A stretch of 64,000 nt of DNA, from the NCBI GenBank assembly GCA_030278955.1, contig JAOANR010000003.1, positions 36,102,054 to 36,166,053 of the forward strand, given 5' to 3'. Both the position numbers and the translations under genes were made by a program. Under the pieces are notes generated by a model. It had not been told where the DNA came from. It was given only the letters and a program-made list of their open reading frames with translations, and did not search any database. Within the stretch, counting starts at the first letter, position 1. Each line of letters opens with the position of its first letter. Shown here in pieces: positions 1 to 64,000 of the stretch. This stretch comes from Hygrophila difformis. Taxonomy: Eukaryota; Streptophyta; Magnoliopsida; Lamiales; Acanthaceae.

Positions 1-2318
1 TCCGCATGAACTCTTCCTATATAATATCATTGTCTAATGAATTCGCCCAAAAATACGGTGACAGCCTGGCTGCCCAAGTAGCTTCTGCTCCGAACGTAGT
101 GTTTTTGAATATGAAAGTATCCACCTTCAACAGTAAGCATTTGTCCTAGATTACTTTACCATGAATACCTTCTATGAATGATTCTACCCTGTCATTTACA
201 TGTTGTTGTCATGTTTCCCACCAGCACTTTCTCTAGCAACTCGCTTCCACTCCTGCATCCTGGTGAATCCCCCCCTTGTTGATGGCATTGTTATGAAAGA
301 TTGGTATATTTTGCCTTCATTTTGATAGATGCTTCACATTTAATACAATTTTTTCTCTAATATACAACCCCATCTGTTCCTGACTGTAGGTATAATAGGC
401 ACTCAGATGATGTGAAGGAGCTCGTCCATGGTTGCCACTACAAGGACGAAAAAACTCTTCTTCCGCCACCACATCATGAACACATACTCTCAGTCTCAGC
501 AGCTCTTGATGTCCTCCCCCAGGTCAATCCATAACCTCTTTTTACATTTCAACCAACGTTCAGGATATCACCTCAGTTATACAGTTGACTTACAAGTTTT
601 GTTTTCCCTGAACAGACAAACCTATTATACTTTTGGCCCTCTTGTTTGCTTCAAAGAAAATGTATACCCTTTTTCCCGCCACTACCTGAAGAAATCTTCC
701 TTCCCATCTAATACTCATACACCATGGCAGGCAAATAAATCTACCTTCCCACATAAATAGTCTTCACTACCTTAACGTTCCCTTTTGCTCTGCTAATCAC
801 CATCAAACTCAATTCCCTCTGCATACCATTTTTTTTTTGTCCCCCATTTCAGTGAAAGAGCCTCAATCGCTTCTTTTTTTGGCTAGCCTAAAAAACTACC
901 TGCTCCCTGTATCCATATATTTTTTTGTCGGTACTGCTATCTTATTATTGAGTGTATTCCATATGGCAAAGGATACATGTATTATGTACACTCTGTTAAA
1001 AAACTAACTATAGTTTTTTTTGCAGCATGCTGTTTGGGTACGTGGTACCCTTCAGTTACCTACGTACAACCAACAGTTCTGGTTTATTGCTTGCAGCAAT
1101 TGTCACAAAGCCCTTGATGTCGACATCACTTGGGTCGTTCAGTGCCCTAACTGTCGCGAGCGAGCAGGCGTTGAGCCAAGGTGATTCATGATCTTCTCAT
1201 CCTGTTGCATTTTCCTGCCCGCTTTAATTAGTCCTAATATTCCTCTTTCTCATTATTCATAGGGCACGGCTCAATTTAATCCTTGCCGGTACAACCGCAT
1301 CCATGGTGATAAATGTATCAGGCTCTTTTGCTGAAACTATTATTGGACATAAAGCTCAACACCTGCAGACAGCATCAGAAAATGTATTTAACAGTTTATA
1401 TGTATCCGACCTGCTTTCCGTGTTGCTTATTCCTCTTTGTTATATTAACTTTATCATCAACGCACTCCTTCTCCTTGGCACAGACTTATCAGTCGATCGT
1501 GACATAGCAGCAGAAATTGAGGGCAAGGAGTTGCTTTGCTATGTCCGGTACTACTCCTTTACCCAGGGCCCACAAGTTCAGTCAAAATATTCGGTTGTCG
1601 TGGCCTACACAGAGCAAAACCTTCATGACTACTATTTCTCAACTCCAAGCACACCACCAGCTGCTAGCTTCCCATCTGGTACCCCCTCATCGCCAGGTCT
1701 GAACCTTGGCTCTGACAAAGATGATCAGTTATTTACTCCGTCTACCAAGAAAGCTTTGGACGAAATTCTCCACCCGACCGTGAATGAAACTTCACAACCC
1801 AAAGGGGCAAGCAGGTCATTGGACTTCAATGTCGATCCAATCGCAGACATCACATCCTTGGCTTCCAAGCTGACACCCACCAGGAAAACAGTCCCACCTC
1901 ATCGCAGCTAGCTATGTCGGAATCTGGGTCAGTCATTCTTACACATCAGTCACCTGTTCAAGCAGCAGAAACAACACCTCGTCTCTTAAAAAAGAGTGTT
2001 TCTCCAAGCAGCACGGGATTGCCTCCTAAATCCAGCACCGACCAGGCCACATCTTATCCTTTGTCCCAGCAATCAACCTCCGGACCTGCTCTCCCTGTTG
2101 GGCCTGCTCACCCATCAACTACTAACATGCAAATTAGTTCCTCCACACTCACAGCAAGTTCAGCAGCCCTACCTACCAGTCCATCCTCAGCACCACTGCC
2201 TACAATGACCACGCCACCAAAGCGCAAGGCACCATCTACAAGTGCAGTTCCAACCAACCCTCCCAGCTACCGTTCACATCTGAAAAAACCCTCTGCTGGC
2301 CTACCTAAAACTGACTAA
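1..2318 (+). CDS. RPA1-like single-stranded-DNA-binding protein, C-terminal half (Helitron-associated, probably decayed)
   Basis: I reconstruct exons at 1-132, 225-303, 390-522, 1026-1180 and 1263-about 1383, then about 1484-1911. The introns at 133-224, 304-389, 523-1025 and 1181-1262 all have GT-AG ends, and the flanking exons join in phase. The first exons read as the RPA70 DBD-B fold (NEFAQKYGDSL, then KVSTFN, ILVNPPL and KDWYN). The 1026 exon gives the zinc-ribbon DBD-C with CSNC and CPNC pairs. The next gives the AGTTASMVINVSGSFAETI strand pair and later SKYSVVVAY. A Ser/Thr/Pro-rich tail follows and shifts frame near 1900. It continues from 1914 to 2318 with a basic PPKRK nuclear-localisation-like motif. 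The acceptor near 1484 does not keep phase, so a second lesion is likely there. The 5' part lies beyond the window. Role: ssDNA binding, probably serving rolling-circle transposition. Confidence 0.7.
133..224 (+). other. RPA-like gene intron (GT-AG)
   Basis: The donor is GTAAGC and the acceptor CCACCAG. Removal joins KVSTFN in phase to TLSLATRF, as in plant RPA1 proteins. This confirms that the upstream sequence is exon. Confidence 0.6.
1181..1262 (+). other. RPA-like gene intron (GT-AG)
   Basis: The 82-base intron separates the zinc-ribbon exon from the AGTTAS exon. The split Arg codon AG|G is restored exactly on removal. Confidence 0.65.
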
Positions 2319-2596
2319 ATGTCTCTGACAGTTCCTTAGCGTACCTATAAATTAGCTGCTCCTACCTTGCATATCATTTATATGCTTTTGGCTGCGTCTA
2401 CTGTTGGTTGTTCTGCACCTGTTTCCTTTTGCACCAAAAAACCAAATATGCTGGTCTGTGCATTTTGTACCACGTAGATCATGGTTGTTCATGTTTCCAA
2501 TCGAACAGCTATGCCTTCTGTATGGATTACGTAGAATCCCTTTTGTAAGTACTCTTGCAGTGGATTTATTGTAATCCAGGCCTATGTTTATAAATA

Positions 2597-3150
2597 GGAA
2601 AAAAGGATAAATAGGTCCTTTTTCTTTTCAAAAAATTCAAATCAGTCCTTTTTCTATTTTATTACCAAAACAGTCCTCTACAAATGCTAATTATGTTCAA
2701 ATCAGTCCTTTTTTCACTAATTATATTCTAATTGCTGACGTGGCAAGGGTTTTAATTTAAACCTGACACGTGTGCATAATATTAGTCCTTTTTCTTTTAT
2801 CTTTTGCCAATTCAGTCCTAAACTTTTATTTTGTTCTATTTAGTCCTCTACCCCAATCACTCATTTTTATATTAATTGGCCTCAAACCTTTCAAATTATT
2901 TCATTTTAGGCACATAACCTTAAATTTTTTATTATTACTAATCCATTTATCAAATAAATGCACAACATACTTCCATAAATAAAATTAAACACCAAACCTC
3001 ATATATTGGGTTCGACTGCTTTGTTATCGGGTCTTTCAAGTACCGGAATTTTACGGACTCTCTCTAATAACCACTCGACCGCAACCGATTGTTCATTGGT
3101 TTTGGTTTCCTTCAGTAACAATCAACAGAATCTTACTTTGCGTCCTACCT
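2597..3150 (+). repeat. Left terminal inverted repeat of the MULE-like element
   Basis: This arm matches the reverse complement of about 14455-15000 and includes a shared open frame (2770-2982 here, 14615-14827 on the other strand) that is only a by-product of the repeat. Similarity ends near the ACTTTG at about 3140. Confidence 0.75.
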
Positions 3151-3181
3151 TAGGATGTAGCAATATTTGAGTAAATGATTT

Positions 3182-5139
3182 TGTGACACCCCGCGCAAGG
3201 TCGTCGCGAGCTGAGGTAAGAATTTTAAATTGCAAGCCTCAATAATTTATGTGCCAATTATTCTTTCCGAAGTGCGACCCAACTTCGAGGACGAAGTTGA
3301 TTTCTAAGGAGGGTAGACTGTAATACCCGAGAAATCAACATCGATTATTAAATCCGAAAAATTAATTAATTGAATTAATTAATTGGATTTAACTATCGCA
3401 ATCGAAATAATTCCGGGAGAGCGGAATTAAATATTTTCGGACGATAGCAACTCGAAGAGAGTTATCGGAGTATCCAACAATCGGATAATCCAAGTATGAT
3501 TTTTAAAAGATCAAAAATCATATTATTAAAAAAAAAAAAAAGAAAGAAGGAGAAGAAAATCGCTGCCTGGGGTGGCGCGGTGGCCGCGCGGTGGCGCGCC
3601 ACCAGCGCGCCACCACCCCAGTAGCAGCGTTTCAAAACGCTGCTACGCGTTTCTTGCATGGAGAAGCATTAATGGCGAGATTGGTTCATGGAATTGATGC
3701 ACATTCATGTCTCAGATCATTAGGGGTGTATTGGGACTCTTTTGGACGAATCTAGAAGTTTCTAGAACCCCTACATGGCTGTAAGTATGGAGGATACATG
3801 TACTTGGGGGATAAGATGAACCATGGTGTGTTAGGTGGAATGGATAGGATTTGGGGGGTGTAATTTCGGGAGTTGATGGCCATTATGTTTTCCCTAGTTC
3901 CCAGGGCCTTCAAAGCTTCATTTGGAACTCTCAATTCAACCATTACATCAAGTAATCAGTCCCCAAAACCCCCCATACACACTAATCCGAAAATTCCATT
4001 CTTCTTGAGTGTTGGTGAGAGTTTGTGGTGATTCTTCCTTGTTCCAGAGAGTTAGGGCGAGTTCAAGCATCCTAATCTCTTCTCCTACGTCTAGGTAAGG
4101 TTTCTAATCCATTTCCTTGTTCCTTACTTCGGATTCTAAGCCCTAACATCTAGTTTTTCTCCAAACACCTCAAAATAGGATTCGTTCGGTAGATCTTGGA
4201 AGTGAGAGGCTGATCCGGACGAGTTTGAGGGTTCAACCAAGGAGGATTTCGACACTACACTCTTGAGAAGTAAGTTAGTGTTGTGCATTTCGAATTTTAG
4301 AGCTTTTGGTTGAGTATTCTTTGAGTTGTAGTTCGATTTTCATCTTGTGCCAAAACTGTCTTTTAGGGTTTCTTCCGAGTAGATTTTATTGGTGTGCTTT
4401 TCTCGCCTAGATCCATTCGTTTTTGGAAGAACTTGTCTAAATGAAAAATGTTCCTAATACTTTAAAGATGATCCCTGTAAATTTTCATAATTTTTGGACT
4501 TGATTTGGTCGTCGAAAATAGATCTGGTATTTTCTGCTACACATGTTGACAGATTTTAACTTCTAGCATGTTCAGTTTTGTAGTTCATAATTCTCCTAGC
4601 TATGGTCGTTTTTAATGGTCGACTTCTTCATGAAAATTGTGCATCTATGTGTCTAGTTTACTCCTGTGAAATTTCAGAATTTTTGGATCAACCTTCGAAT
4701 TGTTATGTATTTTTAAGTAATCTGCGGTCGGATGAACAGTGATCTTTGCACTCTTTTGAAAACCAGTTTCTGTAATGAATTTTTTTGAGTGACTTAGAGT
4801 CCGAATTTGCTAAGGCCTATTTCTGAGAAAAATGTTTATTTTGATGTCTTCTAGTAGCTGTAAAATTTTCAGAATTTTCCACAAAGTTTTACTACATTTC
4901 CTAATACGATTTTGAAAACTGTTACGGTGTGGTCTTACCGGTAAAACTTGGTTTCGTACGTTTCGATGGTTATTGAGTCGATTGTTACTCTTTTATGAAG
5001 CTTATGAATTCTGGAAATGTAAACATGAGTTGTAATGATTAAAATGTGGTTTTTGAAACTTTGTGAGTTTTGATCGAGTTAGATGCCCAATTTTAGAGGG
5101 TAAGTGCACTTGGCGTGGGCTCGTTGGGCCGCCCCCTCT
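3182..5139 (+). repeat. A1 5' LTR, left part, cut by the inversion
   Basis: Nearly identical to 11584-13552 of the 3' LTR. Differences include a 10-14 bp length change in a GC-rich stretch near 3600 and a few single-base changes. Homology stops at GCCCCCTCT (5139), where reversed pol begins. It holds a putative splice donor at 4095 and the palindrome CAACTTCGAGGACGAAGTTG at 3280-3299. Confidence 0.9.
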
Positions 5140-8075
5140 GGCTTTACCAATCCTAGCAGTTTTTGTCTCACTGCCTTCACCTTCTGGCAGGTTATACACT
5201 TGGCCACAAAGTCGGCAACATCCTTCTTCATCCGCGGCCACCAATAGATTTTCTTTAAGTCTTTGTACAACTTATCCCCACCAGGGTGGACTGAATAAGG
5301 TGTACTGTGGCCTTCTTCCATGAGTTTCCTCTTCAATTCCTCGCACTTATGAGGAACGCACCATCTTCCTTTAAAACGGACACTTCCGTCTTCATGGATT
5401 ACGAATCCTACCGCCTTCCCTTCACCAATTTTTCCTTTGATCCTCTGGAGATTCTCGTCGTCCGGCTGGGCTCCTCGAATCTCGTCAAATACGGTAGATT
5501 CAAATGTTATGGCATTCACTGTCTCCACCACGGTTCCATAATGGACTAGTTCAGTATCCAACTTAGCTAGGTCCATATACAGTTCCGAAGGTAGAATGAG
5601 TGTGTTCACCGTGTGCCTCGTCTTGCGACTCAACGCATCCGCTACGACGTTCGCCTTGCCTTCATGGTAGGCTATATCCAGATCGTAATCCTTGATCAAC
5701 TCGAGCCATCTCCTCTGCCTCATATTTAACTCTTTCTGAGTAAATATATACTTGAAGCTCTTGTGATCCGTAAACATCCGACAAGTTCGTCCATATAGAT
5801 AGTGTCGCCAGATCTTAAGAGCGAACACTACCGCTGCTAGTTCCAGATCATGTGTCGGGTAGTTTACCTCGTGTGTCTTGAGTTGCCTTGATGCATAAGC
5901 AATCACCCTTTGGTTTTGCATTAGCACGCAACCAAGACCTTCTTTCGAGGCGTCGCTATACACCTCATAATCCTCAGCCTCTGATGGCAATGCTAAAACC
6001 GGTGCTGATGTGAGTCTCCCCTTAAGCTCACGGAATGACTGCTCACACTCAGCTGACCAATCAAACTTCAATCCTTTCTTCAGCAGTTGGGTCATCGGTC
6101 TCGCAATTTTAGAAAAGTCCTTCACGAATCTTCGGTAGTATCCGGCTAGACCTAGGAAACTTCTTACCTCGGTCTGGTTTGTTGGTGCCGGCCATTCAGA
6201 CACTGCTGATATCTTCGCCGGGTCGACTGATACTCCTTTAGCCGATACTATATGACCTAGAAAAGCGACTTCATTCTTCCAAAACTCGCACTTAGACAGC
6301 TTCGCGTAGAGTTGATTCTTCCTCAAAAGTCCGAGTACTTGGTGCAAATGACTACTATGCTCTTCCTCATTCCTCGAGTAAACTAGGATGTCGTCGATGA
6401 ATACGACTACACATGTGTCTAGTAACTCTTGGAAGACGCTATTCATGAGGTTCATGAATACTGCGGGAGCATTAGTCAGACCGAAAGACATTACGGTGAA
6501 TTCGTAGTGTCCATATCTTGTTCGGAATGCTGTCTTGGGTATATCGTTCTCGGCGATACGCAATTGGTGGTATCCCGACCTTAGATCAACTTTTGAAAAT
6601 ACCGACGCTCCTTTCAGTTGATCGAAGAGATCTTCCATCCTAGGTAGCGGGTACTTGTTCTTAATCGTCACTTGATTAAGACCTCGGTAGTCGATGCACA
6701 ATCGGAGTCCGCCGTCCTTCTTCTTCACGAACAGGACTGGAGCTCCCCATGGTGATGTGCTCGGCCGAATATATCCCTTAGATAACAACTCCTTTAGTTG
6801 TTCTTTCAGCTCCTTCATCTCAGCAGGCGCCATGCGATATGGTGCCTTCGACACCGGTTCGATTCCGGGTACGAGATCGATCGTGAACTCCACTTCTCGC
6901 TCAGGAGGCATTCCTGGGATATCTTCCGGGAAGACATCTGGGTATTCGTTCACGACGGGCATACTATCGATCTTGTTCTCCTCGCCTTCCAGATTATGCA
7001 CGTAGCACGCGTACAGTTGGTATCCCTTCTGCATGAGATTGCAGAACTTTATTGCATTTACTATCTTGGCACCCTTCTTCTGAGGCTGCATATAGTAAAT
7101 GACCTTCTTTCCGCGACTCTTCGCCAACGAGATCTTCTGCTTCTGGCACTCGATGATAGCCTTGTACCTCGTCAACCAGTCCATTCCCAAAATGATGTCG
7201 AAATCCTTAAGGTCAAATTCTATGAGATTCGCTAAGAATTCAGTGTTCTTGATTACTATCGGGATCCCGTCATATCGTTTGGAACACGATACTACCTTAC
7301 CCGATGGTAATTGGATTCCTAAGTTAATGTTATTCGGAGCTGGTAGATCTAACGCAGATATAATTCTCGCGGAAATCAAAGAGCAACTCGCTCCTGAGTC
7401 AAATAAGACCTTGACAGGTACGCTTAAAGCAGTAAACGTACCTTCGATCACATCGCCTTGAGCAGCTAAGTCAGCTTGATTTATCACGTTCAGGCGTCCT
7501 ACTGGCCTCCCTTGATTCCTATGCTGGTTTGGATTCTGAGGTGGCCTCTGTGCCTGCGGGAATCTCTGTCCTTGGTTGTCCTGCTGGTTTGGCTCGGCTG
7601 GCCTATTGCCCTGAGGACGGTTTATCAGGTCCAACCTCTTTTCAATGCGGTCCTCCCTCGTCCGGCATTCCTTCTTCATGTGACCTTCTCGGCCACACCG
7701 GTAACAATGCCCCGGTCTTGGGCATTCACGCACTAAGTGCGGAATGTTGCATTCCCGGCATCTGGGTATGAAGGAGCCCTGGTTATCCGGCCTCCAACCT
7801 CCTTGGCCTCCTCGGTTGAGCTCTCTGTTATCGGGCTTCCTATGACCATCATTCCTCCCTTGGTCATTTCCCCTCCTGAAGTGATTTCCAGAGTTGTTGT
7901 TCCGGTTCTTCTTATCGAAATTGTTTAGGCCTTTGCTCGCCTCTCCATGATCCTTGCGCTTCAGCTGTTGTACTCGTGCAATTGCCACTGCACGATCGTA
8001 AACAGCTTGCAGAGTAGTGTGCTGTCCGCCAACCAAGATCTCTCTGATGCTGAGATTCAGCCCCATCTCGAATTT
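5140..8075 (-). CDS. A1 gag C-terminus, protease, RT, RNase H and integrase zinc finger (polyprotein, cut by inversion)
   Basis: This open frame continues gag after a single in-frame TAG and runs about 975 codons to the inversion point. In order it contains: paired zinc knuckles ([13 protein letters not shown], then [14 protein letters not shown]); an aspartic protease with FDSGAS; an RT with [10 protein letters not shown]; an RNase H beginning [10 protein letters not shown]; and the integrase HHCC finger ending KCITCQ. The frame stops making sense at 5140, where it reads into reversed LTR. In the closely related A2, integrase continues without a break. The lost sequence corresponds to about ten residues before the catalytic domain. 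Family: Tekay-like chromovirus. The products act in the virus-like particle and the nucleus. Confidence 0.9.
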
Positions 8076-8699
8076 CTAGGCTTTATCAGCATCGGTTGGT
8101 ACCAGCCTTGGAGCGAATCGGACGAGCTCTTTAAACTTCGCATAGTATTCTTGAACTGTCTGGGTGCCTTGTCGGAGATTTATGAATTCCTCATACTTAG
8201 CAGTCTTTGTACTGAGGGGATAGAACCTTTCCCTCATCATCTCCTTAAACTCTTCCCAGAAGTAGGCATGTTCACCATCAGCAAGTCCTTCTTGGTGGTT
8301 TTGCCAACATTCGTCAGCTTCTCCCCTCAAGTAGTACACAGCCACACCAACCTTCTCATTCGCGGGACACCTGATGGCAGTAAGCAGTTTGTCAAAAGTC
8401 CTCAGCCAATCCTCCAGCTTTGCGGGATCTTCCTGTCCCTCATAATGGGGCGGTTGGTAAGGGTTTACCATCGCCAGATAATTTATTCGAGCTGCTGGGG
8501 GTGGTACTGCTGCTTGAGCTCGGTTGACTTCAGCGTTTCCTAGAGCAACGAGGACTTGCTCAACTGTCCTCAACCTTTCATCAAGTGCGTTGGGAACAGG
8601 GTTAGCTTGAACTCCCGGATTCGGCGGGTTCGCATCAGCTGGAACATTAACGTTCTCATTCACTGGGATCTCAGCTCTAGGTCTCCCTCTGGGCGGCAT
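8076..8699 (-). pseudogene. A1 gag N-terminal and capsid region ending at a premature TAG
   Basis: The likely start is the ATG of MPPRGRPR (8699), which matches the gag starts of A2, B1 and B2. An ATG 12 bases upstream is less likely. Capsid motifs NYLAMVNPYQPPHYEG, a WLRTFDKLL stretch and ERFYPLSTK are visible. The frame ends after PTDADKA at a TAG, where the B2 copy has CAG (Gln). This is a single C-to-T change. The rest of gag-pol continues in the same frame from 8075. Confidence 0.85.
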
Positions 8700-9032
8700 T
8701 CTGATGACCAAGCACGCAGAGGTTAGATTCGCGGTTAGATGGAAGTTAATAGCCGAGTTAGACTATGGTTAGAACTCAATCTCATAGGTTCTAAGTGCTA
8801 AAGACCACTGAAATGGGCAAGGAAGAAAAGAGAAATACTAAATACGAAATTCCACTAGATAAAATGCTTTAACAGCGAGGGTTACATCATGATATACTTA
8901 CTAAGTTATCACTACGTAAAATGTGATAACTATATGGTAACAAAATGTGAATATACGAATACGCAATATACGGAAATCAGAAATCTAGCAAAGACAAGTA
9001 ATGGAGTCCATCACAGAAACCACACGCAACCC
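8700..9032 (-). other. A1 spacer between pre-gag ORF and gag
   Basis: About 330 bases of untranslated leader with no coding sequence. It ends in ATCAGA directly before the gag ATG, again like a splice acceptor. Confidence 0.6.
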
Positions 9033-9491
9033 CTAAAGCAAATAGTCCGGAGAGTAGCCGAGCATCCTACGGTCGGCCTCTACCTCCTCGTCGGTATCAA
9101 GAGGCAGTGGAGGGTTCTCCACAACCTCCTCGGGGTCCTCTTCTTCTTCAACGTTGATGAACTCATCGGGGTCAAACTCTTCCTCCTCTTCCATCTCTGG
9201 CTCGGGGTTAAGCTGGTTTTGCAGCCCAACAATGACCTCCTCCAACGCAAATATACGTCCCTGCAGCATATGCACGTGGTTTCGGCAATCCTCGAACTCG
9301 GCTGCAAGAGCATCGTGGCGAGCAGCCATCTGGGTACTCCTAATTGTCATAGCCTCCATCCTCTCCTCTATAGCCACAATCCTATTTCTATCGTTTGCGG
9401 CATCCCTAGAGATATGGCAAAGTTCGTGCGTGATATCCGACATGGAGCACAACAAACGCATGATGGAATCTTGTAACCTTGGGTCGGCCAT
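9033..9491 (-). CDS. A1 pre-gag ORF: acidic coiled-coil-like protein of unknown function
   Basis: 152 codons between primer site and gag, on the gag strand. It starts MADPRL, has LCSM and HEL motifs near residues 15-25, and a polar, heptad-like middle (about residues 30-90) containing HMLQGRIFALEE. Two Glu/Asp-rich blocks follow (about residues 97-125), and the conserved end is LGYSPDYLL. A2 (26471-26941) and D (17573-17971) have counterparts in the same place. The ATG is preceded by TTAG, a splice-acceptor-like context shared by all three. I recognise no known domain. The stop lies 334 bases before gag. An accessory protein, perhaps a chaperone, assembly or RNA-binding partner of gag, is possible but unproven. 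Confidence 0.75.
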   Translation of the reverse strand: MADPRLQDSIMRLLCSMSDITHELCHISRDAANDRNRIVAIEERMEAMTIRSTQMAARHDALAAEFEDCRNHVHMLQGRIFALEEVIVGLQNQLNPEPEMEEEEEFDPDEFINVEEEEDPEEVVENPPLPLDTDEEVEADRRMLGYSPDYLL

Positions 9492-9746
9492 CTAATCATG
9501 CAAATTTTTACATTAAGGGATATGTCACACATAAAAATAATTTGTTAATGCACATGCTTCCCCCCAAAAATAGTACTAAGTTTTTAAGACTTGTCGAATT
9601 TGCAAGATATTCTTTTCCATGGGTTTTAAAAATAAAATTCCCTTTTTCCATGGAAATAATACTCAAAACGCTTAAAAATAATATTGAATAAGTTGGGCCT
9701 CTATAGTGGGCCGAAAAAAATAATAGCTTTTTAAAAAAAATTTCGG

Positions 9747-9758
9747 GCTCTGATACCA
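9747..9758 (-). other. A1 primer-binding site (initiator Met-tRNA)
   Basis: On the minus strand the bases read TGGTATCAGAGC, three bases after the LTR end GGGGTGTTACA. This is the usual complement of the initiator Met-tRNA 3' end. Confidence 0.9.
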
Positions 9759-9761
9759 CTT

Positions 9762-10487
9762 TGTAACACCCCGGATTTGATTTCCCAGGCCAGGGCATTA
9801 CCGCCACACTTTTCTAAACAAGACCCGACCCAAGTCGAGCTCATCTAGGAAAATGCTAAGGCTAAGTTGTATCAATTTTTCAAAACAATTTAAAATTCAT
9901 TCAATCATGCCCGAACTAAAATCAGAGTATCTCATGCATCACAGTAATAATCAGTGCGGAAGCTAAAAACAAATAAAACGTGGGCCAAACAGACGGCCAA
10001 AACTAAAGTCCAAAGTCCAGTGTCAAAGTCCAGTGCAGAAATTTAAAACAATGATAAAATGCGACAAGTCTTTATAATTTTGAATCCCATCCCAACCTGC
10101 CATCACTTACTCTGCGAAGAAAAAGAGAAACAACAATTTTTATCAGCACAAACGGTAGTGAGTAAGTTAATGTATAGCATAACAAAATTTAAAGATTTAG
10201 AAGAGTAATGGAAAGTGGGGAATTTAATCTAACGAACGAGTAAAAATAATTTACGGGGATTTCTTTTTTTACGCTTTACCACACCAATGTTCATTTTGAT
10301 CGAGGACATCCAAACATTACCCGCTTGGGCGCTTATGTCCACAAGCTGCCGGCATCAACGATCCTGGGCCTTAGCCGTTTGGGATCAATTACCCGCTTGG
10401 GCACTTATGTCCACAAGCCGACGGTATCCACAATGTGAGAGCAGCGGACCCTATACAGACACACTCCGGAGCCCTAGGTAACCCCTA
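9762..10487 (-). repeat. A1 5' LTR, right part (inverted)
   Basis: Reverse complement of the last quarter of the 3' LTR (about 13628-14353). It contains the CTCCGGAG palindrome (10464-10471), the two-unit minisatellite and a weakened copy of the branch-point hairpin (about 10155-10175). About 75 bp that should link it to 5139 are missing. Confidence 0.85.
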
Positions 10488-11560
10488 TCTCCATGGATTT
10501 TGTTTCGGGGTTGCCAAGATCTCCCCGAGGAATGAATAAGATTTGGGTAATAGTTGACCGGTTAACAAAGACCGCCATTTTCATACCAATGAAGGAAAAT
10601 TGGTCGATGGATCAACTAGCTAAGGCATACATCGAGAACGTGGTCCGAAGGCACGGAGTACCGCACGATATTATCTCAGATCGAGATAGTAGATTCGTCT
10701 CTAACTTCTGGACTAAATTACAAGAAGCCTTAGGAACCCAAATCAAGATGAGCACAGCATTTCATCCGATGACGGACGGTCAGACTGAGCGCACGATTCA
10801 GACGCTCGAGGACATGCTAAGAGCGTGTGTACTCGAATTCAAGGGAAGTTGGGAAGACCACTTGCCGTTGATTGAATTCTCGTACAACAACAGTTATCAC
10901 GCTAGTATAGGCATGGCACCGTTCGAAGCGCTTTACGGACGGAAGTGTCGTAGTCCGTTGTGCTGGACGAAGGATGATGATTCGGTAGTTGTTGGACCGC
11001 AGCTCATTGAGGATATGAACAACAAGATCAAGGTGGTTCAACAGAAAATGAAAGCCGCACAAGACAGGCAGAAGAGTTATGCCGACACTAGGTGGCAAGA
11101 GTTGGAATTTGAGGTGGGAGACAAGGTCATGCTGAAAGTATCGCCCATGAAGGGGGTGATGCGATTCGGTAAACGAGGAAAGCTGAGTCCTCGCTATATC
11201 GGTCCGTACGAGATTCTGGATCGCGTAGGTACTTTAGCTTATCGCTTGGCACTTCCACCAGAATTGTCGCGAGTGCACAACGTATTTCACATTTCTCAAT
11301 TAAAGAAATATGTGCACGACCCAACTCACGTGTTGCAACCTGACGTGATTGAGCTAGATGACGACTTGACATACGAGGAGTATCCGATCGAGGTACTTGA
11401 TGTCAAGGAAAGGGTCACAAGGAACAAGACTGTGAGGATGGTGAAGATCCTATGGTCAAATCATGGCACCGAGGAAGCAACGTGGGAATTGGAAGCGGAT
11501 ATGAAGCAAAGATATCCCAACCTTTTCCGAAGCGACTCAGGAGCAGTTATGGGGACATAA
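10487..11560 (+). CDS. A1 integrase catalytic core, GPY/F module and chromodomain
   Basis: Continues pol after the inversion. The DDE core has [16 protein letters not shown] and TDGQTERT. The GPY/F module reads [11 protein letters not shown]. The C-terminus is a chromodomain with YEEYPIEVLDVKER and ATWELEADM, as in Tekay/Del-type chromoviruses, where it directs integration to heterochromatin. The frame is open for about 357 residues. An in-frame ATG at 10493 is internal to integrase and not a natural start. The zinc-finger half of the same integrase lies reversed at 5140. Confidence 0.9.
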   Translation: MSMDFVSGLPRSPRGMNKIWVIVDRLTKTAIFIPMKENWSMDQLAKAYIENVVRRHGVPHDIISDRDSRFVSNFWTKLQEALGTQIKMSTAFHPMTDGQTERTIQTLEDMLRACVLEFKGSWEDHLPLIEFSYNNSYHASIGMAPFEALYGRKCRSPLCWTKDDDSVVVGPQLIEDMNNKIKVVQQKMKAAQDRQKSYADTRWQELEFEVGDKVMLKVSPMKGVMRFGKRGKLSPRYIGPYEILDRVGTLAYRLALPPELSRVHNVFHISQLKKYVHDPTHVLQPDVIELDDDLTYEEYPIEVLDVKERVTRNKTVRMVKILWSNHGTEEATWELEADMKQRYPNLFRSDSGAVMGT

Positions 11561-11568
11561 CTGCAGTC

Positions 11569-11583
11569 CTAAGGGGGAGAGGA
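11569..11583 (+). other. A1 polypurine tract (upstream of the two candidates)
   Basis: AAGGGGGAGAGGA directly precedes TGTGACACCCC at 11584. The 5' end of A1 coincides exactly with this boundary, so it probably primed plus-strand synthesis. A second tract, AAGGAGGGTAGAC, precedes TGTAATACCC at 11721. Confidence 0.7.
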
Positions 11584-12507
11584 TGTGACACCCCGCGCAA
11601 GGTCGTCGCGAGCTGAGGTAAGAATTTTAAATTGCAAGCCTCAATAATTTATGTGCCAATTATTCTTTCCGAAGTGCGACCCAACTTCGAGGACGAAGTT
11701 GATTTCTAAGGAGGGTAGACTGTAATACCCGAGAAATCAACATCGATTATTAAATCCGAAAAATTAATTAATTGAATTAATTAATTGGATTTAACTATCG
11801 CAATCGAAATAATTCCGGGAGAGCGGAATTAAATATTTTCGGACGATAGCAACTCGAAGAGAGTTATCGGAGTATCCAACAATCGGATAATCCAAGTATG
11901 ATTTTTAAAAGATCAAAAATCATATTATTAAAAAAAAAAAAAAAGAAAGAAGGAGAAGAAAATCGCTGCCTGGGGTGGCGCGGTGGCCGCGCGGTGGCGC
12001 GCCACCAGCGCGCGGTGGCGCGCCACCACCCCAGTAGCAGCGTTTCAAAACGCTGCTACGCGTTTCTTGCATGGAGAAGCATTAATGGCGAGATTGGTTC
12101 ATGGAATTGATGCACATTCATGTCTCAGATCATTAGGGGTGTATTGGGACTCTTTTGGACGAATCTAGAAGTTTCTAGAACCCCTACATGGCTGTAAGTA
12201 TGGAGGATACATGTACTTGGGGGATAAGATGAACCATGGTGTGTTAGGTGGAATGGATAGGATTTGGGGGGTGTAATTTCGGGAGTTGATGGCCATTATG
12301 TTTTCCCTAGTTCCCAGGGCCTTCAAAGCTTCATTTGGAACTCTCAATTCAACCATTACATCAAGTAATCAGTCCCCAAAACCCCCCATACACACTAATC
12401 CGAAAATTCCATTCTTCTTGAGTGTTGGTGAGAGTTTGTGGTGATTCTTCCTTGTTCCAGAGAGTTAGGGCGAGTTCAAGCATCCTAATCTCTTCTCCTA
12501 CGTCTAG

Positions 12508-14003
12508 GTAAGGTTTCTAATCCATTTCCTTGTTCCTTACTTCGGATTCTAAGCCCTAACATCTAGTTTTTCTCCAAACACCTCAAAATAGGATTCGTTC
12601 GGTAGATCTTGGAAGTGAGAGGCTGATCCGGACGAGTTTGAGGGTTCAACCAAGGAGGATTTCGACACTACACTCTTGAGAAGTAAGTTAGTGTTGTGCA
12701 TTTCGAATTTTAGAGCTTTTGGTTGAGTATTCTTTGAGTTGTAGTTCGATTTTCATCTTGTGCCAAAACTGTCTTTTAGGGTTTCTTCCGAGTAGATTTT
12801 ATTGGTGTGCTTTTCTCGCCTAGATCCATTCGTTTTTGGAAGACCTTGTCTAAATGAAAAATGTTCCTAATACTTTAAAGATGATCCCTGTAAATTTTCA
12901 TAATTTTTGGACTTGATTTGGTCGTCGAAAATAGATCTGGTATTTTCTGCTACACATGTTGACAGATTTTAACTTCTAGCATGTTCAGTTTTGTAGTTCA
13001 TAATTCTCCTAGCTATGGTCGTTTTTAATGGTCGACTTCTTCATGAAAATTGTGCATCCATGTGTCTAGTTTACTCCTGTGAAATTTCAGAATTTTTGGA
13101 TCAACCTTCGAATTGTTATGGATTTTTAAGTAATCTGCGGTCGGATGAACAGTGATCTTTGCACTCTTTTGAAAACCAGTTTCTGTAATGAATTTTTTTG
13201 AGTGACTTAGAGTCCGAATTTGCTAAGGCCTATTTCTGAGAAAAATGTTTATTTTGATGTCTTCTAGTAGCTGTAAAATTTTCAGAATTTTCCACAAAGT
13301 TTTACTACATTTCCTAATACGATTTTGAAAACTGTTACGGTGTGGTCTTACCGGTAAAACTTGGTTTCGTACGTTTCGATGGTTATTGAGTCGATTGTTA
13401 CTCTTTTATGAAGCTTATGAATTCTGGAAATGTAAACATGAGTTGTAATGATTAAAATGTGGTTTTTGAAACTTTGTGAGTTTTGATCGAGTTAGATGCC
13501 CAATTTTAGAGGGTAAGTGCACTTGGCGTGGGCTCGTTGGGCCGCCCCCTCTTTTTGGTGGCCAAAATGGCGCCAAGGTAATATTATATTGCGTGATTGT
13601 ATGAGTCTATACTCCTAGGTGTATCCGTAGGGGTTACCTAGGGCTCCGGAGTGTGTCTGTATAGGGTCCGCTGCTCTCACATTGTGGATACCGTCGGCTT
13701 GTGGACATAAGTGCCCAAGCGGGTAATTGATCCCAAACGGCTAAGGCCCAGGATCGTTGATGCCGGCAGCTTGTGGACATAAGCGCCCAAGCGGGTAATG
13801 TTTGGATGTCCTCGATCAAAATGAACATTGGTGTGGTAAAGCGTAAAAAAAGAAATCCCCGTAAATTATTTTTACTCGTTCGTTAGATTAAATTCCCCAC
13901 TTTCCATTACTCTTCTAAATCTTTAAATTTTGTTATGCTATACATTAACTTACTCAGTACCGTTTGTACTGATAAAAATTGTTGTTTCTCTTTTTCTTCG
14001 CAG
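12508..14003 (+). other. Putative LTR intron, A1 3' LTR
   Basis: The donor is TCTAG|GTAAGG and the acceptor TTCTTCGCAG|AGTAAG after a pyrimidine tract. The stem CAGTAC/GTACTG (13955-13971) ends 32 nt before the acceptor and is followed by the A of CTGAT. Confidence 0.55.
13691..13799 (+). repeat. Two-unit minisatellite in the A1 LTR
   Basis: Period about 71 bp. Each unit carries GCTTGTGGACATAAG and CCAAGCGGGTAAT. The 5' copy is at about 10315-10440, inverted. Confidence 0.7.
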
Positions 14004-14454
14004 AGTAAGTGATGGCACGTTGGGATGGGATTCAAAAATATAAAGACTTGTCGCATTTTATCATTGTTTTAAATTTCTACACTGGACTTTGACACTGGAC
14101 TTTGGACTTTAGTTTTGGCCGTCTGTTTGGCCCACGTTTTATTTGTTTTTAGCTTCCGCACTGATTATTACTGTGATGCATGAGATACTCTGATTTTAGT
14201 TCGGGCATGATTGAATGAATTTTAAATTGTTTTGAAAAATTGATACAACTTAGCCTTAGCATTTTCCTAGATGAGCTCGACTTGGGTCGGGTCTTGTTTA
14301 GAAAAGTGTGGCGGTAATGCCCTGGCCTGGGAAATCAAATCCGGGGTGTTACAGATTTAACTTGAATTTTTGGAAGGTTATGGATACAGGAAGCCTTGGT
14401 TTTATTGAAAATATTAATATTATTAAAAATATTAAAAAAATAGCCTGAATTTTA

Positions 14455-15000
14455 TTGTCCACAAAGTATGATTGTGCTGATTGTTGCTGAAGGAAACCAG
14501 AACCAATGAACCATCGTTACGGTCGGGTGGTTAGAGAGAGTCCGTAAAATTCGGAACTTCGAAGACCCGGTAACAAGGCGGTCAAACCCAATGTTTAAGT
14601 TTTGGTATTTAATTTTATTTACGGAAGTATGTTGGGCATTTATTTGATAAATGTATTAGTAATAATAAAAAAATTAAGGTTCTGGGCCTAAAATGAAATA
14701 ATTTGAAAGGTTTGAGGCCAATTAATATAAAAATGAGTGATTGGGGTAGAGGACTAAATAGAACAAAATAAAAGTTTAGGACTGAACTGGCAAAAGATAA
14801 AAGAAAAAGGACTAATATTATGCACACGTGTCAGGTTTAAATTTAAACCCTTGCCACGTCAGCAATTAGAATATAATTAGTGAAAAAAGGACGGATTTGA
14901 ACATAATTAGCATTTGTAGATGATTGTTTTGGTAATAAAATAGAAAAATGACTGATTTGAATTTTGTGAAAAGAAAAAGGACCTATTTATCCTTTTTTTC
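14455..15000 (-). repeat. Right terminal inverted repeat of the MULE-like element
   Basis: Inverted copy of the left arm, with scattered substitutions. It ends at 15000, and the duplicated target TTTATAAATA follows directly. Confidence 0.75.
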
Positions 15001-15010
15001 TTTATAAATA

Positions 15011-17194
15011 TATTGTGTGCTTTAGCTACTCCTCCTTGCTCTTATTGTATACGCTCCTTCTGTCACTTCTTTGTGTTCCCTGTCGCATTTTCATCTCCCT
15101 TCATTCCTCTTGTCAAATTCTTGCGCAATAATCTGCAAATTCGTATTACTAAAATTAGGTGCCCTTTTATTTTGGTTTTCCTAATATTATTCTTCTCTGT
15201 GATGTTTACACCCTTCTACAGATTGCTTGAAGCAAAAATATCCTTATGGAATACTGTCTTCATCTACATTGTTGGCCAAATTTACTGGTAATTAACTAAA
15301 CTTACATGACAATACATTCAGGTGAAATACATATTTTGCTCCGTTTGTCCCGTCCATTTTCCTTCCCGTCATTTGCATTTCCGCCTTTATTTGCAAACCA
15401 ACTCTTTGTTTCACCCTCTGCGTTACATGTCCTGTATCATTTCAGACAGTACAACCTACTAGCGGTGTTCATCATCTTAACTTGTCGGGCACATCCACAT
15501 GTTTTGCCTTCTTACACATTCAATAAACGACACAACACAATATACATATAAAATTATTTATAGCTTACATTATATATAAGCAAAAACTGCAAAAATTAGA
15601 TACTCAAAAATTACGCCGTTAGATGACATTTTATAATAAAGCCCTTCATAATACTCACCTTAATTTTTAAAAAATGCGACAACCCTACATTTCATGTCGC
15701 CTAAACCATTTATTTAAAAGTTACCAATTTAAATTATACATAAAAAAAAGAAAATATTTTTATTCTACTAATACATGATTAAATGCATTTAACAAAATAT
15801 AAGTTACTCAATGAATAATTACAATCAATTAATAAAAGTTCCACAATGAATAACTACAACCGCTGAATAATTACAATCAAATCATAAAAGTTACTCAATC
15901 ACTCACTTATTTATGAACAAAAATTATACATCCAATAAAACAATTTTAGTAAGAGTCAATTTCATCTTCCTCTTGTGCACAACCTCCATAAAGAGAATCA
16001 AATAAATAAATTCTTTCCAGATCCACCCAATCTACAGATCAACACATTTAATATCCAAATCGGCTCTGCAGTGAATAATCACAAGGCAGCTTGCCTTTTC
16101 TTGCATCACGTTTTCTGCATTACTTTCCACAGCCCCTGCACCCTTTATCCACTCCGTCGCTGTCTTCATTTCATCCATCCCTCCTTCTCATCGCATCTTC
16201 CTGGCCCGCCTGAACTCTGTCCATTTGTGCACAGCTGTTCCCCACCCCTTGCTGCGAATCCATCACCCCCCTCTGTCATCAACCACCCGTCCATGCGTTC
16301 CATTGCACTTGGTGATTTTCCTCCCTCCGCTTGTCCTCCATTTGCCTTCTTACTGGTATGCTTTTCCTTAACCGTTAGAATAAAGAGCTTGTTTGAATGC
16401 AAGCCACCCCACTCTACCTATAAATAATAATTTTTATTTTCTCATTTTGCATCATATATGTTTGTGAAAACGCTACCTTTGTACAGTATCGCTATATGCA
16501 ACATCTTCTGCGTATTTAAACTTCATGTACACTGTTGAATTGGCCATCTTAGATATTGCTTACAAAAAATTTGTCAAAATATGTTACTTGCTTTCAATTC
16601 CTCAGCCATATAAATTTTAGTTCTGCATTGTAATAAATTGTACATCCCTTCTTCATTGCAAAACCATATTCCAATTTACCAACATTCAATCCAGTATATA
16701 TACCTGATGCGTGTATTTTCCCTATATTACGCTGTAGCTCTATTATCATAACCTGATTTTGTTGAATTATATTGCTCCTCTGTTAAATTCCCTCTCTTAT
16801 ATACATTATCAAGTTGCCTTGTCAATCGGGATCATATTTCCCCCTCTTCACTTTGTTGCAGCAACCTAATATCTATGTGCTGCATGTCCATTTACAAGAA
16901 AATTGCATAGTTCTCTATTCCTTATATTGTTTTACTTCAAGTGATGCACGCCAACCAATCTTTCACTTTACCTTACGAACATCACAGTGTAACCTGAAAC
17001 ATACATATGCATTTGTCAAGCTGTGCATCAAAGTGCTATTGTCAACATTCATATTAAAGTATTACATCGTTGCCCATCCCCCACATTTATGAATCCAAAT
17101 TAAAACAAACAAATTCTCCTGGTAGATTAAACTATTACAAAGCTTTACCTTCAATTATTTCTTTTCCCCATGGGCAGTTGCCCATCCAGAGCAC
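15011..17194 (+). other. Helitron-1 interior right of the MULE-like insertion; no gene seen
   Basis: AT-rich sequence with scattered short open frames but no recognisable protein. It should join to 2586 in the empty site. It may be 3' UTR or spacer of the RPA-like gene. Confidence 0.4.
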
Positions 17195-17224
17195 GCTGTG
17201 CATCGCATAGCTGCAAATTGCTAG
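17195..17224 (+). other. Helitron-1 3' terminus (hairpin plus CTAG)
   Basis: Stem GCTGTGC/GCATAGC with one G-T pair and loop ATC, then TGCAAATTG, then CTAG followed by T. This is the standard plant Helitron 3' signature. Confidence 0.75.
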
Positions 17225-17572
17225 TATATATATATATGTATATACATTTATGTTGTTTATTTATTAATACTTGTACTTTTGTTTGGTTGTTATCTCTTTA
17301 TTACATATACATATGTTGTTCATTTATTATTACCTTGTTCATTTGTTTGATTGAGTTTCAACAAGGTAATCGAAGAGAAATAATTTAATAAAATGTAAGG
17401 AATAATTTAAATATACTTGTATATAAAATAAATGCTTGTAAATTTATTATTCAATGGAAAACTCTTTTTTTATTTGATTACAAGCAATGGAAACGGAAAT
17501 AGTAGTGCTGTCAATAGTTTCGGAAAGGGAAATATAATTTAAAAATAGTAGTGCATAGCTAGAGCACTAAAT
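17225..17572. other. AT-rich stretch between Helitron-1 and D
   Basis: A short TA microsatellite at its start and AT-rich sequence. The D element probably breaks off somewhere in here, but I cannot place the junction. Confidence 0.4.
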
Positions 17573-17971
17573 CTAGAAGGAATATGTAGGTGCATCCTCG
17601 ATGGGATCGTCCTCGTCGCTTGACACGTCAATGGGTGCAGCAACATTGGGGTTAGGCCCCGGGTTCTGAAGGACCCCTCCATCAACTTCGTTGGCCAAGT
17701 TAGTTAACTCCCAAGCCACGTCCCCTACTTGTTCCTCCAAGTCATCACTCTTGTCTTGGAGTTGGGCCACTTGGGCTTGGAGTTGCGTGACTTGATTTTG
17801 CAGTTGGGTTATGTTGTGATGGTCTGTCTCCATAAGGTGTCCAATGTGGGCCATGTTAGCCTATAGTTGTTGTACCCGAGTTTTGAAGTAATTGACATGT
17901 TGTTGTGACTCTAGGTAGGCATTCATTAGTTTCATCATCAGATTGATCATGTTCGCGTTGGGTTCGGCCAT
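17573..17971 (-). pseudogene. D pre-gag ORF, interrupted by one TAG
   Basis: Starts MAEPNANM at 17971, directly after TTAG as in A1 and A2. An in-frame TAG is codon 37. The rest is open to 17573. The middle is a run of Gln-rich heptads (QLQNQVTQLQAQVAQL), clearly coiled-coil-like. The end is acidic (SSDEDDPIEDAP) and closes with TYSF. 132 residues plus stop counts as the same size class as the A1 and A2 proteins, although sequence identity is low. Position, start motif, coiled coil and acidic tail support homology or strong functional similarity. Confidence 0.65.
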
Positions 17972-18400
17972 CTAATGTCAACAAGGGAGGTTAAAGTTAG
18001 ACACATTTCAAGCAAAGTAAAAATATGCAGGAATTTAAATCTATATGAAATATGCATATGCAATCCCCCCAATAAAAACTAATTTAATGTGTTATAATTT
18101 AAATTTAATTCATCGATAAAAGTTGGGCCACTATATTGGGCCAAAATTTAATAATTTGGGCTAAAGCATCAAAACATGGGTATTTGGGCCAAAATGATTG
18201 GGCTTATCATAAAAAAAAATTTTGGGTCAAAGTAATTAATCTTTTGGGCTCAAAAAATTATACTAAGTAGATAGAAAATTTTGGGCTCAAATTTTGGGCT
18301 AAAAATAATAATACTAGTAGTCTTGAAAAATAAATTTAAAAATAATACTTAGTTTAAAATAATGGTTTAAAAATAATAATAGTAGTTTAAAATATTCCGG

Positions 18401-18412
18401 GCTCTGATACCA
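18401..18412 (-). other. D primer-binding site
   Basis: TGGTATCAGAGC on the minus strand, three bases after the LTR end. Confidence 0.85.
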
Positions 18413-18748
18413 ACTTGTAACACCCCGGATTTGATAACCCAGGCCGGGATGTCACCGCCACACCTCCCTAGTAAGACACGGATTCTCCGAGCTTACTAAA
18501 GAGATGCAAGGCTATAGGTATTGCAAAGAGTTTTAAAACAAGTCTGGAATTTATTTAAAAATAATAATAAGTCTCATCCACACATAATAGTGATAATAAT
18601 AAGTCGCAGCGGAAATAATAAAATGGGCCGACATGGCCAAAACTCGGGTTTTACATGCCCGATATGCAAGTATAAAAAAAAATGATAAAACAATGTTTAA
18701 TTTTTTTTCCATCCCCAAATGCATATGCTCATGCATTTTCTCCATACT

Positions 18749-20279
18749 CTGAAAAAGAGAGAAACAATAATTTTATCAGTATATAAAATACTGAGTAAGT
18801 CGATCCTAACATAGCAATACAGGGGTTTAATTAAATAAATAAATTTTATCCTAAACATGCATACAATAATTCATTTACCAATTAAAAATTAAAATTAATA
18901 ATTTAATTGTATACTTGGACACGCATTTAAATTCATAAATAATAATCTAACATGTTATAAAATTTAAGACATAAATTTAAATGCATAATTTAAAGACATG
19001 AATAAATAAATAAATACGTAAAAAGTATTAAGTCTTTTAATTTTCCCCGTTACGTCACCATTTCTCAGTATTTAGTGTAGCCGGTCATCCGGCGGCCGCA
19101 GTCGTTTCGTAAGTATCTAGTGTAGCCGGTCGTCCGGCGGCCGCAGCCGTATCTGCCATATCCAGTAACACTCCGGAGCCTCGGGAAACCCATACAGATA
19201 TTCCCGAGAGTGTAGTTCATGTATCTCATGCCGTTTTGGTGTAGTTTTACAATCAAGTATCTTGCGTCCATTATAGGCACGCCGAAAAAGGCCAGAGGGG
19301 CACCCTGCAGAGCACTCACCCTCCACCAAAGTATCTCGTAATGTTTCGATTTAGTGTAACGGGATTTTTCAGAAGTATAGATTTATCGTATTTCAAGGTT
19401 TCGACGGTTTGTTTCGAAATTTCAAAATCTATTCGATTTAAAATCGTTTGGCGTCACAGTTTACGCCTTTTTAATTTAAAAATTCATTTCAAGTCCAAAA
19501 AATCTGAAATTTGTACAGTGTAACAAAAACACCCTAACGAACAACTTTCGTGTTTTAATGATTTCGAAATAAGTTGAGGAAACATTTCAAAAATCGAGTT
19601 CATTACACAGCATATACACTGTCAGGTTTCAGTTTTACCACAGTTCCAAAAATCGACTTTTTGACATAACAAATGGACTCCAAAAATTCTGAAATTTTAT
19701 ACACACATACTGGACATGATTATCTACAACTTTCATTTAGATTGCCAAGACTGGATCGGAATAAAAATTATAGAAACATGCTCATCAAGTTCGGACATAT
19801 GCACTGTCAGTTTTTCGAAAGGAGTTTGGAACACAGTTTAGATTAGACGCGATTTGAGATAGCAAACGTTGATGAAAATCTCTAAACTTTTTACACAACA
19901 TAGACTAATGTTTTAGAATCAAAAGTCTAGTTTTGAGTTTCTTGGATCGGACTCTCGAAATATGAGTTTTAAACGGATTTCAGAAATTGTGCAAGTTGGG
20001 GTTTTTAGGTTCGATTTTTACGTTTCATTACAAGGTCACTAAATCGGACGCCCCTAAGCCACCCGTATTGATATGAAAGGCATCAAGTTACAGTGTTAGG
20101 GTGTTTTGGTTGTCCTAGGGTCGCTCGGCTCGTCCAAATTCACTACGAACGAATCTCCTTAACGCCAAGCTTCCAACTTTGGCCACAATTTCAAATCGGA
20201 AGAAGAAATCCAATGTTAGATCGAGTTTTCGGGTTCGAAAACTTTAGTGAAAACCTATGAACGACTTACCAAAGTCTGG
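18749..20279 (-). other. Putative LTR intron, D
   Basis: Minus-strand donor ACTTTG|GTAAGT and acceptor CTTTTTCAG|AGTATG. The stem CAGTAT/ATACTG (18777-18793) ends 28 nt before the acceptor and is followed by CTGAT. Confidence 0.55.
19068..19150 (-). repeat. GC-rich minisatellite in the D LTR
   Basis: Two units of about 46 bp, each with TAGTGTAGCCGGTC and CCGGCGGCCGCAG, beside the CTCCGGAG palindrome. Confidence 0.65.
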
Positions 20280-21312
20280 AGCACTAGAGACCTTGTATTC
20301 CACGCCTCCTCCGCCGATTTTCGTCGCTGGAAAGTGATCGGAATGTTCGAAGTTGGTGATTCCGGGTGTTGGAAGAACTTGGGAGAAATTGGAGAGTGTC
20401 TAGGGCTGCTAGGGTTTGGGAATTCGAGATAATGAGTCTCAAGACCCCTAGAGCCAACCATATACACCTTCCTTCATTCGGGATTGAGTTTCCAAAGTCG
20501 GGGGTCGGAAATATGGTAAGAAAACGCCATGAACGCGTGAATTGCCGCATTCTGGGGTGTCATGCGGGGTTGGCGCGCTGGAAGGCCAAACCCCGCGCGG
20601 CCAACCCGCGGCACTGGTCTGGACTGCGGTCCGGACCTGTCCGTGCGATCCGTTGGGTCTTTTCCTCATCTCTTTCGGACTTCTATCCTTCCACGTTTTC
20701 GGGCTCGATTTTTCCGGGTCATTCTCGGGTTATAATTCCTACTCTAAATATATTCCAACTTAAATTGATTTCATGTTTGAAATCTTAAGTCCGTCGGTTT
20801 TGGTTCGTCGGGTTCTAAATCGTCGTCTTTTGACTTCCGTGTATTTCCGACTTTACGGGTCCTCGGAAATAACCCTCTTTGCTCATCGGATTAAATTCTA
20901 TATTATAAAAATTACGGGTATTACAGATGGATCTTTTCTTAGTTCTAGATCGCGTTCATCTAAGCGCACGCCTAAGCATAACAAATCACGGCCTTAGTCA
21001 TTCCTAGCCTTGTACGAATTAGAAAATTTCCTTATGTGGAAACAATAAAAATCAAGTTTTTATTAAAACACTATTTATTCCAAAAATCTTGTTTGGTTTC
21101 CCAAACAACAAATCCAAAATTCGAAATTCGAGACCTTAAAAAAAAAAAATCTGGACAGACCCTGTCCGACCCAAAAAAAAAAAAAAACCTTGGCCAACGC
21201 TACACCCGGAAAAAAAAACATCTAACACTCAACCACTTATATGATTTCACGACTCCCTGTCTAAACAATCTAGCAAAATCCTTGGAATCTAATCTATGTA
21301 CGCTGTAACAGA

Positions 21313-22149
21313 ATGGCACCAAGGAGACAACCGAAAAACCAACCTGCCCCACAAACCACTAACGAGATACCACAGAACCCCACGGAGCCAGCACAATCCG
21401 TGGGAGCTCAAACCCAAGGTGCACAAGATGCCCCCGCACCGAACAACGTGAGCGACCGTCTCCGCACGATAGGGGAAGCTCTGGTCGTCTTAGGAAACAC
21501 ATTAGTCGACCAGGGGCAAGACACAAGTAATAGCAACCACAAAGATGCTGATAAGTCAGGAGGAAACCATTTTCGCAGAGACCCGAATAGACCGCCTCGA
21601 GGCAGTAAGGGGAGAAACAACGGGATAGTCTTCAACCATGGTGACTATGCGCCACCATGTCCAAAGTATGGTAAACCGCATTATGTGAGAGGATGCCCTC
21701 AGCCTGGAGCGTGCTTTCGATGCGGGCGGCAAGGTCATCGGCTGCCTGACTGCCGGACGCGAATAGAAAACATTAGCAGGAGAGAGAACGTGACCATTAA
21801 ACCCAACCAGCCGCAGAACCCGGACCGTCGAGATGACATCCATAGTCCAGTCATATCACGTTGCCCACGATGCAACCATGCGCATCTGGTGCGCCAGTGC
21901 CCGAAGCCTGGAGCAAGCTATCAATGCGGCAAGTTTGGTCACAAGGCTGGGAAATGTCAAACGCCAGAGGAGGAGATTGAGAAGAGACTAGACTTGGAAA
22001 TCCGGAACAAGGAGATCAAGAAAGAGCTGTGGGACAGTCGAATGACGACGATCAAGCTCACTTGCCCGCTCAATAAGAAGGGTGTCAAAGGTAACGATAC
22101 CCGAACCCTCTCGAGAGTAACGTATAGGCAGTTATGGGGACCTAACTGA
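21313..22149 (+). CDS. B1 gag-like protein with duplicated zinc-knuckle module and no capsid
   Basis: 278 residues. The start is the ATG after TAACAGA, as in B2 and A2. Residues 1-57 match gag N-termini (NNVSDRLRTIGEALVVLG). The capsid region present in A1 and B2 is absent. Two copies of the two-knuckle nucleocapsid module follow. Copy one starts at residue about 115 with CPKYGKPH (second Cys replaced by Tyr) and CFRCGRQGHRLPDC. Copy two starts near residue 195 with CPRCNHAHLVRQC and SYQCGKFGHKAGKC (first Cys replaced by Ser). The tail EEIEKRLDLE resembles the A1 region after the knuckles. It then runs into the 3' untranslated region with no pol. It could bind nucleic acid but not form a capsid. 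Confidence 0.8.
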   Translation: MAPRRQPKNQPAPQTTNEIPQNPTEPAQSVGAQTQGAQDAPAPNNVSDRLRTIGEALVVLGNTLVDQGQDTSNSNHKDADKSGGNHFRRDPNRPPRGSKGRNNGIVFNHGDYAPPCPKYGKPHYVRGCPQPGACFRCGRQGHRLPDCRTRIENISRRENVTIKPNQPQNPDRRDDIHSPVISRCPRCNHAHLVRQCPKPGASYQCGKFGHKAGKCQTPEEEIEKRLDLEIRNKEIKKELWDSRMTTIKLTCPLNKKGVKGNDTRTLSRVTYRQLWGPN

Positions 22150-22168
22150 AGTCCTAAGGGAGAGAGGA

Positions 22169-22505
<337 letters not shown>

Positions 22506-23048
22506 TGTAATACCCGAGAATTTTGCAACATAAAATAAATAAATAAATAATAAAGAAAACATAATAAATAAATAAAGAATCATAATAAATGAGAAATGGA
22601 ATTTAAATTAAAAAGGAATCAAAGTTCCGAGAACCCGGGAAACCGAAGACAATTTAATTAAATAAATTGTACACGGGAACCCGACACCAATGGACTCGAG
22701 AATTCGAGGCCAGCATTAAATTCAGACCGAGTAAAATTAGGATAGGAAATTGGAGCCCGAAAATAGCCCGGAAATCGGAGCCCGAGAATATAGAGGGATA
22801 GAAGCTCGAAAGAGATGAGAAAAGACCAGACGGATCACACGACCCGGCCCAGACCGAAGTCCAGGCCAGGATGGCGTGGTCTCCGCGCGCTCCTAAGGGG
22901 AACCCCGCGCCAACCCCGTGCCAGATCAGACAGCAGCGACGATCCGCGATTCACTCGCCCGATTCCGGATTTTCCGACTTTGGTTGCTTTCCTTTTGGCT
23001 CAAGACACTTAGGGGCAGACTTTGGACGTCCCCTAGGTCTTGCACATC

Positions 23049-23055
23049 TATAAAT
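23049..23055 (+). promoter_or_regulatory. TATA box, B1 LTR
   Basis: TATAAAT, 147 nt upstream of the donor CGTG|GTAAG at 23196. The same spacing occurs in B2, C and A2. Confidence 0.6.
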
Positions 23056-24273
23056 GACCATCTTAATCAATCCTGAACACTTTCAAACCCTACGAAAGCT
23101 CTCTACATATCAAACCCTAATCCCGGAGTCGTCGGAGGCACGAAACCAAGAGGAGGAACTGTCTTGGACAAAATTTGGAGTCTTCTATCGTCGTGGTAAG
23201 ATCCGATCTATTTCTTTTTCCATTCTTGATTCGAAAATGAGTCCTAACACTATTCTTTTCTATTCTACACCCCGATTCGGATCTAGAACGAAGAACCCGA
23301 CGAATCAAGGAGATAAACGGTGGACTGGAAGCCACGCCTTCGAATCGACGAGCCGGAATGTCCATAAATCTGTAAGTTAATACTTACATGGTTTGGGAGA
23401 ATTAAAATTCACTTAATCTAAATATTTAAATCAAGAACGTAAAATCTGTCACAACGAGAACCTCTACGGCGCAGCGTTTTTGCACGATTTTTCCGAACCC
23501 TTTAAACTGTTCAAACGAGAAAACTTAAACACGAAAAACGTTCCTAAGACATAGATCTACCTTCTAAAAAAATTTCATAATTTTTCATTGTGTTTTGATA
23601 TCCGAAAACGATCGCAAACGAACCTGCCTTCGATTTAGATCTTGAAACGGTGATAGATTCTTAGTCCGAATTTGAGGTTGATTTTAACCTTAGATCTAGA
23701 CCGATTTTGTAATACCCGAGAAATCGACATGGGAGTTGTAAAATCCGAAAGTTAAGAAATTTGGATTTATTTATCGAAATCGAATTAATTCCGAGAGAAC
23801 GGAATTAAATATTTCGGATAATCGCGACTTGGGATAGATGTATCGAATTATCCCAAAAATCTCGGATAATTCATATTATGATTTTTAAGAGATTAAAAAT
23901 CATAATATTAAAAAAAAAAAAAAAAGCTGCCTGGTGGCCGCGCGGTGCGCGCCACCAGCAGCAGACCTGCTATGCAGGCGTTACAAGTGGATTCTTGCAT
24001 TGATTTTCGTTTTGCACGTCTCCAATCGATTTGAATTCAATCATCAGACATTGTGGACGTTGTGGGGGGGGGTTATGATTGGGTTGAGAAGCATTAACAC
24101 CCCACAAACTTAGTCTTTAAGCTCACACAACACACCTTGGAGGATCCTATGGAGCTATGAGAGGAGTGGGGGAAATGGATGAGGTTTGGGGGGTGTTAAT
24201 TCGGGGGTTATGGGTTAGAAATTGTTCCTTCACATTCCCACTACCCCATGGCAGCTTTTGGAGCAATTACCCC

Positions 24274-24280
24274 TATATAA
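24274..24280 (+). promoter_or_regulatory. TATA box, A2 5' LTR
   Basis: TATATAAATAGCCCC context, 157 nt before the splice-donor-like GTGTAG|GTAAGA. Probable core promoter of the element. Confidence 0.7.
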
Positions 24281-24430
24281 ATAGCCCCTACTCAGCCTCC
24301 ATTGCACTCATTTGCATCCCATCCGAAATTTGAGTTCAAGAGAGAGTAGTGAGAGTTTTGTGAGTTGTTCATCATCCTTCCAGGGAGTGTGGACGTGTTC
24401 AAGTGGTCCAAACCTTTCTCCTACGTGTAG

Positions 24431-25870
24431 GTAAGAGTTCTACTTCTTTTCCTTGGTCTTAGATTCGAATCCCTTGTCCTAGAATTGAGAATTTCCTCCG
24501 ACAACTCCATAATAGGTGCATTCGGTAGAAGTTTTGATTGTTGGGGTCGAGTTGGACAATTTCCAGGATTCCACCAAGGGGATATTCGGTTCTAAACTCA
24601 TCTCAAGTAAGTTAGTATTGTGCACGTCGATTTTTAGGAGTTTTGGTTGAGTATAACTCGAGATATAGGTTTATCTTGTCATTTGACCAAATCTGCCAAA
24701 TAGGGTTTTCCTATGACCAATTTTATTGTTCTGTGAATTCGACCATGATCCGTACAGTTTTAGGAGAACCTTCCAAAATGAAACTTGTATGCTCTCTGTA
24801 AATTGTTATAATTTTTGGACATGTTTTGGTCACCCAAATTCGATCTGGTATTTTCTGTGTATGTGTTGACAGTTTTGATGAATGTATGTAGTCAGTTTTC
24901 TTGTTCGATTCACTCTTGCCTATGATCGTTTTTAGTGCTTGAAGTCTTCATGAAACTTGTTCTAATATGTGTCTAGAACATCCCTGTAAAATTTCGTGAT
25001 TTTTGGAGCACATATGAAATTGTTATGAATTTTTGAACTCACTGTGGTCGGATTTACTGAAGCATGAGGAATTGTAATTCAATAGCTTTCTGAAATGGGA
25101 TAAAATGACCTACTTAGAGTCCGAATTTTGAGATGGCTATTTCTATGAAAAATGCTTATTTTGATGTTTTCTAGCTACTGTAATTTTTCCATAATTTTTA
25201 AAAATAATTTGTTGCATTTTTAAATGCGATTTCGAAAACTGCCACAGTGTTACTTTTAATCGGTAAAGGCTATTTTGATTATTCGATGAACTAAGAGTCG
25301 ATTGCTACTCGGTTTTGGATATGTATGAAATCTGGATATGTGGCGAATATATTGGAATGATAAAATGTGGTTTTAAAACTTTGTAAGTTTTGATCGAGTG
25401 GGATGCCCAATGTGGTGAAAATTATGTCGCCCCCTCTCTTGTAGCCAAAACGGCATTTATTTAATGTGATGTATGAGTCTATACTCCTAGATGTATCCGT
25501 ATGGGTTATCTAGGGCTCCGGAGTGTGTCTGTATAGGGTCCGCTGCATGCACTTACCTCGTGGGTACGAGTCCCAGAGGTTGATCCCAAGGGTTCGTCCC
25601 TAGGATATGTTTGAGTCCTTGTGGGTATAAAGTCCCAAAGGTTGGTCCTGTGGGTTCGTCCCTGCTAATGGGGTGTCCTCGATCATAACTAATATTGGTA
25701 AAATGTTCGTGGCATATGTGTAAGAGATTTTAAATTAATTTATTTACTCGTCTTTTAAATAAATATATTATTTTGTATATTCTCCTAAAAACTTTTAAAA
25801 TTCGTTGTGCTATATATTAACTTACGCAGTACCTTTGTACTGATAAATTGTTGTTTTATTTTCCTTTCAG
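24431..25870 (+). other. Putative LTR intron, A2 5' LTR
   Basis: Donor GTAG|GTAAGAG and acceptor TTTTCCTTTCAG, with a second AG nine bases on (TTTCGCAG, 25879). Length 1440 nt. It would remove the minisatellite and most of the long 5' leader, leaving about 120 nt of first exon. The equivalent pair in the 3' LTR is 31575-33037. Confidence 0.6.
25827..25842 (+). other. Conserved stem-loop with branch-point-like CTGAT, A2 5' LTR
   Basis: CAGTAC, loop CTTT, GTACTG, then AT. Every LTR family in the window has a stem here with different but paired bases. The 3' LTR copy is 32994-33009. Confidence 0.7.
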
Positions 25871-26214
25871 ATTTCGCAGAGTAAGCATCGCATGGAGGGA
25901 TGGGATTTCCATTTTTAAAAGAAGACTTGTCGCATTTTATTTATTTTTAATTTATGCATTGGACTTAGACTCTGGTTTTGGCCGCATGTTTTGGCCCTGT
26001 TTATTTTTGCTTCCGCACTGCTTATTATTATTATGTGTGTTATACTCTGATTAAACTTCGAGCTTATTTGAATGGTTTTTAAATATTTTTAAGTCAATGA
26101 TGCAACTTAAGCCTTATCATCCTTTTAAATAAGCTCGATTTAAATCGGGTCTTGTTTGGAAGGGTGTGGCGGTAGCGTCCCGGCCTGGGTGACCAAATCC
26201 GGGGTGTTACAAAG

Positions 26215-26226
26215 TGGTATCAGAGC
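26215..26226 (+). other. A2 primer-binding site (initiator Met-tRNA)
   Basis: TGGTATCAGAGC, three bases after the 5' LTR. Confidence 0.95.
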
Positions 26227-26470
26227 CCGAAATATTTATTTTTAAAAGCTATTATTTTTCGGCCCAATATAGAGGCCCAAAATATTAAATATTATTTTTA
26301 AGTTTTTTTTTTTTATTTCCTTGGAGAGAAAGTTTATTTTAAAACCCATGGAAAAATATATCTCAAAAATTCGACAAGTCTCAAAATATTATTTTTGGGG
26401 GTTGCATATGCATTAACATATGTGCTTGAAATGTGCAAGATATTGATTTGTTAAAAAAATTTATTTTTAG

Positions 26471-26941
26471 ATGGCCGACCCAAAGCTTTTTAACATGATG
26501 ACCGATATGCTATGTTCGATGACTAGCATCATGCATGAGTTAAGACATAGCCGTGATGAGGTTAGTGCATACAAGGACCATGTAAAAGGTATCGAGAAAG
26601 AGTTGGAGAAATTGAGGAATGCTCGACAGGAGGATTTGGGCCGCATCGCTGCTCTTGAAACTCTGTTTCATGAGGAGCAACACAACAACCACATGCTTAG
26701 GGGACGTGTGTTCACTTTGGAGCATGAGATTGTTGACCTTCAAAACCGACTCAATGCACCGGAACCTGAGGAGGAAGAGGAAGAGGAGGAGGACCCGGAC
26801 ATGTATATTGATATTGAGGGCGTGGATGAGGAGGAACCAGAGGCAGAGATAGTGGACCCACCGATACCTCTTGACTCCGATGGGGAGTATGAGCATGACA
26901 GGGCACTCCTCGGCTATTCTCCCGATTATCTACTAGATTGA
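26471..26941 (+). CDS. A2 pre-gag ORF: acidic coiled-coil-like protein of unknown function
   Basis: 156 residues, intact. It starts MADPKL directly after TTTTTAG. LCSM and HEL motifs lie at about residues 14-24. A Lys/Glu-rich helical middle (about residues 28-95) contains HMLRGRVFTLEHEIVDLQN. An uninterrupted run of Glu (about residues 99-108) and a second acidic block follow. The end is LLGYSPDYLLD. Similarity to A1 (9033-9491) is strongest at both ends and around HML(R/Q)GR(V/I)F. The stop is 231 bases before the gag ATG and in another frame, so it is not a gag leader peptide. I know no domain that fits. Conservation between diverged elements suggests a selected function. Confidence 0.8.
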   Translation: MADPKLFNMMTDMLCSMTSIMHELRHSRDEVSAYKDHVKGIEKELEKLRNARQEDLGRIAALETLFHEEQHNNHMLRGRVFTLEHEIVDLQNRLNAPEPEEEEEEEEDPDMYIDIEGVDEEEPEAEIVDPPIPLDSDGEYEHDRALLGYSPDYLLD

Positions 26942-27171
26942 TCGCATCATATCGTTGGATTAACTATTGCTTTCCGTATTTTATATTACCTTGATTTGCC
27001 TTCAATTGTAGCTGCTTTATAATTTTTCCTAAATGATCTAGTGAAGCATTTTCCTTTTCCTTTGTTGCGTCGTCTCTTTTAGAATTCTGCGTAGAGATGT
27101 TAGAACTTACTAACTTGACTACTAACCTACCGTAGAATTTGATTCTTACCCTTGCGTGCTTATCTAACAGA

Positions 27172-27333
27172 ATGCCGCCAAGGGGAAGACCGCGAAGGGA
27201 AAACCCTGCTGCTAACAACGCCAACCCTAATGTACCAGCCGAAGGTGGGGCACCACTGAACCCGGACGGGGCAAATGGGCCAGTGGGTGCAAACCCACCT
27301 AACGTAGGAGGTCAGGCGCGAGCTGTTCTTTAA
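27172..27333 (+). pseudogene. A2 gag remnant
   Basis: 53 codons from the ATG of MPPRGRPRRE, preceded by TAACAGA. Homology to gag ends near 27311, where sequence jumps to the protease (SGASCSLIS). Capsid and nucleocapsid, over 1 kb relative to A1, are deleted. The junction is out of frame with pol and the frame stops at 27331. Confidence 0.85.
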
Positions 27334-30300
27334 TATCTACAAGGATTATATCTGCCTTAGATCTACCAGCGCCTACGAACATTAACTTAGGAATTCAATT
27401 ACCATCGGGCAAGGTGATATCGTGTTTGAAACGATACGATGGAACCCCGATAGTAATCAAGAATCTAGAATTCTTTGCGAATTTAATTGAGTTTGATCTT
27501 GGGGACTTCGACGTCATCTTAGGCATGGATTTTCTGACTCAATACAAAGCTGTTATTGAGTGCCAGAAGCAGAAGATTTCCTTAGCCAAGAGTCGAGGGA
27601 GGAAGGTTGTGTATTACATGCAGCCTCGAAAGAAAAACGCTAAGGTAGTGAATGCCTTGAGGTTCTACAATCTCATACGGAAAGACTATCACTTATATGC
27701 ATGCTATGTGCATAACCTCAACGGTGAGGGAAACAAGATAGACGAGATCCCAGTCATAAATGAATATCCTGACGTGTTCCCAGAAGATATCATAGGGATG
27801 CCACCTGAGCGAGAGATTGAGTTCACGATTGATCTGGTACCTGGAACCGAACCGATATCCAAGGCACCATATCGCATGGCACCAGCAGAAATGAAAGAGC
27901 TGAAGGAACAACTAGAAGAGTTGTTATCAAAAGGTTATATTCGACCGAGTACGTCACCTTGGGGAGCGCCAGTCCTATTCGTTAAGAAGAAGGACGGTGG
28001 GCTTCGGTTATGCATAGACTACAGAGGTCTTAATCAAGTCACGATTAAGAACAAGTACCCGCTACCCAGGATCGAAGACCTTTTCGATCAACTGAGAGGA
28101 GCTTCGGTATTTTCCAAGATCGACCTGAGATCGGGATACCACCAACTGCGTATAGCCGAGAAGGATATACCGAAGACAGCGTTTCGTACGAGATATGGGC
28201 ACTACGAATTCACCGTAATGTCCTTTGGTCTCACAAACGCTCCCGCAGTATTCATGAACCTCATGAATAGTGTTTTCCGAGAGTTGCTAGATTCTTGTGT
28301 CGTCGTATTCATCGATGACATTCTAGTTTACTCAAGGGATGATGAGGAGCATACGAAACACTTGCATCAAGTGCTCGGAACTCTGAGGAGAAATCAGCTG
28401 TACGCAAAACTGTCGAAATGCGAGTTTTGGATGAAGGAAGTCGCATTCTTGGGGCACATAGTATCGGCTAAGGGAGTGTCGGTTGACCCGGCAAAAATAT
28501 CGGCAGTGATTGATTGGCCGGCACCGACGAGTCAGACAGAAGTAAGAAGCTTTCTTGGACTAGCCGGATACTACAGAAGATTCGTGAAAGATTTTTCCAA
28601 GATTGCAAGGCCAATGACCCAACTGCTGAAGAAGGGATTAAAGTTCGAATGGACTTCAGAGTGCGAAAAGTCTTTCCATGAACTCAAGAAAACACTTACA
28701 ACAGCGCCAGTCCTGATACTTCCATCAGAAACGGAAGATTTTGAAGTGTACAGTGACGCTTCAAAAGAAGGACTCGGGTGTGTACTTATGCAAAACCAGA
28801 GGGTTATTTCCTACGCATCACGACAACTCAAGCCGCATGAGGAGAATTATCCGACGCACGATCTAGAATTAGCCGCGGTGGTGTTCGCTCTCAAGATTTG
28901 GCGACACTACTTATACGGACGAACGTGCCGGATGTTCACGGATCACAAGAGCCTCAAGTACATATTTACTCAAAAGGAGTTAAATATGAGGCAGCGGAGA
29001 TGGCTTGAGTTAATCAAGGACTACGACCTGGATATAGCCTATCACGAAGGAAAAGCAAACGTCGTGGCAGACGCATTAAGCCGAAAGGCGAAACACACGA
29101 CAAATACTCTTATTTTACCGTCAGGACTATATATGGACTTAGCAAGGTTGGAAACTGAACTAGTCCATTACGGGACTGTGGTGAAAAGGGTGAATGCCGT
29201 GACGATTGAATCTACCGTATTTGACGAAATTCTGGCAGCTCAGCCGGATGATGAGAATCTCAAGAGGATCAAGGAGAAGATGGACGAGGGAAAAGCGGTA
29301 GGATTCACAATCCACGATGACGGGAGTATTCGCTTTAAAGGGAGGTGGTGTGTTCCTCACAAGTGTGAGGAATTGAAGCAAAAATTGATGGAGGAAGGCC
29401 ACAGTACGCCTTATTCAGTACACCCTGGTGGTGATAAGCTGTATAAGGATTTGAAGAAAATCTATTGGTGGCCGAGAATGAAGAAAGATGTTGCGGATTT
29501 TGTGGCTAAATGTATAACTTGCCAAAAGGTAAAGGCAGTACGGCAAAAGCCATTGGGATTGGTGAGACCGTTGGAGATCCCAAGTTGGAAATGGGATAGT
29601 ATTTCCATGGACTTTGTCTCGGGCTTACCAAGATCTCCTCGTGGGATGAACAAAATTTGGGTAATAGTTGATCGGTTAACAAAGACTGCCATCTTTATAC
29701 CAATGAAAGACAATTGGTCGATGGATCAACTAGCCAAGGCATATATCGATAATGTGGTTCGAAGGCACGGAGTGCCACATGATATCATTTCGGACCGAGA
29801 CAGTAGATTTGTCTCAAATTTTTGGACAAAATTACAAGAAGCCTTGGGAACCCAAATCAAGATGAGCACAGCTTTTCATCCGATGACCGACGGTCAGACG
29901 GAGCGGACGATACAAACACTTGAAGATATGCTTAGAGCGTGTGTACTTGAATTCAAGGGAAGTTGGGAGAACCACTTGCCGCTAATTGAATTCTCGTATA
30001 ACAACAGTTACCATGCTAGCATTGGCATGGCACCGTTCGAAGCTCTCTATGGACGCAAGTGTCGCAGTCCGATATGCTGGACAAAGGATGAAAATTCTGT
30101 AGTTGTTGGACCTCAGCTAATTGAAGATATGAGTAAACAGATCCAGATTGTCCAACAAAAGATGAAGGCCGCACAAGATCGCCAAAAGAGCTATGCCGAT
30201 ACGAGGCGACAAGAGTTGGAATTTCAAGTAGGAGACAAGGTCATGCTAAAGGTGTCACCCATGAAGGGAGTGATGCGATTTGGCAAACGAGGGAAGCTGA

Positions 30301-30656
30301 GTCCTCGTTACATTGGTCCATACGAGATTTTAGACCGTGTAGGTACCTTGGCCTATCGATTGGCTCTTCCACCGGAATTATCACGGGTGCACAACGTGTT
30401 TCATGTTTCTCAGCTGAAGAAATATGTGCACGATCCAACTCACGTCTTGCAAACTGATGTGATTGAGCTGGACGATGATCTGACATATGAGGAGTATCCG
30501 ATCGAGATACTGGACGTCAAGGAAAGAGTCACAAGAAACAAGACCGTGAGAATGGTAAAGGTACTATGGTCTAATCATGGTACCGAAGAAGCGACGTGGG
30601 AGTTGGAATCGGATATGAAGCAAAAATATCCCAACCTTTTTCAACACGACTCGTGA
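27312..30656 (+). CDS. A2 pol: truncated protease, RT, RNase H, integrase, chromodomain
   Basis: Open from the deletion junction to TGA, about 1115 codons. The protease starts at SGAS, and its catalytic Asp is lost. RT has [13 protein letters not shown] and [10 protein letters not shown]. RNase H has [10 protein letters not shown] and TDHKSLKYI. The integrase finger ends KCITCQ. The catalytic core has [15 protein letters not shown] and TDGQTERT. The GPY/F module reads [11 protein letters not shown]. The chromodomain has [14 protein letters not shown] and ATWELESDM. No internal stop or frameshift is seen in RT to chromodomain. No natural start exists because gag is gone. The first ATG in frame falls within the protease. 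RT and integrase might still act in trans if translated. Confidence 0.95.
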
Positions 30657-30684
30657 GCAGTTATGGGGACATAACTGTAGTCCT

Positions 30685-30697
30685 AAGGGGGGGAGGA
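30685..30697 (+). other. A2 upstream polypurine tract
   Basis: AAGGGGGGGAGGA before TGTGATACCCC at 30698. In A2 this copy was not the LTR border, since the 5' LTR starts at the downstream TGTAATACCC. Confidence 0.6.
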
Positions 30698-30810
30698 TGT
30701 GATACCCCGCAGAGAGTCGTCGCACGCCGAGGTAAGAATTTAATTTTCAAACCTCAAATATTTTATGTGTGCGAATCATTACATGCATTACTATCAATCC
30801 GAGTGCGACC

Positions 30811-30849
30811 CAACTTCGAGGACGAAGTTGATTTCTAAGGAGGGTAGAC
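30811..30849 (+). other. Palindrome and functional polypurine tract of A2
   Basis: CAACTTCGAGGACGAAGTTG (30811-30830) is a perfect 8-bp stem with loop AGGA. AAGGAGGGTAGAC then leads into the 3' LTR at 30850. Confidence 0.7.
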
Positions 30850-33378
30850 TGTAATACCCGAGAAATCGACATGGGAGTTGTAAAATCCGAAAGTTAAGAA
30901 ATTTGGATTTATTTATCGAAATCGAATTAATTCCGAGAGAACGGAATTAAATATTTCAGATAATCGCGACCCGGGATAGATGTATCGAATTATCCCAAAA
31001 ATCTCGGATAATTCATATTATGATTTTTAAGAGATTAAAAATCATAATATTAAAAAAAAAAAAAAAAGCTGCCTGGTGGCCGCGCGGTGCGCGCCACCAG
31101 CAGCAGACCTGCTATGCAGGCGTTACAAGTGGATTCTTGCATTGATTTTCGTTTTGCACGTCTCCAATCGATTTGAATTCAATCATCAGACATTGTGGAC
31201 GTTGTGGGGGGGGGGGGTTATGATTGGGTTGAGAAGCATTAACACCCCACAAACTTAGTCTTTAAGCTCACACAACACACCTTGGAGGATCCTATGGAGC
31301 TATGAGAGGAGTGGGGGAAATGGATGAGGTTTGGGGGTGTTAATTCGGGGGTTATGGGTTAGAAATTGTTCCTTCACATTCCCACTACCCCATGGCAGCT
31401 TTTGGAGCAATTACCCCTCTATAAATAGCCCCTACTCAGCCTCCATTGCACTCATTTGCATCCCATCCGAAATTTGAGTTCAAGAGAGAGTAGTGAGAGT
31501 TTTGTGAGTTGTTCATCATCCTTCCAGGGAGTGTGGACGTGTTCAAGTGGTCCAAACCTTTCTCCTACGTGTAGGTAAGAGTTCTACTTCTTTTCCTTGG
31601 TCTTAGATTCGAATCCCTTGTCCTAGAATTGAGAATTTCCTCCGACAACTCCATAATAGGTGCATTCGGTAGAAGTTTTGATTGTTGGGGTCGAGTTGGA
31701 CAATTTCCAGGATTCCACCAAGGGGATATTCGGTTCTAAACTCATCTCAAGTAAGTTAATATTGTGCACGTCGATTTTTAGGAGTTTTGGTTGAGTATAA
31801 CTCGAGATATAGGTTTATCTTTTCATTTGACCAAATCTGCCAAATAGGGTTTTCCTATGACCAATTTTATTGTTCTGTGAATTCGACCATGATCCGTACA
31901 TTTTTAGGAGAACCTTCCAAAATGAAACTTGTTCCTAATGTCCTAAAGATGCTCTCTGTAAATTGTTATAATTTTTGGACATGTTTTGGTCACCCAAATT
32001 CGATCTGGTATTTTCTGTGTATGTGTTGACAGTTTTGATGAATGTATGTAGTCAGTTTTCTTGTTCGATTCACTCTTGCCTATGATCGTTTTTAGTGCTT
32101 GAAGTCTTCATGAAACTTGTTCTAATATGTGTCTAGAACATCCCTGTAAAATTTCATGATTGTTGGAGCACATATGAAATTGTTATGAATTTTTGAACTC
32201 ACTGTGGTCGGATTTACTGAAGCATGAGGAATTGTAATTCAATAGCTTTCTGAAATGGGATAAAATGACCTACTTAGAGTCCGAATTTTGAGATGGCTAT
32301 TTCTATGAAAAATGCTTATTTTGATGTTTTCTAGCTACTGTAATTTTTCCAGAATTTTTAAAAATAATTTGTTGCATTTTTAAATGCGATTTCGAAAACT
32401 GCCACAGTGTTACTTTTAATCGGTAAAGGCTATTTTGATTATTCGATGAACTAAGAGTCGATTGCTACTCGGTTTTGGATATGTATGAAATCTGGATATG
32501 TGGCGAATATATTGGAATGATAAAATGTGGTTTTAAAACTTTGTAAGTTTTGATCGAGTGGGATGCCCAATGTGGTGAAAATTATGTCGCCCCCTCTCTT
32601 GTAGCCAAAACGGCATTTATTTATTGTGATGTATGAGTCTATACTCCTAGATGTATCCGTATGGGTTATCTAGGGCTCCGGAGTGTGTCTGTATAGGGTC
32701 CGCTGCATGCACTTACCTCGTGGGTACGAGTCCCAGAGGTTGATCCCAAGGGTTCGTCCCTAGGATATGTTTGAGTCCTTGTGGGTATAAAGTCCCAAAG
32801 GTTGGTCCTGTGGGTTCGTCCCTAGGATATGCTAATGGGGTGTCCTCGATCATAACTAACATTGGTAAAATGTTCGTGGCATATGTGTAAGAGATTTTAA
32901 ATTAATTTATTTACTCGTCTTTTAAATAAATATATTATTTTGTATATTCTCCTAAAAACTTTTAAAATTCGTTGTCCTATATATTAACTTACGCAGTACC
33001 TTTGTACTGATAAATTGTTGTTTTATTTTCCTTTCAGATTTCGCAGAGTAAGCATCGCATGGAGGGATGGGATTTCCATTTTTAAAAGAAGACTTGTCGC
33101 ATTTTATTTATTTTTAATTTATGCATTGGACTTAGACTCTGGTTTTGGCCGCATGTTTTGGCCCTGTTTATTTTTGCTTCCGCACTGCTTATTATTATTA
33201 TGTGTGTTATACTCTGATTAAACTTCGGGCTTATTTGAATGGTTTTTAAATATTTTTAAGTCAATGATGCAACTTAAGCCTTATCATCCTTTTAAATAAG
33301 CTCGATTTAAATCGGGTCTTGTTTGGAAGGGTGTGGCGGTAGCGTCCCGGCCTGGGTGACCAAATCCGGGGTGTTACA
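30850..33378 (+). repeat. A2 3' LTR (2529 bp)
   Basis: Copy of the 5' LTR with TATA box at 31420, donor 31575, hairpin 32994-33009 and acceptor 33037. It ends GGGGTGTTACA and GATTT follows. Confidence 0.95.
31420..31427 (+). promoter_or_regulatory. TATA box, A2 3' LTR
   Basis: TATAAATA in the same context as 24274. One base change upstream alters TATATAA to CTATAAA. Confidence 0.6.
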
Positions 33379-34083
33379 GATTTAGGATGGGTGTTAAGCA
33401 TAAGAATTGTAGATCTATACGTTTAGAACACCTCCGTCAATTTTTAGAGTTTTTCATTAAGATTTGAAACTCCGATTTCGAGCCGAACCGATCTGCGTTA
33501 GCTTCGAACTTCTAGAAACTGATAGGAAAGGTGTTCCAAACTTAATCTGACTTTTCAAACCTGATTTAGTTGGAATTAGGCTTTGCGTTCTAAATGGAAG
33601 TTGTAGATAATTGTCTTAAGTATCTTCCTGTAAAATTTCATCAAATTTGGAGTTAATATGCTATTGTAGATCGTGGAATTTTGAAACTGTTGTTGAAAAT
33701 TTCGGACAAATTTGTAACCTGATAGAAATCCACATTTTTGACTTATTTCCTTAACTCGGATTGAAAACGTTAAAACACAAAACTTGTTCATTTCTGTGTT
33801 TTCGAGTCACTGGAAAAATTTCAGAATTTTCGGACTTAAAACTGATTTTTAATTAATTTTGAAGTAAACAGCGTTTAAGGAAGTGGTATTTTGGGAAACT
33901 TACTAAATTTGGGAAATTGACGTTTAAGGTTTAAATGAGTGGAAACTCCTTCGAGATAAAATACATAAACAAATGTTTTCGAAATCCCGTTATGACTAGT
34001 TTGAGCTTTCTACGTAGAGGGTGAGTGTCCCATCGGGTGCCCCTCTAGCTTTTTACTTCGTGCCTAAACGGACGAGAGTAATC

Positions 34084-34294
34084 TATGTAGGTACTGCAAT
34101 GCGACCGTGGCTTAACTTGAAATACTATGTAGGGGTTGCAATGCAACCGAGGCTTAACTTGAAATACTATGTAGGGGTTGCAATGCAACCGAGGCTTAAC
34201 TTGAAATACTATGTAGGGGTTGCACTACAGTCGATGCTTAACTTGAAATACTATGTAGGGATTGCAACGCAATCGAGGCTGAACTTGAAATACC
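34084..34294 (+). repeat. 42-bp tandem array in the B1 LTR
   Basis: About four and a half copies of a 42-bp unit containing TTAACTTGAAATACTATG and TAGGGGTTGCAATG. Copies diverge toward the right. The unit is a multiple of three, so it gives a repetitive open frame that I do not regard as a gene. Confidence 0.85.
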
Positions 34295-34959
34295 AATGAA
34301 ATCTTGATACTCGGCTATGGATTAACGGGAAAATTAAAGACTTGAATACTTTCCTTCGCTTATTTAAATTATGCTTTTAAATTATGTTATACAATTATTT
34401 ACATTGCAAGCTATACTGTGATTTTATAGTATCCCTGTCTTTTAAGTTACGCAATTAAATTATTATTAAATAAATAAAGTAAATTATGGGGTGTTATGCA
34501 CATGTTTTCCTTAAATCTAGTTAATGGCTTTGAAACCCCATAATCATGTATGTGTTAACTTACTCAGCAAGTTTTTGCTGACCAAACCATGCTTTTCCCC
34601 TTTTTCTTTCAGAGCTGAAGAATATGCATCATCATATGAATACATGGGAATTTTGGGGAAATACATTATTTTTAAAATTTGCGTTAGACTAGAATTTGCA
34701 TGAACGGGCCTGTTTAACCCGTGTTTTGGCCATGTTGGCCCTATTTTTAAATTCCGCTGCATTATATATGTAAATATTATTTTCCGCTGCAACTGTAATG
34801 ACATTATTCTTAAATTATATCACAATGGGCTGTTTGAACGTTTTAAATTCTGAAAAACCATAGCCTTGCATCTCTTTAGCAAGCTCGGAGAAACCGTGTC
34901 TTGCTAGGGAGGTGTGGCGGTGACACCCCGACCTGTGTTATCAAAAACGGGGTGTTACA

Positions 34960-35836
34960 GTTTATCCCATAAAGCACTTATTAATTTAGAAGAACAACAT
35001 TTCAAAATTACAGCTTGATGTGACCCAACAATGATGCGGAAGGTCTTCAATGATAATAGTCATATTTTGTATAAATGAATTTCAAATTTATTTGTGAGTG
35101 AGTGAATATAGAACGGTGATTAAGCTATACTATTGTGAGTGAATGTGATAAATAGGAGGTAGGTTGACTTAGGCTATATAATTGAAGTGGAATCAATTTA
35201 TTAAAGGTGTCCCATGTGAGTGTGCAAGGATCTATGAACTTCTTTCCCACATTTAATACCCTTGCATGGACATATACTAGGGTTTTTAGTAGTAGTGTAT
35301 GAATTATCAAGACTGAAATGCAGTAAGACATCCATAATTAAAGCTGATGTTCCTTTTTTATTGTGGGATTGCAAAAAGAAACCCGAAACCATTCACAACA
35401 TCAACCACCGTGAACATACTTAATATACAGAATAGTATGCAATTCGAATGAAAACAATACTACGTTTGTGTGTAAATGGTATTTGTCATACATAGTGTAT
35501 GGTGTTCATGCTCATGACAATTGATCTTCTCAATAATTAAAAAGAGTTTATTCAACAACAAACGTATGGGGAGCATAACATTTCAAAATTTTCAAATTGA
35601 TGTGACAACAATGTAGACTACACTAACACTACAATAAATATTAGTAATTTTCTCACTTCTCAATGTCTTTGTCTTGTCATACACCACTACTCACCAACCA
35701 AAGTAAATGACATATTTGTCATACACAACTACTCATCTACCAAAATAAATTACTTGAACTTGTCATACACTACTTCCTCCCCCAACTACATTAATAAACT
35801 CACTCCCCCAAATACACTAGAGCTACTAAAAGAGAA
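34960..35836. other. Unique-looking flank right of B1; no gene seen
   Basis: AT-rich. Near-repeats ACATTTCAAAATT…TTGATGTGAC occur at about 35005 and 35578, and three copies of CTTGTCATACACNACTAC at about 35670-35770. No coding region recognised. Confidence 0.4.
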
Positions 35837-36034
35837 ATGGAAATGGATAGTGAAACAAGGTATGAGAGTAGTGGTCCGAGAATGGTAGATGTGCGTACTC
35901 TTGAAACCTTGGACCTCAGGTTTCCTCGTCCAAGACGATGTATATTCGGGAAGAGGGGCGAGATTCGAGTTCTTGAGACAAAGCGGAATGTAAACGAGGG
36001 AAGGTTGTACTACAATTGCCACCACCATGAATGA
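35837..36034 (+). CDS. Small zf-GRF-like protein fragment
   Basis: 65 residues from MEMDSETRYESS. The pattern RRCIFGKRG, then an aliphatic strand and RNVNEGRLYYNC, resembles the plant zf-GRF finger (C-x-C-G, NxGRxFYxC), with one Cys of the first pair absent. The frame stops right after the finger (CHHHE), where related proteins continue with a Cys and a hydrophobic region. It is probably a gene fragment or the first exon of a decayed gene. Such genes are small, poorly characterised and often moved by transposons. Confidence 0.4.
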   Translation: MEMDSETRYESSGPRMVDVRTLETLDLRFPRPRRCIFGKRGEIRVLETKRNVNEGRLYYNCHHHE

Positions 36035-37083
36035 AGCATGTTTGTTGACTCGGCTAGACCGATTAAGGCAACTTGGATACCGACTGTGTCTACCCATTAT
36101 ACCCGTAAAGAAGATATATTCACCCCTTTAGTGAAGCGACATAGCTGAATCACACATCATATCTATTTGTTTCCTTGCAGGTGCACATCATTATCTCCAT
36201 CGTGTATCCCCATCGATTTCATCGTAATGGAGTGTGTGTGTAGTTGAGCATACATTACCCCATTTATCTGTCACCAATCCATACACATCCAGCAAGGGCA
36301 TCGCCATCCCTTATCCGCACGAGATGGACTTGGGGAAATGTAATGGGAAAATAACATAACCTTTTGCCCAATCCCTTACTCCCGACTGCCGTACATCTTC
36401 CTCACCCCTACTCCCTTCCGAAAACCCTGCAGAAAACCCTAAATAACAACCTCGCTAAACCTAATGTTCTTCGAATCCTAAACCTCTTAAACCGCTCTCT
36501 TTTCGCCCACCAAATATCGCGAATGAAGTTCCCCACCCTTGTCGCCCGCTGTTCGCGCTTTTAGCTTCCTCGAGAACCTTCCTCAAGAAGCTTCTTAACA
36601 AACTTCTCAACCCGAAAATGACGAACACCCCTACTCCCGCTTGCTGCACTTCGCCAAAACCACGGAATGGAGGTCGCCGATGCCGTTCCAACCCTTCCGC
36701 CCACTAGAGCTTCGGCGCCAAGTTGTGGAGCTGCTCACTAATGGCGTTTGATTTCGTTGCAGGAGAGGAAGAAGAAGAAGCCCATTTTGAATCCCAAAGC
36801 TAAACCTTTATTTTGTCTCATTGCAGCCATCACCATCATGGTGTCAGAAAAGTGAAAAAAGTAAGGGCATACTTGTATTTTCACAAATAGTTTTCATTAT
36901 TCAAATAAAAATAAATGGCAGGTCCTGATTTGGAAGGTATTTGGTATATTGGTATTAATACATAATGTATTTTGTATGCTGGTCTTGTATTTGAATGTAT
37001 TTCAGGTGTTGGCCTTTTAATAATTCTCCCTTCTTTCTTCCTTTTTTTAATTGTTTTTTTATATATGTATATATATAGGTATA
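36035..37083. other. Intergenic stretch left of Helitron-2
   Basis: Contains a CT-rich stretch (36364-36720) with short open frames on both strands but no family I recognise. It is AT-rich after 36840, with a TA microsatellite at about 37060. Confidence 0.35.
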
Positions 37084-37115
37084 CTAGAATTCGTTCTCGC
37101 GCGCTACGCCGCGCG
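37084..37115 (-). other. Helitron-2 3' terminus
   Basis: GC-rich hairpin CGCGCG/CGCGCG with a six-base loop, ten bases, then CTAG and T on the minus strand. Confidence 0.8.
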
Positions 37116-37730
37116 GATCTGAGCCGGAAACAATTGTTAAAATAAATTGTTACAGAAGAACAATAACTGCAGAGCTCTTAATATGTTGAACAATGTATTC
37201 ATTCAAAAGCATAATGTATTAGTACTATTTTACACTCCATGGAACTGAAAGTTAAACATATAAATTTATCCCTTGACAAATAGACTAATAGAGTACGAAG
37301 CAGTCAGTTTATGAGAAATTAATTATTCAGTTTATGAGAAATTAATCATTCAGTTGGTGAAATGTATTTGAAATGCTAGAGAGTAGAGAGATTGTCCATA
37401 GAGAAATAAATTAAAATAAGACATAGCTTAATCTACCAAATATAATAAATAAATTAAAATAAGACCTAGCTTAATCTACCAAATATAATATGTCATATCC
37501 GGGAAATATCTTTAATAGAACTATCAGCCTCGGGCACGAAATCAAATCATGTGAGATACCCCTCATGCATTCAATAAGGCATTGCTAGTTTCAGGAAAAC
37601 ACTTCCTTTGAAACCTGAGTTTGTTCAAGTAACACATGCCATGTAAGCTAAGCTTTTAGAAAAATAACATTGAAACCTGAGCTTGTACAAGTAACATTTC
37701 CAACACTGCATTTTCATTGCCAATTTGATA

Positions 37731-38365
37731 TTAAGAGAGGAATTTTGGAAAGCCTCTCAAATCCTTGGTTCCTGGGCTAAAGGTAGTTTGTTCAACTGAA
37801 TTGGATAGTTGTTCTCTTAGTGAGAGAATAGTTTCTTGCAGTTCCTCACATTCCAAAGTCTGATCAGAAAATTGTTACCAACTGTTAAATAAATAAGTGC
37901 TGGAAAGAGATAAATTAATGACATTTTTAGTATATCACAGCTGGAAAAGGCCACACCTTTTTGTTCAGCTGCTCCTGGATGATTCGGTTATCTGCAGCTT
38001 TAACCTAAAAACAAGATGATGTACAGATTTTGCTAGCAAAACTACAACAAGAGGATACACCCCCAATCCAAATTTAGGCATATTCAACCTTCAATTTATC
38101 CAAGTTTATGCTAAATGATGACAAAGCTTTGGAATTGAGATAATGGATGAATTGTCTCAAGTAAGAAAATGAACTTTTCATTTTGTAGCCTGTAGCTTAA
38201 ACACAATAAAAATGGAAAGGAGACATCCAGATCCAAATACCGTGAAATAGCTCCAAGATTTTTTATCTGAAAAAGGAGCAGCACAGAGAACATGGAATGC
38301 CCAAATTACTTTACCTCAAGATCAAAAGATTTCTCATTTAACTTGGCCACTAGTTCAGCTACAGC
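37731..38365 (-). pseudogene. Captured kinesin-7-like gene fragment (three exons, coiled-coil region)
   Basis: Minus-strand exons at 38315-38365, 37957-38004 and 37731-37859. Each has proper AG acceptor and GT donor, and all introns are phase 0. Joined they read AVAELVAKLNEKSFDLE, VKAADNRIIQEQLNKK, then TLECEELQETILSLREQ and onward to a stop. This is the stalk coiled coil characteristic of plant kinesin-7 (MKRP-type) proteins, as I recall the family. No motor domain is present. The tail GTKDLRGFPKFLS before the stop may be the parent's or acquired. The fragment lies in the same orientation as Helitron-2 and retains introns, as expected for DNA-level capture. Confidence 0.65.
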
Positions 38366-39010
38366 CTGCAGTTGAAAAAACAGAATGAAATAACTTGATT
38401 TCACCCAAATTAGTATCCATCGAAAACATATTCATCAATTTATCTCCACCCTTGATGAAGCTAACAGATAGCCTCTAAACCTATGATCAACAAATTCTAA
38501 GAAATAACACAAAACCAACGCCAAAACTATGTATCCTCCCTCTTCGCATTAATCTTCAATCCAACAAAATACAATCAAAACACTAATCAAACTAACAACA
38601 CATTGGCATCAATAGAAGAGAAAACTAATGCCAAAACTATCCTTCCTCGGCAACCTAAACAATCAAATAGCCATATAAAAAGGTCACACTTAAAATAAGT
38701 ATCAGATAGATTGAAATACCATCAAGACTGGGAAGAGGGAAATCTCCCAAGTCCATTTGAATTTCGAAGCATGTACAACCAAACAATGGTTCTGTCAACA
38801 CGAAGAAAACCCTTCCACTACAGTAAGCATGGAAGATTAGTAACTTGACAATTAATGTTAAGAATTCTAATAAGAATTCAGGTTGAGGGTTCAAACGCTT
38901 GGAAAATTTGAGAGAACGAAAGCTAAACCAAACTATTTTATGTAAAAATACCTCAGGTGGCGTCCAGCATTCCTTAGAAAGGAAGGGCTATTTATGCACA
39001 ACTCACCGCT

Positions 39011-39114
39011 TTATGCATCAGAATCACTGCTGGGATTATTATCGAAGAGAGCCATGGCCTCTTGAAGATCTCCATCTCTTGCTGCACGCCAGACACTCAC
39101 CGGATGCAGAACAT
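39011..39114 (-). pseudogene. Captured exon-like fragment in Helitron-2
   Basis: After an acceptor TTCTTTTAG the minus strand reads VLHPVSVWRAARDGDLQEAM…PSSDSDA and stops. This has the look of an ankyrin-type N-terminus (VWRAARDGDLQ), but it is too short to assign. Confidence 0.35.
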
Positions 39115-41067
39115 CTAAAAGAATTGCCAATTAGATTAAAATAAACCATTATCATCACAGATAAGCAATCCCTAAACCATAAAAATCTAGAGAATGATGG
39201 ACAATAAGGCTAAGGCTATAACTCAGAACTCCAGAACAAATTATGTAGGCCAAGAATGTAGGAACAACATTAGATAAAATTGTTGCATCTTTTCAATTGT
39301 CAATTGAATTCAATTGCCCCTGGATCATTAAATCAATCGAGAAACATCACCATTCACTTATACACATTTTTCTACCAATTTGCAAATACCACTGCATCAG
39401 GTGCCCGATAAGTAAATAAAAAATAAAAAAAAAGAGTAGGATACTTTCTTGACTAAGACGGATTCCTCCATCAGCTAGGTAAGACTTGGTCATCTCCTAA
39501 AGCTCAAGTCGCGAAGAAAATACAGATATAACAAACGAGACAGTAAAAAAATAAATAACCCATTTAAAACAACCATTTCCCGTATTCTCATTAAGATACG
39601 AAATCTTAGCCCCAAATCGCACCTCGGAATGATCAAACACTCACATGAATTCGGATTTTATAGTACTATATTCCCTGGCCGAATGCAATAATGAAAGCCT
39701 AAATCGAGGATTATAAAATGATATTCATTTAAAACAAGGGAAAAACTCACCCACCCAAGCAAAACCGATAGGAGCAGTTTCACTTTTAACTCCCAGGAAA
39801 GCCGACAACAATAAACACACAGATCGGCCACGAGGGCGTGACAGGGGGACGGAGGTTTCGTCCATGAGGCAAACGAAAGCGAGGCCGAGAGCGAGAGCAG
39901 TGCCGAAGAGAAAGCAGTGGCGAACGACGGGCTTCGATCATGCGTGGCAGCGGCCGCGCTAGGCTAAAGGCTGCAGGGGCGTTAATTGGTAAGTAGCGGC
40001 TGCAAAACGAAAAGGACGCAGGGGTGCAAGATAATCATCCATAACAGACACTTGACCTGGAACGTTTCCTTGTTTCTTCTTGTGTATTGAGATGAAAAGT
40101 GAGGTTGCAAAATGTACAATAATGGTAGGATCCGGATCACCCAGAATAGCTTGCAACTCCCTTTATATCGATGGTTCAATTTTTCTTCACATAATTTCTT
40201 GGGTACCTTTATGCTCTGAAATTTTCTGTAGTTTAGAATGTAAAATGTATGCTGAGTAGAATCGTCCAACACATGCAGTTTGCATTAATGAAAAACTTAT
40301 GTTGCTAAGTTAAAAACGCCCAGAGACATAGCACAACATTTCATCAAGTTCAACTAAATAAAATGCAACTAACATAAAAAAAAATAAATAAATAAACTAA
40401 AGACAACATATGGAAAACCAACCTGGATAATACCATTCTTGGAAGAGAAATGAACTGCTTGGAGTCTTCGCTCATAAATGCTGCAATAGTAAAATAACAC
40501 AACCACTTTAAGATGATCAAAGAAAGACTCACACAATCCCTTTGGCACCTTCAACCAGCCAAAAAAATTATAGTTCTATGCCAAGCATTTCATACGTAAC
40601 ATGCCATTATAGTTCTCAGCAAGAGCAGGGCTCTCATGAGTCATGACTTCACTGCCCAAACGACCGTTGCCTGGGTAATGCTGTTGTTCCAGATTGTTTT
40701 AGTGAGGGTTCGTTGGCTCTTCTAATCACCCTGTTACGTGTGGGAGGACGAATTCAGATAAATTTAAGCGATCACCTTTGATCTTATAGGAGGATAGGTC
40801 TTTCTTTTTAAATTTAAAAATAAAATAGATCAAGAGACCAAAGAAAAGGAGAAAGAAATCAATCCATTTCAGATAATGAATCATAGGCTGAACGAAAGTT
40901 AACAGGAAACAATTTGAAACTGCATCTTCACATTTTAACTATTCATTTTGGGCAAAACCTAATTCCATATTATGGTATATTGAAGCTTTATAACCTAAAA
41001 TCTATCTACCAGCTCTGTCAATCCATCTACACAAACTCCCCAGCCCAAAAAATCTAATCACTGTGTC
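39115..41067. other. Helitron-2 interior without an assignable gene
   Basis: Several exon-like stretches are visible on the minus strand. Two share a KVPK(G/K)LCE motif (near 40195 and 40540). One hydrophobic open frame near 39780-39950 contains ALALGLAFVCLMDET. None can be assigned. Confidence 0.3.
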
Positions 41068-41637
41068 ATGGACAAGAACAGAAACTTGGCGAAAAGCAGA
41101 AATTCAGCTGATGTAAGTTGGGTTGGAGTTGAACTATACCGCAGGTGGCTGGACAATGACCTCCATGAAACATCTCTTCACGGGAAAAACTCAATGGAGA
41201 TGCTAAATGAGCTTTCAAGCAAAGCCGAGAGGACCATTGTGGAGTTCAAGAAGGATGTTAAAGATTCCCTGACGGAAAACCCTCTTAACTGGCCAGTAAA
41301 CGTTATAGCAGCCAACTCAATGTACAGGATCTGCCAAAGGCTTCTGAGAGCATATGAAGGTGATTTTCTCCGAATGGATGAAGGATTGCTCCCACAAATA
41401 TGCAACAAGATTGCCAATATAATGGCAGTCTGTCTTACCAATTTGATGCCGGTCAACTGATGAAGTGCCGCCAGAAACGCATAAAAGATAAAGAGAAATG
41501 CGTCCGCGAAGCAGCTCACTTGTTAGGTGAAAGTGAAGAAATTCTTCAAATCCTTCAGATGCACAGAGAAATAAGATCAAATCCTCATGAGTCAGAACTC
41601 ATTGGAAAATGGTGCAACCTAGTAGATAAGAGTTTGT
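41068..41637 (+). pseudogene. Captured unknown plant gene fragment with a frameshift
   Basis: Frame one (41068-41460) is 130 residues, starting MDKNRNLAKS and containing NPLNWPVNVIAANSMYRIC and PQICNKIANIMAVCLTNL. The conserved-looking sequence then moves to another frame and continues to 41637 as MKCRQKRIKDKEKCVREAAHLLGESEEIL…NLVDKSL. The switch near 41445-41465 is best explained by a small deletion. Composition is alpha-helical and charged. I do not recognise the family. It is antisense to Helitron-2. Confidence 0.5.
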
Positions 41638-42683
41638 AGAATTCAGAGTCAATTCAGTCGGGTGGCAACTGCAAACTGGAGCAATCAAGCAAAAAAGACA
41701 TCCAGTATCAAATAAATCAAAAGAATTTTTGTATAAAATTTTCATGAATAAATGTATATTAGAACACCAAGGAATTAACATGTGTGATATTCATATATTG
41801 ATATCATAGTTGCCCCATCATCGAGTACAAAATAGCATCCCTTCTATGATTGAGAAAAAACAACATTCCATCCTTAAGAAAAAATTTGAGAAAACAATGA
41901 AACGACAAGAAAATGCAAAAACTCCGGAACACATTTTTCCAAACCTTCTTTGCTAAAAACTGAGCTGCCCGTCTCTGCAACAACACGTCATTCCTGGGAA
42001 CAAACTGACCGTCTGGCATCCCCGGTTTCCCCCATTCCATCTCCTCCACCACCGCGTCGCCCACCCAACGACCCGGAGGCCGTCGCCTGGCTGCGATTTC
42101 GTGAGGGGCAGGAAGACGGCACAAGAGCAATACTTTGAGGGAAATAGGGGCGGAGGACGCGGGGAGCGAGCAGGGGGAGAGGCGGCGGGGTTCGCGGGCG
42201 GAGCGGGTTGAGCTGGATTTTCGAAGGAGAAGTGGTGACGAGGGCAGGAGTATAGGGCTGTTCAGTAAGGAGTTCAACAATGTGGCAGGAAGCGGTAATC
42301 GGAGGGCACAAAGGAGCGAGGAGTTTCTAGGGCAAAATTAGGGAAAACAGAGGAGGAAGGGAGCGAGGAGGCCGAGAGTGGTGGCAGCGACGGCCTAGGA
42401 CTCGATTGAGGGAGTGCCGAAGTCAGCCGAATGCGACCATTTTGTGATGGGAGGCGGCGACGAGGGGATAGCAGAGGTGGGGGAGAGAAGGCCGGTTAGG
42501 CGAGGGCATCGAGGAGGGAAGAGACGCGGAGGAGCGACAAAGCACCACCAGACAGCGTGAATCTGAGATGATGTAGAGGCAGAGCAGGTAATGGCAATTA
42601 ATCGGGTCGGGCCGTCTGGATCCGCTACTGTTCCTAAGAGAACAACTGTAGCAAAAAGCAGATTCACACTTATATAATATAGA
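41638..42683. other. Helitron-2 5' region
   Basis: GC-rich, with overlapping open frames on both strands (41950-42660) that look like part of a 5' UTR or first exon. No recognisable domain. Ends at the 5' TC terminus. Confidence 0.35.
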
Positions 42684-43348
42684 TATATTAAATTAAAACT
42701 ATACATATAATATATATTAAATTTTTCTTTGTTTTGGAATTTTTCTAACATAAATGTAATAAAAATGCTATATTTTTGTATTTTTCAATACCAACTTATT
42801 ATTTTTACAAACTTGCATAATTCTGCCAAATTCAACTGCTTTCTTATTCAAATAAGACCGGAATGCGATCAAATGTTCATGTTTAGACACAGAAATAGAT
42901 TGAAAATAATGGTCAATTTTGGCCATTATCAACATCCTCACATTTAATATTGATCGTCCCCGAGTAGTCAGAGTCAGTGTTCCTAAGAACATAGACTCTG
43001 CATATTCAATCTATTTTCATGACTTCAAAAATTTCATTCTTTTTAGATTGGGATAAGACAATAAAAAACTACAAGTATTAAATTCTCTTGATTGCAGCGT
43101 TTAATAAAATGATATTTCTCATTACTTAGGCATACAAATCAGTCATTATTGTTAATTCTTCATGAATATCATGTTTTGAAATAATCATTAATTTAATTCT
43201 AGAATTTAAGTATGACATGAACATAATTTAGAATCAGAGCCTCACAATATAGTATAAGCGAAATTTCACTCTCTCTCAAATTTGGGTTTTGTCATTGAAC
43301 ACTCATAATCAAATTTAATTAAATTATCCCATATGCTTGCAATTAGAC
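42684..43348. other. AT-rich spacer; nothing recognised
   Basis: No coding or terminal-repeat signal between Helitron-2 and the family C LTR fragment. Confidence 0.4.
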
Positions 43349-43974
43349 TGTAACACCCCGGTTTTTGGTCACCTAGGTCGGGATGTCACCGCCACATCTC
43401 CCTAGCAAGACGCGGTTTCTCCGGGCTTGCTAAAGAAATACAAGGCTAGGTATTGCAGAATTTAAAATATTTGAAACATTTAAAAACAGCCCATACAATA
43501 TAAGTTCGAAAATAATATCATAATGCAGCGGAAAAACAATATCTAAGTATAAGTATTGCAGCGGAAAATGTAAATAGGGCCAACATGGCCAAAACACGGG
43601 TTAAACAGGCCCGTTTATACTATAGTCTAATGCAAGAATTTAAAAATAATGTTTCCCAAAATCCGATGCATGTACGTGCTCATGTTCATTCCGCATACTC
43701 TGTAAGGAAAAAGGAAATAAATGGTTTGGTCAGCACAACTTGCTGAGTAAGTTAACACATACATAATCGTGGGGTTTCAAAGCCATTAACTTAATACTTA
43801 AATAAAAGCATGCCATTAAATCATAAACAATTTAATTTAACTAACTACATGACTTGCATAATTTAATTCATGGCTTTAATTAAAAACACATTTAACATAA
43901 TTTAAAGAAAAAGCCATAGTTAATTTAAATAAAGCATTAAATAATTTAAATAAACCAAAAATAAACATTTTAAT
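43349..43974 (-). repeat. Family C LTR fragment (3' end), interrupted by B2
   Basis: Reverse complement begins GGGGTGTTACA side at 43349 and matches the solo LTR end at 57100-57723. It has its own hairpin (43731-43745) and acceptor (43700). B2 is inserted at 43975. The remainder should lie beyond the assembly gap and is not seen. No primer site adjoins, so this is the outer end of a 3' or solo LTR. Confidence 0.75.
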
Positions 43975-44331
43975 TGTAACACCCCGGTTTTTGGTCACCC
44001 AGGTCGGGATGTCACCGCCACACCTCCCTAGCAAGACACGGTTTCTCCGAGCTTGCTAAAGGGATGCAAGGCTATGGTTTTTCAGAATTTAAAACATTCA
44101 AACAGCTAATTCATATACAAATTAAAAATAGTAGATTAAAGTTGCAGCGGAAAATAATCTTTACATATGTATAATGCAGCGGAATTTAAATGTGGGGCCG
44201 ACATGGCCAAAAGATGGGTTAGACAGGCCCGTTCATGCAATTCATACTAAGACTAGAGTAATAAAATAATATTTCCCCGAGTATCCCATGCATGCATATG
44301 ATGATGCATATCCTTCATGCTCTGTAGGAAA

Positions 44332-46122
44332 AAAGAAAGTAATGGTTTTGGTCAGCACAACGTGCTGAGTAAGTTAACACATACAGGATTATGGGGTTTC
44401 AAAGCCGTTATTTAAATTTTAAGAAAACATGTACACAATACCCCATAATTTAATTCATTTATCTAACAATAATTTAATTGCATAATTAAATAGACAGGGA
44501 TTCCATAAAATCACAATATAGCTTCCAAGGTAAATAATTGCATAACATAATTTAAAAGCATAATTTAAATAAGCAAAGGAAAGTATTCAAGTCTTTTAAA
44601 TTTTCCCGTTAATCCTTAGCCGAGTATCAAGATTTTATTTGTAGACAAGTTTCTCTCGCCGTTTTGGCATAGTTTCTCATGTTCAACACCATCGTCCAAT
44701 CAGGCACGATGTGCAAAGCTAGGAGGGCACCCTGCAGAGCACTCACCCCCTACGTAGATTACTCTCGTCCGTTTAGGCACGAAGCAAAAAGCTAGAGGGG
44801 CACCCGATGGAGCACTCACCCCCTACATAGGTCACTCTCGTCCGTTTAGGCACGAAGCAAAAAGCTAGAGGGGCACCCGATGGAGCACTCACCCTCTACG
44901 TAGAAAGCTCAAACTAGTCATAACGGGATTTCGAAAATGTTTATTCATGTATTTCATCTCAAAGGAGTTTCCTACTCATTCAAACCTTAAAGGCCCATCT
45001 CTCAAATTTAGTAAGTTTCTCAAAATATACTATTTCAGGACGCTATCCGCTCCGATATCGTTTAAAACCCTTTTCAACAAGATTTTTCAAGATTTGACTC
45101 GGTCAACCACAGTTTACTTCAAAATTCATTAAACAACGAGTTTAAGTCCAAAAATTCTGAAAATTTACCACTGACTCGGAAACACCGAGATGAACAACTT
45201 TCGTGTTTTAACTTTTTCAATCCGAGATGCGGAAGTAGGTGGAAAACGTTAATCTTTAACAGAGTGATAATCTGTCCGAGTTTCTACGCAACAGTTTCAA
45301 GATTTCAAGATCTACCATAGCACACTAACTCCAAATTTGATGAAATTTTACAGGGTTGTTCTTAAGACGATTATCTACAACTTTCATGTTCGGCTAAAGA
45401 TCTAAATCGGCTTAGAACCCTAGTCAAAAACATCGTCAAGTTGGAACCTAAGTTCTGTCCAGATTTCAAGATTCAAATTCAAAGCAGTTCGGTTTGAGAA
45501 CGAATTCAGATAGCAAATCATAACGAAAAATCTCAAAACTTTACGGAGGTGTTCATAACGTATAGATCTACAACTCTTATGTTTAGCACCAATCCTAAAT
45601 CGGTCTAGATCTAAGGTAAAAATCACCAACAAGTTCGAACTAAAGTTCTGTCAAGAATTTCAAGATCCAGATTTAATGCAGTTCGGTTTTGGGTCGGTTT
45701 TAGGTATCAAAACAACATGAAAAATTCCGAAATGTTTACAGAAGCTAGATCTAAGTCTTAGGAATGTTTTTCATGTTTTAAGTTTTCTCGTTTGAACAGG
45801 TTTAAGGGTTCGGAAAAATCATGCAAAAACGTTGCGCCGTTAAAGATTTCGTTTGACAGATTTTTACGTTCTTGGTTTAAATCTTTAGATTAGATGTATT
45901 TTAACTCGCCCAAAACCATAGTAAGGTTAACTTACAGACTCGTAGTCCTCCGGGAACGTCGATTTTGGAGGCGTGGCTTCCAGTCCACCGTTTATCCTCT
46001 CCGTTCGTCGGGTTCTTCGTTCTCGATCCGATCCGGGGGTTTAGAATAGGAAAAGATCGAATTAGGACTCGTTTTTCGAATCAAGGATGGAAAAGAATGG
46101 ACAAGAACAGATTGGATCTTAC
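44332..46122 (-). other. Putative LTR intron, B2 3' LTR
   Basis: Donor TTGGG|GTAAGATC, acceptor TTTTCCTACAG|AGC, 1791 nt. The stem CAGCAC/GTGCTG with loop GTT is followed by CTGAC 21 nt before the acceptor. Confidence 0.55.
44740..44900 (-). repeat. 73-bp tandem repeat in the B2 LTR
   Basis: About 2.2 units, each with CGTTTAGGCACGAAGC and GGGGCACCCGATGGAG. The 5' LTR copy is at about 49814-49974. Confidence 0.8.
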
Positions 46123-46265
46123 CCCAACGATCGAAGACTCCCAATTCTCGTCCAAATCAGTCCCGTTGTTCGGTTTTGTGCCTCCGACGAATTCCGGATC
46201 TAGGGTTTTGTGTATAGAGAGTATCGTAGGGTTTTTGAAAAATGTTCGGGGCTTCCAAGAGGTGT

Positions 46266-46273
46266 TATTTATA
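46266..46273 (-). promoter_or_regulatory. TATA box, B2 3' LTR
   Basis: TATAAATA on the minus strand, about 151 nt upstream of the donor. The 5' LTR copy is 51337-51344, and its donor lies before the gap. Confidence 0.6.
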
Positions 46274-46813
46274 GATAGGCATGACCTAGGGACGTCCAAG
46301 GTCAGCCTTGGTGGGTCTTGAGCCGCAAGGTGTTCAACCGAAGTCGGAAAATCCGGATTCGGGCGAGTGAATCTCGCAACGGCCAAATCTGTAGGCTGGC
46401 GCGGCCGTGGCGTGCCTTCTAGCCATTGACCGCGCGGCCACCGCGCGGATGCCGCCAGGACTTCGGTCCGGGCGGGTCGTGCGATCCGTCGTGCTTTTCC
46501 TCCTCTCTTTCGGACTTCTATCCCTCTATGTTCTCGGATTCGGATTTCCGGGGTATCTTCGGGTTCCGATTTCCTATCTTAATTTTATTTGGATCTAAAT
46601 TTACATTTGGACTCGAGTTATTGAGTCCATCGGTGTCGGGTTTCCGTGTAACCATTTATTCGATTAAATTGTGTTCGGCTTCCCGGGTTCTCGGAATTTG
46701 ATTCCTTTTAAATTTCCATTTCTCATCGTTTATGATTCTTTATCCACTTATCATGTTTATTACATTTATTTATTATTTATTTATTTTATGTTGCAAAATT
46801 CTCGAGTATTACA

Positions 46814-47093
46814 GTCTACCCTCCTTAAGAATCAACTTCATCCTCGAAGTTGTGTTTCGGCTTTTCTCGTACTAAGGTCTTTTGTTTGTTTTATTATTTC
46901 GTGACTGAACTTAGAATTAAAACTTCTAAGCTGCCTACGTACCCTATGAAGGGATCAAGCCATAACATAGTTCAAAACAATTTGAATTTGTTTATTTATT
47001 TATTCGGAATACATATTGTCAAAAATAAATGTCTATCTTACGGGGTATTACATCCTCTCCCCTTTAGGACCTCAGTTATGTCCCAAAAACTGC
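46814..47093 (-). other. B2 3' untranslated region with two polypurine/LTR-start modules
   Basis: AAAGGGGAGAGGA with TGTAATACCCC at 47052, then a damaged palindrome (46833-46852, one base changed relative to A1) and AAGGAGGGTAGAC before 46813. Confidence 0.6.
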
Positions 47094-48287
47094 CTACCTA
47101 TTATTCTCAAAAGGTTCGGGTTTTGGGTCTTTATTCTGAGGGTATCGGTGCCCTTGGTTGTTGCCATTTTGACCGTCTAGGTTCCGTGGCTGGTCAGGTC
47201 CAGCGGCCAGGTCCTCTCTCTTGGTGATATTCTTAATATGGGTTCGGCACTCTTTCATCCGATGTCCACGTCGACCACACCGGAAGCAGGTGTCGGGTTG
47301 AGGGCATCCTCTCACCAGATGAGGTTGGTTACACTTTGGGCATCGGGGTACGTAGCCTTCACGGTTGAAAATCCTTCTATTGTTGCCTTCATCGTCGCCT
47401 AGGGCTAGCTCATTTGGTCCTTCACGATAATTATTTCTACCCAAGTCAATATCAGTTCTGCGGTCCTTATCTCTTTTTCCTTGTCCATGGGGACCTTGGC
47501 CAGTCTCACGTTTCACCTTACGCTTCAGTCCTTGATCTCGTGCAACCGCTACCGCACGATCATAAACAACTTGTAGGTCGGGGTAGTGCACCCCTGTGAT
47601 CACCTCGCGTACTGCCAGGTTCAGTCCCATCTCGAATTTTTGAGCCTTCTCCGCATCTGTGGGTACTAATCTTGGTGCGAACCTCACCAGCTCCTTGAAT
47701 CGAGTGTAGTACTCTTGCACTGTCTGGCCCCCTTGTTTCAGCGACAGAAATTCTTCGTACATCGCTGCTTTGGTACTCAGGGGATATAATCTATTCCTGA
47801 GCATCTCCATCATTTCCGCCCACGATTAGGGCTCATCATTTTCTTGCAGTTTCGCTTGAGTCGCTTGCCACCAGTCGTCCGCTTCGCCTCCCAAGTAGTA
47901 CGAAGCGACGTGTACTCTCTCTCCTTCCGGACACTTGACCGCCCGCAGAAACTTGTCAAAAGTCCGGATCCATTCCTCCAGTTTTGCTGGATCCTCCTCA
48001 CCAGCATAGTGGGGTGGCTGGTAAGGATTCACCATTGCCAGATAGTTGGGACGAGCTTGGGGCGGAGGTACCGCCGCAGCTTGACCCTGATTGACTTGCG
48101 CGTTCCCGAGCGCAATCAAAACCTCTTCTATCGTCCGAAGACGATCGCCCACATTGTTCGGTGCGGGGGCGTCCTGCGCACCTTGAGGTTGTTCCTCTAC
48201 AGGTTGAGCGGGTTCAGTGTCATTTGGGGGCACTTCAGTAGTAGTTTCGGGAGCAGGTTGGTTCCTTGATCTACCTCGTGGTGCCAT
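47094..48287 (-). pseudogene. B2 gag with one in-frame stop, no pol
   Basis: Starts MAPRGRSRNQ at 48287 after TAACAGA. The N-terminal part has NNVGDRLRTIEEVL. The capsid part has NYLAMVNPYQPPHYAG, a WIRTFDKFLRAV stretch and RLYPLSTKA, then [18 protein letters not shown]. The nucleocapsid has CPKCNQPHLVRGC and CFRCGRRGHRMKEC. An in-frame TAA follows ENDEP in the capsid (near 47826); otherwise the frame is open to 47094. About 397 codons in all. It ends NKDPKPEPFENNR, directly before the 3' untranslated region. Apart from the stop it is a complete gag, unlike B1. Confidence 0.85.
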
Positions 48288-49030
48288 TCTGTTAGAAATA
48301 GGGTGGATTAGGACTTGTGAAATTAAAATATAGTCTAAACGATTTTTGTATATGTGTTTTGTAATTTCGCACGTGGTGCTCGATCGAACTAAGAAGCGCC
48401 GTACGCTTCTGGGTTTTATTTCATTTCGATTTTTTTTTTCAAATTCGGACAGGTCTGTCCAGATTTTTTTTTTTTTTCGAATTTCAAATTTTGCATTCGT
48501 TGTTGGGAAACCAAACAAGATTTTTGGGATAGAGAGTGTTTTAATAAAGACTTGATTTTTATTGTTTCAAATAAGGAAATTTTCTAATTCGTACACGGAT
48601 AGGAATGGCTAAGGCCGAGATTTTCTATGCTTAGGCGTGCGCTTAGATGAACACGATCTAGAACTACGGCAAGATCAGTCTCTAGTGAGTGTTTCTAATT
48701 TGATGTCAAGCGTCTAAGTCATCTAGTGCAAGCAAAAGGTCTAAGTTAATATTCGCCAAGATCCTAGGTTAACTCCGCCGAGATTCTAAGTTAAAATTCG
48801 CCAAGATTCTAAGTTCTCTACATAAAAGAGATGCAATATGCAAATGCAAATGATGATTTCCCCCCAAAAATAATTTAATGCACTATATATATATATATTT
48901 TTTTTCCATGGGTTTTAAAATAAAAATTTCTCCATGGAAATAATACTTTAAAATTTAAAATAATAGTCAAAATATTAATCGTAGTTTAAAAGTAATAAGG
49001 GTTTAAAAATAATAGTTTAAAAATAGCCGG
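48288..49030 (-). other. B2 leader; pre-gag ORF absent
   Basis: Leader of about 740 bp. The block before the pre-gag ORF of A2 (TATTTTTGGGGG, then GCATATG-like sequence) is kept near 48850-48880. The ORF itself is replaced by three to four short repeats of AACTTAGAATCTTGGCG (about 48725-48815). The rest matches the B1 leader. Confidence 0.6.
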
Positions 49031-49042
49031 GCTCTGATACCA
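49031..49042 (-). other. B2 primer-binding site
   Basis: TGGTATCAGAGC on the minus strand, three bases after the LTR end at 49046. Confidence 0.9.
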
Positions 49043-49045
49043 CTT

Positions 49046-51372
49046 TGTAACACCCCGGTTTTTGGTCACCCAGGTCGGGATGTCACCGCCACACCTCCCT
49101 AGCAAGACACGGTTTCTCCGAGCTTGCTAAAGGGATGCAAGGCTATGGTTTTTCAGAATTTAAAACATTCAAACAGCTAATTCATATACAAATTAAAAAT
49201 AGTAGATTAAAGTTGCAGCGGAAAATAATCTTTACATATGTATAATGCAGCGGAATTTAAATGTGGGGCCGACATGGCCAAAAGACGGGTTAGACAGGCC
49301 CGTTCATGCAATTCATACTAAGACTAGAGTAATAAAATAATATTTCCCCGAGTATCCCATGCATGCATATGATGATGCATATCCTTCATGCTCTGTAGGA
49401 AAAAAGAAAGTAATGGTTTTGGTCAGCACAACGTGCTGAGTAAGTTAACACATACAGGATTATGAGGTTTCAAAGCCGTTATTTAAATTTTAAGAAAACA
49501 TGTACACAATACCCCATAATTTAATTCATTTATCTAACAATAATTTAATTGCATAATTAAATAGACAGGGATTCCATAAAATCACAATATAGCTTCCAAG
49601 GTAAATAATTGCATAACATAATTTAAAAGCATAATTTAAATAAGCAAAGGAAAGTATTCAAGTCTTTTAAATTTTCCCGTTAATCCTTAGCCGAGTATCA
49701 AGATTTTATTTGTAGACAAGTTTCTCTCGCCGTTTTGGCATAGTTTCTCATGTTCAACACCTTCGTCCAATCAGGCACGATGTGCAAAGCTAGGAGGGCA
49801 CCCTGCAGAGCACTCACCCCCTACGTAGATTACTCTCGTCCGTTTAGGCACGAAGCAAAAAGCTAGAGGGGCACCCGATGGAGCACTCACCCCCTACATA
49901 GGTCACTCTCGTCCGTTTAGGCACGAAGCAAAAAGCTAGAGGGGCACCCGATGGAGCACTCACCCTCTACGTAGAAAGCTCAAACTGGTCATAACGGGAT
50001 TTCGAAAATGTTTATTCATGTATTTCATCTCAAAGGAGTTTCCTACTCTTTCAAACCTTAAAGGCCCATCTCTCAAATTTAGTAAGTTTCTCAAAATATA
50101 CTATTTCAGGACGCTATCCGCTCCGATATCGTTTAAAACCCTTTTCAACAAGATTTTTCAAGATTTGACTCGGTCAACCACAGTTTACTTCAAAATTCAT
50201 TAAAAATCGGGTTTAAGTCCAAAAATTCTGAAAATTTACCACTGTCTCGGAAACACCGAGATGAACAACTTTTGTGTTTTAACTTTTTCAATCCGAGATA
50301 CGGAAGTAGGTGGAAAACGTTAATCTTTAACAGAGTGATAATTTGTCCGAGTTTCTACGCATCAGTTTCAAGATTTCAAGATCTACCTTAGCAAACTAAC
50401 TCCAAATTTGATGAAATTTTACAGGGTGGTTCTTAAGTCGATTATCTACAACTTTCATGTTCGGCTAAAGATCTAAATCGGCCTAGAACCCTAGTCAAAA
50501 ACGTCGTCAAGTTGGAACCTAACTTCTGTCTAGATTTCAAGATTCAAATTCGAAGCAGTTCGGTTTGAGAACGAATTCAGATAGAAAATCATAACGAAAA
50601 ATCTCAAAAATTTACGGAGGTGTTCACAACGTATAGATCTACAACTCTTATGTTTAGCACCAATCCTAAATCGGTCTAGATCTAAGGTAAAAATCACCAA
50701 CAAGTTCGAACTAAAGTTCTGTCAAGAATTTCAAGATCCAGATTTAATGCAGTTCGGTTTTGGGTCGGTTTTAGGTATCAAAACAACATAAAAATTGCGA
50801 AATGTTTACAGAAGCTAGATCTAAGTCTTAGGAATGTTTTTCATGTTTTAAGTTTTCTCGTTTGAACAGGTTTAAGGGTTCGGAAAAATCATGCAAAAAC
50901 ATTGCGCCGTTAAAGATTTCGTTTGACAGATTTTTACGTTATTTGATTTAAATCTTTAGATTAGATGTATTTTAACTCGCCCAAAACCATAGTAAGGTTA
51001 ACTTACAGACTCGTAGTCATCCGGGAACGTCGATTTCTGAGGCGTGGCTTCCAGTCCACCGTTTATCCTCTCCGTTCGTCGGGTTCTTCGTTCTCGATCC
51101 GATCCGGGGGTTTAGAATAGGAAAAGATCGAATTAGGACTCGTTTTTCGAATCAAGGATGGAAAAGAATGGACAAGAACAGATTGGATCTTACCCCAACG
51201 ATCGAAGACTCCCAATTCTCGTCCAAATCAGTCCCGTTGTTCGGTTTTGTGCCTTCGACGACTTCCGGATCTAGGGTTTTGTGTATAGAGAGTATCGTAG
51301 GGTTTTTGAAAAATGTTCGGGGCTTCCAAGAGGTGTTATTTATAGATAGGTATGACCTAGGGACGTCCAAGG
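49046..51372 (-). repeat. B2 5' LTR, cut by the assembly gap
   Basis: Aligns end to end with 43975-46312. Its start, about 500 bp more, falls in the gap. It has the same hairpin (49424-49438), minisatellite, donor and TATA box as the 3' copy. Confidence 0.9.
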
Positions 51373-51872
51373 NNNNNNNNNNNNNNNNNNNNNNNNNNNN
51401 NNNNNNNNNNNNNNNNNNNNNNNNNNNNNNNNNNNNNNNNNNNNNNNNNNNNNNNNNNNNNNNNNNNNNNNNNNNNNNNNNNNNNNNNNNNNNNNNNNNN
51501 NNNNNNNNNNNNNNNNNNNNNNNNNNNNNNNNNNNNNNNNNNNNNNNNNNNNNNNNNNNNNNNNNNNNNNNNNNNNNNNNNNNNNNNNNNNNNNNNNNNN
51601 NNNNNNNNNNNNNNNNNNNNNNNNNNNNNNNNNNNNNNNNNNNNNNNNNNNNNNNNNNNNNNNNNNNNNNNNNNNNNNNNNNNNNNNNNNNNNNNNNNNN
51701 NNNNNNNNNNNNNNNNNNNNNNNNNNNNNNNNNNNNNNNNNNNNNNNNNNNNNNNNNNNNNNNNNNNNNNNNNNNNNNNNNNNNNNNNNNNNNNNNNNNN
51801 NNNNNNNNNNNNNNNNNNNNNNNNNNNNNNNNNNNNNNNNNNNNNNNNNNNNNNNNNNNNNNNNNNNNNNNN
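51373..51872. other. Assembly gap of 500 N
   Basis: Exactly 500 unknown bases, so the length is probably a placeholder. It hides the start of the B2 5' LTR, the rest of the family C LTR and the 3' end of the LINE. Confidence 0.98.
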
Positions 51873-52633
51873 GGCACAATGCATCCGTAGCCTGCAGACA
51901 ATTTCTTTTAACAAGCACATCTCGGACCGGCAAAGCATCATGCAGAATTTTCCATATCAGTAGCCGCATTTTCATGGGGCATTTATTTTCCAAAGATCAC
52001 TCCAGAACCCTCGTCTCTCCATTGTTTCTTCAGACTCTAGCTGTCTCCAGCAATCTCTAGTGAAGAAGCATACATTTCCTTCCTTCATCCAACAAATCTA
52101 ATATTCCATAGCCCTGCTCAATACCTGTCTGTCGAGTATGTCAAGCAGCGCTTTCCAGATTTCCAACTCCCAATCAAAGAGCCTCCTTCTCAAATGAATT
52201 TGCCATTCCCAAACAAAGCCATCCCACTCCCCAAACTCCTTTACCATCACTGCCTTATTTGAAGCTAGTGCAAATATTCGGGGAAACATTTCCTCAAAGG
52301 TCGACCTTCTTTCACCCATGGATCTTGCCAAAACCGTGTCTTTAAGTTTCCAACTTGAATATAGAACCTGCCACCATGATTATCCAGATTCAACTCATCC
52401 CACGCGCTACTAATTCTGCCCCATATAGATCTACAAAAGCTTGGGCCCGGTACCAAAGGAGAAGCACTGTTATAGTACTTAGAGTCAATTATTTCCTTCC
52501 ATAGGGTGTTTTCTTTGCCAAATCTCCACCTCCATTTAGACAGTAATGCTAAATTAAATCTTCTAAGATCCCAAACATGCAGCCCCCCGTCTTCCTTGTG
52601 TTGATAGATTGATTCCCAATTCGTCATATGCAA
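51873..52633 (-). pseudogene. LINE ORF2 C-terminal region (zf-RVT-like)
   Basis: Frame 52633-52265 has WESIYQHKEDGGLHVWDL, LLSKWRWRF and TRFWQDPWV. A shifted frame follows (52331-52098), then KMRLLIWKILHDALPVRDVL just before the gap. This is the usual post-RT region of plant LINEs. At least two frameshifts. Confidence 0.75.
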
Positions 52634-52647
52634 TTTCTATGCTCACC

Positions 52648-54198
52648 TCATTTATTCCAAAAGAATTGGCGTTTTAATCTTTCCAACCTATCCGCCACAG
52701 CTCTAGGGACTTTGAAAATAGTTAGAAAATACACCGGTAAGCTGTTTAACACAAATTTAATTAAACATAACCTACCGGCCTGAGATAGCATCTGTCCCTT
52801 CCATCCGGCGAGCCTTTTCTCGACCCTTTCCAAAACAGGTTGCCACAGCGACACCTCATTTACTCTCCCACCTATCGTAATTCCTAAATAGTTCAACGGC
52901 CAACAAACCACCTCACATCCCAATAAGCCTGCCGCCTCCCATTCCTCCTCATGTGAACAGTTGAAGCCATACAACTTGCTCTTCCCATAATTAATTCTCA
53001 GCCATGTGGCTAACGTCAAACACATTAAAATCCTCTTTATCATTCTCACCTGCTGAAGTTCTCCCTCACAAAAATGAATAGTATCATCCGTGTGTTGGAG
53101 GTGAGTTATGGTCGGTCCATTTCCTCCAGATTCCAGACCTTTAAAAGTTCCCAATGCAGCCGCCTTTGTCACAAAAATATTCAACACTTCAGCCACTAAA
53201 ACAAACATGTATGGTGACAGTGGATCCCCTTGTCATAATCCTTTCTGCATCTTAAAGAAATTTGTTGGGGAACCATTCACCAACACCGCGGCCGAGGCTG
53301 AGGTTACACACTCCTTAATCCAATTAGTCCATTTAGCCCCAAACTTCATCGCCTCAAGGACCCTAAATAGAGCATCACATAACACGTTATCTACGCCTTG
53401 GCAAAGTCCAACTTCACAATAAAACCCTTCCTTCCTGAACCACGGGTAGAGTGAATAATTTCCGCTGTAATTAGCACTCCATCAAGAATTTGCCGCCCTT
53501 TGACGAATGCCATTTGAGATTTCCCCACCAATCTGTCCATCATTTCTTTTAGCCTCCTCGCCAGTACCTTGGTCACCATCTTGTACACGCTTCCAACTAA
53601 AGATATGGGGCGATAATCACCAAAATTCATAGGACTCTCAACCTTCGGAATTAATGAAATAAATGACCCCTCAATCTCCCTAGGTATCCTTCCTTCCCCC
53701 TCCAACCCTTTAAAAATTGACATGATATCAGATTTCACCACCTCCTAATACCTCCTAAAAAACCCCATATTAAACCCGTTCGGGCCAAGCGCCTTATTCC
53801 CATCACAGTCCCAAACAACCGCTCTCACTTCCTCCTCCATAAAATCCCTTGACAGCCAGCCAACCTCCCTCTCGTCAATTTCCGCCATACCTATATTTTC
53901 CAGGTTAAAAATTTCGTCTTCTGTTTTGTAAAAAATTCTCTAAAATGATCTACAGCTAGTTCCTTAATACCATTCGGATCTTCTACCAAGCCACCCTCCA
54001 CTTGAACAACCCCGATATGATTCCTTCTCAGATTGAAAGATGCCACCGCATGAAAAATATCGTATTTAGGTCTCCCTCTTTGATCCACTTGATTCTCGAC
54101 TTTTGAAGCAACCTTCTTTCGTCCGCCATCAATGTTTTCTTCAGTTCTTGTTTTTTTTCAATCCAGGCAGCCCTTGCACCATTTCTATCTCCATCATT
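52648..54198 (-). pseudogene. LINE ORF2 reverse transcriptase
   Basis: RT blocks in order: FISLIPKVESPMNFGDYRPISLV, NKxL-like KVLARRLK, KGRQILDGVL, KLDFAKA. QGDPLSP is preceded by TGA in place of the usual Arg. The catalytic box reads LQHTDDTIHF where active elements have YADD. Then come YLGITIGG and GRLCLIKFVLNSLPVYFL. Several frames are needed to read through. A poly-Glu-free linker with EDPNGIKELAVDHF precedes RT. Not functional. Confidence 0.8.
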
Positions 54199-55120
54199 CT
54201 ACAAATTCTTCTCAATGCTTTCAATGCTCGACAACAATCCGTTAATTCGATTATCCAACCCATCCGCCCCATAACCCTTCCAACCCCGAATTTTCCTCTT
54301 TAAAGCCCTTAACTTTCCCAATAAGTTATGACTCCCCCTGACCTCTTCCCCCCCCCCCCCCCAAAAAAAAAAAAAAACCTCTCGGACTAGATCATTAAAA
54401 CCTTTCTCACCCATCCAATAATTGTAAAATGTAAAAGGTTTCGGTCCCCAAGATTTTTTGCCAAACTCCAAACATATTGGATAGTGATCTAAGAAAACTG
54501 AATCACATCTCCTTTGTACAAGCCCACCCCTGGACATTAGCCAACTCGGAGATAATAGGAACCTATCCAATCTACTACCCACTCTCCCACCCCTACCAAA
54601 CCAAGTGAATTGACCTCCCTCCAACAGTAAACCTACCAGTCCCATATGATCGATAAACTCCCTACACTCCCTAATAGACCCCAAGTCCTCACTGTCCCCA
54701 AAACGCTCACTCATGCATCCAACAACATTAAAATCCCCTGATAAACACCATAGATCCCCATTGTCGATATTGCATTTCTGAATCAAAGTCTCCCAAAACT
54801 CAACCCTATCATGCCTATCATTCGAAGCGTGTATGCAAAAAATATTAACACTCTCACTCAAACCCCTCAAGCTGCCTTTAACCCAAATGTAATTATGGAC
54901 TCTCTCCACTTCCGTCACCAGCCCAAAATCTCATTTGCCCTCTTGATTTCCCCCAACCCCTCCAGGCTTATCCCTACATCCTTTTGAGATCGACCCTTAA
55001 CCTCCAAGTCCCCCTCGTGGCCTACTTCAATTCTTTGCCCAATAACCTTCTCCCTGTCTGAAACCATCCGCCCCTCCTCCGCCATAGCCTAATTTCCCCT
55101 ATCGCTCACCTTTCCTGAAC
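54199..55120 (-). pseudogene. LINE ORF2 endonuclease (EEP family), N-terminus lost
   Basis: Open from 54918 to 54199. Motifs: LWCLSGDFNVV, ERFGDSEDLGSIRECREFI, LEGGQFTWFGRGG…SRLDRFLLSP and FLDHYPICLEF, the LINE apurinic-endonuclease core. The catalytic SDH motif reads LDH. The usual N-terminal strand and Glu motif are missing. A homopolymer C/A tract at 54348-54376 interrupts the region after the domain. Confidence 0.75.
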
Positions 55121-55696
55121 ATATATGTAATACCCGAGAATTTTCCAACATAAAATAAAACAGTAATTAAATAAATAAATAATAAATAAAATAAATACTA
55201 TAAATAAATAAACAAAACCAACAAATAAAAGAAATAAATAAAGATAAGAAAATGAGAAATGAGATTTTTACTTAAAAAGGAATTAAAGGAATTTAATTAA
55301 ACAAAAGGATGGATAAATGGAACACCAAAACCCGACACTAATGAACTTGAGTATTCGAGTCCAAAACATCCAATTAGACTGAGAATAAAATTAGAGAGAA
55401 AGTATGGACCCGAATATACCCCGGAAATCGGAATTCGGGAGCATAGAGGGATAGAAACCCGAAAGAGAGGCGGAAAAGCACGACGGATCGCACGACCCGC
55501 CCGGACCGAAGTCCAGGCGAAGTCGGCGCGGTGGCCGCGCGGTAAAGTGGCTTTAGCGCGCCACGACCGCGCCACCCCACAGATTCGGTCGTTGCGTGAA
55601 TCTCTCGCCCGAACGCGGATTTTTCGACTTTCGGTTGAACATCTCTCGACTCCAGACTTTTAGGTCGGTTGTGGACGCCCTAGGGACTTAGAATTC

Positions 55697-55703
55697 TATA
55701 AAT
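55697..55703 (+). promoter_or_regulatory. TATA box, solo LTR C
   Basis: TATAAATAAGCC context, 145 nt upstream of the donor. Confidence 0.6.
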
Positions 55704-55841
55704 AAGCCCCTTGGGAGCCCCAAACAAGTTTACAAAACCCTACAATCTTCTATACGTTCGAAACCCTAAATTCGGAGTCGACGGAAAGCACCAAACGGAG
55801 GCAGCAGCTTGGACGAAAATCCAAGGTCTCCAAACGTTGTG

Positions 55842-57363
55842 GTAAGCTCTAGTCCAATAAATCTTTTCACGTTTCAATCCGAAAACGGATTCTAACTTCG
55901 ATTCTTTTCTTTCTACACCCCGTATCGAATCTAGATCGTAGAACCCGACGAACGGATAGGAGAAACGGTGATCTGGAAGCCACGCCTCCGAACTAGACAT
56001 TCCCGACGTTCATAGACACTGTAAGTTAACCTTACATAGTTTTGGGAGATTTTAAAACATTCGAAACCTAAAAGATTCAACAAGAACCATAAATCTGTCC
56101 ACTTTTGTTTTCTACCGACGCAACAGATTTGGTGAATTTTTCCGACCCTTAAAACGAACTCAAACGGAAAAACTTAAAACATGAAAAACGTTCCTAAGAC
56201 TTAGACCTAGCTACTGTAAAAATTTGAGAATTTTCGGAGTTGATTTGATATGTGAAAACCCATTGAAACCGAACTGTTTGATTCTAGATCTTGAAATCTT
56301 GGACAGAACTTAGGAATGATCTTGATCTCGTTTTTGACATAGGGTCTAGGCTGTTTTAGATCTTTGGCCAAACATGAAAGGTGTAGATAAATGTCTTAAG
56401 ATGATCCCTGTAAAATTTCATTAAGTTTGGAGTTGAATTGATATGTTAGAATTTGAAATCTTTAAACTGTGGCATGTTAAACTCGGACAGATTTCTTCTT
56501 ATGCGAAAATTGGCGATATTGACCTACTTAGGTATCTCGGATTGAAAAAGTTAAAACACGAAAGTTGTAGATCTTGATGTTTCCGAGTCAGATATGAAAT
56601 TTTGGAATTTTTGGAATTAAATCTGATTTTAGACGAATTTTGGAGTAAACTGTGATTTACCGAAACGAAATTTTGAAATCTTGTTGAAACATGGAATTAA
56701 CCCTTAGGGTTGAAACGAATTGAGATATTGTTTCTAAATTAATACAATGGAAGGCAGATTTTAAAAACTAAATCCCCTTACAAACTTGATAAATTAAAAT
56801 TAGGGGTGAGTGCTCTGCAGGGTGCCCCCTAACGATTCACTTCGTGCCGTAATGGACGATGGTGACCCCGCGCGCTATACTTGAAATGTGATATTGCCAA
56901 AACGGCGAAATATAGAGCCTACACTCTCGTGAATATCCGTATGGGTTTCCTGAGGCTCCGGAGTGGTACTGGGTATGGCTGATACGGCTGCGGCCGCCGG
57001 GCTACCGGCTAAACTTGTTGACATCGCGATTTTTATCGTGAAACTTTGAAATACCAAATCGGGAATGTAATGGGGATTCTAAATTAAATTAAACTAGATT
57101 AAATGATATTGTTGTCAAATTAAATTATTTAAATGCTTTATTTAAATTATGGCTATTATCTTGAACCATGTGGTATGTGTTATTAAATAGAGCCTGAGAT
57201 AAATTATGCTATTGGATATGGATTAGATGAAACTAAATATTATGTTATTATCATGCTTTTGTTAAATTATTAAACTTATGGCTTTTAAACCCTACAATCA
57301 TGCATGTGTTAACTTACTCAGCAATTTTGCTGACCAAAACCATTTTTATTCCTTTCTTTACAG
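55842..57363 (+). other. Putative LTR intron, family C
   Basis: Donor TTGTG|GTAAGC and acceptor CTTTACAG|AATATG, 1522 nt. The stem CAGCAA/TTGCTG (loop of two, or a shorter stem with loop of four) is followed by CTGAC, 31 nt before the acceptor. Confidence 0.55.
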
Positions 57364-57723
57364 AATATGTGGAATGAGCCTGTATGAGCACGAATCATGC
57401 ATGGGATTTTGGGGATTGTTATTTTGTTTTTAAATTTCGTACTTAGACTATATTATGAACGGGCCTGTTTAACCCGTGTTTTGGCCATGTCGGCCCTTTT
57501 TATAATTTCCGCTGCGATACTGTACTAAACTAAATATTTCCGCTGCACTATGCTATTATTATTTTCGAATTATATTGTATGGGCTATTTCGAATGCTTTA
57601 AATGTTTTAAATACTGCAATACCTAGCCTTGCATCTCTTTAGTAAGCTCGGAGAAACCGTGTCTTACTAGGGAGATGTGGCGGTGACATCCCGACCTGGG
57701 TGACCAAAAACCGGGGTGTTACA

Positions 57724-59341
57724 ATATAATCGTCCCCCTATTCTCTGACTGCGCCGCACCCTCATCACGTTCCGTATCCATCGTAATCCCTTTTCCTGCA
57801 ATTAGGCTAACATAGTCCTGCGAAACACTCACAACTTCTGTCATTACCTCTTCACTTGTCCTTGTATTAAAAGACTCATCTACCAGCCCATTATTCCCCA
57901 TTCACTAAACCCTATCCGCCCATAATTAGTTTTGTCTATGGATTCCCAATTCCCCCAGCCCATCCGTCACTAGAAGTCTCAAAATAATTACCCAGCTCCT
58001 TCAGTTGGCCCCTCAAACCGCCTACCTCACCACTCCCAATAAGTTGGGAGTCACGACCGACCGGCTCATTTATGACTGCTGCAGCCGTTATAGCCATTGG
58101 AGCACTTTGCGGTTCCCCACAAACATCCTCTTTTGGTTGTTCACCTTCTCTAGAATCATTAGTCCTGGATCCCTTAAACTCCAGTTGTTCCGACGATCTT
58201 GTTTCCGGTACCGGCGTGTTTCCGTCCACCTCCTCCATCCATCATCCTGCCTTCCCCTGCATCCATCGACTCCACTATTGGCTCACAGAAATTAGCAATT
58301 ATCCAGATCGTCGACACACAATCACCGGTCTGAATCTCCACTTTTGTTGGGACACTGCCGACCTCAAACAATGCCACCAAGAGTCTAGCACCATCCAACC
58401 TCTTATGATGCTTTGTTTCACTATCAATGCTAATCACCTTTCCCCACCCATGGATCACTCGGTGAAATTTTTCTTCACCCCAAGCATGGTAAGGAATGCT
58501 GAAATTCGTATATCCAGACAAGCTGTTTTGTCACAATAGAAGTCCCATCTTCTTTTCCAAGAGATTAACTTATAATCCCTTCGGTCGGAGAGAAATTTAT
58601 CCTTCATGGTGATATTGCTGAACACCGTCAATACTACACGACCCCCCCCCCCCCCCAGACAACTTCTCCGCAATCCTTATACTCCCCCAATATCCATTCC
58701 TGAAATTCAATTAAGGTTCCTAGGTTTCGCAATTCTACCACCGCCGCTCTTTGAAGCCAATCTTGCTCACTTTTCTCCACGACCATCTTTATCGGCTCAA
58801 AACCCTTACCTCTCACACCAATATTTTCCCACACCCTTTTCCCTTTAATCACTTTGGCATAGGATCTTTCGTCGCGCCATGCATCTTTTCTTATCACCTG
58901 CAGTTTCCCCTTGTAACCCCCACGACCATTATGCTGTCTTTCCCTCTATGAATATGTTACCGCTCTTGAACATTTTGTCTACATCGTTAAACCTCATGCT
59001 TGGAATGACCCGATTCACCCGCAGGGACTTTCCCATCCAAACCCTACCATTGATCTTCCTAATGACCCTTTCTGCTTCCTCTTTGAGCATGAAGCGGAAA
59101 AAACCAAACTTGTAACCTTTATTCGGCCATTTTCTGGCAGGAATAAACCACTCTCCGACTTTTGCCTCCTTTTCTATCATCTCATGTAAGCTCATGATGC
59201 CTGCCTCAGATGGTATGTTACCAACGAAACTTCAAAAATCTTTTTTCGAACTATTCTCCCACCGCCTGGTCGTCCTCCCCTATACAGTTTACTATACTGT
59301 ATCCTTCCATCTCCGGTAGCACCTGCCCTTCCTCCGGCCAT
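57724..59341 (-). pseudogene. LINE ORF1: RRM plus DUF4283-like domain, frameshifted
   Basis: Starts MAGGRAGATGDG at 59341, then shifts frame into FVGNIPSEAG…GYKFGFFRFM…WMGKSLRVN, an RRM with RNP2 and RNP1-like strands (about 59225-58990). Next come WRDERSYAKVIKG and WLQRAAVVEL (58897-58640), then WKRRWDFYCDK and the GIPYHAW-like IPYHAWGEEKFHRVIHGWGK (58521-58174), the DUF4283-type core. The C-terminal part (58238-57724) is low-complexity, with Glu/Ser-rich stretches. Four frame changes in all. Role in active relatives: RNA binding and RNP formation. A C-tract at about 58640-58656 may also be a sequencing weak spot. Confidence 0.7.
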
Positions 59342-59400
59342 CATTAATATGATAACTTTAAGACAAACTGTGTAGCTTCCAACCACATTATTATATATAA

Positions 59401-59691
59401 TAATTTTAATTTATAAAATTTTAAATTACGTTGAAATATAAAAAATTAATGTATCAAAAATATAAAATATTTTACCTTATTTCTAAATAATGAAAAATTT
59501 AAAATTTTAATAATTTTTTTATTTTTTATATAAATTTTAAAATTGGTTAAATATATTAAAATAGATATATTATGTATTTAATAAAAATATAGCAAGAGTG
59601 GTCTATCTGTAGATAATGAAAAATTATATAATTTGATATATCTTTTATTTATTTTTATTTTAAAATATAAAAAATATAATATTTTTAATAT
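59401..59691. other. Very AT-rich spacer left of the MITEs
   Basis: Long runs of A/T with no coding or repeat signal that I can name. Confidence 0.5.
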
Positions 59692-59693
59692 TA

Positions 59694-60291
59694 CTCCCTC
59701 CGTCCCATTATTTATGTCTCACATTCCTTTTTTGGTTGTCCGAACAATATTGTCACATTCCCATTTAGGAAATAATTAAATATTAATCACTAAACTGACG
59801 CCCATCACATCACATAAATAAATAAATACTCCATCCGTCCCGGTATACTTGTTCTGTTTAACTTTTTGGCACTGTTCATTGTTTAACTTTGACTTAATGT
59901 TATTACAAGTATATATTTGATAAAAAATAGTCGAGTTGAGTCTTGCTAGAATCATAAAATCATATAGTTTTAGAATATATACTTTATATAATTTTTTGTT
60001 GTATATATTTTGGGATATAAACGATTAAAAATGTGCATTGGATTGTGTGCAGAAATGAAACAAGATAAGTTAAGTGGGACGGAGGGAGTATCATTAATAA
60101 ATTCAACTCACAACTATCACATCACAGATATATAAATTAATTAAAAATTCAAAATCATTACCATCACATCACATAAATTCCTAATTACCCCCACTTTAAA
60201 CACTAATCTACCCCTACATCAAATACTAACTATCCCCACATAAAATACCGTGCTCAAAAGTTTTGGGATACTACAAGTGGGACGGAGGGAG
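59694..60291. mobile_element. Stowaway-type MITE (outer)
   Basis: Termini CTCCCTCCGTCCC and GGGACGGAGGGAG, flanked by TA (59692-59693 and 60292-60293). This is the Stowaway (Tc1/mariner) signature. About 336 bp once the nested MITE is removed. Confidence 0.9.
59829..60088. mobile_element. Stowaway-type MITE nested in the outer one
   Basis: Termini CTCCATCCGTCCC and GGGACGGAGGGAG with TA at 59827-59828 and 60089-60090. 260 bp. One TIR base differs from the outer copy. Confidence 0.9.
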
Positions 60292-60865
60292 TATTATTTA
60301 AAATTTTAGCTGACCAATGGGAATGAGACAAATATCTCCATCCCATTGACCAAGTAAAAAGAGACTATGAGGTTGCTTTCTCATTTTGGTCGACCTCATA
60401 TTTCCGATTTTATCTCTTTTTTTTTTCAATAATAACATGGGGGTTCGATCTCTTTGGATTATGGATAAAAGGTGGTCTAAGAGGCACAATGTTTTTGCAC
60501 AACCATTGCCGGCAGCGGCGGAATTACTATGACGTGCAGGATGGTCACCTGACGTCCCTCACTTTCCCGTTTTTCTTTCTTTTTTTTTTTTGGGAAAAAA
60601 ACTTCAATCTTGGGATTTTTTTACCTGATCCCAAAGAAATTTTTTTACATACGCATTGCTCGAATTCGAAACATTGCTTAAAGACTCGAATTCCAATCTA
60701 CTCAAGCTAACTCAACTGTTTTTTGTGGGATTTTTTAGCTATTGGTTTATATTCTTATTTTATACTGAACAATATCCTAAATTTTAAATGATAAAAAAAT
60801 TGTAGTTTGATTATCGTTGGAAAAAACTCTAACGGTCCCATAATTTTGTTCATTTTCTCAAACCA
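60292..60865. other. Spacer; no gene recognised
   Basis: AT-rich with a poly-T tract near 60590. Short open frames only. Confidence 0.4.
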
Positions 60866-61152
60866 TCCCATAAAAATGAATTAACTCAATCCATCCAGTA
60901 ACTATGTTAATTTTCGTCCAATCCATCTCCCCCACCACTAATGACGATTAATGGTGACGTGGCATCGGATGGTGCTGCCACATCAACCAGTTATGGCACT
61001 AATCCGCTGCCAAGTCAGCATTAATTGTCATTAAGCGCACTAAGTCAATGCCACATCAGTATTAATCATCATAGTGGTGCGTGGGGTGGATTGAGCTAAA
61101 ATTAGCATAGTTATCGAATGGATTGGATTAATTCATTTTTTATAGGGAAAAA
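60866..61152. mobile_element. Fold-back MITE-like element
   Basis: Inverted arms of about 65 bp: ATGAATTAACTCAATCCAT on the left, and on the right, complemented, ATGAATTAATCCAATCCAT. The core carries further short inverted CCACATCA/TGATGTGG-like motifs. No clear target duplication, so ends are approximate. Confidence 0.6.
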
Positions 61153-61275
61153 TCCACTTTTGGTCCCGTAGGAATTTCTCTTACCCACTTTTGGTCCCGT
61201 TAGATTCATTTTTTTTCCACTTTCGGTCCCACCGTTAGTTTTTGACCAAAATTTAACAGTTTGACCGTTAGTGGG
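61153..61275. repeat. Three imperfect copies of CCACTTTTGGTCCCGT
   Basis: Copies at about 61157, 61189 and 61217. Such arrays often form the outer end of long-TIR DNA transposons in plants. No matching inverted end is visible within the window. Confidence 0.5.
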
Positions 61276-62126
61276 GTAAAAGTATAATTTATAAAAAATT
61301 AAACCTTTTTAATAATTGCTAAATCACCCAAAACCCATTTTTAAATATAACCCACCCATAACTCATTACCCGCCCCGTTGGTCCCAAATAAAACAATCTA
61401 AAATCTGCCTACCAAATACAAATACTAAAACGTATCTAGAAACCTTGAGGCAAAATAAAAAGAATCGTTGCAAATACGCTGAAAGTGCCAAGCATTGGTT
61501 CATACCCCAAATCGCGATAAGAAGCCCCAAATCGCGATAAGAACAGATAACGAAGAACCAAACTCTGTGATTTACATACCCCCAAATCGCCATATCATCG
61601 GAGGAGGAGAAGCCCCAAATCAGAAGAACCCCAAATCGCATCTTCACTCCCAGAAGAATTTAAATCGCTTACTCACATAAACGCGAACCCCAGAAGACGA
61701 CGGTCCTGAAGAAATTTCAAGGTATGTTTTTGGTTTATGCATTGAAAACGCTGTTGTTGTCCTGTTGATTTGTTAGTATCCGTATGTTATTTTAGCTGGT
61801 GAAAAGTAATTCTATTCAATTTTGCAAAATTTTAATTATGAGCTGAAAAGCTATACTTTTCTCGAAATGAATGTATACTATGTAGCCTGTAGGGATTTTG
61901 TATTATGACTCCAAGGCGATTCCAATCAATTTGGAAGGAATTAGAATGTGAATTTGACTGACAGGCTGCTGAGTTTCCCAAATTATTTTATTGCTGTGTG
62001 GACTTATGGGCTGCACTGTGCTACCTTGGATAGACACAAATGATCTCATTGTTATTAGCTGTTGTGCTATTAGCTTCATTTTGTTGTATAACTAAGTTGT
62101 CTTTTTGATCGATTTTTTGAATGTAG
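61276..62126 (+). other. Upstream region of a zf-GRF-like gene; tandem CCCCAAATCGC motif
   Basis: CCCCAAATCGC recurs about four times at 61506-61640. A donor-like TTTCAAG|GTATGT follows at about 61722, which suggests a 5' UTR exon and intron leading to 62126. No protein recognised before 62127. Confidence 0.4.
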
Positions 62127-62331
62127 TTTGAATGAGGGCATGACTTATGGTGTTGTAGATGCTAATCCTGGTCGACGTTTTTATGGAAGTCAAGAGTGTC
62201 ATTGTAGTTTTTTTGCTCGGAAAGATGGAGAGAACTGCTGAAGGTGAAAGAGTATTATACCAGGTTTATTGCGTCGCAAGAATGAACTAGACCTATGTGA
62301 ACACAATGGAAGACGAGAAGTTGAGGGATGA
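62127..62331 (+). pseudogene. Decayed zf-GRF protein exon
   Basis: After TGTAG the frame reads GMTYGVVDANPGRRFYGSQEC, then CSFFARKDG, matching the plant zf-GRF pattern (NPGRRFYGC, CxFFxWxD). Two in-frame TGA codons follow, then IIPGLLRRKNELDL, as in intact small zf-GRF proteins. The first Cys pair is lost. The acceptor before it fits the donor at about 61722. Confidence 0.55.
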
Positions 62332-63766
62332 AGAATAGAAATTGAAGCTGAAGTCTGGTATGCAATGATGGTTGTGTATGTTGTGTGTGGCTGGATTGCA
62401 GTCATGAAGTAATATGAGAGTTGGGAGATATGGTTGGTAGGTAATGAGTGTTTGGTATGGGTTGATTCTAGATTTAAATGAATATGAATGTAGTAGTGAT
62501 TAGCGAGTAGAGGTATAGGTATTGGGATGGTGTAGATTTTATTCTAGTGAACAATGCATTCACTTGTATTGATGGTTTTGTCATTGATGAAATTAAAGTT
62601 AAATGCAATGTTCCAACCTTCTTGTTCAACTTATGTTTGTCGCTTGTGTATTCTGAAATTGTGTCCTGAAGTACATGGGAATATATACATATTTGAATGA
62701 CATTTTACCTCAATTTCTTGTCCATCTTCCAGGATACCTTATTAGAATCCCCCTACCCTAGCTTATTTTTTTTTCTACAAGTTTTGAGCACATGAGCTAT
62801 CAAATTAAAAGCTTTAATTCGACCATCAACTTGTTCATTCTGCAAGTTTCATACAAACTAAAGATGACACATGAATAAAAAAGATTCCACTGTTGAAAAT
62901 AGAAAAGATGAATGGGAAGACAACATTTTTTATTCATGGCAGGCTAGTTTTTATTTTCCCTGTCAAACTTTCAATGTTTTTGAATCCTACAAATGATGCA
63001 AATTGATTTTCTTGTAGCTCAAAATTTTGGGATTTAACATAATCCCAGTCCTCTCTGTCACTGCTTCTATTTTCATGCATATTTTTTTGCTTCAGCAACA
63101 TCTGCTTTGTCACCGGACATAAAAGCTAGCACAAAACATTCAAGAAGAATGCAACAAGTCTATTGTAGTCAACTAAGAAATAAAACAACCAAAGCCCAAT
63201 CCTACACCCAATGCAACAGTCTACTGCAGTCGCACTTCAATGCCCAAAGAAGAATAAACCAACCAATGCAACAAGTCTAGTTCACCACAACTAATGCCTA
63301 CTCCCATGCCCCAAAAGGTTCCATATGCTTTAAAAGATAAAACAACCATAAACCATAGACCTACAGATAAAATCTAAATTAACTACATTAACTCAATCTT
63401 ACATTAAAAGATAAGGCAACAGGAGCATAATTTACACAAAGCCACGAACCTACAAATAAAATCTAAATTTGCAACATACACTCAGTCATAATTTAAAAAA
63501 TCAGGCAGCAGATAACATTTGCAAACCTATAGTGACAGACAATAGAATATAAAGTACATCAGTCAATATGAGTTAGTGTTTTATATATATTCAAAATAAG
63601 CCAACATGACAGACAAACAAGGTAGTTTAGCCATACGGGATTGAAATTGAGTATCCCAAAGTGAAGCTAATAGTTAGTACTTCACATAGTGTATCCAAAA
63701 GTGAAGGGAACAATTAGTGCTTTGCATATACTTTCCAAAAGTAAAGCCATACACTGCATTACCAAA
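62332..63766. other. No gene recognised; imperfect repeats
   Basis: ATGCAACAAGTCTA-type repeats at 63140-63280 and three imperfect copies of a CCAAAAGTGAAG-containing unit at 63645-63745. Possible 3' UTR or intron sequence of the minus-strand gene at the right edge. Confidence 0.35.
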
Positions 63767-64000
63767 TTACTTGAGCACCGAATTCCCCTTTTTGCTTCCA
63801 TCGGTGCATGATGCCATTGCTGCACTCAAGTTCTTCATTGTTACATACTTTTTCCCTCCAATGTTAAGTGTTGGCATAGAACTAATCGTTTGGGGGGCAA
63901 ATGATGGCGTTGGTCTCACCTCAACTATAGAGTCACTTGGACTTATATTTGTTTGCCCAAACACAAATGCCATCGGTTGTGAAAACCCAAATAGACAGTC
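63767..64000 (-). CDS. C-terminal end of an unidentified minus-strand protein (continues beyond the window)
   Basis: Open from the window edge to a stop at 63767, 77 residues. It reads QTNISPSDSIVEVRPTP, then MPTLNIGGKKYVTMKNLSAA and ends KKGNSVLK. An in-frame ATG at 63973 need not be the start, since the frame stays open to 64000. Low-complexity Ser/Pro followed by a conserved-looking strand suggests the tail of a transposase or nuclear protein. A MULE transposase is possible given the repeat context, but I cannot confirm it. Confidence 0.45.
   Translation of the reverse strand, partial: DCLFGFSQPMAFVFGQTNISPSDSIVEVRPTPSFAPQTISSMPTLNIGGKKYVTMKNLSAAMASCTDGSKKGNSVLK

Follow-up and report, generated by a model that had tools for sequence, protein, structure and literature searches.

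A survey of extra ORFs reportedly appeared in Genetica in 2011. For Tekay elements, 5′ extra ORFs have been published in sunflower (Tekay group 2) and in grasses (RIRE3, RIRE8A/B, Retrosat-2, FRetro3, maize Tekay and sorghum Sb7) (PMC11728184); the view taken in a preliminary description of the locus reported here, that other lineages are the best-known carriers of upstream ORFs, is therefore out of date. The sunflower group 2 ORF encodes 402 aa and is present in 500 of 523 copies; the same paper states that the sunflower and grass 5′aORF/eORF-5′F proteins have no amino-acid similarity (PMC11728184). A plant-wide survey of LTR elements named such eORFs by position and orientation and counted those of at least 250 codons (PMC6317226). 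The ORFs described below are extra ORFs by the same concept of position and orientation; having 132–156 codons, they fall outside that survey because of its cut-off.

For chromoviruses of Beta vulgaris, a single frame holding both gag and pol has been described, and the length of the UTRs varies (PMC3605345). A 2025 review describes plant LTR elements as generally free of introns, with exceptions, and spliced RNAs are known for Ogre, EVADE and BARE (PMC12786077; for EVADE and BARE also PMC3735527). Long-read work in sunflower reports splicing in other elements (PMC7730604); the available text of the sunflower long-read papers does not mention Tekay splicing (PMC7730604, PMC9784723). Our searches of one open-access library turned up no chromovirus in which an LTR donor is described as spliced to acceptors of gag or of an extra ORF.

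The caulimovirus VAP is a coiled-coil protein whose C-terminus binds nucleic acid. It sits on the particle surface (PMC5670102), its coiled coil is named in the title of a reference cited in this literature (PMC4498817/PMC5670102), and splicing of CaMV 35S RNA was hypothesised to enhance expression of VAP and capsid protein (PMC4498817). In Caenorhabditis elegans, the LTR element Cer1 encodes CERV, a protein translated from a spliced mRNA, whose ATG is preceded by an acceptor consensus; export of the genomic RNA depends on this protein (PMC10309623).

The window (the whole stretch of 64 000 nt from Hygrophila difformis that was analysed) contains four related elements, designated A1, A2, D and B. 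Element A1, on the forward strand, has its 5′ LTR at 23708..26211 and its 3′ LTR at 30850..33378 (98.4% identity in the LTR pair comparison, with 14 mismatches in 2530 aligned columns), a TATA box TATATAAATA at 24274..24283 (LTR position 567) and a primer binding site TGGTATCAGAGC at 26215..26226. Its extra ORF, located at 26471..26941, is uninterrupted and has 156 codons; the product of 156 aa has a predicted helix at residues 4–94 and an acidic tail, and ends in LGYSPDYLLD. The gag ATG is at 27172. Most of gag is deleted in the window copy, which retains a remnant at 27172..27333; in 23 of the 30 fetched sister copies gag is open to the end of the stretch. The pol frame (27414..30656) encodes the end of PR, followed by RT, RH, IN and a chromodomain.

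Both A1 and A2 have the pol domain order PR-RT-RH-IN. The end of the A1 pol matches chromodomain family PF00385 (E 1.2e-4; 22.4 bits, below the curated cut-off of 25.1), and the chromodomain half of A2 matches the same family with 17.0 bits (E 0.0055). With a chromodomain after the integrase and this order of pol, A1 and A2 are chromoviruses (Ty3/gypsy). We provisionally take the elements to be of the Tekay type, a label that comes from the preliminary description and from the long LTRs, the chromodomain and the primer site. Like the Tekay 5′aORFs, the extra ORF lies in sense orientation between primer site and gag, is kept among copies, has no known domain, and its product combines predicted helices with disorder. 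Unlike the sunflower protein (402 aa, 15.9% proline, predicted nuclear localisation), with which it was compared by description only, the product here is short (132–156 aa) and strongly acidic, with one long predicted helix.

The A2 extra ORF (9033..9491, reverse strand, ATG at 9491) has 152 codons and encodes 152 aa. Its product is 42% identical to that of A1 over 155 columns (BLASTP E 4e-30), and all the motifs previously listed for this pair were recovered, namely MADP(K/R)L, LCSM, HEL, HML(R/Q)GR(V/I)F and LGYSPDYLL. Over the portions compared, gag and pol of A1 and A2 show 87% identity. On the same strand of A2 are the primer binding site (9747..9758) and gag, from its start to the first stop (8076..8699, 207 codons); the 3′ LTR (11584..14354) is on the forward strand. 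The element is better read as a forward-strand chromovirus at 3182–14354 with an inverted interior (5139–10488): the LTR part at 3182–5139 matches 11584–13552 and the LTR end, inverted at 10487–9762, matches 13628–14353, each with 99.3% identity. The inversion turned the LTR end, primer site, extra ORF, gag and most of pol; the integrase end and chromodomain (10493–11560) were not moved, and the LTR has lost ∼75 bases where it was broken.

Element D is a truncated copy on the reverse strand, with a 5′ LTR at 18416..20925 (approximate boundaries) and a primer binding site at 18401..18412. Its extra ORF (17573..17971, ATG at 17971) has 132 codons in the family; in the window copy it is interrupted by an in-frame TAG at codon 37. 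The preliminary description had three elements carrying the ORF upstream of gag, and in the window this holds for A1 and A2, in which the ORF is open, but not for D. A genome search with D scored 40 of 2380 candidates, and 30 loci were fetched; 19 of these 30 keep the 132-codon ORF intact, starting at the same ATG.

The ORF starts of A1, A2 and D have TTAG/ATGGCCGA in common. The leader motifs TTGCATATGCAT and GCTTGAAAT are similar between A and D, and the heptads and acidic end are common to the A and D proteins. To this extent D, described earlier as strongly diverged, does keep the architecture, but profile comparison by HHalign did not show A–D homology (probability 9.5% local, 5.8% global). 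A common origin of the A and D extra ORFs is likely, though not proven, because they occupy the same place and share the start and the similar leader motifs.

In three D copies (L033, L044 and L057), the part of the leader that separates the extra ORF from gag includes a telomere-like sequence (CCCTAAACCC.. GACCCTAGGGT); in the leader alignment the rows of three of five sequences were empty, the exact primer-site string being absent from them. For L057 and L033, synonymous sites of gag are saturated while the extra ORFs are only dS 0.45 apart, a difference suggesting that the leader and the extra ORF travel together, as one module, from one gag lineage to another. Among A1 copies, L069 and L072 encode the same extra-ORF protein as the window A1 and have very different LTRs; L013 and L022, again with the same extra-ORF protein, differ by 29% in the LTR end. 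This contrast suggests exchange of LTR modules or rearrangement.

Element B (43974–51242, reverse strand) has a primer binding site at 49031..49042 and a gag ATG at 48285..48287 (ATG at 48287). Its leader of ∼750 bases between primer site and gag ATG contains no such extra ORF. Its direct repeats lie 5071 bases apart, and the space between them holds gag but leaves little for pol; possibly, B is non-autonomous and is served in trans. Next to the D LTR, a forward-strand ORF at 21313–22149 opens with a further gag-like start (ATGGCACC..), which follows TGTAACAG/A; this ORF has no Pfam match. Two further adjacent ORFs on the forward strand (1303–1911 and 1914–2318; 202 and 134 aa) likewise have no match in Pfam.

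Selection on the extra ORF was assessed in D, in A1 and between A1 and A2. The D codon test used 24 of the 30 loci, with L035, L039, L050, L051, L056 and L060 dropped for differences in length or frame. The mean dN/dS was 0.18 over the 24 copies and 0.17 for pairs with dS > 0.3; the three closest pairs gave 1.7, as expected of recent neutral change. Variants present in at least two of the 24 copies comprised 65 synonymous and 39 non-synonymous changes. Singletons comprised 29 synonymous and 87 non-synonymous changes, a neutral ratio given the expected N/S of 2.6–3.8 at kappa 5–1, and the contrast between shared variants and singletons was significant (Fisher P 2e-8).

A maximum likelihood codon model for the 19 of these 24 D copies without stops (one of which, L052, has lost the ATG) gave an omega of 0.246 at kappa 1 and 0.357 at kappa 4.07, values biased slightly low because copies with stops were left out. 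Log likelihood was −1982.5 as compared with −2017.2 for omega fixed at 1 with the same kappa, a cost of 34.8 log units by which omega of 1 is rejected. The comparison with gag was confined to the 8 of 30 loci at which the gag frame runs uninterrupted from its first codon to the stretch end; six of them had a comparable extra ORF. Of 14 pairs, 13 had an ORF omega of 0.14–0.23, and the remaining one, a young pair, had 0.46; gag omega was 0.09–0.31 where synonymous sites were unsaturated (eight loci). The D ORF is thus constrained about as strongly as gag. The D pattern is that of a gene selected during retrotransposition and free to decay after insertion.

For A1, a search of the 915 Mb assembly gave 3694 candidates, of which 150 were scored, in a list ranked by protein. 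Their extra-ORF products are 94–100% identical to that of the window copy; 46 are identical over the full length, and six copies have a stop. The 30 best copies (L001–L030) encode one identical protein from 26 different DNA sequences that are at most 11 differences apart; these copies were never used alone for dN/dS. Adding 40 copies hand-picked from ranks 47–150 gave a set of 70, in which shared variants were 24 synonymous to 9 non-synonymous and singletons 40 to 44, counts that retain part of the bias of a list ranked by protein. Among the 40 copies not chosen for identity, shared variants were 15 synonymous to 9 non-synonymous.

Between A1 and A2, pN of the extra ORF is 0.34 and pS 0.77. 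With synonymous sites near or beyond saturation, dN is 0.45 in the ORF, 0.077 in gag and 0.074 in pol; the ORF is constrained, yet its protein has changed about six times as much as gag or pol. Neutral signs (dN/dS near 1, random stops), which would speak against a gene, fit the youngest changes but not the changes inherited via source copies. In the copies that propagate, the ORF is open and under purifying selection. The codon tests in D, in A1 (a biased sample) and between A1 and A2 support the proposal, made in the preliminary description, of an accessory gene under selection, and the extra ORF is almost certainly a real selected gene of a group of chromoviruses.

The product has a pI of 4.2–4.5 and a net charge of about −30 in A1, about −28 in A2 and −13 in D. 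An AlphaFold model built from the A1–A2 pair (two sequences) shows one helix spanning residues 4–94, a tail that is acidic and disordered, and a second, short helix at 138–146; the mean pLDDT is 80, with 87–97 by block up to residue 90. In A1, A2 and one D copy, hydrophobic residues, with Ala counted among them, occupy 79–85% of heptad positions a and d, and for none of the three was the heptad score matched in 2000 shuffles. Since shuffling does not reproduce this hydrophobicity, the product is predicted to be an oligomeric coiled coil with ∼90 helical residues per chain and a flexible acidic tail, which in the A proteins ends in the conserved short peptide LGYSPDYLL.

Database searches gave no relative of the protein. 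No Pfam family scored above the cut-off for the extra-ORF proteins; generic coiled coils, such as the CENP-F leucine zipper, fell below it and were not taken as homology. Foldseek found nothing below E 4 against PDB and viral models, and the PDB sequence matches look like generic coiled coils. P0001 had no match at E ≤ 10 in a protein collection that may hold few plant proteins, and P0002 had no homologue among plasmid records. No caulimovirus protein family was among all 21 Pfam rows for P0001, both rows for P0002, the best 25 of 90 for L033 or the best 25 of 75 for L044; the solved VAP was absent from the PDB match lists of the extra-ORF proteins.

Candidate splice signals were found on both sides of the primer site. 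Transcription starts were placed tentatively by means of TATA boxes, of which A2 showed none and D a weak one. The A1 LTR has a candidate 5′ splice site TAG/GTAAG(A) at 24431..24435 (forward strand), ∼125 bases after the inferred start, and GTAAG occupies the same column in all seven aligned A sequences, the strongly diverged L069 and L072 included. A second candidate, CAA/GTAAGT at 24607..24612 (forward strand; position 900), lies in a block (24607–24639; GTAAGTTAGTATTGTGCACGTCGATTTTTAGG) that six fetched A copies with otherwise different LTRs have in common; this block could act as a further donor or as some other RNA signal. The A2 LTR has both sites in the same context, the first as CTAG/GTAAG at 12508..12512 on the forward strand in the 3′ LTR. 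For D, the candidate donor is TTG/GTAAG(T) at 20265..20269 (reverse strand). The D alignment is poor here, and donors were sought by BLAST and motif search: GTAAG occurred in similar context in three of seven fetched stretches, and the four stretches with no recognisable donor may have missed the place.

In A1, D and B, the inferred transcript starts with an ATG-free run of 405, 347 and 292 nt, respectively, and in B, too, GTAAG lies inside it. Given the density of ATGs, the chance of such a run is ∼5e-5 in A1 and 0.0015 in D; in D the depletion is not unique, because an ATG-free run of 367 nt, longer than the first, occurs elsewhere. Between the inferred start and the extra ORF there are 53 ATGs in A1 and 46 in D.

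Candidate acceptors lie at the start codons. An AG stands directly before the extra-ORF ATG in A1 (26469..26470, forward strand), A2 (9492..9493, reverse strand) and D (17972..17973, reverse strand), and this placement is found in 38 of 40 A1 copies (the remaining two have no AG there) and at all 29 aligned D loci. One base before the gag ATG, an AG (27169..27170 in A1, forward strand) is present in 30 of 30 A1 copies and at 21 of the 22 D loci with an identified gag start. Upstream of the D extra-ORF acceptor, CTAAC occurs at a distance of 23–29 bases, and by eye each of the 29 rows has at least one CTAAC; the sequence TCTAACTCTAACC before the D ORF ATG agrees with the consensus for plant branch points. 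A combined criterion (an AG within two bases of the ATG plus a branch-point-like word upstream), which was chosen with the sites already in view, selects seven of the eight extra-ORF and gag starts as compared with 101 of 2329 ATGs of the window. The D gag start (L033) is the one not selected, and the ORF starts of A1 and A2 pass narrowly, with TTAAC 57–58 bases upstream. Since element B, which has no extra ORF, retains GTAAG in the LTR and AACAG/A just before gag, splice signals at gag may be a general feature, with the extra ORF added in some families; alternatively, B may be a derivative that has lost it.

Read together, these signals suggest the following expression scheme. The LTR promoter would produce a transcript whose first 290–405 bases are ATG-free and contain a 5′ splice site. 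Joining of this donor to the AG at the ORF ATG would yield an mRNA with the accessory gene behind its first ATG; joining to the AG before gag would yield the gag-pol mRNA; and the unspliced RNA, which keeps the primer site, would serve as the genome. One donor with two acceptors is the simplest reading, as it would take the upstream ATGs and the primer site out of both mRNAs. We lean slightly towards the view that the splicing layout is used as described. The fuller statement, that the chromoviruses considered here use one LTR donor and two start-codon acceptors to make separate accessory and gag-pol mRNAs and keep unspliced RNA for replication, is a realistic possibility that we hold with some doubt. 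As in BARE and EVADE, a plant LTR element would then splice to a separate translated RNA; unlike here, those are Ty1/copia elements in which the splice yields a short Gag RNA and no accessory protein (PMC12786077, PMC3735527).

Translation might instead proceed with no splicing at all, the extra ORF being read from full-length RNA and gag reached by re-initiation, as in the polycistronic translation of caulimoviruses. Between the stop of the A1 ORF and the gag ATG we see by eye two ATGs, each with a short frame, so few that re-initiation at gag is conceivable; on the other hand, scanning from the cap would rarely reach the extra ORF because of the 53 and 46 ATGs that precede it in A1 and D, and the AG beside each start codon is left unexplained. 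We consider translation of this kind unlikely.

As to the role of the protein, the RNP assembly or nuclear import suggested in the preliminary description received no direct support from an acidic product with no basic cluster visible by eye, neither a nuclear localisation nor an RNA-binding stretch, and no Pfam match above the cut-off. One parallel is VAP (ORF III), likewise a small protein encoded upstream of the capsid gene in a plant reverse-transcribing element (PMC4498817, PMC5670102). Position upstream of the capsid gene and, by prediction, the coiled coil agree with VAP; the acidic tail, the lack of a sequence or fold match and the setting in an LTR element rather than an episomal virus do not. 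Membership of the caulimovirus VAP family is not claimed, as there is no family match and the tail is different. By analogy with VAP, the protein could be an oligomeric adaptor that docks, through its coiled coil or its C-terminal peptide, on Gag particles or another partner. An adaptor of Gag or of the particle is the role that we tentatively favour, while rating it as no better than a modest possibility.

A regulator comparable to Rev or CERV, made from a spliced mRNA and helping unspliced genomic RNA to leave the nucleus, has a lower probability. The inferred layout (LTR donor, two acceptors, primer site within the intron) does create an export problem, because the intron holds the primer site and only unspliced RNA could be copied. 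CERV is the precedent: it too is an LTR-element accessory protein with an acceptor consensus before the ATG and a predicted coiled-coil part, and it is required for genomic RNA export (PMC10309623). CERV, for its part, has several exons and a peptide sequence in common with GAG, and has been shown to be nuclear. The strongly negative net charge and the lack of a basic stretch by eye stand against an RNA-binding regulator, and so does element B, which has a donor and a gag acceptor without the ORF, though help in trans is possible.

About equally improbable is a silencing suppressor or chromatin-facing factor whose acidic coiled coil would bind a host protein. The fast A1–A2 change of the protein relative to gag (dN 0.45 versus 0.08) would suit a host-facing role, and for the Tekay 5′ ORFs the sunflower paper proposes modulation of silencing or effects on insertion preference (PMC11728184). 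Within D, however, the constraint equals that of gag, and no domain above the cut-off or fold match points to such a function. That there is no gene at all, the ORF being open by descent alone in a young amplified leader, is very improbable: the A1 window copy is indeed young by its LTRs, D singletons look neutral and the three closest D pairs have high dN/dS, but shared variants are biased to synonymous changes in D and A1, omega of 1 is rejected in D, and the frame is kept in two families 42% identical, so that the data contradict this reading.

An accessory gene expressed by splicing and acting as an adaptor is, taken as a whole, the best explanation that we can offer, and one that we regard as on balance probable. 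While 5′ extra ORFs of Tekay elements were already known from grasses and sunflower, the form found here is a short, selected ORF for a predicted acidic coiled coil, and the layout of candidate splice signals is new: a GTAAG donor in the ATG-free start of the transcript with AG acceptors at the extra ORF and at gag. A family with at least 150 near-identical copies in the genome, together with a concrete expression hypothesis, makes the role of the gene testable. If true, the layout would explain how a gene behind ∼50 upstream ATGs is translated, and plant chromoviruses would share with retroviruses, caulimoviruses and Cer1 a strategy of subgenomic mRNAs; it would also suggest seeking similar ORFs, below the usual length cut-off, in other plant genomes.
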